From NCBI GenBank assembly GCA_903813345.2, contig CAIIXF020000006.1, positions 9,226,989 through 9,290,988 of the forward strand: a DNA stretch of 64,000 nt, in the 5' to 3' direction. This stretch comes from Owenia fusiformis. Taxonomy: Eukaryota > Annelida > Polychaeta > Sabellida > Oweniidae. The position numbers and the translations under genes are program-made. The notes under the pieces were generated by a model. The model searched no databases, was not told the origin of the DNA, and saw only the letters and a list, made by a program, of their open reading frames with translations. The number at the start of each line of letters is the position of its first letter. Positions within the stretch are counted from its first letter, which is position 1. Below are positions 1-64,000 of this stretch, piece after piece.

Positions 1-257
1 ATTTATAGCAAAAAATTGGCATTTGCACATTGTCGACGCTGCACTTTTTTAATAGATCTTTTATTTTAGAACTCCACAGTTCAAAAAATCCAAGAAGACC
101 TAGCATATTCCCCCGTCCACTGCGTCTATTCATTTAGCCATTCAATTGTAAACTTTCTCTTGAAAAAATAAATCTTCAAGATTTGTTGAATTTTCTACCA
201 AAAATCAGCTAGATCTACCCCCCTCCGTTCATTTCTTCTGATCATCCGGCGTGATTC
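1..257. mobile_element. Arm of a foldback DNA element (partial)
   Basis: This stretch is a diverged copy of the right arm of the complete foldback element at 39261-40259. Both read through a shared order of landmarks: a 'tagcaaaaa' start, a run ending in 'taatagatctt', a 'cttgaaaaaataa' block, 'agatttgttgaattttct', a C-rich run with 'cctccg', and a terminal 'gatca.ccgg'. The other arm would lie upstream of the window. No coding potential is seen; the 74-codon antisense frame overlapping its end has no recognisable domain. Confidence 0.65.
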
Positions 258-480
258 TTATTTGAGACTATATTTAACACCTCCTGTGAAAACTTGAATG
301 AAAAGGGCACAAAACTCTTAGTTTGAGAAGGATTTTTTCTAAACTTACAGTATTGATTGACCTGGAATGTGGAACCAATTAGAGAGACTACTTTTCCATG
401 TTTTTCCAACACGGTTACAGTAAGAGAGTTGGCACAATGGGGAACTTTAGGGTGCACTTTCTTCATAATTAGCCTTTTTT

Positions 481-643
481 AATTCTAGATACGATATACC
501 TTATATTTTCTATTATACCATATACCATATTTTTTACAGCTCTTATACCATATACGATAAATTTTGCCCCCTCTTATACAATATACAATAAATTTTCAGC
601 CTCTTATACGATATACAATATCTCTATACACCCCCCCCCCTTA
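481..643. repeat. Degenerate AT-rich short tandem repeat ending in poly-C
   Basis: Repeated variants of 'tataccatatac' and 'tacgatatacaat' run head to tail, interrupted by 'gccccctcttata' type spacers, and finish in a C homopolymer near 631-643. It looks like slippage-derived low-complexity DNA. Confidence 0.7.
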
Positions 644-689
644 CTGTTTTGTCCCATGGTTGCAAGGATATAGATCGAATATCACATGA

Positions 690-1040
690 AGATATATTTG
701 ATATGTGGATCAAGTTATAATATTTTAGCAAAAAATTCACAAACCATCGAATATCACTTTTAAACTATCGAATATCACGTCTTAAAAAGTGATATTCGGT
801 GGTTTGAAAAGTGATATTCCATGGTTTCGAATTTTTTGAAAAAAAAAATTCTTTTTACATTTTTTAATTATTTTCAAAAATATTTTAAAAAAATTTCAAC
901 ATTTTTTCACAATTTTTTTTCAATTATTTTTTCTCGAGTTATATTTTTCACATATTTTCGCTGATGATGATTTCCCATGGGATAAATAAAAAAAATTCAA
1001 AAAATATCAATTATATCCACTCATGGATACAAATATCTTC
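690..1040. repeat. Palindromic interspersed repeat ('gatattcgatggttt' family)
   Basis: Contains several copies of 'gtgatattc.atggttt' and its complement 'aaccat.gaatatcac', flanked by 'atatcttcactca'. The same set of motifs occurs at 52190-52520, where the copy is bounded by 'gatatcttcatgagtgag' and 'tcttcatgtgatatttgat'. It is a short foldback-type repeat with an AT-rich loop and no coding content. Confidence 0.6.
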
Positions 1041-1368
1041 ACTCACTATCACAATTTCACCATTTCTGACTGTATTTTGCATATTTTTAGGTGTCAATGG
1101 TTCAATGATTATTTGATATAACCTCCTGAACTACTGTCATATATATTTGGTGGTACAGTGATATGGAATCCTGTCTTTTGGGGTCTCACGGAATTCTTGT
1201 TTTAGAGACGAAAATCCTGAAAGCTTCAGTTTAATTTTATGAATTATAGGTGAAAATTGCACTTGCTACACTGCTTCTCCCATTTTTAGATGCTAATAAA
1301 TCTGTAACTACACTTACTATGACCTTAAGTCTACTCATATGTATTATTGGTATTACTAACTAGAGGCA

Positions 1369-1379
1369 GAATCAGAAAT
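1369..1379. repeat. Left target-site duplication of the LINE
   Basis: 'gaatcagaaat' here is repeated exactly at 2661-2671, immediately after the poly-A tail, so the two 11-bp copies bracket the retrotransposed segment. Confidence 0.85.
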
Positions 1380-2629
1380 CAGAAGAGGGAGGCCTCGAAA
1401 TGATTCATATTAAAACATATATACGCAACTTAAACCTTAAATGGATCAAGAAACTAATGGATGAAAACTGTAAAGGGAAATGGAAAAACATATGGAAAAA
1501 TTATATCAAGAACTTAAATGAAGAAAAAATATGGGAGTATAATCTCAAAGAAGACAACAAAGAGATAAATAGGCTCCAACTGAATTCCTTAATGCACTGC
1601 TACAAAAACTGGTGTAACCTAAAGTTTGAATCAACAAGACAAATAAAATGCCCCAAAGAATCCAACATATGGAACAATGACTGTATAAAATCAGGTGGAC
1701 AGGTGATGAATTTCAAAACATGGCAAGAACATGGTATTCACACCATTCAAGATATATTCGATAAAGATAAACCAATGTCAAGAGAACAGATCATCAGAAA
1801 GTACAACTTTCAAACCATATGTTTTCTGGATGTCATAAAAGTGACATCAGCAATACCAAAAGAATGGAAAGATCGAATGAAGGACAAAAGTACACAAGAC
1901 TCGGAGCCAAGCATTAAGGAATGGTTCACAAAGTCACCAAACAAGATGACATACAAATACCTACTAAAAAAGAACAATATACTAAACCCAGCAATAACGA
2001 CACAGGAGAAGTGGGAAGAAAAGCTACAAAACCGGAATATAACCTGGAAAAAAAATATACCTAAACACAAGGAAACTAACAGTTAACATCAGACATATTT
2101 GTTTCCAATACAAGCTCATATCGAGAATCATATACTTCAACAAAGGCTTATTTGAAATGAAGATACCCAACGTATCTTCCCCAATCTGCGATCTGTGTAA
2201 GGAGGAACTGGACACGATAGAACATGGATTATATGACTGCGTAGTTGTAAAAGAATTCCTAAAACAATGCAGCAGTATATTGAAAGAAGATATCCCGAAA
2301 CGAGATAGTTTTCTTCTTGGAACAAACAGCCAACCTGAAGACATCTTAAAGCACCTGAAACAAAAAACATATATCTACAAGTGTAAAATGAAAAAGAACC
2401 GCCCCAACATGACAGAATGGAGAAACTATGCAACAAATGATGAACTTATAGAAAGTACATGCGCAAAAAATAAAACACATGACATTCTATGGACAAAACT
2501 CAGGATGTATACAAAAAAATGAAGAAAACTGAAGACCACTCAATAATAATCAATAAGTATTATGTATTTATATAAGTGACTAAGAAATCAAATATACTGT
2601 AAACAAAATGTTTTACTGTGAATAAATAA

Positions 2630-2660
<31 letters not shown>
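1380..2660 (+). mobile_element. 5'-truncated LINE (L1/Tx1-like) with poly-A tail
   Basis: A retrotransposed 3' fragment. It is bracketed by an exact 11-bp target duplication (1369-1379 and 2661-2671), contains the C-terminal part of a LINE polyprotein (two frames, 1400-2086 and 2157-2522), carries an AATAAA-type stretch, and ends in about 24 A residues (2637-2660). The zf-RVT-like region has the motif C-x2-C-x8-H-x4-C typical of the end of L1/Tx1-group ORF2. Reverse transcriptase and endonuclease are absent, so this copy cannot move on its own. Clade assignment is by recognition only. Confidence 0.85.
1400..2522 (+). pseudogene. LINE ORF2 C-terminal fragment, frameshifted
   Basis: Two overlapping open stretches read as one protein after a +1 frame change near 2070-2100. 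The first (1400-2086) is a lysine/asparagine-rich connector region; the second (2157-2522) begins after a FQYKLISRI-like helix and carries the cysteine/histidine motif CDLCKEELDTIEHGLYDC. This order (connector, 'FQYK' helix, zf-RVT knuckle, stop, poly-A) is that of L1/Tx1-like LINEs. The frameshift and missing upstream domains mark it as dead. Confidence 0.8.
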
Positions 2661-2671
2661 GAATCAGAAAT
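2661..2671. repeat. Right target-site duplication of the LINE
   Basis: Exact copy of 1369-1379, directly downstream of the A tail. Confidence 0.85.
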
Positions 2672-3850
2672 TATGGTAAATAAAAGTAAAATTTAAGAGA
2701 CAAATTGTTCTGAATAGTGCATTTTGTCACATTTTTTCGCGATATCTGACTGCATTTTGTGTCTTTTGGGTCTTTTTAAGAGTCCATGCAGATATGAATA
2801 CTGGATCTAGAGCTCTGAAATTTTCATTACCAGAATTTGGTAGCACTATGTCTTGATATCCTGTGTTTGGACTCTAACCAAATCACAGTTGTTGAGAAAA
2901 AATTCATAAGTAGCAGTTTTAATTCAAAATTAGTTGAAACGGCACTCAAGACAGCTTTCCTCATTTTTGAAAGCCGATAGATCGGCAAGCATTTACACCA
3001 TGATCTTTAATCTGGGCATACATATTCTTAATAGCACTATCTCATTGCCCAGATATTGTGGAAACATTGTGACTTATATTCCGTGTGATAGTAAGCACTG
3101 AAAATGGACTTGTTGCATTGTGGCGGACCCCATACAAAACAAACATAGGGGTAGGGGGGGGGGTTAAACGTTGATCAGTTCTACTATTTTTTGTGGCTAT
3201 TGGTCATATAGTAGATCATTTTGTCGAAAGGTAAGGGTGATCCGAGAAAAAGTTTGTAAATTGAAACAGCCTATTAGATTCCATTATGATACATTGTACA
3301 AAATTGAAATTGTATATATAAAATATGTAGAGTCCTATATTTTAATAATAAATGAATTACATTGTCAAGTAACAAGTGAAGATGTTTTATATGCATTGAT
3401 TTGCTTTCTATCAATACAAGTTTTTAATTGTATGCTGCAAAATGATAACATTGACCACGCCCACTTTCCAGGGGTAGGGTACTATAAAGTCATATTAAAA
3501 ATCATAAATAGTACATTATCATTATTATAATTGTATTACAATATCAAACAAAGCTTGAATTAGTTTTTAGAAAACAATTTTGAGCTATTTAAGCTGCCAT
3601 CTTTTGCTGGAAGCTACAAATATAAGATACGTGAGACTTTAAAATGACTAAAATTGCGTATTTTTTCCTATTAATTGCAATATTTCTGAGACTAATACAG
3701 ATATCGGCCTATAACTTTAGGATATTATTCATCTTAATCTTTGGACTAGTAATGTGTGCTGTAGAAAGCAGAATAATAGCAACTATATCCTTTATGTTAT
3801 GAAATAGTCTTATAGTACCCCCTGAAATCGCAGGAATTGAAGTCCAATTC
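2672..3850. other. Intergenic, no supported feature
   Basis: AT-rich DNA. The 119-codon open frame at 3171-3530 has no recognisable domain, signal or splice context. A G-run sits at 3153-3163. I see nothing else here. Confidence 0.6.
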
Positions 3851-3851
3851 G

Positions 3852-4078
3852 AGGACATAGGGGTAATCTCGGACACGGGGCATTGTCGGACGATCTTCAA
3901 TAATTCTTTGTTTTATATGGTTTCTTTATTGAAACTTTGTATTAGACACATCATATTATAGATGTGGTGCTATATATTGTAAAAATTCTAACTTTGTCCC
4001 AGATTTTCACCTGATACCAAGGGTTTGTCCGGGAATGCCCCGTGGCCGAGAATGCCCCTATCTCCTCTCGGCCATGAA
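3852..4078. mobile_element. Short foldback (MITE-like) element
   Basis: The left arm (about 3852-3893, with 'ataggggtaatctcgga' and 'acggggcattgtcggac') is the inverted counterpart of the right arm (about 4024-4077, with 'gtccgggaatgccccgt' and 'gagaatgcccctat'). The loop is AT-rich. Boundaries are approximate and no target duplication was resolved. Confidence 0.55.
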
Positions 4079-4242
4079 AATTGTTTTTTCCACTTTTAAG
4101 GCCATCACCTTATATTTTCTTACACCTACTATTTTACTCTAACATACTGCATTGCCAAAAGTTACTTCTTGCAATCTTCCGGCAAAACTGTGCCAGCATC
4201 TGATACATCTCGTCATCTCATTTTCTGATTTTTGTGCTTATG

Positions 4243-4549
4243 CATTGGCGTCGGAAGGGGGAGGGCGTTGGGGGCGACCGCCCCCCCCCCCCCCCCCCTT
4301 TTTCCCCACATTTTTTAGATTTGAAACGGAGCCTAGAATAACAAGCTCAGAGCCCCGGGTCTAGAGCTTATTAAAGTCAAAAGTGTAATAATGACAGAAA
4401 TGATGTGCTGAGATATGTTCAGAATGCAAGAGAAGAAACTTTTCTGGGGGCATGCTCTCCGATCCATCAAGATTGCGGCGCGCTTCACGCACGACCCATC
4501 CATACCCAAAAGTCGCCCCTCCCCTTGGTAAATCCTTCTGACGCCCCTG
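4243..4549. mobile_element. Non-autonomous hAT-like element, 5-bp target duplication
   Basis: Termini are CATTGGCGTCGGAAGG (left) and, read inverted, CAGGGGCGTCAGAAGG (right). The flanks show the 5-bp direct repeat TTATG at 4238-4242 and 4550-4554. The 307-bp interior has a long poly-C run (about 4278-4298) and no transposase. The termini resemble those of the elements at 7256-9567 and 35602-36954. Confidence 0.75.
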
Positions 4550-4710
4550 TTATGTCATTGAGTTTGATTCTGTCATTACCATTCACTATCTTGAATACTT
4601 GTATTAGGTCACCACTAGTTCTTCTGTATTGGATGGAGGGGGGTTTTAGTTGTTGATGATTGTGGTTTAGTATTCCCAGATATTTGCCAGAAATATATGG
4701 GATGTCAAAT

Positions 4711-6197
4711 CTACCCAATTGAAAAAAGCCTATGGAAAATCATCTCCAATTATCACCTAACTTACTATTGATAATTAGTTGAAAGTTAGGTGTAAAAATT
4801 CACATGCAAATGAGCTAATTATCAACTTAATTAACGCTTAATTTGCAACTTAATTAACGATTAACTACCATCAATATGCAAATGAGCTATTTACGTTAAT
4901 TAGTTGAAAGTTAGTTGTAAGTTTGATGTAAGTTAATCTCTAATTATTACCTAACTTACTATTGATAATTAGTTGAAAGTTAGGTTTAAGTCAGATTTGT
5001 GACATCTCAAAAATGAATCGCTTCTTTTTTGCTTCCCTTCACTCGGAGATTTTTGCTTCATCTTGAACTATTTTGTGACGGAATATTCATCTTAATTAGG
5101 ATCTTTCACAACAGACAACATTGAACTTGAACTATTGAAATTTCACAGCAAGAGGAGGGAAAACCCCATGATTCAATTGATGACATAAGATTTCCTCCTT
5201 CGCACACCTTCTTTTGTCGAAAACGTACCCTCCATCTTGGTTTTTAAAGTTTTCACATTGACCTAGATTTAAACCAATCAACGATCGACTCGCTAAACCA
5301 ATCAGCGATGATGTCATCTCAATACAGATTTACATTATAAGCGTATGTCATCTTTGAACCCTGGGGTTTCTCCCCCTCTTTTTTAATTCTATTTTGCAAA
5401 TTTTTAAGATTCATGAAAAGCATGTGAAGACATCATTATTGCCATCAACAACTAAAATCAGAACACAAACATTAGACTATAATGTTACATAATAAGGACG
5501 TAACAGATATAATCAAAAATGTGTTTTGAAATGTCTTTGATCTAACAATCATTATTTAGAAGAGCACATTTGGATTACTTGTGAAATATAGATAACCCAT
5601 GTTAGTACCTAAATTGCATTCTAGGATTAATATTATATGATCTGATTCAAAAAGATTTTTAAATTCATAATCAATTTAGACAGAAGTGTGAATAAGATTT
5701 AACATACATTGTATTCATGTTCTACATACCCTTATGATAATGTTGACCAAATTTCATGGTAGTATACGCACCATTCACGTTGTAATTCTCAATTTTATGA
5801 GAGAAATATCTCTCACATGTTTTCTTTTTCCACCATCTTGAAATTAAATTTAGGGGGTTTGTATTTCTAAATCATGGGCCTAATTTACGACTAATTATCA
5901 TTAAAATCATCCTATATGTTAACTATCAACCAATAATCTACTTCAGACCAAAAACGTTTTAATTTACCACTAACTATCACCCTCAAACATTTCATATCTT
6001 AATTATCAACTAAAAATCATAAATCAGCATTATTGTAAGTTAATTTACGTTGAACTTGCTACTGATAATTAGGCCATAATTATCATTGATTTAATTAACG
6101 CTTAACTTTAATTCCAATTGCCAGCAGAATTGTTGATAATTAGTTGTAAATTAGTTGGTAATAAGTTGGTAATTAGTTTTATTTTTCAATTGGGTAG
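4711..6197. mobile_element. TIR element with subterminal 'taattagttg' repeats
   Basis: The ends form a perfect 16-bp inverted repeat, CTACCCAATTGAAAAA at 4711-4726 and its complement at 6182-6197. Inside each end lie clustered copies of 'gataattagttgaaagtta' or the inverted form (about 4750-4990 and 5880-6180). The middle (5000-5870) is unrelated AT-rich DNA without a convincing ORF. About 1.49 kb, non-autonomous; superfamily not assigned. Confidence 0.75.
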
Positions 6198-7826
6198 CGC
6201 CATATTATTGTTTTTTTTATCACATGACAGTCACGTGATACGGACTTGGATGTAAAGAGCGCAATGGCGGATCAGATGGTGAAAGAGGATTTTTCAATTT
6301 CTGACAACTACTCCAAGTGACACAGGTGTTCCCTGGGTATTAACGAGTTTGAGTCGGTCCTGCAATCACATTAATCGAAAAGGTGGGTCAAAAATCACAA
6401 TGGCTAAAGTAGATCTAGCTAGAACCGGACTTGGCTTCAAGGTTCAGCTGGAAAGTAACATTTTGGTAAAAAATTGCTAGACCAGCACATGTTATTTTCT
6501 GGTACAAAATAAAGTATGAAGACATGTGTCAATTGCCTTACTTTTTTCAGGAAAGTGTCATTACATTGTCTTCTTTTAGAATATCTGGTAGGCGTAAATG
6601 GGAACTCCAGGAAATTCTGATATTTCACACTTTCTATTTTTCCAAATTTTCTTTCAAAGTTTCCAGACAACACAGGAGCTACCATTGCATTGACTTACTA
6701 GAGTCTCTAGCCAATACTTGGCTAGAGGGGATTTCATCTGGAATACTGTGAACTCTATTTGAAAAAAGCATGCCGGGGTGTCATAAATTTATTGAATATT
6801 TTAAAAATCGCCAGATAAATAAATCATTAACCAAACCGGACCCAGCTCGGTTCCTTGATGAGATATTACATGATTTCATCAGGATTTCGTCTAAAATTAA
6901 AACAAAATGGCTCCAAGAAAAATGGCGATGTTCGAAAACTGGACGAAATGTCGTTAACGTCTGACATTAGTAACTGGCTGTAAATTCTAAGTTAGCGATC
7001 CAGAAGATGTGAACTAATACACTGATCACTTTATGTGTGTTTTGGAATTTTTGGTGAGGTAATAAGACCAAAACTCGCAATTCAAATTGTGATGTGGAAA
7101 AATGGCGGACATATGATTTCAAATTTTATGATTACGACATGACCAGTTGTTCATGCAGAAATATACCTGTACTGGAAGGCCACGATACAGTGGCCTTAGA
7201 AGAAGGTAAGCATTGACCTGTTTCCAGGTTTACTAAAAGTAGACAGTGTAATGATCATAGCCGTAGGCAGCGGGGGTTCGGTGGGTTTGAACGAACCCCC
7301 GGTCAGGATTTCCCAAAATATCATTTTGCGGAAAAATGCATATAACCAGAAATATTAAATTACTGTGCTATTGGAAAACTACATATATGAGCAGTAAATG
7401 ATTTAATATTAGAGCCTTATTTTGTTTAAAACATGTCATAGTGAAGTTACACTTCCCTCAAAACGTTTGGCAACCTTAGGCACTGGTGAGAGATTTAAGG
7501 GAAAACCCCAGAGGATGAGATTTTACATTTAGATATAACAATAATTTCGCACAATTAACTTAAATGCTGCTTCTTCTCGAACAAAATAACCCATCTTTGG
7601 CAATGGCTTAATCAGTCCTTTGTAGGAATTTTGTTTGTTAAGCCAATTCTTGTCCAATACGAAGTTATTGAAAGTTATTGAAAACAATGCAGACGCCCCA
7701 TACTCCGAATTTACAGCATTGACGAATAAATATCTGGAATAGTTGTAATATTGATGAAACACTTGTTCTTTCAAATGTGTACATCTCTGTTTTGTTTTAT
7801 TTCAATTAAAATTTAAAACATTTTTT

Positions 7827-8323
7827 GGGACGTCCCTGGGGCTGGCAAGTCCCCGAAATCAATTGTGTTAAGTAATTAAAAACGTTGTGAAATGAATTAT
7901 TTAAAAGCGTATACCATTTATAAACACAAGCATTTGTTCAAATTTATCCATTCTTTCATTTGTTCTGTATTTATTTACCCATCTCTTTTCAAAAGAAAAT
8001 CAATCATTGCAAAAAATGATTTTGTTTTTTCAGATACACTTCACTCATCTAAGAGATTGTTTACTTGCTCTCCATTTTCATGTTAATGTCATGATATGTT
8101 TAGCGAATAAATTATATAATAAAAAAAACATTGAAAAATCTGAAAAATCATATAGTATTAATCTTCAAATAATGAAGGCCTAATTTGCTATCAAGCCGTC
8201 TGAACTTAACAAAATAACAGTCGCTTGTATTTATATATGATTTATATCCACTAAAACGTTTTTATTATCAATTGCGGTTGATCTGCTCGGGGGGACTTAC
8301 CACTGAGCTCCGGGGATGTCCAA
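7827..8323. mobile_element. Nested TIR element (approximate)
   Basis: Imperfect inverted ends: 'gggacgtccctggggct' followed by 'ggcaagtccccga' near 7827-7855 and, inverted, 'ggacatccccggagct' followed by 'ggtaagtccccccga' near 8288-8323. The interior is AT-rich. No target duplication was resolved. Confidence 0.5.
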
Positions 8324-8626
8324 AGAAATGTTTTTAGTTTTTTTAAAACAAAGCATAACCGAAATTCACTTATTTGAATAATAGATATTTTTATCAGTAA
8401 TACGACTATCCCGGATATAGAAGAACGATCTTTCGGAGTATATGGGTGTTTGCGTCAATTTCAATAACCTTGCATTTGATCCGAACTGGCTTCCAACAAA
8501 ATTCTTGAAAAACAATGATAAGCCATTGCATGAGGTGATTTATTTTGTCCTAGATGAAGTAGCTTAAGTTAAAGAATAAATTGTGCGAAATAGTTGATAT
8601 TCCTTGGAAACAAATCGTGCTCCAGG

Positions 8627-9000
8627 GTGTTACGCGGTATATGACATACATTCATGGTTGCGCGGTATTTGTGATATGGGTGAATATGCCATACTCACCT
8701 GCAGTATATGGCATATTCCGCAGGTGAGTATGCGATATTCCGCAGTGAATATGCGATACATTGGTTTCAGTGAATACCCGATACTCACCTGCGGGATATG
8801 TCATACTCACTTGCGGAATATGCCATATACCGCAGGTGAATATGACATATACCGCAGGTGAAAACGTGATACAGAAAGCCTTGATTTGATTGGTTGCGAG
8901 AATCGACTCTAAATGTAAAACTCTGTCATACACCGCAAGTGAATATGCCATATTTGTTGCGGAATATGACATATTTTGTATCGTGTTTACCGCGTAACAC
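8627..9000. mobile_element. MITE-like element with clustered 'ccgcaggtga' motifs
   Basis: Perfect 13-bp terminal inverted repeat GTGTTACGCGGTA (8627-8639 and, inverted, 8988-9000), flanked by AGG on both sides. The interior repeats a short motif in both orientations (variants of 'ccgcaggtga.tatg' and 'catactcacctgcgg'), so the whole element can fold. The ORFs that cross it are by-products of these repeats. Confidence 0.7.
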
Positions 9001-9654
9001 AGGGTCTTCCAGAAATCAGACGAAATAATGGTGGATTCGGGGCAAATCAGATTTCAGGATATGTATTCAGTAAAAGATTCACCGAAATATATTTTGATGC
9101 AGAAAATTAATTTTAAGTTGTTTGACTTTTTTGCACGTTGCCTGTTTATTTTACTATGTGAACATTAAAGTTACAAAGCTGCAAGGTCATTTTTGAAAAT
9201 CATTTTTACGTCCTGTGTTATTTCAATGGGAGAGGTTTCTTGATAAAGCCTATTACTTTCAGTAAATAAAGACATCATTTTTGTTAAATACAATTCAAAT
9301 TCAATTGTCTACTTAACTTAATGAAGGTACTAAAATTAATTATATTTCCCCTCCCAAAATAGTTTTTTCTTTACAAATTATGCATATAAGAATTCAAACC
9401 TAAAGATGCGTTAATACATAATCCAATGGGTTAGTTATGATTGCCAAACTTTTGGAGGGAGTGTAATTGTACAAATTGCATTATTTGAGGAACCCTAATG
9501 AAGGGGGGGGGGTTGTGAATAACATAAAAATAGAACCCCCGGTCACCAAATCCTGGCTACGCCACTGATGATACTTTCCTGAAAAAAACAAGGAAATACA
9601 CACATGCCTTCATACTTAATTTTGTACCAGAAAATAACATGTGCAGGTATACAT

Positions 9655-10150
9655 CAGGCCTGTCAACTGTCCCGCAATTTGCGTATTTGTCACGCATTTG
9701 CTGAAGAATTTGAAGTCACGCCAGTTATTTTTGCGTGACAGAAAATGTCACAGAAATACGCATTTTACCTGGTAATTGTCAAGCAAAAATATATCTGTAG
9801 AAAAATTTCTAAAAAGATCGTATACACAGCAAAAATACGAACGCCGGAAAAAATGTACGCATTTCGTTCGGACTTTTCACGCGGATGACGTATATGTCAC
9901 GCATTCCGTTCGAAAATTTTCGTACATCCCCCCCCCCCCCCCCCCGTTGATGGATGTTTGAAACGCGAGTGTAGCGACCGCGAAAAATTTGAGGTGTTCA
10001 AAATTTGGCAAGATGTAATAAAATTTAAACCAAGGTGTTCAAAATTTGGATCAAGGTGTTCAGATTTGGACCAAGGTGTCCACATTTTGAGTGAAGGTGT
10101 TCAACATTTCGAAGTCACTCATGTTAGGTGTTCCCAAGTTGACAGGCCTG
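9655..10150. mobile_element. Non-autonomous hAT-like element, 7-bp target duplication
   Basis: Perfect 14-bp inverted ends CAGGCCTGTCAACT / AGTTGACAGGCCTG, flanked by TATACAT at 9648-9654 and 10151-10157. The interior has several copies of 'cacgc', a C homopolymer (about 9929-9946) and short tandem variants of 'caaggtgttcaaaatttgga' (about 9990-10110). The empty site survives in the opposite arm of the host foldback near 6470-6490. Confidence 0.8.
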
Positions 10151-10195
10151 TATACATGTAGCAATTTTTTACCAAAATGATACTTTCCAGCGAAA

Positions 10196-11196
10196 CCTTA
10201 GTACTGTAGTAATCCATACATATACATGGTCCCGTTTAGACCGTTCCGTATTAGTGATTTTGTTGACATTAATACGGAATAAATCATACCATTTCATGAA
10301 ATCTGGTGACCTTGTCCTACGGAAATTGAGATTATGTTTCACAGCAAGTTCGCACGGCGATACTGTATAGCACATGCTCTGGGGAATTGATTCTACTTTC
10401 TATTGACACCAAACACATGTCTGTCAATAGAATAATAAAAAAGCCTTTAGGGCCCCAACCTCCTTTGTTTACATTTACAAAAACGTGAAAAAATGTATAA
10501 ACATCAACAACATAGCAATGGATACACTGTTGGTATGAGTATCATTCTACAAAACTAAGCTGTGACATCATAACAATGGAGGTTTGATGTCAAACCAATT
10601 GAAAGATGAAGTTCCATTAATCTGAAGCTATTTTTCACCCAGTTTTGTCATGAAAACGTGAAAATACATATTTACAGAGTCATATGAGAAAAACTTTCTT
10701 GTACTCGCTTGTACTCGCTTTGATAATGTTTCTTTAGAATTAGAAGAATTATCAAAGCTCATCAAGAATGGACGATCTTGCACAGGTACTCGTATAACGA
10801 CCTCTATATCATGCATGGGGTAAAGATGGCTGGCTATCTTTGCAGTGATCTCCCCATGTCACTTTTACCGGGGGCTCCCCCTACTTGAAACCAAAGGCCC
10901 CCCAGTTGGCACCGAGTTGGAATCTGCACTTCAACTTCTGATTTGAAAAATGAGTGAAGTAAGCACCTACACTGAGATATTGTGAGCGTAGCGAGTGCTG
11001 ATTTTTTAGACTTGAAATCTTGCACCCAGTTGAAATTTTTTTTTGGGGAGAACACTGCTTTGTTAGTCATATGAGAAAGAACATTCTCTAATTCTTCATA
11101 GATGCACAACCATACTCTATTCAGTCATCCTGATCTATTGTGACGTCACACCTATGAATGGTGAAATATCAGCACCATTTGGTTATGGTATGAGGT
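10196..11196. other. Intergenic, no supported feature
   Basis: Two - strand frames (62 codons at 10628-10816, 91 codons at 10834-11109) show no family resemblance and no splice support. A 'tgagcgtagcgag' motif at about 10982 echoes the loop motif of the foldback elements near 52.25 and 55.16 kb. Nothing else seen. Confidence 0.5.
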
Positions 11197-14100
11197 TCCA
11201 TATCCATCCGCCAAAAGGTATGACCCCTATATAGTCCATTTAAAAACCTGTGGTTTTGTTCTAAATAACGCCATGGTTGGCTTCTAGGGTACCTAGTATG
11301 CCACTATTTGGTATCAAAATAAAGAGGAGGAGTTCAACTTTCATTTGAATAACGAAAATAGCGATGTAGGTCATAATAGTTCCGACGTGAGCATGTTTAC
11401 TACGCGTTTGGGATTTAGGCGAGGATTTGAGGAAATGGTAGCAAACGCGAGTTACAATAAATCGACGCTGATATCTCAAAAAGTAACCTGACTCCCTTTG
11501 ATTTGATGTAGATCAATCGAACCCCTATATGAACAGGTACATTTTGATATATAACACTATGGGGGGTAAGCGTTTTATAGTTGATCACAAACGCCATATG
11601 TGCAAAGTATTGTTCTGAATTTTCGAATTTGGCGTTGGATTACGGTACTCATACCTTAATATGAGGCCTAAAATTGTCTGCTAGCTGGCCAGAGACCAAT
11701 ATTCTAGCAGAATTTGAGAAAGGAATCGATTTTTTCGTTCTGCGTAGGGCAAACAACGATTTAAAATCACTTTCAACCCATCTGTGCGTATAAGAATGGT
11801 CATAAGAGGCCCTTGGAGGGTCATAAATGAAAGAAAGCACTCTGAAATTCCATCAAAATTGCAGGTTATTTCTCCATTTTTTGCTAAAATTACATGATTT
11901 TGAGGACCCATATCTCACAGAAATTGCTACAATGTAGCGATTTTTCATTTTTACAGGCTAGATACACGTGTCAGGTCAACAGAAACAGTAAGCGTGTGAT
12001 TTTTACATTGCTACACTGTAGCAATATTTATTTCAAAATACAGCTGTTGGGGAAACTGCTATTTATTTAGATTTTGGCCAAAATGGCCAAATTTCAGTCA
12101 AAATCCTCGGGACATAGGGCCTTTGTCGTAGATTTAGTCAATGATGCAACTCTTAGTAGAAGGTGTGCCATATAGGGAATGAAAGCTGTTTGTCAGACGT
12201 ATCATTTTCTTCAATAAAGTCAGAGATAGTCAGGTTAGATTTGTGACGTCACAGTGGCAAAGTTAAACTAGCACATTTAGACGTATTTGGGGTAGGGCAA
12301 ATTAACCCTTTCTTGCCTAAATGGATAAATTGTTCACATATTCAGCCAGTTCCGACGTTTTTATGCATTTTTGAGTTAAAAATGATATTTTCTGCCAAAA
12401 AAAGTTGCAGAGACAAAAATCAGTGTGATGTCACAAAACATTAATATGAGGCCTAAAATTGTCTGCTAGCTGGCCAGAGACCAATATTCTAGCAGAATTT
12501 GAGAAAGGAATCGATTTTTTCGTTCTGCGTAGGGCAAACAACGATTTAAAATCACTTTCAACCCATCTGTGCGTATAAGAATGGTCATAAGAGGCCCTTG
12601 GAGGGTCATAAATGAAAGAAAGCACTCTGAAATTCCATCAAAATTGCAGGTTATTTCTCCATTTTTTTGCTAAAATTACATGATTTTGAGGACCCATATC
12701 TCACAGAAATTGCTACAATGTAGCGATTTTTCATTTTTAAAGGCTAGATACACGTGTCAGGTCAACAGAAACAGTAAGCGTGTGATTTTTACATTGCTAC
12801 ACTGTAGCAATATTTATTTCAAAATACAGCTGTTGGGGAAACTGCTATTTACTTAGATTTTGGCCAAAATGGCCAAATTTCAGTCAAAATCCTCGGGACA
12901 TAGGGCCTTTGTCGTAGATTTAGTTAATGATGCAACTCTTAGTAGAAGGTGTGCCATATAGGGAATGAAAGCTGTTTGTCAGACGTATCATTTTCTTCAA
13001 TAAACTCAGAGATAGTCAGGTTAGATTTGTGACGTCACAGTGGCAAAGTTAAACTAGCACATTTAGACGTATTTGGGGTAGGGCAAATTAACCCTTTCTA
13101 GCCTAAATGGATAAATTTTTCACATATTCAGCCAGTTCCGACGTTTTTATGCATTTTTGAGTTAAAAATGATATTTTCTGCCAAAAAAAGTTGCAGAGAC
13201 AAAAATCAGTGTGATGTCACAAAACATTAATATGAGGCCTAAAATTTCTGCTAGCTGGCCAGAGACCAATATTCTAGCAGAATTTGAGAAAGGAATCGAT
13301 TTTTTCGTTCTGCGTAGGGCAAACAACGATTTAAAATCACTTTCAACCCATCTGTGCGTATAAGAATGGTCATAAGAGGCCCTTGGAGGGTCATAAATGA
13401 AAGAAAGCACTCTGAAATTCCATCAAAATTGCAGGTTATTTCTCCATTTTTTTGCTAAAATTACATGATTTTGAGGACCCATATCTCACAGAAATTGCTA
13501 CAATGTAGCGATTTTTCATTTTTAAAGGCTAGATACACGTGTCAGGTCAACAGAAACAGTAAGCGTGTGATTTTTACATTGCTACACTGTAGCAATATTT
13601 ATTTCAAAATACAGCTGTTGGGGAAACTGCTATTTACTTAGATTTTGGCCAAAATGGCCAAATTTCAGTCAAAATCCTCGGGACATAGGGCCTTTGTCGT
13701 AGATTTAGTCAATGATGCAACTCTTAGTAGAAGGTGTGCCATATAGGGAATGAAAGCTGTTTGTCAGACGTATCATTTTCTTCAATATCCATCCGCCAAA
13801 AGGTATGACCCCTATATAGTCCATTTAAAAACCTGTGGTTTTGTTCTAAATAACGCCATGGTTGGCTTCTAGGGTACCTAGTATGCCACTATTTGGTATC
13901 AAAATAAAGAGGAGGAGTTCAACTTTCATTTGAATAACGAAAATAGCGATGTAGGTCATAATAGTTCCGACGTGAGCATGTTTACTACGCGTTTGGGATT
14001 TAGGCAAGGATTTGAGGAAATGGTAGCAAACGCGAGTTACAATAAATCGACGCTGATATCTCAAAAAGTAACCTGACTCCCTTTGATTTGATGTAGATCA

Positions 14101-14247
14101 ATCGAACCCCTATATGAACAGGTACATTTTGATATATAACACTATGGGGGGTAAGAAGCGTTTTATAGTTGATCACGAACGCCATATGTGCAAAGTATTG
14201 TTCTGAATTTTCGAATTTGGCGTTGGATTACGGTACTCATACCTTAT
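11197..14247. repeat. Segmental tandem repeat, order A-B-B-B(partial)-A
   Basis: Segment A (about 11197-11656) recurs nearly identically at about 13787-14247. Between them a B unit of about 784 bp occurs at about 11657-12439, 12440-13222 and, cut short, 13223-13786. B units begin with 'ttaatatgaggcctaaaat' and contain 'ctgctagctggccagagacc'. The third B stops at 'ttcttcaata' and runs directly into A. Near-identity between copies suggests a recent event. The repeated antisense ORFs in these units are not convincing genes. Confidence 0.9.
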
Positions 14248-14314
14248 TTTATGGATCCCCAATCCCTAATTCTCTGAACAATGTTTTCATTTTCATGTTT
14301 GAATCAGAATAGAT

Positions 14315-14465
14315 AATGAAAGGCAATTCAATATGGTGAAATTCTACACTCGTTGGACAGAATCTCAGTGCAAATGCACTCACCTTCAGTTCATGCTATT
14401 CACGACATTCTGTCAAATTTGTACTAAATTTCACCATATTGAATGGCCTATCATGATTATTTATT
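14315..14465. mobile_element. Hairpin (MITE-like) repeat
   Basis: 'ggcaattcaatatggtgaaatt' parts on the left pair with 'aatttcaccatattgaatggcc' parts on the right, and an inner 'ggacagaat' pairs with 'attctgtc'. Stem about 50 bp with a small loop near 14375-14400. Confidence 0.6.
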
Positions 14466-15121
14466 CCATAATAGGCTTATCTGAAAGCTGTTATTAGCAT
14501 TCACGAATACAAGCTCAGATACGCCTACATGAACAATGAGCTCATAGTGACAATATGAGCTCATTCATTATACTTTGTACATGTATCTATACCCGGAGGG
14601 TTCACTGTCTACCAATTTGGTGGGGGTCTTAACAATATGTTTCCATGCCAATCTGTCAAATTTCATTGTGTTCCCATACCAACCAACATACCAAATGTCC
14701 AAATATAAGATCAATGCCATACGTAATGTCCAAATATAGGACCAATGTCATACCAAATATCCAGATAACCAAGGTCATTCAAAATGTCTAAAGCCTTGAG
14801 AAGAAAGCAAATCTTAATAAAAATGATCCAAAACAACATCAAATAAGAATATGTTTAACAACACTACAATGCCATACCCTAAATGAGCGGTAACACATTT
14901 TCCACGACCATTATCATACCAAAAACAAAGTGGAAAAAGTTTACCATTGCCATACCTCAAAAGATTTTGGGGGGGGGGCATTCTCATACAGATCCAAAAA
15001 CTTGGGTCCATAGCCATAGCAAATGTCAAAAAAAAGTACCCAATATGAGACGAAGATCTTGTCAAGTTTTAAATACAGTGAACCCCCCTCCCTGGGGTAA
15101 ATGGACATGAATAATCTCTTC
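14466..15121. other. Intergenic, low-complexity stretches only
   Basis: Contains loose repeats of 'ccaaatgtccaaatata' (about 14690-14770) and a G-run at about 14971-14979. The overlapping 65-83-codon frames show no recognisable protein. Confidence 0.5.
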
Positions 15122-17231
15122 CACGGAGCGGTAGGCAAACTGCGCGCCTACTATGCACGCAGTTTGGAACACTGACAAACTGCGCGCCTATTCACAAAAT
15201 GACAGACAGGGAGGACACGACTCCCAAGAGGATGGAAATGACTGGATATACTAGGCTAGTTTTGGTTTTCAGACAGTACCAAGATGTGGAGACTAACTTA
15301 GTTTATACGTAGCACTCGATTTTTTACCCGATGCATATCTAGTTATCTCAAAATAAGGTTCCCAAGGAGCTTTCGTGTTAAAATTATACAGTGTTGGGTC
15401 ATATAATGTCTGTTTTTCGTAGTTTGACGTTTATTCAGCCCTTATGTTTGCATATTCTGAAAGATATAGGATTGCTGCACATGGTTTAAGTAATATAGTT
15501 TGTTTGTTAAGCAGTGACAAGCCATTAACGTGATTTTATTTTTTTCGCTGTCAAACTGCGTGCATACTTTCACGTGGATTTCACAAACTGCGTGCCTAAT
15601 ATTTACAAACTGCGCGCCTATATTTACAAACTGCGCGCCTAATTTGCAAGCTGTGTGCAAGTTTGTTGTGTATTTTCAGAAAACTCACTAAACCTGTCCC
15701 TATATAAAAAGAAACCAAAGTCTGACCCTAACAAAAATGTAGATAACAACGGCGCATCTTCAAAAACCATGACACCCCCTTCAGAATTAAACAAGATGTT
15801 ATTTTAAAACGCACCAATGAAGAAAAGGAAACCAATCAAGAAACCAAAGAGGCGATTATTTAAAGATACCAGTGACTCATTTGAAAAAACATTAAAAGAC
15901 TGTGAAAACCTCTTGCCCGATGTCCTCTCAAACCTTAAAAAATAGTACATTGTGTCAACCCTTCCTCAATTTCTATGGATTTATCAGGCTCGTATACGTA
16001 TCCTATACATGTACTGCAGTCGGGACATTCAAGTATTACTTCCTTTGGTATATGCTATAAAATAGACTCTGAACTATTGTATCCCCCAAAATTCAAAGAT
16101 TTAAGTGAAAAAGTTTTGAATTTCTGAATTTTTGCTCGTCATGCATGCATGGTCACTTATTTATGGTTACATGGGTAATAAGTTTCAAGTCGAAAGAGTG
16201 AGATTGTTGTAAATATCTTTTTTTACCTATGTTGCTAAAACTGTGAATTTTTATAGCATTTTATAATGAGGAATTCATTGAATTCTAAGAAATGGCTTTT
16301 TGGACTGCATCAATCAAAAATATAAATAAAAAAGGATTCAATATATATTTACACAATTTTTATGAACGAATTGTATTTATGTTGCACCATGCATCATGCA
16401 CCATGTTAGTTTGAAATAAAGTAGTAAAATAGGCACTTCGATGGGGACTAGGCGGGGACCACCTGGGTGTCTTTTAGTAGGACCCCAATAGAACAAAACC
16501 ATTTTCATGAGATTTTTGAACTCAACTCTATATGATGAAGTCGAATTATTGCATCAATTTTTTATTAAATCATATAGACAAGAACAAAATAAAATATAAA
16601 TATGTACATTTCCACTGGTTGTCAACCATCAACCCAATTTTAGTGTTTGATTTATTTGAACCTTTTCAATCTCTACCTTTTCAACTAACTTACGTACTCC
16701 CATGAAATCACATAGGCCTGCATTACTGAGAAGTCATCGATAATATGCACGCAGTTTGGAAGAGTAGGCACGCAGTTTGTGATTTCTGGCTAAAATAGGC
16801 GCGCAGTTTGTGTTTTATTACTTCTTTCTGTCATGTTCATCTGTTTTAATACGTAATATTTTGTATTGTACGGGAAAACTGGATTGAGCTTTACCTGTGA
16901 ATCAAAACCCAAGTGTTTTATATTTCTGTGAAACGTGCGATATCAACTTATGTATCGGTGATCGAAATATCGATGTCAATTTTTTGTATTAATCTGCTTA
17001 TATTTTTAAACCTACGTTCATCTGGACATGCATTTCGCTATCACATGGTTGAATCATATAATCGCCACCGAATGGACGTGTTGAACTATAAAACAATTCG
17101 GAATAAATGTCTTAAAATGACGTTTGAAAACACAGACTCCAACTTTTATGATGCAATGTTGATAGGCGCGCAGTTTGTCAGTCTTTCAAACTGCGTGCAT
17201 AGTAGGCAAGCAGTTTGGCTACCGCACCGTG
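15122..17231. mobile_element. DNA transposon with ~75-bp TIRs, subterminal repeats and 5-bp TSD
   Basis: The two ends (15122-about 15195 and about 17158-17231) are inverted copies beginning CACGGAGCGG and CACGGTGCGG. The 5-bp direct repeat TCTTC flanks it at 15117-15121 and 17232-17236. Subterminal copies of 'caaactgcgcgccta' (or 'cgtgc' variants) lie in one orientation near 15176, 15552, 15585, 15604 and 15625, and in the opposite orientation near 16746, 16766, 16797 and 17165. The interior (about 15670-16740) has no recognisable transposase, so it is non-autonomous. A 5-bp TSD with a CAC-initial heptamer-like end is the pattern of Transib/RAG-type elements, but other superfamilies are possible. 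Confidence 0.8.
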
Positions 17232-17329
17232 TCTTCCATGACAACAATATATCAAGGGTGCATCAATTTTTCCCTCTTATCGACAATTATACCACATTTT
17301 AATACATGTTTATTTTCATGCTTTCAGGT

Positions 17330-17397
17330 TTTGGTACTAAGAAAAACATTCACAATCACATTTGTGACAAAATAGATAACTTAAACAAAGTGAAAAG
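17330..17397 (+). other. Likely 5' untranslated sequence of the BTB-zinc-finger gene
   Basis: A 'gctttcag' acceptor-like site ends at 17329. An in-frame TAA at 17377-17379 precedes the ATG at 17398 with no other ATG between, which fixes the start codon. An upstream non-coding exon is therefore likely but not located. Confidence 0.5.
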
Positions 17398-17442
17398 ATG
17401 AATCAAAGCCAAGTTACAACACCATACACCTTATCTGATCCA
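17398..17442 (+). CDS. BTB-ZF exon 1 (start)
   Basis: Encodes 15 residues, MNQSQVTTPYTLSDP, then GTAAGT. It joins in phase 0 to exon 2 at 17725. Using this ATG avoids a non-ATG (TTG) start at 17731 inside exon 2. Confidence 0.75.
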
Positions 17443-20400
17443 GTAAGTAGCAGGTCTTGTATTTGAATTTGTGTACAGTAAATGCAAGCACTTAGAATTT
17501 TTATTCTTGAATCATACGTCTATATATGAGTTTCAAGAAACTAGTGCTATATCTAACAATGCATTACATGTATATACAAAAATATGCATTGAAGATTGTA
17601 TTCTCTGTTCTTTAAAAATCAATTACATTGCAGACATTACTTAGTCGTAGTATTTAATCTCTATATATTCCTGTTTTAAAGAGCTTTCTGTCAAAGTTAA
17701 GAAAACTCACACTCTGTTTTTCAGGTCCTATTGTCAGATGAAAGACACAAAGGAAAGCTATCACACCTTTCTGTAAAATTATGGAACATGTTGAAACAAA
17801 AACAGGCTTGTGACATTAAGATAAAAACTTGTGATGTTGATGTCAATGCTCACTCGTGTATATTAATAGCTACGTCTGAGTATTTCAGAAAATGCTTTGA
17901 CCTTATCTCACGCAAGCGTGGTACTGCAGGAATCTCTGGAGTCATAATTGATGTACGGCGACAATTAGGACAAGGACTGAATAACAAAGACATGATGAAT
18001 ATCTTACATTATATTTACACTGGAGATATTGAAGTAACACTTGACAATTGCATATTTCTATTTAAGGCTAGCAGGATTCTTGAATTAGAATACCTTACAG
18101 AACTAATAATACCCCTTTATGTAAAGATCTGCAGCCTTCAGATATCAGACTTGTCAGCCAAAGAAAAACAATATCTTCATTACAAAACCAATTACAAAAA
18201 ACATGAAGCTGCTGACACAAGCAAGTCAGAATCTCAAACTCTTCCTGCAAAAGGTGTAGGAAATAATCCTGAAGAGGAACATATATCGTTGGAAACAGGA
18301 AACATCTTACCAGAACATGATATTGATAAAGAAAGTATGGGAGGAGAGACATCAAATGACATCAATAAAGATTCATTTGAAGAAAAAGAACCTCAAATGG
18401 AGACTGAGAACAGCCATCTGATGAACCTCCAATGTGATGAAGATGATGCTGATGCGAGTGACCAAGAAACTCTTAATTCACCAAACCTTGATGCTCTCGA
18501 TGAGGTTAAGTTAGAGATTGATGAAATGGACTTAAACAGTGTTGAATTGATCTCTAATGATGCAAATGAAGGGAACCCAAATGATGATGAATTAATCATA
18601 AATCAAGGGACTCATTTAGAGAATGATCAAGCGAATGTAAATCCTGAATTGAACTCAAATGATGAACCAAACTCAAATGAAGATAAAGTAAGCTCAATTG
18701 ATGAATCTGTCCACACCACTGAAGAACTGACAGATGCAATTAAAGATGAAATATATTATGATAATGAAACAACTAAAGATGCATCATCAGCAACAATCAC
18801 AAGTAGCTTGCTGAAAAGAGACAATGAAAATGATAGTGGCACATCGCAATGTGTTAAACTTGAGATGAAAAATAAAACAATCATTCCTGTATATATTGAT
18901 CATCCATACTCATCTATAATAAATATTAAAGACTCATTTGAAGGTGGAGCTCATTATAGTAAGACTGAGAGCAGACACCTGATGAACCTCGAATGTGATG
19001 AAGATGATGCTGATGCGAGTGAACAAGACTCTCCTATTAACTTAGGAAACCTTGATGCTCTGGATGAGGTTAAGTTAGAGCCTAATGAAATGGACTTAAA
19101 CAGTGTTGAATTGATCTCTAATGCAAATGAAGGAAATTCAAATGGTGATGAATTAATCATAAATGGAGGGGCAAATTTAGAGAATGATCAATGGAATGTA
19201 AATGGTGAAATAAACTCAAATGATGAACCAAACTCAAATGAAAATAGAGTTAACTCAATTGATGAATCTGTCCACACAACTAAAGAACTGACAGATGCAA
19301 TTAAAGATGAAATATATTATGATAATGAAACAACTAAAGATGTATCATCAGCAACAATAACAAGTAACTTGCTAAATAGAGACAATGAAAATGATAGTGG
19401 TACATCGCAATGTGTTGAGCTTGAGATGGAAGATAAAACAATCATACAGGTATATATTGATCGTCCTTACTCATCTTTTCTAAATACTGATATGGTCAAT
19501 CACTTCCAGGATGTACCAAATGTGAATATCCAAAAGATGAATGAATTCAAAGATGGGGAAGATGGCACAAATATCCATAGGGATGATATACATGAAGAAA
19601 CTCTTCTGAATGATCAGGAAAGGTATTTGGATTTATATCAGGAAAAGTGTCAATATGCAGTCACTCATAGTCCCTTTAATATACCTAGTTTTGGTGGAGA
19701 TTACATTAAACCTTGGCCTGTTGAACTTGCAAATATCACTTCTGTAGTGGAAAATGAGATTAATATTGGATACAATGGAACTTGTGCAGAAAGTAAGGAG
19801 GTAATCACAAGAGACAATAAAACTGATAACAACGTTACAAAGATTCATAACCCAAGCAAGCAAGTCCCTGCGCTTTATGGCTCTGTGGAAGAGGTATCTA
19901 AAATCAATGGTGATGCACCAGTCACAATCAAACGAAGCTGTAGGGTAAAATGTAAAAGACTGAACGATCAATCAGGTGAAAGAAAGAAAATAAAATGTAT
20001 GCCTAGACAAATTCAGATATTTGAAATAACACAAAGAGGGATAAGGTGTCCTAACTGTACACGAAGATTTAAAAACGAATTAAAACTTTTGAATCATTTT
20101 ATTACATGTTGGACCGGAGAACGAGTTAAAGATGTCATCAAAAGAAAGGCAGCTTCAAATCTTGCTCAAGACAATTTTGCTTACTGTTGTAATAATTGCC
20201 AAATGCCAATTTACTTAAATTATAAACGTTTTCTCAGGCATTGCTACTTCTGCTATCAGACAAATGATAAGGAGGAGCTGATAATTGAGTCAATCCCATG
20301 CTATAAATGCAACAAATTTGTCAGCGAAGATTATTGGATGAAACACCTGCAAAAATGTCTGCTCCCATCATTTGATGAGATCCCTGCAACCAGATCTCCT

Positions 20401-23400
20401 GGTGGGTTACACTGTCACATCTGCACTTATAAAATCAATTATAGAGAAAAAGTACAAAAGGGTCATTCTGAATCCAATCAGAGGCTAGCTAGTCATATGT
20501 ATCACAAACATGGCATTGTCCAATCTGGATTCAGACTTCTGAAATGTGCTGAGGAATATAAGAAGGTAAGATTCAAAATACAGTAAAACCTGTGTAAGTG
20601 GAACATGAATATAATGGTACCTGTAAAATCATTTAACCTAAAACTGATCTTTTTCAGATTTGGTAGGAACTTAATAAGGAAAATATAAAATATGATTGAT
20701 TGAAGATGATTGTACTTGGATTATTAAAAGACCTATTAATAGTGTCCTTTCCATGTTATTTACCTTCAGTAATCTTTCCATATGTTATTTACTTTTAGTC
20801 CTTTCATAATCGTAATTTTTTTTCTCTTAGAATGAAATTATTTGCTTTCCTTTTATTAATTATCCTCTATTTACCATTGATTTTATATTTTGTTTGCAGG
20901 AACCCAATTGTACTTATGCTACTGTCGGAAAAAAATATTTGAATAGCCACATCAAGATTAAACACAAACAAGATCACATTATTGGACCAGAATTCCAATG
21001 CGAGGTACTTCCATTTTTTCCATTAATTTACTGTCAATCTTAATTGGGAGTTTCTCAATTAAAAACAATTGTCCCTCTTGTTTCTCTTTTAAAAACATTT
21101 AAAGTTAAACTTATCATTTTTAGATTTGGTAGGAACTTTATAAGGAAAATATGATTGATTGACGATGATTTTACTTGGATAGCTAAAAGACTTATTATCC
21201 CATCGAACGAAGTTCGGAGGGATATAGGGAACGCCTCCGTCTGTCCGTCCATACGTACGTCCGTCCGTCCGGGCAATAACTCAAATACCGCTGGCCCGAT
21301 TTTGTTCATATTTTATACACATATACCCAATGAGAGAAGAAGTTCTGCTGGAAAATGGATTTTCAAAATGGACGCTTAAAAGAAAATTGCGGACATTTTA
21401 GTGCCGATTTTACAGTAATTTAGGTACTGCATATAAAACTCTAATAGCAGTATGTTTTAAATGTAAAAAAGTTATATAAAACATTGATTAAGCTAGAAAT
21501 GTAATTATAGAAGAAATACATGGCAGCCATCTTAAAAAATGGCTGCCTTTGCACGTCATTTTACGATTTTTGCTGTAACTTGAAAAGTAGTGGAGCGATT
21601 ATGTTCATATTTGGTATGTGAATTCTTTAAGCATGGCACAATGTCTAATGACATTTTGGGTAATAGGCAGCCATTTTGAAAAATGGCTGCCATTTTTACG
21701 TGTGTTATTTAACATTTTCTACTGTAAGTCAAAAAGTAGTGGAGCGATTTTGTTCATATTTGGTATGTGAATACTTTAAGCATGGCACAATGTCTAATGA
21801 CATTTTTGGTAGTAGGCGGCCATTTTGAAAAATATGTTCATATTTGGTATGTGAATACTTTAAGCATGGCACAATGTAATATGACATTTTGGGTAGTCGG
21901 CGGCCATTTTGAAAAATGGCCTTCATTTTTACGTGCGTCATTTAACATTTTTCTACTGTAAGTCAAAAAGTAGTGGAGCGATTTTGTTCATATTTGGTAC
22001 GTGAATACTTTAAGCATGGCACAATGTCTAATGACATTTTGGGTAGTAGGCGGTCATTCTGAAAAATGGCTGCCATTTTTACGTGTGTTATTTTTACATT
22101 TTTTACTATAACTCAAAAAGTAATAGAGCGATTTTGATCCTATTTTATATGTGAATACTATAAGCATGGCACACTGTCTAATGACACTTTGGGTAGTAGG
22201 TGGCCATTTTGAAAAATGGCCACCATTTTTACGTTATTTACTATAACTTGAATAGTAGTGGAGCGATTTTGTTCATATTTGATATGTGATTAATTTTTTT
22301 TATTTTATTAATTTATTGCAATCACTTTTAGATCAGTGGCACATAGTTAAACTAGTGCAGCAGTTAAAACATACAATACATGTGTACAAGTACAATTCTA
22401 AAGCAGAGCTAAAAACATTTGTGTAATAAGACATAAAAACAAAACTAAAACATTTGCAATACATTAACTTGTTGGTGCTACATATATGTTTTTGATAAAA
22501 TACTTTGAGCATGCATCAAAAATATAACCTTGTTCTTGACCCAAGATAGCATAGGCCGCATCCCCAAGCACCCATTCTAAACCATTATTGGGAATACATG
22601 TCTTAAAATAATTATAAATGTGTGGAAGTCTATTCTCAATGCTATTATAAAATATAAACTCATACTCATGAGCCTTGTACACTGTCTCATGACACTTCGC
22701 GTACTAGGTGGCCATTTTAAAAAATGGCTGTCATTTTTACATTTTTTACGATAACTTGAAAAGTATTGGAGCAATTTTGTTCATATTTGATATGTGAATA
22801 CTTAGCATGGCATATTGTCTAATAAAACTTTAGGGAGTAGTCGGCCATTTTGAAAAATGGCCACCATTTTTATGTGTGTTATTTTACATTTTTTATTATA
22901 ACTCAAAAAGTAATAGAGCGATTTTGTTCATATTTGATATGTGAATACTCATAAGGATTGCATATACTGTCTTATGACATTTTGGGTAGTAAGTGGCCGT
23001 TTTAAAAGATGGCTAGCATTGGCAATTTTTTAAGAATTTTATATGTGGCTACTTAAAAACATATTACTTCTTATGATGACAACTTGGCTAGTGATCATTT
23101 TGAAAATGGTGGGCTTCTTATGGGTGTTTATGATATTTGCTATATATTTCAAATGTAAAAATGCCAGCCATTTCTGTTTGATGGGATTCGCTACGCTTTG
23201 GCGTTGCCGTTGTTCTGGTTGATTATGTGCTTGTAAACAAATCATGTAACAAACTCTCACAACTTCCAATAACTTAACAAGTACTGTTAGACTGGCTTCA
23301 AATTTGTCAAAATCATCCACAAGTTTTCAGAAGTTCAAACTTGAGATTTCATCTTCCATGACCTTCTCATAATAAAAAAGTTTAACAAATTGCTTCAAAT

Positions 23401-26400
23401 TGATCATTTTTCCAAAATCATCTACATCTTCTCAGAAGTTAAAATCTGAATTTAGATTTGAGATTTGACCTCCAATGACTTTCTGAAGGTCAAAAATGGT
23501 ATTTTCGAACTTGCCTTGAACAAATGGACCAAATTAGTTTTTCAAAACCATCTACAGCCTCTCAAAAGTTCAAATCTGACTTTAGATTTGAGATTTAATG
23601 ACATTCAATGACCTTCTCAAGGTTGGAAAAGGTCAAACTGCTATATTTTCGAAGTTGCTTCAAATTGACTCATTTTTTCAAAATCATCAACAGTTATCAG
23701 ATGTTCAAATCTGACTTTAATTTTGAGATTTGACATTCAATGACCTTCCCAAGGTCGAAAAAGGCCAACCATGTATTTTTCAAATTTGTTTCAAATAAGC
23801 CAAATTACTTTTTCAAAAACAAGTTCTCGGAAGTTGATATTTGACCTTAGATTTGAGATTTGACCCCCTATGACATTCTTAAGGTAAAAAAGGTTGGACC
23901 AATATTTTTTCAAGATCATCTACAAGTTATCAGAAATTCAAATCTGACTTTAATTTTGAGATTTGACCTTTGGTTGAACTTCATTGACCTTGGAAAGGTT
24001 GTGACAGTTTGTCATGTTAATGCCTTGTCAAAAAATCAGGTACCCTATATCTTTACCACTTTATATTGTGTTTTCAGGTGCTTGAATCAGAAATCAAGAA
24101 ACAAAAATTGCCGAAACTAACATTGCAGTGCGAGGTACTTTCACTTTTTGCATAATTTTCATGGTAAGGAAAGGTATCGATATGGAGAACTGAATTCAAC
24201 AATGTTTTTCTCTTAAACCAATCATTGAAAACATTCTATAAAAAAAACATGGCATTTTATGTAATGTTGACTGATTGACAACAATTTAATGCGAAAATTA
24301 TTTAGAAATATTTTATATAACTGTTTTTGTTAACATTTTTTGTTTTTTTAGTGCAATTGTTTTTGCTCCTTTCTACCAATTCTTTAGAATGAAATAAAAT
24401 GTCTTTCCGAACCTTGTTGGAACAAAATAGCATATACAACATGTTTTTAGACCTCTCAATATTAAAGTTATACAAAGGAATTTTTGGTTGATTTTAAAAA
24501 AGTATTAAAAAAATTAAAACAAAATCCCCCCAAAATATATAAAAATCAAGAAAAACCTTTTATTTCATTAACAAGATACTTTTTTAAATCAACCAAAATT
24601 TCCTTTGTACAATTACAATATTGAGAGACCTAAACATGTTGTGTTTATGTCGTTTTGTTCCAATGAGGTTCGGAAAGATGTTTCATTTCACTCTGGAAAC
24701 ATGATACCAAGAACAAAACAAGTGTTTGATGTGTTTTTTAAAACAATATAGATGAAAGTATGTATATCTATTTCAAATTATATTGTTACCATTCAAAAGA
24801 TGGCCATTAAATTGACAATTTGTAAGATTTTCAGAAATGTTTGATAACTGGTTTAAGAGAAACGTATGTTCAAAAAATTCGCCATATCGATACCCATTCT
24901 TTGTACAGGAGTTTCTAAATGATAGTCCCGTGAGTGTGATTTGAAAGAGGTGTTAATAAAAAAAACTTCCCTCATTAAAAGCCCATAGCTTTCTTTTTGA
25001 GTGCTTCCAAATTATAATTACCCAATGTTTAGAAGCATTTGAAAAAAATAATTTTTACCCAATGAAATTATTAGTGATGTGTGGGACTTGCTCCAACTCG
25101 ATTTGGAGTCAGAACTTGGTAAACCTTGCAATTGTACAATAGTCCTACTTGTTGCACGGGAAAGAAAATGTAAAATGCAAGTTACAACAAAAATATCCAA
25201 CCAATTTTGTTTTGTTTATTTATTTTAGTTTATCTGTTTATGTACACCCCCCCCCCCCCTATAGAGTGGGGCCATATTGTCGGCCTAGGCCAATCTGTCT
25301 GTTCAAATGTCCAACAGTTTTTTATTTATCACACCATCGGTGGGATATAGTTGTCATGATGACTGCATGATTGTGACCATCGGTGGGATATAGTTGTCAT
25401 GATGACTGCATGATTGTGATCGTTATTTTGATCGTCCCGCTTTTTTGATGGCCATCTTGTTTTCTGTTGGCCATTTTGAAGGTGTTTAGATAAATATTGT
25501 CATCGGATTTCAAGGTAATTGCTCATCAGACTTTCCTCAAATTAGTACACATGATAGTTGTTTTCTGGCGGCCATTTTCAAGGTTTTTCGATGGTGTGAT
25601 CTCGTTCACTCCATGTGCCTTGTTTTTTTAAATAGCGGTGACACTGATTTAATGAGATAATTTTTTAGTAAAAGAAATCGGCAAAGATTTCTATCTGCTT
25701 CCTTACACCCCAGTCACATTTCCTACGGTGACCGTGTGGTCTATCATTTCTGCAGTCAGTAACATTTCTACGCTCGCCGTAGAATTTCTGCGGTCTCATA
25801 CTTTTGCAGTCACATTTCCAATGACAGCCACATGGCGAGTTTTGAATTTATGTTGATTAACATCAATTCTTTTTAACAATACACGCATTGTGTCGTGTTT
25901 ACAGCAAAAATATGACTGAAAACTGACATAAAAACTGTTTCCAAAGGTACATTACCCATCAAACCCTACAGCAGAAGCAAGTCAACGGAACCCGACCTGT
26001 GGTCACTGTTGGACCTTTTTGCGGTCTGGCAACGGCCTGTTGATTTCTACGGAGACCGCAGAAATGAACAAATATTATAACTCCCAGTTATAATTGTTAC
26101 GGCTACCCTGTAAAAAACTGGATACACCGTACGGAGACCACAAGTAGAAAAACTACGCTCGCCGCAGAAATTCATTGTTAGCCATTTTTTGGTCCGAAAA
26201 TATTGTCTGTAAAGTTTGCTAACACATTTCAATGCACTCATGTACCATTTAATGATGAATCCATTTCAAATTTTTAGTGATGATTCTTTATATGCAAATC
26301 TAGAACAACTGTTTAGTTTTTTGGCATTTTAGGTAAATGTTAAAGCAGCCATTTTGTATTTTTTGTCCTAAAATCTTATCTGCAAAATCTTGTCTGTGTG

Positions 26401-29400
26401 TTTCCAGGCAAACCGTTGACAGATCAATTAAAAAAAATTTAAACTTCCCAGCTAATGCACTCAGGATAAATATAGGATCACCCATTGGTTGGGACATGTT
26501 GTACACATTTGTCTTTGTTAGCAATCCATCTCTGGCCATTGGACACAGTCATTGGTTGTTAGGTAGGATTGCTACACTTTGGTGTTGCTGTTATTTAGTT
26601 ATGTTTTCATTGACTTGAATTTTGCCATTACATGTATGAGTGTGAATGAATATTCTTTCAGGAATGTGGTCAAATGTATTGTTCAAAGGCTGCTGTAGAA
26701 GACTGCTTAGAAGCACATCGCAGGAGGGAACCAGTTCCATGCCGCGTGCCTTCTTGTATGAAGACATTCCTAACTAAGAGAAGAGAAAAAGTATGTATAT
26801 ATGTGTGGCAAATTCAGTACTGTCAACCCCCAAAGATTTTCTCGCAGGACAAATTTTTTAGATCCAGTGCCTAAAATTCGCAGGATTTGAGGGACATTCA
26901 TATGACGCGGTATCGCCGCCAGAACCGTGCGAATGGTCGCGCGAATAGTTCATGTTTTCCGCGCGAATGGTTTTTATTCCCTTTAACCAATAGAAATCGC
27001 GCGTGTGCATTAGTAGCCGCCCTGAAAATTGTGTTACTGTCGCCTGATTATACCCAACCAATGGGATAGCACAAAAATGCGGCCTAATGTTGTTAATAAA
27101 TATGTATCTGTTGATTTGAAAAAAAGTCCACATTCTATATTATGTACCTGTACAGGTTTTGCCAAAATTAAAGATTTTTCAATGAAAATTGTGGTTTCCA
27201 TGGCAACCATGAGTGACAGGTTATTGAAACTTAACATACTACCTGAGAATGATCCAATCAACTCCCCATAAAATTATTATGATGATTGAAGACCAACTGA
27301 ATGATTTATTCAATGATGATAAAGTACCCCCTGTAATTTTCCATTTTAGGGTCGAAAAAGCGAATTTGAAAACTTTCGCCCCGGATACGGCGCGTCAGAC
27401 AAACATTTTCTGAAGTATCACATAAAAATACATAAGAAACAAGTAATTTCAATTTGTTCACGCACTAATACATTTTTGGGTGCTAGCTTACTACCTAATT
27501 ATAAGTGTCTGTTGATATTGTAGTGGCACTACAAGAAAACCCATGATGAGGGGGCTGCAGAAAAGAGAAGAACCAAATTGGTTTCAAATGTTCCGAATAT
27601 TTGTCAAGCTTGTGGAAAAGACTTTAGAGAAAGATGTCGTTTGGTGCAGCACGAATCTAAGGTTCACAAAATTCCACTACCAAAGGGTTATCACAGGTTT
27701 GGTTCTATGTAAATTTTTATCAGCATATAAACCCTGATATTAACAGTAATTTCAAAATTGTGTAACAATTGAAAGCAACATAATGGAATGGTAGAATTGA
27801 AGATTTTTTTTATTAAATCAACCGTTTATGGAACTTACTTACCTCTTAATTATATGCCATTACCTTAATAAATTGACTAGTCGAAAGGTCTAACACCCCT
27901 ATTGAATGAACGGATTAGTGAATGAACTCGTCCAATACACTGCCTATCCATGCTTCATGCTACGACCTACTTCATATTACCGAGAGACCTCGAAGATACA
28001 AAAAAAATAAAATAAAAAATTATCCTCAAGCAGGGAAGGTGGGTGGGTCTCTGGTAATTAAGAGGTAAGTAAGTTCCATAAACGGTTGATTTAATAAAAA
28101 AAAATCTTCAGTTTATATCACTTACTTCCCTCTTAATTATATGTCATAGCATGTAACATATTGGATAGGTGGGGTGAAAAAAGTTGTTGTGTACTTACTG
28201 CACCTGCTACAGGTCGCACACAGTTCCAGCCAGCATCACAGGTCCTAGCTTTCTAGCTTCATCTTGTAGGACTGTGACATCACGCAGATAAAAGTCGATA
28301 AAAGTGTTGTTGTGAGCCCAAGAGCAACTTTTCAATATTTCTGTAAGGCTAACATTCGACTGTACTGCATATGAGGCTGATAACGCTCTTATTTCATGTG
28401 CGTTAACTTTCCCAATTCTTCTACTCTCAGCTGTGGAATTATTGTAGGTTAGAAGAATCAGATGTTTCATCCAGCTGGATAAAGTATTTAAGTGTAAATT
28501 GCTATTACACCCTTTCTTCCAAGGTATGAAGATCCTATTCCTGGTACCTCTGAAGACTCTGGTAGCAGCAAGATAAAATCTGAGTGCTCTAAGTGGGCAT
28601 AAGCATCGATCTGGATCATTTCCCACATGGCTTGCCAATGATTTCAGATGTATAGGTTGAAATCTGGCTTGTCCCTCTGCTGCTTCCAAGCTCTTTGGCA
28701 GAAAACCAATGAATGGATAGAGGAAAACTTCTGTATTGTTATTTTTCCATTGTATCCTTGTAACATCTAAGGCATGTATCTCACTACGTCTCTTGCCCGA
28801 GGCTAACAGTAGAAGAAATACAGTCTTTAAAGTCACCCATTTGATATCTGCCGAATTCATAGGTTCAAATGGAGGCTTTAATAGTTCATGAAGTACAAAA
28901 ACCAAGTCCCATTTGGGTAAGGTAGACTTTGGAATTGCATCTTCTAATTTAAAGGATCTCAACATATCATGTATCACTTGTGATTCTGAGAGATCTTTAG
29001 ATTGTGTAGATTTCCTGACATTGTTTATAGCTGTTCTGTAGCCCTCGATAGTAGAAAAAGACCTCTTTTTAGTGTTTCTGAGATAAATGAAGAAATCTGC
29101 AATCATTGGAATAGATGCCTCGATGGGATTGGTATCTCTTTCCAAACACCAAACAGAGAATAATTTCCACTTTGAATCGTAGATGGCATTGGTAGATTTT
29201 CTCCTAGACTTTTGTACTGCTTTGGACACTTCTTCAGAAAACCCCTCCTCTCGCAAGTTATTGTTGATAACAGACAAGCGTGTAGAGACATCTTTTCTGG
29301 ATCTTGATGAAAAATCGAGGTCCTTGGCATAAGAAGGAGTTTCTTCCATATTGGAATCAGTACAGGAAAATCTACTAGTAGACTGAGAAGGTCTGGGTAC

Positions 29401-32400
29401 CATGGTTGATTGGGCCATTTTGGTACTATCATTACACATTTTGTGTTTTGGTGAGCCTGCAGTTTGTTCAGGACTGCTGCTATCATTGCTGTTGGGGGAA
29501 ATATGTAGAAGTACATGTTGTCCCAATTCAGTGACATGGCGTCTGTTTTCCACGACTGAAGATCTGGAACTGGAGCCACGTAAACTGGTAGTTTGTGATT
29601 GTGAGATGTGGCCATCATGTCCAGATTGGGAGTTGGCCATATTTTCCATAGATTCTTGGTTATGTCTGCATGAAGAGACCACTCTGTGTTGACAATCTGG
29701 TTTTTCCGGGATAACTGATCTGCCCTTCTGTTCAGTGATCCTGGAATATGATTCGCTCTGAGTACAATTTGCTGATTGTGACACCATAAGAGAATCTCCT
29801 GAGTTAACTGGAGTAGTTGAGGGGAATGTGTTCCGCCCTGGTTGTTGATATATGCTGCTACAGTCGTGCTGTCTGTGCAAATCAGAATATTCTGTCCAGT
29901 TATCTTTTCCTTGAAGAACATCAGAGCTTTCTTGACTGTTAGTAACTCCAGAAAGTTGATGTGATGACTTGATTCCAACTGGGACCAGACTCCAGAGCAT
30001 TCCTGCGATTGTGTGTGGGCCCCCCATGCTTCCAACGATGCATCTGTGTAGATTGTCATTGTTGGGTGAAATCTGTTGAGAGGCTGACCAGCTTGTAAAT
30101 TCCTGGGGTCTAGCCACCATAGGAGTGCCCCCTGAGCATCTGGTGAGAGGACAACTAGATGTGACTGGGGCTGAGATAGAGGAGACCACTGTTGGAACAG
30201 ACAACACTGTAGAGGTCGTAGATGAAGACGACCCAATGGCACTTGTTTCTCCGCAGATGACAACAGGCCTAGTAGAGACTGCCAAGTTTCTGCTGAGGCT
30301 ATTCCCTTCTCTAGAAGATGTTGTCCAGCTTTCCATATCTTTTCTACTCGATCGTGAGGGGGACGGCAAATTCCCTTGCTGAGATCGTATTCTACTCCCA
30401 CATAAGTGAACTTCTGAGTTGGTTGTAGTTCCGACTTCTTGAAGTTTATGAGGAAACCCAGAGCCTGAGCCAGTTCCAGCACCATCTGAGTATGTTGTAG
30501 AACTACTGTAGGTGAATTGCCTCGAATCAGCCAATCGTCGAGGTAATAATGAAACAGTATGCCTCTGGAGTGAAGATGAGCTGCTAGAGGCCGTAACAGA
30601 TGTGTCCAAATCATCGGGGCTGATGCCAGACCAAAGGGCAGGGCTTTGAATTGAAGTACTTGGTCCTGAACAACAAAGCGCAGGTATTTCCTGAATGACT
30701 GCTTGATTGGGAGATGAAAGTAAGCATCTACGCAGTCTATGGACGTTACCCACTGTTGAGGCTGTACTGCATCCATGATCTGTGCTACTGTTTCCATCTT
30801 GAACTTTGGAACTTCTAGATGAAGGTTCAGATGATGCAAGTTGATGACTGGTCTTAGAGAGCCGGATTTTTTTGGGACGAAGAAAAGATGACTGTATAGG
30901 CCTGGACTGGATACGTTCTGGACAACTTCTATGGCCTGTTTCTCCAGAAGTTGAGTGACTGTAGCTGCATAAAGGTCTTTTCTGTCTCTTGTTGATGACT
31001 GGAAAGGCCAAGGATTGCATGTAAGGGTAGGTTTTGTGTGAAGTTTCGGCTGGTAACCTTCCTTTATGATCTGTAGAAATCCTCCTAGATCTGTGATTTC
31101 TTTCCATTTGGCAAGAAAATGCTGTAGTCTGCCTCCCACTGGTAGCTGTTGAGGGCTTACAGGTAGCTGTGGGAGACAAAGACTTGGAGGACTGGATGAT
31201 ATAGGTAGATAGTCACTGTGATTTTTTCTCTCCTCTTCCCTTGCCACGAAAAGAGTTAGAGCTGTTCTTTTTACCAGGGCCATTGTTGTTATTGAAACTG
31301 GACTTTCTGTTGTTGTTGTTGTTGTCTTTCTTATTTGGTTGAGAAGACTTCTTTGATTCAGCTCTCGCATTCATCTTAGCCAAGGAAGTTAAAGCCTGGT
31401 TGGTGAGATCAGACTGGTTGGACTTCAAAATTTCAGTGACTGACTCCTGTGGGAATAATTCCTGAGCCAAAGGGTTTATGGGTAGAGTTCTGAGCATTTC
31501 CTTTGCTGCAGAAGGGCAAGTCATGTTCTTCAAGAAGCCATCTCTCCTAAGTAGAACTACGTTGGACAGCAGTCTCACATTTTGATCAGTCAGACAGCCA
31601 ATGGCTTGTGCTGCAGGTTGTAGTAGATCAGACAACATCTTAGTATCAGTGGATGAAGAATCGTTGAGAATTTTGGCCACTGCACCTAACAGCCATTCTG
31701 CATATGCCAGAGGTTTCAGTTGGAATCTTAAGCCTTCCTCTAGAAGCCTATACTGGGTCTTGCTGATAGTCAAATCCTTGTCAGCTTTCTTGAAATTTTC
31801 TTCAGACATCACCGCTGACAGGCTGGAATTTGGCCTCATACTCGAAACAACAAGTCCTCCGGCTGGAGGAATTGGAAAGCGTGATGCCTTGTCGTTTCGG
31901 GAAAGTTGTCCTACTTTTTTGAAGGCGAAATCGTTCGCGATGATCGAGGATCTGTTAGAAAAACAAGTCATCACCGTGGGTGATAATGGTAAGAAAGATT
32001 TTTCATTACCTTCAGACTCGTTTTTGAAGAACTGCGATGCCAAGGGCTTGATAACCACCGCTCTGTCTGGAACTTGGTGCGTCAGGTTAGCGTCTGGTAA
32101 CAGGTTTTTGACTTGTGATATCGCCGCCGCGTTGTACGAAGCCAAAACTTTCTCTTCTTCCGAAATCCTGGAGCCGCCATCTTGAAAATTTTCACTGGGC
32201 GAGTCCATATCCTCGGGCCCCTCGTGACGTTCGAGACTGTGATTGGTTGAACTTTCTTTCGAAAGTGAAACTGGAGCAATCACTTCCGGGTTAGGTGACC
32301 TCGTTCGAACTGGACTTCTGCTTCTAGAGCGGGACTTTGGTCTCCTATGGGGACTTCTGTGCTTGTCTCTGCTGCTACGAAGTGACGGGTCACGTGGTCT

Positions 32401-35400
32401 AGGCGTGTAACTAGAAGAGACACTAGTTTCACGACTGTAAGACCTACTACGCCTGCGTGGACTGTGTTCACCATGACGGTCATGATGACCTCTTCTCTCC
32501 GGCGTATAACGTCTGGGTTCTGGTCTCCTAGGGCTCCAAACTCTGTCCCGACTGCTCGAATGTCTCCCACGTCTCCTGGGGCTGCCACGTCTCGAAGGAC
32601 TTGCACGTCTCCTGGGACTTGCGTGGCTTCTGGGGTCCTGAAATCTCCATGGGCTAGGGCTCCTGCGGGGACTCCTGTAACTTTTGCGGGGACTTCTGAC
32701 AAAATCACTCCTTGCCGCTGAGCTTGGTCTGTCCGACCTTGCCTCCTGTTGAAGCCTCCGAGGACTGCTGTGCCTGGTGTTCACACTGTTCCTTGGGCTT
32801 TCTTGTTGCTTGTTTTGAAGCATTTCGTTCATCAGAACAGAAATCTTCTCCTTGAGAAAGTTGTCAGTCAGACTCATGTTGAAGTTCTGGTCTGCACTCT
32901 CTTGAATCCCTGCTTGCTCTGTGTCTCCATCAGTGCATTCTCCTTCTTCTTGCTGGAGAATGATAGCAGGACATTTCTCTGAGGTGTTCATGTAAACGTC
33001 CTCGTTGTTCATCATCTTGACGAATATAGTTGCTCCAAGTTCTGTTGAAGGCTTGTAGCGAGATGGTCGTCGAAAGGTAATATGAAGTAGGTCGTAGCAT
33101 GAAGCATGGATAGGCAGTGTATTGGACGAGTTCATTCACTAATCCGTTCATTCAATAGGGGTGTTAGACCTTTCGACTAGTCAATTTATTAAGGTAATGG
33201 CATATAATTAAGAGGGAAGTAAGTGATATAAACGTTACATTTCATGTATGGATTTAGTAAATGTATCTCTATTTATGCTTTGGTTATTTAAAGAACCTAC
33301 AGAGCCCCCCCCCCCCAGGCAAATTTAGATGACTTATTTCCATCAAATGCATGACCTACATGTACTGTTAAATCTCATCCCGATTCCTGATGTATTTGTG
33401 CTTTGTTCTTTGTAGATATCAATGCAATCGCTGCAGTTTTTGGGATATTTCCCGATGCATTGTCAGGTTCCACAAACTTCGACACGAAAAGCTAGGAATT
33501 AAACAATACTTATGTGAAGTCTGTGGGAAGAAATTTACCAGTTTCTTTCAAAAGGAAATTCATTACAGAACATACCATAAAGGTAATCAGCAGTGCTTAT
33601 TAAACAGTTGAACACAGACATAGCAGAGGGGTTTGTTTGATCTGCCGCCCCTACCTTGGTGGATTTTGACCTACCCATCAACCATACGTACAGGGTGTGA
33701 TTTTAATTTTGGCGAGAATCTATTTCAAGTTTATCATAATCCAATCTTTGATGTATCTCATCATTGAAAAAATGGAATCTTTCTTTGTGTTGCCCGGGTC
33801 TATTTTAAGATGACTTATTGAAATTGGCGCCAAATCATCTCTACAGCTCATTGCCAGGATAATTTACCAAAAGAAAATCGAGCATCCCATTTTACCCTGT
33901 CTCCCCTATTGTTTATATGTTTATATTGGAATACTAAACCGAGTTTATACAAATATTTTTTTGTGTCTTTCAAAGTGAACAGACCACTCGATCGACATAT
34001 ATGGTCAGTTCAAACTAATTGCATGATTCCCCTTACAAAAAATGGCAATACAATCTGGTTTTACGCTGGACTATTAATCCTTGTTCTAAGCTTATCCATT
34101 ACTACTACTGGATAGACCATTGTTAATTCACGGTTAACATGGATATAATTATTGCGAGAAAAATTGAAAAATCAGACCTTAGTGGTGTGGTAGGTAGGTG
34201 GAAATCCACCTACATGTAGGTGGGGGCCGCAGATGAAACAAACCCATGACAGAGTGCTCTCCAAATACTTCTTGGCAATTATTTAACACCATTTCGTTTT
34301 CTGGTATCAATTTATGAAGATACAATGCATGAACATGTTGGAGGACACCAAGTTCTCTGATTAACTCCTTGAGGACTACTTCATTGAAATCGGTAGAATA
34401 CTGCGGATGGACTTTGAAAAGCTTTGAGGGTTACTTGGGGCATATTCACATAGAATGAAAAGCCTAGTAGGCCTAATACTGAACAAAGTAACATAAAGTA
34501 TTTGAAATCTTGTCATCGCCATTTCAGGAAAACTGCTCATCAGATTCGCACACATCATAGAAGATATCAAGTTCTAGAGCTGATTAACTTTTTGGCGGCC
34601 ATTTTGAAGTTTTTTTCGATAAATCTTGTCATCACCATCTTAAGAAAACTGGTCATCATATTTTTTCCAAGTTTGCAAACATGATAGAGGATATCAAGTC
34701 AGAGAGCTGATTAACTTTTGGGGAGCCACCTTGTTTTCTTGTGGCCATTTTGAAGATTTTTCAATAAATCTTGTCATCTCCATTGAAGATAAACCGTTCA
34801 TCGGATTTTCTCCAAATCCTCACACATGATAAAGGATATCAAGTTTTAGAGCTTATTAACTTTTGGGAGGCCATCTTGTTTATCTGGTGGCCATATTGAA
34901 GGTTTGTCGATGGTGTGATCTCGTTCATGTCATGTGCCTTGTTCAACAAATCTTTTCACAATATCTCCAGGAAAACGGCTTGTCTGATATTATCCGTACA
35001 CATTTCACAGGATATAAAGTCCTACTGCTGTTGGTTAACATTATAGAGGTTGTTTGATGAATCTCCCGTTTCAGGAACTTCCATTTCCTTCATATTAGTA
35101 CACATGTAAGAGGGTATCATTACAGTTCTTCAACTTTTGAGCAGATATTGGTGGTGTGATTTTGTTAATGTCCTGTTCATTGTCCGATTTAGTGTTAATA
35201 CTATTATTTTTATTTCCGGCCTAGGGAAGGGGTACAAATGTGAACATTGTGATAAACTGCTACCAAGGAAAGATAGTCTAATTCTACATACTAGAATCAT
35301 GCACACACATAAGGTATGTTAACACATGTCAATTTTAATTGTTTTTTACACATAAAAGCGAGAAAGAGCCACACCATGCTTTTCTAGTTCAAACTTCAGT

Positions 35401-38400
35401 GTCACTACAGGATACACTATATACCAGCTTGTCCGCTTTCTGCTTCTCTACATCAAAGGAATTGTATATAGTTCTATAATATGAATGTATTATATAATAT
35501 TATTATTTTGTAATACATTGACACGGCACCTATTTTATTATGTCACCACCAAAAGTGGTGACATATTGTTATGGTCTCCGTTTTTTTGCGACGGCATCCG
35601 GCAGGGGCGTAGGAAGGTGTAAATTCAACACTACGCCAAAAATATGAAACAATTGTGTCATGTCTTCTGTATCAAAACGTCTATTTTATGCTCTTAAAAC
35701 GTCATTCATGGCATACCTTTTTAATGTGCTTAAAATGTTCGAATGTTTAACGTTTTTCATCATATAAAATCACCATGGAAAGCCGATCTTTTAAATCTCG
35801 ACGCAACTCATTCTCACTTTTCTAATGTAATTTATTTTCTCGAACGATATAGACGACCAATTTTCAAATAACAATGAGAGATTTTTAATCATTTTTGAAT
35901 AATTGAATTTAGATACATAGTATTGTCTGATTCCATCGTGTATCGTGCAATACGACAATACAGATTAAAGAAACTAGTATGATCAATCTATTTAAAGAAA
36001 CATATTCGTGATCAATGTTACAATTAACCCTAATGCTGCAAACTTTTTGTAACACTATTATCTTTCAAATGAAATAAAAATCCAGCTTTTCTAGAACTGA
36101 AGTTGTGTACTTTATGTACTTTCAAAGATAGCAGGTATCGTGAAAACTCATTGAAATCAAAGGAACGCGTATGCCTAATTGAATAATCAACAATTTCAAG
36201 TTGTTTTTGTCTTTAACATCCATATTTCAAGAAGTACTACAAATAACAATTAGTGATGGAGTAAGAAAATAGATAATTGCTGATTTATTCTTATTCTAAT
36301 ATAATTTTGGTCCCTGATTTTGCGTAGCAACGTATATAAATCGAATTTGTGAAATTGAAAAACTGGGGGTAGGGGAGATAAAAAAAATCTAAAATTTGAA
36401 GAGGTTCACAAAAAATTGCAAAGGTATTCATCAAGTAGTTTTTGAAAAAAACGTTTTTCTCTCAAATTCGTGAAGAGAACGCGATTCGCAAATATTTTGC
36501 GAAACTGTATTTTACCTTAAAAAATTCATAAGATAATCAAAGTGGCTCGATTTTCATGAAATAAGCATGCTGGAAAGGGAATTCAATCTGTTAAATGATT
36601 ATTTACCAAACAGAGCAATAATGATTACTTTGCATTTTATACAGTATTAGAAACAAGGTAACTTTCAATATTTTATATATTTCAATTTTCAAAAAGTGTC
36701 AATTATCTGTGGCCCAGGTAAAAAAATACCAGACGCACAAAAACCTTGCAAAAGAGTACTATTGAAAACATCGAGCATATCATATGGTATCCAAAAAACA
36801 TTTCTTTAAGCAATTGTGCTCGAGATTACTTTAACAATTTATGCAAAATGAGAAAAGATGACTAAAGAACATAGGGAAATTAATAAACATTTTTTATTCT
36901 CACTTTTCAACACTACGCACTGGCGTTTTGGCGTACATTGTTCCTACGCCACTGTCCGGCGGTTGGTGGTTGGAGGTTGGCGTCCGGCGTCTGTAACAAT
37001 TTCTTACAACTTCCTATAACTTAACAAATACTGTTTAGACTGACTTCAATTTTTTTCTTAATCATCTACATGTTCTCAGAAATTCAAATCTGACTTTAGA
37101 TTTGACATTTGACCTTCAATGACCTTCTCAAGGTCAAAAAGGTCTTTTTTCAACTTGCTTCACTTTGACTAAATTTTTTTTCAAAATCATCTACATGTTC
37201 TCAGAAATTCAAATCGGACTTTAGATTTGACTTTAGATTTGACATTTGACCTTCAAATCTGACTTAAGATTTGACATTTGACCTTCAATGATCTTCTCAA
37301 GGTCAAAAAAGGTCAAAAAGGTCTGTTTTCAACTTGCTTCAAATTGACTAAATTTTTTTTTCAAAATCATCTACGTGTTCTCAGAAATTCAAATCTGACT
37401 TTAGATTTGAGTTAAGATTTGACATTTGACCTTCAATGACCTTCTCAAAGTCAAAAAAGGTCAAAAAGGTCTTTTTTCAACTTGCTTCAAATTGACTAAA
37501 TTTTTTTTTCAAAATCATCTACATGTTCTCAGAAATTCAAATCTAACTTTAGATTTGACATTTGACCTTCAATGACCTTTTCAATGTCAAAAAAGGTCAA
37601 AAAGGTATTTTTTCATCTTGCTTCAAATTGACTTAATTTTTTTTCAAAATCATCTACATGTTCTCAGAAATTCAAATATGACTTTAGATTTGACATTTGA
37701 CCTTCAATGACCTTCTCAAGGTCAAAAAAGGTCAAAAAGGTCTTTTTTTCAACTTGCTTCAAATTGACTAATTTTTTTTTCAAAATCATCTACATGTTCT
37801 CAGAAATTCAAATCTGACTTTAGATTTGACATTTCACCTTTAATGACCTTCTCAGGGTCAAAAAAGGTCAAAAAGGTCTGTTTTCAACTTGCTTCAAATT
37901 GACCAAATTTTTTTTTCAAAATCATCTACATCTTTTCAGAAGTTCAAATTTGACTTTACAAGTTCTCAGAAGTTCAAATCTGACTTTAGATTTGACCTTT
38001 GACCTTCAATGACCTTCTCAAGGTCAAAAGGTCTTTTTTCAACTTGCTTCAAATTGACTAATTTTTTTTTCAAAATCATCTACATGTTCTCAGAAGTTCA
38101 AATCTGACTTTAGATTTGACATTTGACCTTCAATGACCTTTTCAAGGTCAAAAAGGTCTTTTTTCAACTTGCTTCAAATTTACTTAAATTTTTTTTCAAA
38201 ATCATCTACATGTTCTCAGAAGTTCAAATCTGACTTTACATTTGACATTTGACCTTCAATGACCTTCTCAATGTCAAAAAAAGTCCAAGAGGTATTTTTT
38301 CAACTTGCTTCAAATTGACGAATTTTTTTTTCAAAATCATCTAGCCTACATGTTCTAAGAAGTTCAAATCAAACCTTCTTAAGGTCAAAAGGTATTTTCC

Positions 38401-38838
38401 AACTTGCTTTAAATTGACCAAATTGTTTTAGGTGGTGACATTTTGTCATGTTAATGCCTTGTTTATATATGCACTAGTGATTACATTATAAAAAAATCAT
38501 TTGATTTTAAAATTTATTGTTTCTATTTTTCCCCTCCTACTATATTTGCCCTGCCCCTAGGAAGATCATGGCCAAGGCACTGCGAGTTCTGTACAATTGT
38601 CCTCATGCATTTCCTTCATTTCTTTCAGAACATCAAAAAATACCAATGCCATCTCTGTGAATACTGCTCCAATATTATGGGAAACTTACGCCTTCATCTT
38701 AGAAATAAACATAAACTTACAGTGGCCACGCATAGCAAAGGTTCAATTTTGCGTAGTGAACAACTAAAGGATGCAGTTATTGTAACCAAGGAAGGTAGTG
38801 TCGTACCATATGTTCCTGAACTTTTGGAAGACCTTTAG
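17398..38838 (+). CDS. BTB/POZ and C2H2 zinc-finger protein, 10 coding exons
   Basis: Coding exons 17398-17442, 17725-20565, 20900-21004, 24078-24134, 26662-26790, 27350-27442, 27524-27696, 33416-33582, 35225-35313 and 38629-38838 all have GT-AG borders and join in one frame (3909 nt, 1302 residues). An N-terminal BTB domain (about residues 24-145) is followed by an acidic, asparagine-rich region with a 187-residue internal duplication (about 229-602), then a basic patch and roughly a dozen C2H2 or variant fingers from about residue 787 to the end. By family this is a nuclear sequence-specific DNA-binding protein whose BTB domain dimerises or recruits corepressors; target and ortholog are not identified. 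Intron 7 hosts an antisense DIRS retrotransposon. Exons 4 and 6 are multiples of three and may be skipped. No gene symbol is assigned because these families diverge quickly. Confidence 0.85.
17725..20565 (+). CDS. BTB-ZF exon 2: BTB domain, acidic repeats, first zinc fingers
   Basis: Acceptor tttttcag, donor AAG|GTAAGA; 947 codons, phase 0 at both ends. The start encodes a BTB fold: ACDIKIKTCDVDVNAHSCIL, a SEYFRKCF helix and an ILHYIYTGDI motif. The middle carries two copies of a 187-residue acidic block (18364-18924 and 18925-about 19485). The end holds four Cys/His fingers of mixed type: C-x2-C..H-x3-C near 20046, a CCNNC..H-x4-C finger near 20190, one near 20300 and one near 20410 with H-x4-H. 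Confidence 0.9.
18364..19485 (+). repeat. Intragenic tandem duplication, 2 x 561 bp, in frame
   Basis: Copy 1 (18364-18924) and copy 2 (18925-about 19485) are offset by exactly 561 nt. Shared peptides include CDEDDADAS, LDALDEVKLE, EMDLNSVELIS, DEPNSNE, TDAIKDEIYYDNETTKD and NENDSGTSQC. The copies differ by scattered substitutions and by small indels, so the event is not brand-new but the frame is maintained. Confidence 0.9.
20640..21200. repeat. Duplicated intronic block flanking exon 3
   Basis: About 90 bp with 'agatttggtaggaactt.ataagg' and 'tatgattgattga.gatgatt' occurs both upstream (about 20655-20735) and downstream (about 21120-21190) of exon 3. This indicates a past tandem duplication in this exon-intron unit. 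Confidence 0.75.
20900..21004 (+). CDS. BTB-ZF exon 3
   Basis: Acceptor tttgcag, donor GAG|GTACTT; 35 codons, phase 0. It completes the finger begun at the end of exon 2 (cysteine in LLKCAEEYKK, then EPNC and H-x4-H in NSHIKIKH) and ends in FQCE, the first Cys of the next finger. Confidence 0.8.
21195..23160. repeat. Satellite-bearing intronic element, units of about 150 bp
   Basis: Starts with 'cgaacgaagttcggagggatata' pieces and a tccg microsatellite (about 21237-21272), followed by about ten degenerate units. Each reads roughly 'gtagtggagcgattttgttcatatttg.tatgtgaatactttaagcatggcacaatgtctaatgacattttgggtagt' with a 'ggccattttgaaaaatggc' palindrome at the joint (positions 21500-23000). One unit is interrupted at 22290-22670. 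No coding content. Confidence 0.8.
22290..22670 (-). mobile_element. Retroposed fragment inserted into a satellite unit
   Basis: Between 'gatatgtga' and 'atact.atgagcc', which are contiguous in neighbouring units, lies a unique ~380-bp segment. Read on the - strand it has a frame (from about 22660 down to 22464, ending ..YVAPTS stop) and then an A-rich tail with AATAAA-type motifs (about 22330-22290). This is the form of a truncated non-LTR element 3' end, but the protein piece is not recognised. Confidence 0.5.
23160..24045. repeat. Intronic satellite element rich in TGACCT/AGGTCA
   Basis: About six degenerate units carrying 'ttcaaatctgactttagattt', 'gagatttgacc', 'caatgaccttct' and 'caaggtc', ending in 'tttgtcatgttaatgcctt'. 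The same unit type and the same end occur at 35540-38465, so these are two copies of one element family. Confidence 0.8.
24078..24134 (+). CDS. BTB-ZF exon 4 (57-nt possible cassette)
   Basis: Acceptor ttttcag, donor GAG|GTACTT; 19 codons, phase 0 on both sides. It ends LQCE, matching FQCE at the end of exon 3, and the intron start 'gaggtactt.ca.ttttt' also matches that of exon 3. Skipping it would join FQCE straight to ECGQMY in exon 5 and keep the finger. Confidence 0.65.
24163..24905. mobile_element. Foldback element with ~330-bp arms
   Basis: The ends 'aggtatcgatatgg' (about 24171) and 'ccatatcgatacc' (about 24883) are inverted. Inner landmarks pair in order: 'ttctcttaaacca' with 'tggtttaagagaa', 'tctttccgaacctt' with 'aggttcggaaaga', 'gacctctcaatatt' with 'aatattgagagacc'. 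The loop is near 24510-24570. No ORF; it lies directly after exon 4. Confidence 0.8.
25237..25258. repeat. Poly-C tract
   Basis: A run of C interrupted only at its edges, intronic. Confidence 0.8.
25330..25640. repeat. Short tandem duplication and 'ggccattttgaagg' satellite fragment
   Basis: A ~50-bp unit starting 'accatcggtgggatatag' is repeated at about 25332 and 25378. It is followed by two degenerate units with 'ttgttttctg.tggccatttt' and the tail 'gatggtgtgatctcgttca', a tail also found at about 34911 in the array 34500-35200. Confidence 0.65.
25700..26180. repeat. GC-richer interspersed repeat (possible)
   Basis: Repeated 'cagtcacatttcc', 'ctacgctcgccg' and 'tttctgcggtc' with inverted forms ('gaccgcagaaat', 'acggagacca') suggest a folded interspersed repeat. 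Ends were not resolved and no family is claimed. Confidence 0.4.
26662..26790 (+). CDS. BTB-ZF exon 5
   Basis: Acceptor ctttcag, donor AAA|GTATGT; 43 codons, phase 0. With the preceding CE it builds C-x2-C-x12-C-x3-H (CEECGQMY..EDCLEAH), an atypical finger whose first histidine is cysteine. It then starts another finger, CRVPSCMKTF. Confidence 0.8.
27350..27442 (+). CDS. BTB-ZF exon 6 (93-nt possible cassette)
   Basis: Acceptor ttttag, donor CAA|GTAATT; 31 codons, phase 0 on both sides. It encodes an H-x3-H half finger (HFLKYHIKIHKKQ) preceded by a non-finger stretch. With exon 6 the CRVPSC finger has a much enlarged loop; without it exon 5 joins exon 7 and gives exact C-x4-C-x12-H-x4-H spacing. 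Confidence 0.6.
27524..27696 (+). CDS. BTB-ZF exon 7
   Basis: Acceptor tattgtag, donor CAG|GTTTGG; 173 nt, ends in phase 2. It starts WHYKKTH, the H-x4-H half of a finger, and contains a complete classical C2H2 finger CQACGKDF..LVQHESKVH. Confidence 0.85.
27799..28104 (+). mobile_element. Short inverted-end relative of the DIRS element
   Basis: The ends are inverted copies: 'gaagattttttttattaaat' followed by 'caaccgtttatggaactt' (from 27799) and its complement (to 28104). The inner left part (about 27835-27980) is nearly identical to the reverse complement of the 5' end of the adjacent DIRS element (about 33074-33222), including its ORF1 start region. It can be read as an internally deleted copy in opposite orientation, or as part of a complex DIRS terminus. 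Confidence 0.7.
28207..29400 (-). CDS. DIRS tyrosine recombinase (YR) ORF
   Basis: The open frame spans 28207-31179 (990 codons), but only the last ~370 codons (below about 29310) look like protein of this frame; the upstream part is the other-frame shadow of the RT ORF. The catalytic pattern of the family is visible: first arginine in ASGKRRSEIHAL (about residue 795), the HxxR box in NAHEIRALSASYA (about 928) and the nucleophile tyrosine in FIDFYLRDV (about 965). It would integrate a circular DNA copy without duplicating the target. How translation reaches this frame (frameshift, re-initiation or splicing) is not evident. Confidence 0.88.
   Translation of the reverse strand, partial: VPRPSQSTSRFSCTDSNMEETPSYAKDLDFSSRSRKDVSTRLSVINNNLREEGFSEEVSKAVQKSRRKSTNAIYDSKWKLFSVWCLERDTNPIEASIPMIADFFIYLRNTKKRSFSTIEGYRTAINNVRKSTQSKDLSESQVIHDMLRSFKLEDAIPKSTLPKWDLVFVLHELLKPPFEPMNSADIKWVTLKTVFLLLLASGKRRSEIHALDVTRIQWKNNNTEVFLYPFIGFLPKSLEAAEGQARFQPIHLKSLASHVGNDPDRCLCPLRALRFYLAATRVFRGTRNRIFIPWKKGCNSNLHLNTLSSWMKHLILLTYNNSTAESRRIGKVNAHEIRALSASYAVQSNVSLTEILKSCSWAHNNTFIDFYLRDVTVLQDEARKLGPVMLAGTVCDL
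29103..31370 (-). CDS. DIRS reverse transcriptase, RNase H and methyltransferase-like ORF
   Basis: 755 codons. The RT region (about residues 100-320) contains LPFGLASAPMIW and the catalytic YLDDWL (about 275). RNase H follows (about 435-560) with MTIYTDASLEAWG, a LELLTVKKAL helix, an ICTDSTT motif and a RRADQLSR end. The last part (about 575-690) with a DMMATSHNHK motif matches the methyltransferase-like domain usual in DIRS elements. ORF1 overlaps its 5' end by about 158 nt, and its 3' end overlaps the recombinase frame. The function is to copy element RNA to DNA. Confidence 0.92.
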   Translation of the reverse strand: MRELNQRSLLNQIRKTTTTTTESPVSITTMALVKRTALTLFVAREEERKNHSDYLPISSSPPSLCLPQLPVSPQQLPVGGRLQHFLAKWKEITDLGGFLQIIKEGYQPKLHTKPTLTCNPWPFQSSTRDRKDLYAATVTQLLEKQAIEVVQNVSSPGLYSHLFFVPKKSGSLRPVINLHHLNLHLEVPKFKMETVAQIMDAVQPQQWVTSIDCVDAYFHLPIKQSFRKYLRFVVQDQVLQFKALPFGLASAPMIWTHLLRPLAAHLHSRGILFHYYLDDWLIRGNSPTVVLQHTQMVLELAQALGFLINFKKSELQPTQKFTYVGVEYDLSKGICRPPHDRVEKIWKAGQHLLEKGIASAETWQSLLGLLSSAEKQVPLGRLHLRPLQCCLFQQWSPLSQPQSHLVVLSPDAQGALLWWLDPRNLQAGQPLNRFHPTMTIYTDASLEAWGAHTQSQECSGVWSQLESSHHINFLELLTVKKALMFFKEKITGQNILICTDSTTVAAYINNQGGTHSPQLLQLTQEILLWCHNQQIVLRANHIPGSLNRRADQLSRKNQIVNTEWSLHADITKNLWKIWPTPNLDMMATSHNHKLPVYVAPVPDLQSWKTDAMSLNWDNMYFYIFPPTAMIAAVLNKLQAHQNTKCVMIVPKWPNQPWYPDLLSLLVDFPVLIPIWKKLLLMPRTSIFHQDPEKMSLHACLLSTITCERRGFLKKCPKQYKSLGENLPMPSTIQSGNYSLFGVWKEIPIPSRHLFQ
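31213..33135 (-). CDS. DIRS ORF1, Gag-like protein with an RS-rich domain
   Basis: 640 codons from ATG at 33135. Residues about 120-290 are dominated by Arg-Ser and Ser-Pro-Arg repeats (SPRRSPSPWRF, RRRASPSRRGSPRRRG, SRSRSRSPVRTRSP), like the RS domain of splicing factors. The following ~250 residues are a mixed, conserved-looking region (for example EWLLGAVAKIL, VRLLSNVVLLRRDGFL), and the tail is Asn/Lys/Ser-rich and basic, suited to nucleic-acid binding. Position before RT makes it the structural protein; no zinc knuckle is seen. Confidence 0.8.
   Translation of the reverse strand: MNSSNTLPIHASCYDLLHITFRRPSRYKPSTELGATIFVKMMNNEDVYMNTSEKCPAIILQQEEGECTDGDTEQAGIQESADQNFNMSLTDNFLKEKISVLMNEMLQNKQQESPRNSVNTRHSSPRRLQQEARSDRPSSAARSDFVRSPRKSYRSPRRSPSPWRFQDPRSHASPRRRASPSRRGSPRRRGRHSSSRDRVWSPRRPEPRRYTPERRGHHDRHGEHSPRRRSRSYSRETSVSSSYTPRPRDPSLRSSRDKHRSPHRRPKSRSRSRSPVRTRSPNPEVIAPVSLSKESSTNHSLERHEGPEDMDSPSENFQDGGSRISEEEKVLASYNAAAISQVKNLLPDANLTHQVPDRAVVIKPLASQFFKNESEGNEKSFLPLSPTVMTCFSNRSSIIANDFAFKKVGQLSRNDKASRFPIPPAGGLVVSSMRPNSSLSAVMSEENFKKADKDLTISKTQYRLLEEGLRFQLKPLAYAEWLLGAVAKILNDSSSTDTKMLSDLLQPAAQAIGCLTDQNVRLLSNVVLLRRDGFLKNMTCPSAAKEMLRTLPINPLAQELFPQESVTEILKSNQSDLTNQALTSLAKMNARAESKKSSQPNKKDNNNNNRKSSFNNNNGPGKKNSSNSFRGKGRGEKKSQ
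33303..33318. repeat. Poly-C tract
   Basis: Short C homopolymer just upstream of exon 8. Confidence 0.8.
33416..33582 (+). CDS. BTB-ZF exon 8
   Basis: Acceptor tttgtag, donor AAAG|GTAATC; completes an Arg codon split with exon 7. Two fingers: YQCNRCSFWD..RFHKLRH and the classical YLCEVCGKKFTSF..IHYRTYH. Confidence 0.88.
33583..34500. other. Intron 8, first part: no supported feature
   Basis: No gene, clear repeat or RNA recognised. The 68-codon frame at 33909-34115 and the 64-codon antisense frame at 34376-34570 have no support. Confidence 0.5.
34500..35200. repeat. Intronic tandem array, units of about 155 bp
   Basis: About four degenerate units with 'gcggccattttgaag', 'aaatcttgtcatc.ccat', 'tccaaat..tcacacatgata', 'ggatatcaagtt.tagagc' and 'tgattaacttttgg'. 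It ends with 'gatggtgtgatctcgttcat' like the fragment near 25.6 kb. Confidence 0.75.
35225..35313 (+). CDS. BTB-ZF exon 9
   Basis: Acceptor ggcctag, donor AAG|GTATGT; 89 nt. Completes a Gly codon split with exon 8 and encodes a C2H2 finger YKCEHCDKLL..LHTRIMH. Confidence 0.85.
35602..36954. mobile_element. Non-autonomous hAT-like element, 5-bp target duplication
   Basis: Ends CAGGGGCGTAGGAA and, inverted, CAGTGGCGTAGGAA; flanking TCCGG at 35597-35601 and 36955-36959. Removing it restores a 'ggcatccggcggttgg' junction in the host repeat. 'aacactacgc' recurs inside both ends. The AT-rich interior has no long frame. Confidence 0.8.
37060..38440. repeat. Tandem array of about ten 120-180-bp units full of AGGTCA/TGACCT
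   Basis: Units start near 37065, 37185, 37365, 37517, 37651, 37786, 37924, 38078, 38206 and 38345 with 'tctacatgttctcaga'. Each carries 'tttgaccttcaatgacctt' and then 'ctcaaggtcaaaaaaggtca' and 'aaaaggtc'. The longer spacings come from local duplication inside a unit. Confidence 0.9.
38629..38838 (+). CDS. BTB-ZF exon 10 (last finger and C-terminus)
   Basis: Acceptor ctttcag; phase 0; encodes the finger YQCHLCEYCS..LHLRNKH and a 33-residue tail ending VPYVPELLEDL, then TAG. An ATTAAA-type polyadenylation motif lies at 38960-38965. Confidence 0.88.
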   Translation, partial: NIKKYQCHLCEYCSNIMGNLRLHLRNKHKLTVATHSKGSILRSEQLKDAVIVTKEGSVVPYVPELLEDL

Positions 38839-39260
38839 GGGATGATGTACAGTATATGCCAAAGACTGCAAGGAAGATGTCTGAGTTTTTAGCTGTCTAA
38901 TATAACAGACTAACTGGAGACTATGGAGAGCATAGAATCAAAAATATGATATATTGCAGATTAAATGTGATCAACCAAATGATATGTACATTAATCACCC
39001 AATTGCTGACAAAGAGATAAACTGATGTGTTTTATTTTAGTGAATTCATGTTCTTCCATATTGGGCATACTATACCTAGAACTTTTTTCAAAGAGGTTTT
39101 GTTGTATAACCAGTTTTCCATTGTGTAAATTAATTACTACTAGATCACCAATCTATTATTTAATGACTCAATCAATTAATTTGAAGTCCAAACATTTAAT
39201 GATATATCTTTTGCCAAGGTGAATGTGAACTGAATTAAGAATTTTTTGATTAGTTAAGTA
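38839..39260. other. 3' flank of the BTB-ZF gene
   Basis: Presumed 3' untranslated region then intergenic AT-rich DNA. ATTAAA at 38960 is the only candidate poly-A signal noted. Confidence 0.45.
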
Positions 39261-40259
39261 CACGCCCGGTGATCGTGAATATGGGACGGAGGGGGGAGCA
39301 GGCAATTTCTGCTAGGAAATTCAACAAATCTGGAAGATTTATTTTTTCAAGAAAAAGTTTACTATTGAATTGCTAAATGGATAGGCGCACGGTATGGTAG
39401 AATATGTTAGGTTTTCTGGGATTTTTTCTGAAACGATACGCATCTAAGGTATGAGATCTATTAATAAAGGCGCAAGGCCATCAACAGGCACAAATCAACG
39501 TTTTTGCTATAAATCAAGCAACAATGGTCTGGACGACCTGTAATAAATACTTGTAAGTGATGTTATCATAACTAAATTAATGTCATTGCTGAATTTATAA
39601 AATAAGTTTCCATATGTGAAATAAAAAATAATCGAAAATAATGAATTTGGGACGGAGGGGGGATGGGACGGAGGGGGGAGCAATATGTATATAAGACATG
39701 ATTAGAGATGTTTCGCGACTTTAAGTCCTTTTACTCCAAATGTCCCTATTTTTCAGTCTCCAGGGGTATATCATCCAGTTTCTTACTAAGTTAATGAGTT
39801 CATTTTTCAAATACAAGAATTCGTGTGAAGTTGTTTCACTTTATAGAATTATTACTCCCCCCCCTCCGTCCCCTCCCCCCCCCCCCCCCCCCCCTCCGTC
39901 CCATTTTAATTATTTTTTATTTTACGTATGGAAACTTATTTTAGTTATGATAACATCACTTACAAGTATTTATTACAGGTCGTGTAGTCCATTGTTGCTT
40001 GATTTATAGCAAAAACTTTGACTTTTGCACGTTGGTTGCGTTGCGCCTTTTTTAATAGATCTTATATCTTAAAAGAGTATCGGTTGAAAAATAATCCTAG
40101 AATACCTAACATATTTTATCATACCGTGTGCTTATTCAATTTGCAATTCAATCGTAAACTCTGTCTTGAAAAAATAATTTTACCAGATTTGTTGAATTTT
40201 CTAGCGGAAATTGCCTGCTCCCCCCCCCCTCCGTCCCATTTTCACGATCACCGGGCATG
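39261..40259. mobile_element. Complete foldback element with ~380-bp inverted arms
   Basis: Left end CACGCCCGGTGATCGTGAA and inverted right end CATGCCCGGTGATCGTGAA, flanked by the 5-bp direct repeat AAGTA (39256-39260 and 40260-40264). The arms pair throughout, including 'gggacggaggggggagc' against a C-rich complement. The loop (about 39650-39880) contains a long C-rich tract. No transposase. A related arm lies at 1-257. Confidence 0.85.
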
Positions 40260-40264
40260 AAGTA

Positions 40265-42183
40265 GAGTTAAGCAAGTTTGAGCTAGTTTATGCTCTTGAA
40301 ATTGCATATGTTGGAAAAATAAATTGTTTGTATACTTTACTTTGATGCGTCTTGTTGTTTTAACAGATTGCTCGTAATGTAACTGATTGGTAATGTTAAA
40401 AAAACAGATTGTTTACACTTTAACTTTCATGGTAATGTTGGTAAAACTAATTGTTTACTGTAAATTGCTTTAATTTGGCGCTATTTAATTTTATGGTGGA
40501 TTGGGCAAAGGACAAGGTGCAATTATTGGCAAATATCCCTATGGTCAAAATGAATCATTCGTAGGTGTAACATGAAGAATAAAATGTCATATAATACTTT
40601 GGAAAATATTAAAGTGCTCGGACACACATAAGCTGAGATAGGGATCATTTCGTTCAGTAAGGTTGTATTGACTTACATGGGGCTGTGCACCATTGACTTA
40701 ACATGAGGGTATCAGCAGATCCCAATAGAGGCCATTGGTTTCCATTGATTATCACAGAAATACCAAAAATACACTATGACCTGAATCGATTGCAAACTTA
40801 ATAATTTCACAATACGACACAAATGGTTTATCTCACCAAATGTGCAAATATGAAGTTTGCAATCGATTCAGGTCATACTTAAAATTAAAAGATTGTACAT
40901 TTTTCATCATTTTTTTCCCTACAAAATGGCTATAGAAAAATGCTCCAAAAACAACTTTTACACTTCTCAAATATCATACAAGTTTGTAAAACCAAAGATT
41001 ATACTATTATATTTCATTATGTAGTAACATATTTGGATAAGATGCAGGGATGCGTAGGATGTAAATGGATTTTGACAGACACAAAAATACTTCCTGGTTT
41101 TGGAATCTATGCCTCTACACTTCATGATTGAATTATGACCCTAATAAGTGGCCTATACATCAATACAGTGCTGAATATAGGTCAACAAGATACTAGTGTG
41201 CATATAAATGTAATAATTGAAGCAGAATACTCATTTTGAAAAATCAGATGAATTATTTTTTTCCCATGGGGAGATCCCAATGGAGGGTGTATAAGGTCCT
41301 TTGGAAATTTTGGCTGCTATTTAATTTGGGCGATTTACCCATCAGTTAAAAATATTGATATTGAAGGGCTAGCTAGGTAATCATGTGGTTGGATTACTCT
41401 TGGGTGTCACAGAAAGGTTTTACCTTCATATATGAGCTAAACGTAACAAATGGGGTTACAATCAAAATATTTAAAGAATTCTCAATGAGACCCAAGGTCC
41501 TGGGAATTTTTTTTTTATCAATCCCTCAAATCAGCCAAATTAAAATAGCCTTCAAATTAAAGCAAATGACAGTATACTGTTTACACTAACACTAAATGTA
41601 AAGAAAATACACAAAATGTTATACAATATATACTGTACTAGATATATATATATAGTAGTATAGTACTCTGTATTTCAATATAAATATTACAAACAATACA
41701 GAACAATTGCATCAAGACTGCTTCAGTTTTCGCAACTCAAAATTAATGTTTCTCAGACCTGAAAGCCACCTAAAAACACATTATTTGTTTATTTTTTACA
41801 CCTGAACATATTACATATGAAAATGAATTATTTAATGAATGATACTGTAAGAAAATTCATGACTTAACATATTATGAGGATGAGCATTCCTTGTATCTCC
41901 ACACCCGCATGTGACATGTCTTAGGGTACTATTTATATCCCATTACAAAATTGATTAAGTCAGGTCTGGTCCATTCCAAATACATTTTGGGCAAATTCAT
42001 TTCATTTTTATTAATCGTTATTGTGACCAAATGTAATTTGCCATTTAAGTCTTTTAATCAACAACCGTTATTTATTGACCATATTGAATGGTATTTTGGC
42101 AAACTTGAGCATTCATTTATTTCAATCAACTAGACCTGGTCATATTGAATATAAAGTAAACAAAGTGAATGAAGACGGGTATG
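40265..42183. other. Intergenic stretch with one hairpin and an AT microsatellite
   Basis: Apart from the hairpin at 40775-40877 and a 'gatatatatatatag' run near 41640, nothing is supported; the 60-68-codon frames here have no recognisable domain. Confidence 0.5.
40775..40877. repeat. Perfect 25-bp inverted repeat hairpin
   Basis: TATGACCTGAATCGATTGC plus AAACTT at 40775-40799 is exactly complementary to 40853-40877, separated by a 53-nt AT-rich loop. It is probably a small foldback element remnant. Confidence 0.8.
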
Positions 42184-42185
42184 TA

Positions 42186-42908
42186 CAGGGTGTCCAAAAA
42201 ACAGGACCGTAAGAAAGTTGAATATAACTTGGTCAATTTTGCATATTTTGCCTTGAAAGTTCAGAATTATTTAGTTCATTCAATGTGAATTTTGTTCTGA
42301 AAGTTTGATGATAATCTGTTCATTGTGTCAAAAACTACCACCAAGCATTGCCTAAACCATTTCAGCATATCATTTGCAGTCTTGGGATGGTATTGGCTTG
42401 TTGAAACCACTGCTTAATTATCTTCTTAGATGTCCTTTCTGGTGCTAAGTGACCTCCAAAACTTGGTGAGAACTTACTGGTCCTTGTTCATGGTGATAGC
42501 ACATCCCTTCCCATCCCCAGTCACCTTCGAACCAAAAGGGACTGATGATTCCATGTTTCCTTATTGCCACCCAGGCAGTGCATTGTTCAGAATGCAATGG
42601 ATGCTGTAACACTTCATCAGGAGGATGTAAGCCCCTGTAGCAATTGTTCTTGGAACAAACTTGTCCATTCAGAAAGACATGTGTGTAGGAGGATCATCAA
42701 CAACTTTGTTCGCTAGATTGAATTGTGCATAGGGATGAGAGGTGCACATTTTGGGCATGTTTTGTAAGGAGCTGTAGTTTTTGACTCAATTGGTAGATTA
42801 TAATCAAACTTTCACAACAAAATTCACATTGAATGAACTAAATGATTTTGAAATTTCAAGGCAAAATATGCAAAACAGACAGTTATTCAACTTTTTTTGG
42901 ACACCCTG
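42186..42908. mobile_element. Mariner-like element with long TIRs
   Basis: Ends CAGGGTGTCCAAAAAA in inverted orientation, preceded by TA (42184-42185); the right TA has changed to TC. About 130 bp of each end pair, including 'agttcattcaatgtgaattt'. The 450-bp middle shows no intact transposase. Confidence 0.75.
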
Positions 42909-42910
42909 TC

Positions 42911-43646
42911 AGGTAGTATTTACACCCTCATCACACTGAGACTTGTTTGTGAAATCATGAATGTACAAGGGGCTTCCCCATGTGAAATAACATTTTCTTA
43001 AAGTATTTAGATGGAGTGGGGGAAGGCTCTTTCCAAATTCATGATACAAGAGCAGCTAATGGTTGATTGGTACTAGGATAATACCCGTATGTATGTATGT
43101 ATGTATGTATGTATGGTAATGCCTTATGTTGATTTGGTGTGATATTTAATATCTCATCTTCTAAATATATATTTATTAAAACTTGGCAAATATCTATTGC
43201 TACTAGTACATGGTATCATAGAGGCCTAAACATCTGATACAATAATGAGTCCACATATGAAAATTAATGAATTGGAAACCTGAAACACTTTTTTATTGTT
43301 TTACTACTGATACAGTATATTGCACCACTACACAGTAACATTTGCCACATTTGAGGACAATCTGCCCCTGGTACTTGACAAATAACACCACAACCATGTA
43401 TTTCATTTCATTATAATTACAATTATCTCACATGAAACACCATATGGCATATATGTGTGGTACGATAATGTAAACAGATTAATTCGCCAGATTATTTGTT
43501 TCAAATTAAATTAAATGACCTCATTAAAGTAGCACCCATCAAATGACCCCAACCTGTTAACCCCACAAATTGATCAATACAGCTGACACCCATTATATGA
43601 CATACAATAGATGTCACCAATCAGATGACATTAGCTAGATGTTGAC
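42911..43646. other. Intergenic, with a GTAT microsatellite
   Basis: A (GTAT)n run of six to seven units sits at about 43087-43113. Otherwise featureless. Confidence 0.6.
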
Positions 43647-43651
43647 TGTCA

Positions 43652-43817
43652 CAGGGGTTTCATTAGCAGCAGGCAACAGGCTATTTTCACTGTTTGTTCT
43701 AACAAAATCACCTGTTGTTTTTAGGGACTTTTCCATGTAAAATTTATGATTTTCATTAATTTTGCCTGTTGTTTTCATTTATTTAGCCTGCTGTGAGAAA
43801 TTCTAGTGAAATCCCTG
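43652..43817. mobile_element. 166-bp hAT-like MITE, 5-bp target duplication
   Basis: Ends CAGGGGTTTCATTAG and, inverted, CAGGGATTTCACTAG, flanked by TGTCA at 43647-43651 and 43818-43822. 'gcctgttg' repeats lie inside. Confidence 0.75.
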
Positions 43818-44081
43818 TGTCAGCTGACATCCAATAAATGACATCAATCAAATACACCAAATACTATAATTGATCAGGTGACACCAGTGTCCATCTTCTT
43901 CCTGTTGACACCTCAATGTGTCATATTTGAACAAAAAGTTGCATCAATAAATTGGCAAACAAAAAAGATTCAATTTCCTGGGCTATTCAAGTGTATCAAG
44001 ACACATTTGAGGAGCCTCTTTTCATAGTCATTATATTTTGAGCAAACCTTTAACTGTTAATAGAGAGTTCAAGAGTTTACA

Positions 44082-44087
44082 TTTATT
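44082..44087 (-). promoter_or_regulatory. AATAAA polyadenylation signal of the EVI5-like gene
   Basis: AATAAA on the - strand lies 7 nt after the stop codon at 44095-44097. It is unusually close; other signals further on may be used. Confidence 0.5.
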
Positions 44088-44094
44088 TCATTTG

Positions 44095-44856
44095 CTAGAC
44101 TTGTGTCACAATTTGATCTAGGACTTCTACCCCCTCAGCACCAGAGAAAGACCCCTTAGTATCACCTAAGTCCTGCCGAGACCCTTCAATATCCTTATGA
44201 GCACTAGTTTGTAAAGCATTTGCTTGAGTGTTATTTGAAAGGGTCCCTGTATTAATATCCGAAAATAAATTACTGTCTTCAACTTTGTTACCCAATGAAT
44301 GCTTGGGTATTGAGGGTCCAGACCCTGCATCTGTTACTGGCACATTTTGTTTATAATTATTATTAGCGGTATTGCACTGTGTTAAACTTGATCGCTTTTT
44401 CGAGTCTATGCTGGCTCCCCCTGGTGGTGGTAATTTATGGTCGCTACTGGTGCTCGATGCGTCATCTGACCAGCAGCTCACCAAATCGGGAGTATTTGAT
44501 AACGAGGAAAAGTTTGACATTGAACTTGTGTTAGTGGCTGTAATATCCATATTTGCACTTCCTAAAAATGCTGAGTCAGCAGTCTTGGAACTATCATCGT
44601 CAGTTATTGTGATTAGCTCTCTAGTACTGCAATCGTCCCTTGACACAGCGCTCTGAATACCATTCGTCAATTCATTTTCTCCATCAAGGTTCATATCCAA
44701 TGAGTTCATTTGTTCGGTCATGAATGAACGGAATTTGTCAGATTCTGTTATAGTTGCATCCAGACTCTCCGTGTCACTCTCAGAGTCGCAACCAATATTG
44801 GCAAGCCTCATCATAGATACACTTTGCATCTTGCGACTCATCTTTAGGTCCCACAC
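44095..44856 (-). CDS. EVI5: EVI5-like exon 11: serine-rich tail and stop
   Basis: Acceptor CTCCAG; begins VWDLKMSRKM, equivalent to the region after the last EVI5 coiled coil. An acidic CDSESDTESLD block is followed by a Ser/Thr/Asn-rich, probably disordered, tail ending in QIVTQV, a class I PDZ-ligand form (T-x-V). Confidence 0.85.
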   Translation of the reverse strand: MWDLKMSRKMQSVSMMRLANIGCDSESDTESLDATITESDKFRSFMTEQMNSLDMNLDGENELTNGIQSAVSRDDCSTRELITITDDDSSKTADSAFLGSANMDITATNTSSMSNFSSLSNTPDLVSCWSDDASSTSSDHKLPPPGGASIDSKKRSSLTQCNTANNNYKQNVPVTDAGSGPSIPKHSLGNKVEDSNLFSDINTGTLSNNTQANALQTSAHKDIEGSRQDLGDTKGSFSGAEGVEVLDQIVTQV

Positions 44857-47800
44857 CTGGAGTAAAGTTTATTATCATTCATTATTTTTTGAGTTTGTAA
44901 CATATTGGAATAGATCTACATGTACTTTACATTTCCAAGATTTGGTTAGAGCAAAAAAATAATCTTCAAATAAATTCATAAAATACACAAGATGACAAGG
45001 GATCTAACTTAAAGTAGATAAATACAAGAGGGATTTTTGAATAGATATAACAAGGCATTAACATGCAAAATGTCAACACCTGCCATTTGTTACAGATGCC
45101 AAACACCAACTGCCAAACACCAAACACCATCCACAAAAAAAGTTGGAGACTATAAAAATATGTCATCACTTCTGGTGGTGACATAATAGATGACTGATGT
45201 TGAGTTTTCTTACCTGTTCTTGGAGGTCAGCTATCTTGCCTGCCATATCATCCTCACCGTCATCTGTAGACTTCAACTGGCCAGCAGTTACCAGCTCCTG
45301 GTTCTACAACACATACAGTGTACAGTTACACCTGGTATGTAAAATCTTATCATACAATACACCTTTGACAGTATCTTGTTATTGGTTTTTGCATTTCAAT
45401 TCGAGAATAACAAGCAAAGAAGTTACATTTAGATATTTATTATACAAGATTCACTGGTCCCCACCTGTTTATATAGATGTTACAAGATGTTACATCTTTA
45501 TAACAAAATGGATGAACTTCCGTCGGAGGAAATATCTATTTTCATCATTGGCACCAATAGTCAGGTTTGAATAGGAGATAAGTTCACAGAATATTTCAAA
45601 ATTATATAGAAGCAATCTCTAGGTGGATTTCAAAACTTCATACCATCCTTTTGAGAACCTGAAGTGGCACCAAGCAATCCATTGACTGTTTCACCAAAAA
45701 TCCAAGATGGCCGCCACAATGTATCGGCAAATCACTAAAATTGACTAATATCATCATTTAATTTGTCAAAATAGTTAAATACTGATCAAACATGACTAAT
45801 AATAGTACCTATTAGATAGTCATATGCATTTAAAGTCACTAGATTATTTTTGTGTGAAAACTGGAGTCCCACAAGGCTCAACTATATGTCCCCTACTTTT
45901 TTAGTTCAATGACTTTCATTGACCATGGCATTTGTACATTGCAATGTATAGAAATCCATTTTTGTAACATGTGCACCTAGGACCACATTTCACCTTGCAC
46001 CCACACTTGACCAATGCTTGGCATGCCTTAGCTGCTTGAAGAAGGGCTGTACATAGTGGCATCAGGAGGGACATGTCATACTGCCAGCCACATGTTGTGA
46101 ACTCGATAACCATTTTGGTTATGGCACCAAACTATACCGCCTTGGTTAGCAAGTTAAGATTTTCTGTGCAAGGGCTCCTTTGTTGGTGGTATTTTGTCAA
46201 TGACTGTATGACTGTTACTGAACATTGCTGCATTGATATCTATCTGGTTCCTGGTTCGATCTTATAATAAAACAGTAAAATGTTCCAAGGACTAAATGGC
46301 TTAAACTGACAAAGGCAGGTTTGTTGTAACCATTTGTGCCACTTGTAGAAAAGCTGGAGTAACTTCCTTGAACACATTCCATAGATTGAAGGGCAGATTC
46401 TTTGCTATGGCCAAAGAATGGTGCAGTTATATAATATAATTTAATACCTAATTTTTGAGAGGTCCGAAGGCAATCGAGATTGACACCTATTGCACCCTAA
46501 TGCTGCAGCCATGGCAAGAAAAAGGACATCAGTATCTCCACTTCTGGTTATGAAGTATTTTTTACCCTCTGAGGTCATCTGTTTTATATGAACAAAGAGC
46601 CTAGTGTCAGCTTTTTCATGAGTACAAGGTTCAATCATTGCTGTATCTGGCAATTGAGGAAAGCACTGAAGAGATTCCCAAATAGTAGTTATCATTTGCT
46701 TTTCATTAACATCAACCTCAGACATAAAGTTGGCCAGGAATGCAAACAGCCTTGTCTGGTTCCATTGATTGTTAGAAAGGCTGGCCAATTCTTTGGCATT
46801 CGTGCATCTCTGCATAAATCATCCGTCTAGCACCAGTGCCACAATAAATCCTTGTTAGGGACTTCTCACTGTTTTGTAGGTAAACATTCCAGACAACATC
46901 TAATCTTGGAACACCTTCCATAAGGTGCCTTAATCTGGCTTGGTTTCTAGGCATTTAAGTAGGTCATTTAGTTGTAGGTCTCATGGCTCCATGCTTAGCT
47001 AGGGATGGCGGGAACTCATGGTTTTCATGTTTAAAAAACTAAGACAATTTGTTATGTCTTGATTGTCAAAGGCAAGCAATATAGAGCATAGCTAAAAAGG
47101 TAATTTTCTTCTCTCAGTTCCTTGACCTCAGGAATCATTGCAGATGATTCTTTGTTTTTTCTCCCTAGACCACACCAACTATGCATGCAAGTGAATCCTG
47201 AAGTCAAGGAACTGAGAAATGATTATGACCTTTTTGCTATTACTCTACATTGCATGCCAATCAAGACACAATGACATGTCTTGAGTTTTTCAAATATGAA
47301 AACCATGAGTTCCCGCCATCCCTATATAACCACGGAGCCATGAGACCTACAACAAAAGCAGACTTACTTAAATGTCAAGAAGCTAAGCCAGATGGATCTA
47401 AAGTATTGGAAAAGCCACCTGCAGATGCAATTTTAATATGGCATCCTTCTGGTCCATGTGATGCATCAACCAACTTCCAATAATATGGTACCAATGTCTC
47501 ATTCTTAGTTAAGGCGGCCTATGGAAGGTGTTTCAAGATAAGATGTTATCTGGGATGTCTACCTATAAAACAGTAGGAAGTCCCTGACAAGGATTCATTG
47601 TGGCAATGGATGGTTTATGCAGAGAATGTGATGCCCCAGAATTGGTTAGGCTTTCTAAGAAACAACAACCAGAACAAGACTGAGCTGTTAGCATTCCTGG
47701 CCAACTCTATTTTTGAGGTTGATGTTTATGACTATTGTGGAATCTGTTAAGTGCTTTCCTCAGTTGCCAGTTACAGTTATGATTGAACCTTGTACTCATG

Positions 47801-50800
47801 AAGAAGCTGATACTACACTAGACTCTTAATGTTCAGGTAAAACAGATGACCTCAGAGGGTAAAAAAGACTTCATAATCAGAATCATTGGAGATACATGTA
47901 CTGGTGAAGTTCTTGCCATGGCTGAATCATTAGGGTGCAATAAGTGTCAATCTGGATTGCCTTCTGACCTCTCAAAAATTACAGGTATTAAATTATATTA
48001 TATAATTGCACCATTCTTTGGCCATAGCAAAGAATCTGCCCTTCAAGCTATGGAATGTGTTCAACGAAGTTACTCCAGCTTTTCTACAAGTAGCACAAAT
48101 GGTTACAACAAACCTGACTTTGTCAGTTCATGCCATTCAGTCCCTTAAACGTTTTACTGTTCTAGTATATGATCAAACCAGCAACCAGATAGATATTGAT
48201 GCAGCACGAAGGCAAATGTTCTGTGACGGCCATACAGTCATTGATAGAATGCCACCAACAAAAGGAGCCCTTGCACAGAAAATTTTAAGAACTTGCTAAC
48301 CAATGTGGTATTGTTTGGGGCCAACTGTACAATCTCAATCCAACATGGGTATCGGAGTTCACAACATGGGGCTGGCAGTATGACATGTTCCTCCTGGTGC
48401 CACTATATACAGCCCTTCCTCAAGCAGCATGCGAAGCATTGGTCAAGTGTGGGTGCAAGGTGAAATGTGGTCCTAGGTGCACATGTTACAGAATGGATTT
48501 CTATGCATTGTTATGTGCAAATGCCATGGTCAATGCAAAATATGCAAAAAAAGTAGCGGACATAAAGTTGAGCCTTGTGGGACTCCAGTTTTCACACAAA
48601 AATTGATCCAATGAATTTAAATGGATATTAACTTCTGATAGGTACTATTATTAGCCATGTTTGATCAGTATACAACTATTTTGACTTATTAAATCATAAC
48701 TTTAGTCATTTTTTATGTTTTTTTGACACATCGCGGCGGCCATCTTGGATTTTCGGTGAAAAAGTCAATGGATTGCTTGGTGCCACTTCAGGTTTTCAAA
48801 AGGATGGTATGAAGTTTTGAAATCCACCTTAAAATTGCTTCTATATATTTTTGAAATATTTTCACCTAAATATTCCTGACTACAAGGAGCTGGTCGATTT
48901 GTATCGAAATATTTTTCCCGAATGTTATAGTATTCAGTTACTGAAAAGCTAATCAGTCAGGAGCAAATATATCTAGCAACTCCAGTAATCGAGTGAGGAC
49001 TCCTCACTTCAGCAACCAGGATGTTATCTGGTGAATTTCATAACATCTTCGGTGCATTGTGTAATGTGTGCATATAGTTGATTAACATCCTGGTTGCTAA
49101 AATGACGAGTTTCTTAAACAATTATTGGAGCCGTTGGATGTTTATTGTTTATTGCCTTCATTCTTTGTGAAAATTATGAAAATAAAAATTTCCTCCAATG
49201 GAGGTTCATCCATTTTGTTAGGAAGACAAAATGTCTTTATATCAAGATCCAAGATGCTTCCTGAATTCCGATTTCTATTTAAGAATTACCTCAATTTCTA
49301 GCTCTGCAATTCTCTGTCTCATCTCAGCTATGGCCTGAGAGTGTTCTGCGTCCTTGATGCGTGACATCATATCTTCCTCCTTTTTCTGAAAACAGCACAA
49401 GTGTAGGGTTTAATTTGAATTGATTTCATGAAATAGAAGCACATTATGGAGATGGGTCAAATTAAACAATTATTACCTTATGAATGACATAGGAAACTGA
49501 TTCAACCAAACAAGAAGTGAAGCTATACACCTGTTATTACCAAATGCACTACTACTATTCTTGTTACAATGTTATAATTGATATATGTTGAAAGTTCATA
49601 GAATGTGTGATACATACAACACTATTTTTTATAGTTCAGAGGCCTTTCTCTTTGCTTATTATCTATATGTACACTACTTATCAGGATTGTATGATTTGTT
49701 GAATGACCTTAACTCATTCAATACTGGGGCAAAAAGCACTATAATACTGACGATATTTTGAAAATTGCCATATATGGTACCTCTGAAATAATATATATTG
49801 TATATACATGGGCATACATATATAGTGTTATATATCATTTTAAAGCATATGACATACTCGTTCAGAATGAATAGTTTTTTAAGTCCCATTTTATAAGTTG
49901 TCATGGTTACAAGATTCCCCTAAAAATACATTGGGTTTGTGCTTGGACTTGATATCACGTCCTTAGTAGTCAACGTATGTGCTTTATGACGTCATATCAC
50001 GTCCTTAGTAGCGAATGAGTTAATACTGTTGAAATAGACCATGCAATCTTTTAATACATGTATAAAATGTGATCATTAGACTCCTCAATACTGTACATTA
50101 TTATACTTATACAATAAATATAGAGTATTATTTTCTCTAGCAATTTATGAACAAAAAAGTACCTTTGAAGAGACATTTGTAGATTTTCTCTCCATTTCTT
50201 TAATCATGTGGAGACATTCTTTCTCTCTCTTCTCCGATTCGTCAATAAGAACTTTCAAAGCAGCCTTTTCGTCATCCATACGTCGCATCTGATGCATACA
50301 TATATGGTTCTAAAAAAAAGTGAACATTTAAGGAGGCTTCTTGAATCACATATAAAATAGTGAAGTACAGTAAAACCTGTGTAAGATGAAAATATTTGTA
50401 CCTCTAATAAATGCCTCACTTGGGAGGTTTTCTACTGACAGAAGTTCATATAAAAATAAGTCAAAGCATCATTGAACTCTGAAGTGTTCAATTTAGAGTG
50501 CTGCAGTTTTTACCATATGCCAATTCTTCAGAGATTTTGTCTCGTCTTGGGTAGATATGTACTAGAAAGCTTAAACAAGGTAAATCAATTTGTATACAAT
50601 CTAAGAACATTTAAAAAATCTCTACAAATTAAAGATGAGCTACCTGTGTTTCTAGTTCCATGACTTTCTGTTTCATTTCCTTGTGTTCAGACAAAGCTTG
50701 AGCCTCCCGAAGTTTCACCGACATAAGTTCATCTTGGATGTGTTGCATCTGGCTTTTGGACAACTTTTTACTGTCAGGTGAATTTGTGGCCTCCATGTGT

Positions 50801-53800
50801 TTCTGAAAATCAATTGACAATAGTTAAAATCCAGTAACATTATCTTGCTGTTAGAAGTTTGAGAATTTATAGATATATGCCCTCATATTTCACTAGATTT
50901 ACATATGTACTAATAAAAACATGTATTTTGGGTTGAGTGTACTTGATGTTGGATGGCAAAGAAATGCCAACGTTTTGAGTATTCTCACAAAGAGTTAATT
51001 TACTCATTTATAATGAGTTAAAAATGTGTCATAAATGAAAAGACCTTTTAACCTGCAAAAAATAAGACAAATACCCACTCAACCTAGAACAGTGTATTGA
51101 CAGATTTTTCAGGGAGGATGTGATGCATGCTTTTGAAGTCATATTTAATCAAAAACTCAAATTACAATACCTTCCAGAACTGATCCAGTTCATTGACCCT
51201 TTGTTTAAGTTCTTTCATAGAAAGATTAGCTTCAGCTTCCCTCAGTTTGGAAGCAATCAACTCTTCTTGTAGTGATTGAATCTCACTTGTTGGTTCCTTT
51301 TGCAACCTCCGGTTTAACTACAATAAAATAATGTAATGTAATAGTTTTTAATTCATTTCCTGGCTTTTGTGTGGTATGATGATATGCTCTTATTTGTAAT
51401 TTAGATTTTTTAAATTTGTAGCTTTTTATTGTAGTCCACACTCACAGCAGGCAGTAGTTCAGTTGAATAATGTCATCGGAATTAAATCATGCAAATAAAA
51501 TTGTATAAATGTTTGGAGTTTCTAAAAGATATCACCTCTATCAGTTTCACATATGGATATCCCTGCTTTATAGGGCAATGTGACACTGAGCATTTATACC
51601 ATAAAAACAATTGTAGCATTTATGCACACATTTTGTATTCAAAGATATATGAGACAATGTCATTACTTAAATATCAAAATTCAAAAGGTATAAATATCTG
51701 TAGTAACATCTTCATGAAATATAATATACTGTAGGTATAGGTTGTGTCAATTTGTTAAATTGTATTATACTGTAGAGTATTAAGTACAACTTTCTTTTAT
51801 ATGCTTACCTCTTCCATTTCTCGAATTTTCTCCCTCAGTTCTCTCATGGCACCATTATTATTGTCAATCTGAAGTTTCAATTGTTTGATTTCTTCTTGAA
51901 GTTGTTGTATCATGATTCCTGCTTGCCCCTCTGCCATTGTAAGATTGGTGGTCTGAAAGTAAAATGTTGAGGATATTTGTAATACCTGCGAAGCCTGTGA
52001 AGTGGACATCTCCAGAGTGAAACACTATTTTGAGGGCACCAAAGGTGCTCTGCTCCTATTTCAAATTCCTTGCTATGGAGACAAAATGAATGCTTAGTGC
52101 GTTATTAAGAATGATGAACACAACGATAGACAAAATTTCCCTTTTATTAGGTATCCCCAACAAACAGAGGGATATTAAAGGGATACACTATGGTTTTGAA
52201 AAAAATATCATTTATATCTATGAGTGGATATCGATATCTTCATGAGTGAGCGCAGCAAATGAGTGAAGATATTTATATCAATGAGAAGATATAAAAATTG
52301 AAAAAAGGAAAAAATTTAAAAACATCGAAACCATTGTATATCACATTTGAAACCATTGAATGTCACCTTTAAAAAAGTGATATTCCATGGTTTAAAAGTG
52401 ATATTCGTTGGTTTCAAAAGTGATATTCGATGGTTTGGGGATTTTTGCTGAAATATGATATCTATATATTATATACATATCAAATATATCTTCATGTGAT
52501 ATTTGATCTATATCCTTCTAATCATGGGATGAAATTGAGCACCCAATGTGCCTTAGTTTATGAAATATCACAAATTCAAGTTCAAAAATGATGGTTAATA
52601 TCTGAACCTTGTGCACTGTATAGCATAGTCTGTATATGGCATTGTTTAATACACTTATACAATGGTCTTCAATACAGCATTCTAGCTTGGCCTTTGGCTT
52701 GTGATATCAAGACAGAATTGAGTATATTGTAAAACCTCCCAACTAAATCTGCAAATGAGTTAAAATAATTCTAATTCTTGTTTATCAAGCTTACAAGGTT
52801 GTATATTCATTGTCCTTAGCATCTGATATATTTATACTGTACATACCTTGACTGGTATGAAACAATAACAATATTTTATCATTGCTGTTTATTGTTTGAG
52901 CAAATTAAAAAGAGATCTTGCTCCATCTGTCACCTAATGTAATTGTCACCTCCGTGTATAACAAAAAGCTAGTTGTTGTAACACATGGTCATCTAACAAC
53001 TTTGTTATTGTTATTTTTATGTGAGAGACAATTTTTCAAAATATATCCAATATCTAATTATAATCAGATTCTCTCTGAGATCTTTGGTGGGTAAACAGTA
53101 CATCTATTTGTAAATTTCAACCCTGTAAGTTTGCTGTCTCTTCAGCAAAATGTTTTTCAAAATATCCAGTAACCAAGCTCAAAACAATCATAATTTGTCA
53201 AGTAAAATTTCTTGGCACAGCTAAACAAACAATCTATTTGTAAGGGCCTTCAAAACTAATAAATCAATCGATTAAGATTTGGAAGAATCTATAATAAACA
53301 TGGCAGTCCGGGGGGGGTTGAGGGAGTCCAGGGGGGTTGAGGGAGTTCTCATTGGCCAAAAAGTCTTTCAAAATTATGCAGTTTCTACCATTTTGAGCAC
53401 TTCAAGTGATTTTGGGCCAAAATTAAGGAACATAACCCCCCTAATTTTTTTTATAAAAAAAACTGCCCTCCCCCATTGGCAAAAGCTGACTCAAGCCCTG
53501 CATGGCCTTACTTTTTTATTAAACACAATTATCTCAAGGTATGCTCATTTTTGTCTCAACAAAATTTATCTTACAGCTTATTTCACTTCTTTAAAAAAAT
53601 CAATATGACTATACTTCTAATGTTATCTTGACCTGATTTTGAATATAAAACATATGATTTGTGACATTCTAAGAACTGAAACCATGAGTCAGAAGTTGTA
53701 AGCCATTTTAAACCTGAGAATTAACATACACTATACCGTGGTGTATACTCAAGTTATACCATCATATTAGATCAAGACATAATCAGCTTGGAAGGATGGC

Positions 53801-56800
53801 AGAAAAACCTGAAGGCACAGAGGAATGGGGGGCAATCGTTCACCGCTATAAAGGTCTCTTCAACAGTCAAACCATGAGTGATATTCAGTAAGTTAGCACA
53901 TACCTACTTCCTACAAATGTCCTACATACCTACCTAATACTTGTATAAATATAATGTATAATCAAAATCAATCACTTAATTTATGTGGATTAATGTGAAT
54001 ATATTTTTGCATTCAGCACCAGTTCTTTAAATGGTCCTTTTTCCATATAGCATTGAAATCTTGTTAAAGTCTTATTTTTAATGAGATTTAGGAGATTTGC
54101 ATTTTTTATCATTAAAGACTAACATTTTCTCCTATTTGTTGGCATATTTGAGTTCTGTAGTGTGTGTAATTTTATCAAAACAACTTTGATTTGCACTGTT
54201 ATTTACCTTAATTCAAATTCTAAAGATTTTCTAGTTGTCTAAGAAAGGTCGGGCTAAATCCCCATTGACACAATGCTGAAGAACCTTTAAAAGTCCATTA
54301 ACTCCTACAAGGATCACAATTTTAATATGAAATCACAATCCACATGTCAATAAGATCACAAAGTTACATTCCAATGGGGTTTTAAGTTGATCCAAATTGA
54401 ATTATTTCTTAAATCAAGAAATTAAGTGACTCTGGCAATACATTTACATGTATTCTAGCCCTACCCTATTCCGACCAATACCCATGATGCCATCTATTTT
54501 TCATTTATATGGAAAAAGGTCAATTGCATCAAAGCTCAACCAAATATACATGCCATCTGAATAAACTTTGATACAAACCTTTTTCAGTAAATACTTCAGC
54601 TTGAATAAATACCTGCTCTGCATGACAATCATTATTTGCATTTGATGATTTCTTAAATGTGACCATGCAGGGCAATTTCACTCATGACCATGCAGGGCAA
54701 TTTCACTCATGACCATGCAGGTCAAACTGTGTTCAATTTCCAGAATATATGTATGTAAAATGATGGCTATGGTAAAAATATTTTATTTTTCCTTTAGGTT
54801 CAGTTTTGGTGCCTCTCGAGAGTCTACAGTGTATGCTCATAAGGTGATAATAGGGGCAGCCAGTGATGTGTTCAAGAGTATGTTATATGGGGACCTTAAG
54901 GAGACAAGTGATGTCATTGATATCCCAGACATTTCAATGGAAATTTTTCTTGAAATCATGAGGTAAATGCTTTGAAATGTCATAGTGAATTGTTATGTGC
55001 ATTTGTTATGAAAATCTAATTGATGGAAAATGTATGGTTTTTCAAAAATGAAGAGATTCAATCTCAATTTAGGGAGAACAGATATATATTATGAGGTTAT
55101 ATAATGGTTCATTCTGTATATCGTGTTTATACTCGAGTGAGTATATAATATATTCACAAGTGAGCGTAGCGAACGAGTGAATATATTATATTCTCACGAG
55201 AGTATAAAATGCACGATATACAGAATGAACCATAATATAATCTTATTATGCCACTCTAAGTTCAATTACAGTTGATTCAAACACAATCAACAATTATAAA
55301 ACCATAAAAATATCCCATAGCCAACTCGGTAATGCCGATGTTGATCTCGATCCATTTATGACGTCACTTGATTCTAACAAATCATGTGGGAACCATTTAT
55401 GACGTCACTTGGAAATCATGTGTAACAAAACATACACTTCGTTCTTCGGTCAATATTCATTAGTTCCCAAAATGCACTTCTACAGTGGTATACGCTGGAT
55501 TGTATACGGAGGAGTTGTATACGATGACGATATACCACTCTCCACTGTATATCGTTGTTATAGACCCATGTTATACAACTGTAATCGGACTTAGAGTGGT
55601 ATAAATAGCATATATATGATTTTTGAATTTTTGGGTCATGATATACATGTACATTTTTATACAATACTTTGTATTCTTCATTACAAATTTCTAAGTGATA
55701 ATTTCCTCCATTTTTAGATTCATTTACTATGGGGAAGTTATCCTAACACCAGAAAATGTCCTGGAAATTGTCTATGCTACCAAGAAGTACCTAGTTCCAG
55801 GCTTGGGTGAAAAATGCAGAAAATTCCTTGATGAAAGCATAGACCCAGATAATGTTTGCACTATCTTGGATGCATCCTTGAAGTTTGATGAGGAACCCCT
55901 GAAGAAGAAATGCCATGAAATTATAGCAACCAATACAGCAGATGTTTTCGCATCAGATGCATTTTTGAATTGTTCAAATGAACTGCTTGGACTAATTTTA
56001 GATCAAGATGAGTTAAACATAGAGTCAGAAGTAGAAAAATGGGCAAAGGAAGCATGTAAGAAGCAAGATCTTCCTGTCACTGGTGCCAACATGAGGGAAA
56101 TGATTGGTGATTTTATGTACAAGCTACACCTACTTGAACTTACACCTGATGAGCTTGGGAAGCACATTTCTCCAACAGATATACTTAAACTTCAAGAAAT
56201 CAAAGATATATTGGAATGTATCACGATCGGGAAACCATGTGCAAATCCAAAGTTAAACACAAAACCAAGGGAAAAATTCAATGAAAAAGAATGTAAGCGC
56301 TTCACTTCTCGTCATGCTACTAAATATTGGAATTGCCCTGGAAATTCATGTGATGCACTAAAATTCACAGCAGATAAAACAATTACATTGGCTGGACTGG
56401 GAGTCTTTGTTCCCTATGAAGCCACAACTTATAACTTTACAGCTTCAGTCCAGGTACTTGACAAAACAAACAAAGTCTTATATGATGTCAAGCATGAATT
56501 CACACAAAATGATGTCAAAAAGGGAGATTTAGTAAAGAAGATTGTTTTTGATAAGAAAATTGAAGTAAATTCTAAGGATGAATATTCCATAAAGACATGG
56601 CTAAAGGGGCCAAAAACATACAGAAGTAATGACATGTATACTCCAGTTACAGTTGACAATGTTACATTCACATATTTAAATCACCCAGATTCAGTCAATG
56701 GTACAAAAGCTAAATCTGGGCAACTTCCCTGTCTTTATTTTAAGCGTTTAGGTTAGGTATATAAAAGACACTGATACATATCCATATAATAACTATGTTA

Positions 56801-59800
56801 AAGGAACACTACATTTATATATCACTAATAAACTAGATGCAGCAGGCCCATAGCCAGCCAAAAGGGGGTGCACTTTTAAAAAGAATTTCAAGGGGGTCCA
56901 CTTTGACAAATTTGGCCGAAAATCACATGAAAAATGCATAGAATGGTGAAAACTGCATGATTTCGAAAGCATATTTAGCCAGGGGGGTTTGCCTGATAGA
57001 TTGAAATTGATTGATCCCAATATAGGGCAATATTCCGAAAATTATGTAATATGTTATCATTACTTTAAGTGATTCAAGTGATCGATGTAAAGGACCAGAT
57101 TGAGTATGGCAAGTGATTTTGGACAGTCATATCTTTTACCACGAGTACTTCAATTACCACTAATACGGTAAATGAATCACTCAGTAAAATGCCTGTGTGA
57201 TGCTTTTTGAAGTGACCTTTGGAATGAAAGGACACATCCACATTGAACTTACCCTTTGATTCAATCGTTCCACATCTTTCTCAGCAAGATCAAGTTTCCC
57301 TACGAGATCAACCTCTCGTTGCTTTGAAGTTGAAATATCACGTTTAAGCGCAAACTTTTCCTCTTGCATTGTGGCCTGTGTGACTTGAGCCTGGATAAGA
57401 CGGTCTGCTAGTGTCTGGTTCTCCTGAAAAATATTTATTAGATCAATAACTCATTTCGTTATTTGGTGATGTTATATACAAGCTTTGAAATTAAGTTTTG
57501 ACTTCACCTCAGTTATATAAAGCATAAGTGATTAACGATAATATTTGTAATTTTAGTGAATTACACCATTTTAAGAACCCTTAATGAATTCAAAAAGAAG
57601 TTCAGGTATCCCATCATACAGTATGACTTTTTATACGGATGATGTTTGCTGGAATTTTGATACAGAATAAAGTCCATGTGTGTCAAACCAATGGCTATTT
57701 ACTTTCACTTTTTTAAATATCATATTGGGTCTTAATGCTAAGACAAGGATGTATGTAGCTCTAAACTAACCCTTTCTAGGTTGTCAATCCTCTGTTTGAG
57801 AAGCTTGTTTTCAGTTCTTAGTCTCTAAAATATAAAATTCAAACATTAGTAAAATTAGCTGAGTGATTCTAGGATCAAAATATATAAAATTTTGAATTTT
57901 TAGACTTATTTGGCGCATTCTGGGTGATTCAGGGATAAAAATATTTGATTTATTTCAATTTACGCTTTGGTCTTAAACTTAACCTTAAACAGCCCAATAT
58001 AAAAAGCATGGTGACTTGTAGTTTGCACAATCAATAGACTATTATAATGCCACATGCTTTCTTTTCTTAAATATCAAAGCCTGAAAAACTGCTCACATAG
58101 TTAACAGCATGATACGTTCCAAACTCTATGTGGTTGACATACGCATCATAAAATTTTCAATTTGCAATTAATTCACAAACTTGATGAGCAATTTCTTTCA
58201 AACTGTTATGTTTTCAGAGAATTTTGAGAAAGGTATATCTGTACTCGTATATCAATGTCTAAAGATGTTGCATGTGTATTATTGTATTAACTATAAACAT
58301 AGATGCCAAAAGTTTTTTCTAATATGTCCTATAGCAAAGCTTTTTTAACATCTAATAAGCCCTTTAATATAAAGCCCTTTTTATTATATTCAGCTGCATT
58401 ATACAAGAATTCAAGCAAATAAAGTCAAGTGCTCCTACTTTTCTCGTGAAATATTTCTTTATTAGTTTATTTTACTCACGAGCCCCCTTACCCCCTTTCG
58501 AACCCAAAAGTGCATTAAGTAATTTTCTTGCTCGCATGCTAATCCTACTTTCCTCCATCTTAAAGATTACACATTTCTTCATTTTTTCTCACTCTTCATT
58601 TTCCCATTTTCTGCAACTTACCCGTAGTTCAACCTGTTCTTCTTGCTCTTTGCTCTTGACACTGCTGTATTCTTTCTCAAGCCTGGAATACAAAAACAGA
58701 AGAATATCTGAGTCAAAGTTTTCCAACCTGTCATGAGCTCAAACTTATGAGATCTTGTTTGGATAGAGGTCTCCCATATTTTACACTAATATTCAATGGA
58801 ATGGAAGAGCTAGAGGTGTGAATGGAAGAAGCACTCAGTATTCAATGGGGGTGGGATAGCTACATCACTGGAAAGGGAGGTACTCGTGTGAAGGGAAGAA
58901 GTACTCAGTACTCAATGGGGGTGGGATAGCTACATCACTGGAAAGGGAGGTGCTCGTGTGAAGGGAAGAAGTACTCAGTACTCTATGGGGGTGGGATAGC
59001 TACATCACTGGAAAGGGAGGTGCTCGTGTGAAGGGAAGAAGTACTCAGTACTCAATGGGGGTGGGATAGCTACATCACTGGAAAGGGAGGTGCTCGTGTG
59101 AAGGGAAGAAGTACTCAGTACTCAATGGGGGTGGGATAGCTACATCACTGGAAAGGGAGGTGCTCGTGTGAAGGGAAGAAGTACTCAGTACTCTATGGGG
59201 GTGGGATAGCTACATCACTGGAAAGGGAGGTGCTCGTGTGAAGGGAAGAAGTACTCAGTACTCAATGGGGGTGGGATAGCTACATCACTGGAAAGGGAGG
59301 TGCTCGTGTGAAGGGAAGAAGTACTCAGTACTCAATGGGGGTGGGATAGCTACATCACTGGAAAGGGAGGTGCTCGTGTGAAGGGAAGAAGTACTCAGTA
59401 CTCAATGGGGGTGGGATAGCTACATCACTGGAAAGGGAGGTGCTCGTGTGAAGGGAAGAAGTACTCAGTACTCTATGGGGGTGGGATAGCTACATCACTG
59501 GAAAGGGAGGTGCTCGTGTGAAGGGAAGAAGTACTCAGTACTCAATGGGGGTGGGATAGCTACATCACTGGAAAGGGAGGTGCTCGTGTGAAGGGAAGAA
59601 GTACTCAGTACTCTATGGGGGTGGGATAGCTACATCACTGGAAAGGGAAGTATTGGAGTTGTTCTATGGAGACAATATAGATACATGAACTTAATAATGG
59701 GTATGGGAGGAAAGCTACTCAATGGGATAAATAGACACTTAATATGTTGGGGAAAGATACTCAATGAGATAGAATGCTCAAATTGAAGGGTACATCAGTA

Positions 59801-62453
59801 ATGAGGCAAGTAAGAAATCTAGAACATAATCTAATCTTCAAATGTGAAAATAAAAATTAGCGAGTAATGATGATTTATATATAGTATTTGTAAATGACAG
59901 TTCATATAACATTTTGTAATAATTAATTAATATAAATAGGTGTTAGTTATGTCACTGTACATATGGGATCAATTTGAGATGTGAAAATGCCCAAAGGCAA
60001 TAAATTTGTATATATACATGTAGTTTATATATAGCAAACTTGACAACTTGTTTTACAAGTGCCTTTCCCATATCCATGCTGTGTGCATTCAACTCTGATA
60101 TATAACATATAAAAGTTTACATCAATCATTTAATTATCAAATAATATATGGTAATTGTTGTTTTTGGCAAATGTTAACTATTAACATAGATGCCAAAAGT
60201 TTTTTCTAATATGTCCTATAGCAAAGCTTTTTAACATCTAATAAGCCCTTTAAAGTAACACGTTAAAATGTGAGGGTTGCTTTTTATATGAATAAAATTA
60301 AGAAGAAATGCGAGAGAAGGTTAACTGCGATGAATGAATATGAATAAGTTTATATTGAAATATAGTAAACCTTTTTCTATATACAGGGTGTCCCGAAAGT
60401 ATGGGGGCCCCCCTAGGCAGACATATACCAATATCTCCATAGTATGTGTCATATATCATTTTAAAGCTCATCCAAAGTTACATTGATTTGCCAAGTATCA
60501 TGGTTCAATTCATAAACCGAAAAAAGTTACAGGCATTTCAAAATTTAGTGTTTGGCCAAAATTAAAGTCAGTTTTACACCAGAGTAATAGTTGGTGTGTC
60601 TCCCTAGGCCATGTTAAACAGCAGCAATGCTTTCCATATATAACCTTAAACATGCTTCAAATAGGGATGTGGCATTTTGTAATCCTCATAAAACCTTTTT
60701 AAGGCATTTTAGAAGAATTTCCTTGGAGTATCTACCCTCAATGTCCTCTTTTTAGAACTCAATATCCATCCTATCTTCGTTAATAGCACCCATATTTTCG
60801 GTCACATTCAGGTCAAGGCTGTTGCCAATATACTGAAATGAACTATATTTTTGACCAAACACTAAGTTTTGAAATGCCTGTAACTTTTTACCAGTTGTGA
60901 GTTGAACCATGATACTTGGCAAATCAATGTAACTTTGGATAAGCTTTAAAATGATATATGACACATACTATGGAGACATTGGTATATGTCTGCCTAGGGG
61001 GGGGCCCATACTTTCGGGACACCCTGTATGTACAGAATGTTGAGTAAAATATACAGGTGAATTGGGTTGTTATACAGCTGCTTTACATCAGCTAATCTAT
61101 ATGAATAACAAAATTAGAAGAATATTTAAAATACATGTAACATCACAAGAAAGAATCTCAAACAAAAATGTTGAAGATTGTCTATTAAATAGTACAGGTA
61201 TAATTGAATTTACCTGGTCGAAATATTAACTACCTCTCTAGACTATACTTGGGAAAATTAAGGCAACTAATAAGAGTCATGTGTGATAAGTCACATAACT
61301 CAAGAACATAAGCATATGTAATAATAATAGATTAGAAAATGAATAAACATATGAACACTTAATCAAGTTCTATAATAAGCTAAATAAACCATTTTGACTT
61401 GTGTGTGTTCAACATTTCTTAGTCTTGCATCTCAAGGCACTTTGCTACCCCCTTTACCCCCATTGAGGCACTGTATAATCCCCCTTCATCTCCTTCAATG
61501 CACTGTACTACACATCCCCCTCCCTCTCACCCTCCCTCACCCCCATCAAACCACTATTCAACCCCCTCAACCCCATCGAGGCACTGACTGTATTATCCCA
61601 CTCACTCCCAAAATAAAGTGAGAATAAGAGGACCCTGGGAATTGACGCATGACTAAACATTAATCATAGTATTAATTTTGATTTATAGATTTTTACTTCT
61701 TTTATAGTTTATAGATGATCGAAGCCAGACATTTCCCACAGGCTCTTCCCATACTGTAGTATACAGTATACAGTATATACTGTATTTATAAGAGAGGGTA
61801 TGCAGTGTTTGCCAGAGCTAGGCCTGTTTTTTAGAAAGCTGTCGGTTTTCAAGATGTTGATAAAGTAAACTTGTAAACAATTCATAGATGTCAATGAATC
61901 CCAATTTAGATGTTTTGAGAATTGACCTTAAGTTGGAGATAAACAACTAAATAAAATTGTTATGAACAGGGAGATGTGAGGGTTTATTCCAAGGAAGATA
62001 CATATATTTCCCAAGGGATAAACCTTGTATCTAAAACCAAGTCTATGATATTATAAGGTTCTCTTTCTGTTATACATTCATTGCCTGACATTTTAAAATG
62101 TGTTAGAAATACTAATGTAATTTCAGCTCAATAAAATAGAGCAGTGGGACTACGATGGAAATTTCTGAACCCCAGAAATAGCAGTAGATATGGGATATCT
62201 TAATAACTTACCCTTCAGGTGTTATCCTATAGAAATTCTTGGCTTTATTATCGACCATTTTATGGTTTACTGCCTTAGATGCTGGGGACCATTGGACCCA
62301 ATCAAGGTACTCGTTATATGACTTTGAGCGTACTTTCACTTTAACTCTACGAGGTTTATACACATTTGTACTCCCAGGGGATGTGCTCTTTTCCTCCATA
62401 ATTTTGTAAGTGTCTCCTGTTCGACGGAATGTCAATGGATCGTGATCCTCCAT
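44095..62453 (-). CDS. EVI5: EVI5-family protein, coiled-coil half; TBC-less reading from this start exon
   Basis: Coding exons in transcript order: 62453-62212, 58682-58622, 57824-57771, 57423-57253, 51952-51809, 51317-51171, 50802-50644, 50309-50163, 49385-49290, 45303-45214, 44856-44095 (2073 nt, 690 residues, every junction in phase). Residues 82-437 follow the EVI5 coiled coil in order: LEKEYSSVKSKEQEEQVEL, RLRTENKLLKQRI, ADRLIQAQVT, LQEELIASKLREAEA, IQDELMSVKLREAQAL and AEMRQRIAELEIE. EVI5 is a Rab11-linked regulator of traffic and cytokinesis with a TBC domain before this coiled coil. Here no TBC exon is visible; a full-length form would need exons beyond 64000. Tail 438-690 is Ser/Asn-rich and ends VTQV. 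Another gene lies inside the intron between 57253 and 51952. Confidence 0.85.
45045..45190. mobile_element. Short internally deleted copy of the 35540-38465 element
   Basis: In inverted orientation it keeps both tips ('aacaaggcattaacatgcaa' and 'cttctggtggtgacataat') and a 'gagactataa' segment but has lost the satellite. Confidence 0.7.
45214..45303 (-). CDS. EVI5: EVI5-like exon 10
   Basis: Acceptor TTGTAG, donor CAG|GTAAGA; 30 codons, phase 0: starts NQELVTAGQLKS and ends AGKIADLQEQ, the last coiled-coil heptads. Confidence 0.85.
45916..46954 (-). pseudogene. Mobile-element protein remnant, left palindrome copy
   Basis: Fragments in transcript order: 46954-46772 (RLDVVWNVYLQNSEKSL, TGARRMI), 46815-46441 (TRLFAFLANF, CTHEKADTRLFVHI, SGDTDVLFLAMA), 46113-45916 (GWQYDMSLL, KCGCKVKCGPRCTC). 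These motifs belong to a dispersed, unclassified protein family common in invertebrate genomes, with an ADTR/DTDV core and a C-terminal Cys-rich tail. Frameshifts separate the pieces, so it is not functional. Confidence 0.7.
47240..48600 (+). pseudogene. Mobile-element protein remnant, right palindrome copy
   Basis: The same protein on the + strand: 47250-47483 (FFKYENHEFPPSLYNHGAMR, KADLLKCQE), 47846-48000 (SEGKKDFIIR, GDTCTGEVLAMAESLGCN), 48006-48299 (FNEVTPAFLQVAQM, AARRQMFCDG) and 48385-48606 (KCGCKVKCGPRCTC). It has stops and shifts, including loss of the conserved DTDV. It covers the N-terminal part better than the left copy. Confidence 0.7.
49290..49385 (-). CDS. EVI5: EVI5-like exon 9
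   Basis: Acceptor TTTTCAG, donor GAG|GTAATT; 32 codons, phase 0. KKEEDMMSRIKDAEHS and AEMRQRIAELEIE follow the EVI5 pattern closely. Confidence 0.88.
50163..50309 (-). CDS. EVI5: EVI5-like exon 8
   Basis: Acceptor CTTTTTTTTAG, donor AAG|GTACTT; 49 codons, phase 0. Starts NHICMHQMRRMDDEK. A second in-frame AG 21 nt further in would drop seven residues (NHICMHQ). Confidence 0.82.
50644..50802 (-). CDS. EVI5: EVI5-like exon 7
   Basis: Acceptor ATTTTCAG, donor CAG|GTAGCT; 53 codons, phase 0. Contains IQDELMSVKLREAQAL and KQKVMELETQ, one of the repeated 'LREA' coiled-coil modules of EVI5. Confidence 0.88.
51171..51317 (-). CDS. EVI5: EVI5-like exon 6
   Basis: Acceptor TATTGTAG, donor AAG|GTATTG; 49 codons, phase 0. 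LQEELIASKLREAEA and KELKQRVNELDQFW match the EVI5 module with its aromatic end. Confidence 0.9.
51809..51952 (-). CDS. EVI5: EVI5-like exon 5
   Basis: Acceptor CTTTCAG, donor GAG|GTAAGC; 48 codons, phase 0. QQLQEEIKQLKLQIDNN and MRELREKIREMEE form coiled coil. Confidence 0.85.
52190..52520. mobile_element. Palindromic repeat, second copy of the 690-1040 family
   Basis: Carries 'gtgatattccatggttt', 'gtgatattcgttggtttc' and inverted forms, plus a hairpin 'gatatcttcatgagtgagcg' pairing with 'aatgagtgaagatat'. The loop motif gagcgcagcaaatgag resembles that of the hairpin at 55160. Confidence 0.65.
52521..53795. other. Intron/upstream region, no supported feature
   Basis: Includes a small 'gggggggttgagggagt' direct repeat at about 53310-53345. 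The 109-codon frame at 53279-53608 crosses it and has no recognisable domain. Any promoter of the BTB-PHR gene would lie toward 53795, but no element could be identified. Confidence 0.45.
53796..53887 (+). CDS. BTB-PHR exon 1 (start)
   Basis: ATG in 'gaaggATGgc'; encodes MAEKPEGTEEW through SQTMSDI, donor CA|GTAAGT with a codon split 2+1. Confidence 0.85.
53796..56756 (+). CDS. BTB-BACK-PHR domain protein (BTBD1/2/3/6-like), 3 exons
   Basis: Exons 53796-53887, 54798-54962 and 55718-56756 join in frame (1296 nt, 431 residues). The BTB domain (about 28-105) has MSDIQFSFG, VYAHKVIIGAASDVFKSMLY and MRFIYYGEV. BACK follows (about 115-225; PDNVCTILDASLKFDEEPL, EVEKWAKEAC). A PHR domain (about 277-431) begins CKRFTSRHATKYWNC and ends GQLPCLYFKRL. 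By family it is a Cullin-3 E3 ubiquitin-ligase substrate adaptor acting in the cytoplasm. The short N-terminus before BTB and the divergence fit a lineage-expanded paralog more than a strict BTBD1/2/3/6 ortholog. It lies antisense inside an EVI5 intron. An AATAAA is at 56827-56832. Confidence 0.9.
53888..54797. other. Intron 1 of the BTB-PHR gene
   Basis: AT-rich. It includes a direct repeat of about 25 bp ('gaccatgcagggcaatttc' plus 'actcat') copied two and a half times at 54661-54720, just upstream of exon 2. Nothing else supported. Confidence 0.6.
54798..54962 (+). CDS. BTB-PHR exon 2 (BTB core)
   Basis: Acceptor cctttag, donor ATGAG|GTAAAT; 165 nt, carries FSFGASREST through IFLEIM, the dimerising BTB core. 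Confidence 0.9.
55090..55245. mobile_element. Near-perfect palindromic element (~70-bp arms)
   Basis: 'ttatataatggttcattctg' then 'tatatcgtg' on the left pair with the inverted form ending at about 55240. The centre reads acaagtgagcgtagcgaacgagtg. Direct neighbour of the next inverted-repeat element. Confidence 0.8.
55247..55605. mobile_element. MITE with 29-bp terminal inverted repeats
   Basis: Ends TTATGCCACTCTAAGTTC then AATTACAGTTG, and inverted TTATACCACTCTAAGTCC then GATTACAGTTG (26 of 29 alike). The interior has 'atttatgacgtcactt' twice. It lies in intron 2 of the BTB-PHR gene; a TA or TTA duplication is likely. Confidence 0.75.
55718..56756 (+). CDS. BTB-PHR exon 3 (end of BTB, BACK, PHR, stop)
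   Basis: Acceptor tttttag; completes an Arg codon and reads 346 further codons (including stop) without interruption. Contains AGLGVFVPY, VNSKDEYSIKTWLKG and VDNVTFTYLN, typical PHR beta-sandwich segments. Confidence 0.92.
56827..56832 (+). promoter_or_regulatory. AATAAA polyadenylation signal of the BTB-PHR gene
   Basis: First AATAAA downstream of the stop, about 70 nt after it. Confidence 0.6.
57253..57423 (-). CDS. EVI5: EVI5-like exon 4
   Basis: Acceptor TTTTTCAG, donor AGG|GTAAGT; 57 codons, phase 0. ENQTLADRLIQAQVTQA through DVERLNQR matches the EVI5 ADRLIQ..VT segment. Confidence 0.9.
57771..57824 (-). CDS. EVI5: EVI5-like exon 3
   Basis: Acceptor TTTTAG, donor AGG|GTTAGT; 18 codons, phase 0: RLRTENKLLKQRIDNLER. 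Confidence 0.9.
57825..58621. other. EVI5 intron between exons 2 and 3
   Basis: No gene. Holds one copy (about 58294-58372) of a direct repeat found again at about 60179-60257. The + strand frame at 58446-58736 overlaps exon 2 in antisense and has no support. Confidence 0.6.
58294..58372. repeat. ~75-bp direct repeat, copy 1
   Basis: 'aacatagatgccaaaagttt' followed by 'tttctaatatgtcctatagc' and 'aacatctaataagcccttta' recurs almost unchanged at about 60183-60253. Confidence 0.85.
58622..58682 (-). CDS. EVI5: EVI5-like exon 2
   Basis: Acceptor TATTCCAG, donor CGG|GTAAGT; 61 nt. One base completes a split codon, then LEKEYSSVKSKEQEEQVELR. In EVI5 this segment directly follows the TBC domain; a standard upstream exon ending in AA would give Lys here, while the exon at 62212 gives Gly. 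Confidence 0.9.
58790..59650. repeat. Minisatellite, 70-bp unit, about 12 copies
   Basis: Units such as 'tactcaatgggggtgggatag' pieces, 'ctacatcactggaaaggga' and 'ggtgctcgtgtgaagggaag' repeat every 70 bp from about 58860 with almost no change; the first unit (58790-58850) is diverged. Two variants alternate, with 'ctcaatgggg' or 'ctctatgggg'. Confidence 0.95.
59660..60383. other. EVI5 intron, AT-rich
   Basis: Contains the second copy of the 75-bp direct repeat (60179-60257). Nothing else supported. Confidence 0.55.
60179..60257. repeat. ~75-bp direct repeat, copy 2
   Basis: See 58294-58372; differs by a T-run length change and a few end bases. Confidence 0.85.
60384..61026. mobile_element. 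Mariner-like MITE with ~190-bp TIRs
   Basis: Ends CAGGGTGTCCCGAAAGTATG inverted, with TA at 60382-60383 and 61027-61028. The arms pair through 'gtcatatatcattttaaagc' and 'aaccatgatacttggcaaat'. The 643-bp element has no transposase. Confidence 0.85.
61027..62211. other. EVI5 intron 1 (remainder), low-complexity C-rich patch
   Basis: Holds a CCCC(T/A)-rich stretch (about 61440-61620) with a repeated 'gaggcactg' and a 'atactgtagtatacagtat' small palindrome near 61750. No TBC-coding exon was found in this intron. Confidence 0.5.
62212..62453 (-). CDS. Start exon spliced to the EVI5 coiled coil
   Basis: ATG at 62453; encodes MEDHDPLTFRRTGDTYKIME and then a Lys/Arg-rich segment (KPRRVKVKVRSK) to YRITPEG, donor AAGG|GTAAGT. 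Its two overhanging bases fit the single base of exon 2 at 58682. The peptide has no family I recognise and no TBC motif. An upstream acceptor-like TTCTCTGTAG near 62491 leaves room for a 5' non-coding exon; an in-frame TGA lies just before it. Confidence 0.65.
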
Positions 62454-62491
62454 TTTATAATATATTTGGCACTGTGTATTTGCTTCTACAG

Positions 62492-63840
62492 AGAATCAGC
62501 AGATATTACTAAATGCATCAATGTATCCTATTTAATGTCTTTGAATGAATATATTAAAATGGATCCTTTTTGTTTTATCCATCAGTTAGCATTAGTTAGT
62601 AAGGTATTAACAGGAACAGATACGCTTCTCACACTGCGTGTATCGCGACAGTTATTCAATCCGATTCATTAAATCAAAAGAATTCACAAATGACTCCCGC
62701 TGCAGTCTTCATAAATCCCCATAGTACGATCACTGTAACCTTTCCACACAGAACAAAAAGAGCAATATTTCCATATACCTATTCACTCGTTATGTCACAT
62801 GCATCTAAGCTTGTAATGATATTTCCTCCAAGATTGAGGTTTTCCAATAGTGTATTCCACAACATTGTCTGCTACAGTCTATGAGTCATACATCTGAAGT
62901 GCTTTGCCTCTTAATTGTGCAGACCAGACTAATACATTGAAAATGACAGCTGTTAATCCATAATCGCAATATATTTGTAATAATTCGGGAAATGTACATG
63001 TGTAGCAATTAGAGGGGGTTTCCCCTGTCTTCTCTTTAGCCGCATGCAGTTTTAATGAACACGTGTACAAGCATTCTGATATCTTGACAAAATATTTTTG
63101 CAATAATCTTTATCCCTGGGATATATACAACGCAGATGTACTGTATTTAAAGGTGTCTTTGCTAATCCTGTATATCCCTTTTCAAATGTGATATATCTCA
63201 ATATAATCCCATTTCCACGCTTCTGTTTTGTCCAAATCTTTGATTCAATCTAGATTTGAACACTGGACATTGAATTACTTGAACAGAATAATCCTCGATC
63301 AAACACTATTTCAATTCCAGACTTGAAAATCTATCACTGCTTAGATTGGATCCTTTAATCTAACACATCTCACTGGAAAATGTAAACAGATATTCAATTT
63401 CCTAGAATGCGCATCAGATATCATCTAGTTATCATTTCTATTCAATCTTCCAACACATTCAATCAGATTCTTCCAGATCCTGAATGATATGTAGAGATCC
63501 TTCGGATATTGTCTAGGACATTGTTCTATTTGACTTTTATAGCTGTATTAAACCATTAAACGCATCATTCTCTAAATAATCCAATCATAGCATCACTGAA
63601 AATTAATCTCCTATAGCATATTGAACAGTCTAGCACACAACACTAGGAAAACATTCCATTTCAAGAGTATTATTTTGTGTCTTCAAGTAAGTGCTTCATC
63701 AGTACTCTTTGAATAAAATTGAATAAAATCAATCCTTTGAACTCACCTTACCAAATCAGATCAGATCTTTCAATTGGAAATAATCCTTTGATCTAGCCTC
63801 AATCAACGGATTATCTCTTTTTCAAAGAGTATAGATGAGA
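62492..63840. other. Region upstream of the EVI5 start exon
   Basis: AT-rich, no recognised exon. The 74-codon - strand frame at 62879-63103 and the 64-76-codon + frames lack support. A promoter for the start exon may lie here but no clear element was found. Confidence 0.4.
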
Positions 63841-63844
63841 ACTT

Positions 63845-63968
63845 GAAAAGGGTACCCAACCTGAGCCATTTTTGGGGCTGTGTGTTAGACTGTCACAGAG
63901 CATTGAAAAATGGTACCAAAATTGAACCATTTTACAGGGCTGTGTGTTAGACTATCACATTGCATTGC
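63845..63968. repeat. Imperfect ~60-bp tandem duplication
   Basis: 'gggctgtgtgttagact.tcaca' plus 'gcattg' occurs twice (about 63874 and 63938), each preceded by a 'gagccattttt' or 'gaaccatttta' block. Confidence 0.7.
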
Positions 63969-64000
63969 AGGAAGAGAAGCAGTCTAAGGTACTGGTTAAT

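Follow-up and report, generated by a model that had tools for sequence, protein, structure and literature searches.

A candidate alternative first coding exon for a possible GAP-less EVI5 isoform in Owenia fusiformis

Introduction

EVI5 and EVI5L are animal TBC Rab-GAPs with a long coiled coil (CG11727 in the fly). In the 64,000-nt stretch of Owenia fusiformis DNA analysed here (hereafter the window), the coiled-coil part of such a gene can be reached from an upstream ATG exon, E1, and the resulting protein would have no TBC domain. Is E1 an alternative start of EVI5, or does it lie, by chance or as part of another gene, in front of the coiled-coil half of an ordinary EVI5? A short EVI5, if made, would be a natural test of which share of EVI5 function depends on the Rab-binding coiled coil and which on GAP catalysis.

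Results

The coiled-coil half of EVI5

The chain comprises 11 minus-strand exons with AG/GT borders. It begins at 62453 and encodes 690 residues, the last letter of its stop codon being 44095. Junction E1-E2 is in phase 2 and every junction downstream of E2 is in phase 0. From E1 to E11 the introns measure 3529, 797, 347, 5300, 491, 368, 334, 777, 3986 and 357 nt. The exons are listed below; identities refer to human EVI5, the residue numbers of which are approximate.

E1, 62212..62453, minus strand: candidate alternative first coding exon, 242 nt, 80 codons plus a GG overhang
E2 (the LEKEY exon), 58622..58682, minus strand: matches human EVI5 410-430 (21 aa, 62% identical, 34.3 bits); the exon directly following the TBC domain in EVI5
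E3, 57771..57824, minus strand: RLRTENKLLKQRIDNLER, matches human EVI5 431-448 (18 aa, 78% identical)
E4, 57253..57423, minus strand: coiled coil, open, AG/GT borders, phase 0
E5, 51809..51952, minus strand: coiled coil, open, AG/GT borders, phase 0
E6, 51171..51317, minus strand: LQEELIASKLREAEA repeat, matches human EVI5 502-540 (39 aa, 56% identical, 47.8 bits)
E7, 50644..50802, minus strand: IQDELMSVKLREAQA repeat, matches human EVI5 539-593 (55 aa, 42% identical, 51.6 bits)
E8, 50163..50309, minus strand: coiled coil, open, AG/GT borders, phase 0
E9, 49290..49385, minus strand: KEEDMMSRIKDAEHSQAIAEMRQRIAELEIE, matches human EVI5 642-674 (33 aa, 52% identical)
E10, 45214..45303, minus strand: end of the coiled coil, longest of five nested phase-0 candidates between E9 and E11
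E11, 44095..44856, minus strand: last exon, acidic Ser/Thr-rich tail, AG acceptor, open to the stop at 44097-44095

Five of the exons (E2, E3, E6, E7 and E9) align in order to human EVI5 410-674, at 42-78% identity per piece, and E4, E5, E8, E10 and E11 were assigned by their order in the chain, their phase and borders, and their open frame. Of all acceptors, that of E10 is the most doubtful, the five nested candidates having one donor in common. The post-TBC LEKEY segment is followed by the RLRTEN..LLKQRI start of the coiled coil (62% and 78% identity, respectively, to the human protein), and the repeated LQEELIA.KLREAEA units come in order, E6, E7 and E9 matching human 502-540, 539-593 and 642-674. 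As in EVI5 and EVI5L, the LEKEY junction, RLRTEN(K/R)LLKQRI and the LQ(E/D)ELI..KLREAEA units stand on one strand and in this order; unlike in those genes, the window shows no TBC exons, and a new 80-residue N-terminus is in reach instead. A first-pass annotation of this DNA had proposed both the EVI5 identity and a phase-perfect chain from the ATG exon at 62453 into the LEKEY exon; the ordered coiled-coil matches bear out the former, and the chain translates as claimed. Judged by its sequence, the stretch E2-E11 belongs to an animal EVI5 orthologue, of which it makes up the coiled-coil half.

Two readings of E1

The reading that we pursue is that the window holds the 3' half of the EVI5 orthologue, that its ordinary TBC exons would lie beyond 64000, and that E1 may be an alternative first coding exon. 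Spliced to the LEKEY exon, it would yield an EVI5 of 690 residues that lacks the TBC/GAP domain, as its open reading frame, phase, donor and codon use suggest. We put this GAP-less isoform forward tentatively, at somewhat under an even chance. Its main rival accepts a full-length, ordinary EVI5 with TBC exons beyond 64000 and takes E1 for a chance ORF, or for the start of some other gene located within a long EVI5 intron, with no splicing between E1 and the LEKEY exon; we give it close to an even chance, so that the two are about equally likely.

The ATG of E1 stands in a good context (A at -3, G at +4), and its donor, AGG|gtaagt, is the strongest in the chain with a score of 12.6 (1.5-11.8 for the nine other donors, leave-one-out). 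At 58682, E2 opens with a G followed by LEKEY, and the junction reads ITPE-G-LEKEY. Agreement of phase alone, on the side of an unrelated or chance exon, is a 1-in-3 event. The 80-residue N-terminus is basic, as had been claimed for it, with 16 K+R against 10 D+E and a pI of 9.7.

How often such an exon arises by chance was estimated from qualifying starts, defined as open stretches of at least 240 nt from an ATG to a GTRAG; these limits were fixed after E1 had been seen, so the resulting figures are approximate. Among 1000 dinucleotide shuffles of 58683-64000, a qualifying start occurred in any phase in just 22, which argues against a chance origin, and in phase 2 in 8. The real window, read on both strands, has eight qualifying starts including E1. 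Four lie inside long sense ORFs (17788 on the plus strand; 44841, 33135 and 31107 on the minus strand), two are antisense to long ORFs (31601 plus, 18352 minus) and one falls within tandem-repeat DNA (8972 minus). The antisense and tandem-repeat starts make three chance-like cases outside E1, one of them in phase 2, and these similar starts elsewhere in the window speak for the rival reading. Spread over 128 kb of strand sequence they amount to ~0.12 per 5.3 kb, with one third of that in the right phase. An E1-type start is uncommon by chance, though real DNA gives more of them than the shuffles suggest.

Codon use was scored as log-odds, with E2-E11 and the BTB ORF as the training set. In its own frame E1 scored 0.141 per codon, the two alternative frames giving -0.172 and -0.076, and its ORF came 9th among the 116 stretches that run for 70 codons or more without a stop. 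The eight ORFs above it belong to EVI5 (three), to the BTB ORFs (two) and to the 28-33 kb region (three), and half of these eight come from the training set. Within the chain, E1 scored under nine of the ten other exons (0.225-0.602, leave-one-out), only E11 being lower at 0.033. A G-rich intron stretch at 61603-61514 reached 0.358 over 30 codons versus 0.281 for the best 30-codon part of E1. Overall, we lean towards E1 being a genuine coding exon.

The rival reading gains from the homology searches, as none of the libraries covered yielded a significant relative of the E1 peptide. Pfam to E 1 returned only FctA (E 0.083), with nothing above the curated cut-off, and the 95-aa E1 ORF searched against Pfam to E 10 gave two families that fell short of their cut-offs (E 0.022 and 0.05). 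NCBIfam yielded no match to the peptide and the Rfam search likewise none. Among 13 PDB matches to E 10 none was significant; the best three were to Pierce2 (E 0.19, 0.22 and 0.72) and would suit a small ciliary gene. We considered E1 as a Piercer of microtubule wall protein (Pierce1/2) and rejected this assignment, the best PDB E-value being 0.19 and no Pierce profile being found among the two Pfam families to E 10. In viral contigs one stretch fitted a pattern and none was confirmed, and within the window there was no second copy, the next tblastn match having E 0.39. The single-sequence fold of E1 was not confident (pLDDT 43.7).

The layout of the locus also favours the rival reading. EVI5 has other long introns, of 5300 and 3986 nt, and with a BTB-BACK-PHR gene in intron 4 it already hosts an intronic gene. 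E1 was also tried as the opening exon of a gene with its end inside the 3.5-kb E1-E2 intron. The two top-scoring continuations clear of E2, at 61604 and 60818, had poor donors, which tells against such a gene, and this candidate was rejected. The continuation at 61604 had a summed score of 10.7 and lies in the G-rich stretch; that at 60818 scored 8.2 and lies inside an inverted-repeat element. This search carries little weight, the sum at 61604 being close to that of E2 itself (20 codons at 0.60).

E1 as a first exon or a cassette

If E1 is joined to the LEKEY exon, it could be either the first coding exon or a cassette following the TBC exons. With the gene's own acceptor matrix, no acceptor scoring above 2 was found in 62620-62216. 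Because the accepted acceptors of E9 (0.2) and E10 (1.8) are likewise below 2, the want of a strong acceptor is just mild evidence for a first exon. An AG stands before 62485, 32 nt before the E1 ATG, and scored -0.42. The cassette was rejected on account of this weak acceptor and of the 12 stops that an AA overhang from a TBC exon would produce in the form starting at 62485. E1 fits the role of first coding exon better than that of a cassette.

A single promoter could also produce the short form if a shared upstream 5' UTR exon skipped all TBC exons and joined at about 62485. The AG lies in a suitable place just before the ATG, and an exon starting at 62485 is open in the E1 frame, but of the 3483 AGs on this strand 14.6% equal or surpass it as acceptors, and we rate this route as very unlikely. 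An alternative promoter, as the first-pass annotation proposed, and splicing of E1 to a 5' exon shared with the long form would look alike in sequence.

Position of the TBC domain

No TBC exon was detected in 58683-64000 with human and fly EVI5 TBC regions as queries, the best minus-strand match above 58000 reaching 19.2 bits. The best match overall had 23.9 bits (E 0.32) and lies on the plus strand, at 62508-62654. As a control, mock fly TBC exons were placed in shuffled DNA and searched for at a threshold of 24 bits; 10 of 13 were recovered at 20 aa, 8 of 9 at 30 aa, 6 of 6 at 40 aa and 4 of 4 at 60 aa. The interval 58683-64000 is thus probably free of TBC exons, except perhaps for a very short one. 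The absence of TBC exons from the 3.5-kb intron and up to 64000, which the first-pass annotation had reported, holds as far as such exons can be detected, with full recovery in the control at 40 aa.

Upstream of the LEKEY exon the window offers just 5318 nt of sequence, hardly more than the 5300-nt intron found elsewhere in the gene. The usual TBC exons are accordingly expected to lie a short way beyond 64000, and the catalytic arginine and glutamine of the RabGAP would be encoded in them. The first base of the LEKEY exon, a G, suits a canonical lysine codon AA|G, a lysine occupying this position in the human and fly proteins.

Loss of the TBC domain from the EVI5 family in this lineage, offered earlier as an alternative and leaving the 690-residue protein as sole product, would agree with the search of 58683-64000 but found no support and is hardly credible, given that the view upstream ends 5318 nt above the LEKEY exon in a gene with introns of 5300 and 3986 nt, and that this exon retains the base fitting the AA|G codon.

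What a GAP-less EVI5 might do

Returning to the GAP-less isoform, an EVI5 that starts at E1 would retain the coiled coil and may serve as a Rab effector without GAP activity or compete with the full-length protein. The 690-residue form would be predicted to bind Rabs and the partners of EVI5 without switching Rab11 off. A comparable arrangement is that of the short TBC-less isoforms of RABGAP1L, in which an alternative start leads to the coiled-coil end of a related RabGAP; this is a different gene.

Work on fly Evi5 bears on both halves of the protein. According to PMC4232348, the C-terminal coiled coil binds Rab6-GTP, the C-terminal region is sufficient for Golgi localisation, the N-terminal fragment 1-315 does not bind Rab6-GTP, and a fragment 315-621 was tested in S2 cells with Rab6 and Rab14. 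This fragment resembles the predicted short form in comprising the EVI5 coiled-coil region without the N-terminal part, and differs from it in being a laboratory construct rather than a natural isoform. The catalytically inactive R160A mutant did not rescue the ring-gland autofluorescence that results from Evi5 loss (PMC11094094). Since R160A fails in rescue while the C-terminal coiled coil binds Rab6-GTP, a GAP-less EVI5, if real, could act as an antagonist.

Natural EVI5 isoforms from one locus are exemplified by the microexon isoforms of zebrafish evi5b; unlike the form considered here, these differ at the C-terminus, keep the TBC domain and show equal RAB11 binding in NanoBRET (PMC12626424). 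No natural TBC-less EVI5 isoform was found among the matches listed in the literature searches made, and none is described in the available portions of PMC7900515, PMC5383037, PMC4232348, PMC11094094, PMC12626424 and PMC9312936.

A more specific version of the isoform reading would make E1 a dedicated second first exon, in which the basic 80-residue N-terminus replaces the TBC domain and retargets the Rab-binding coiled coil, so that the locus would yield both a Rab GAP and an opposing GAP-less effector. We consider this fuller scheme rather unlikely.

Other features of the window

Two repeats occupy the E1-E2 intron. One is a 70-bp tandem repeat at 58816-59648 (11.9 copies, 98% match), just upstream of the LEKEY exon. 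The other is the inverted-repeat element at 60373-61037, with 196-nt arms that are 91% complementary and GGGTGTCCCGAAAGT near its ends; it resembles a MITE.

The BTB-BACK-PHR gene lies at 54688-56756 on the plus strand, opposite to EVI5 and inside its intron 4 (57252-51953). Its Pfam matches are to BTB (two pieces, E 7e-8 and 4e-7), BACK (E 3e-7) and PHR (E 3e-25), and its first exon was not located.

Within the E9-E10 intron, at 45916-48606, there are two opposite-strand pieces with a common KCGCKVKCGPRCTC cysteine pattern, one of which has an EKADTRLF motif. The two minus-strand pieces of this region had no Pfam match at E 0.01; the pieces have the look of a broken, repeated mobile element.

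Farther along the window, a 961-codon ORF at 17701-20583 on the plus strand carries an N-terminal BTB domain (E 4e-10), with no other Pfam match at E 0.01. The region 28210-33135 on the minus strand has higher GC and long ORFs with a reverse transcriptase match (E 8e-21), a weak RNase H match and a weak integrase N-terminal match, and is probably a retroelement.
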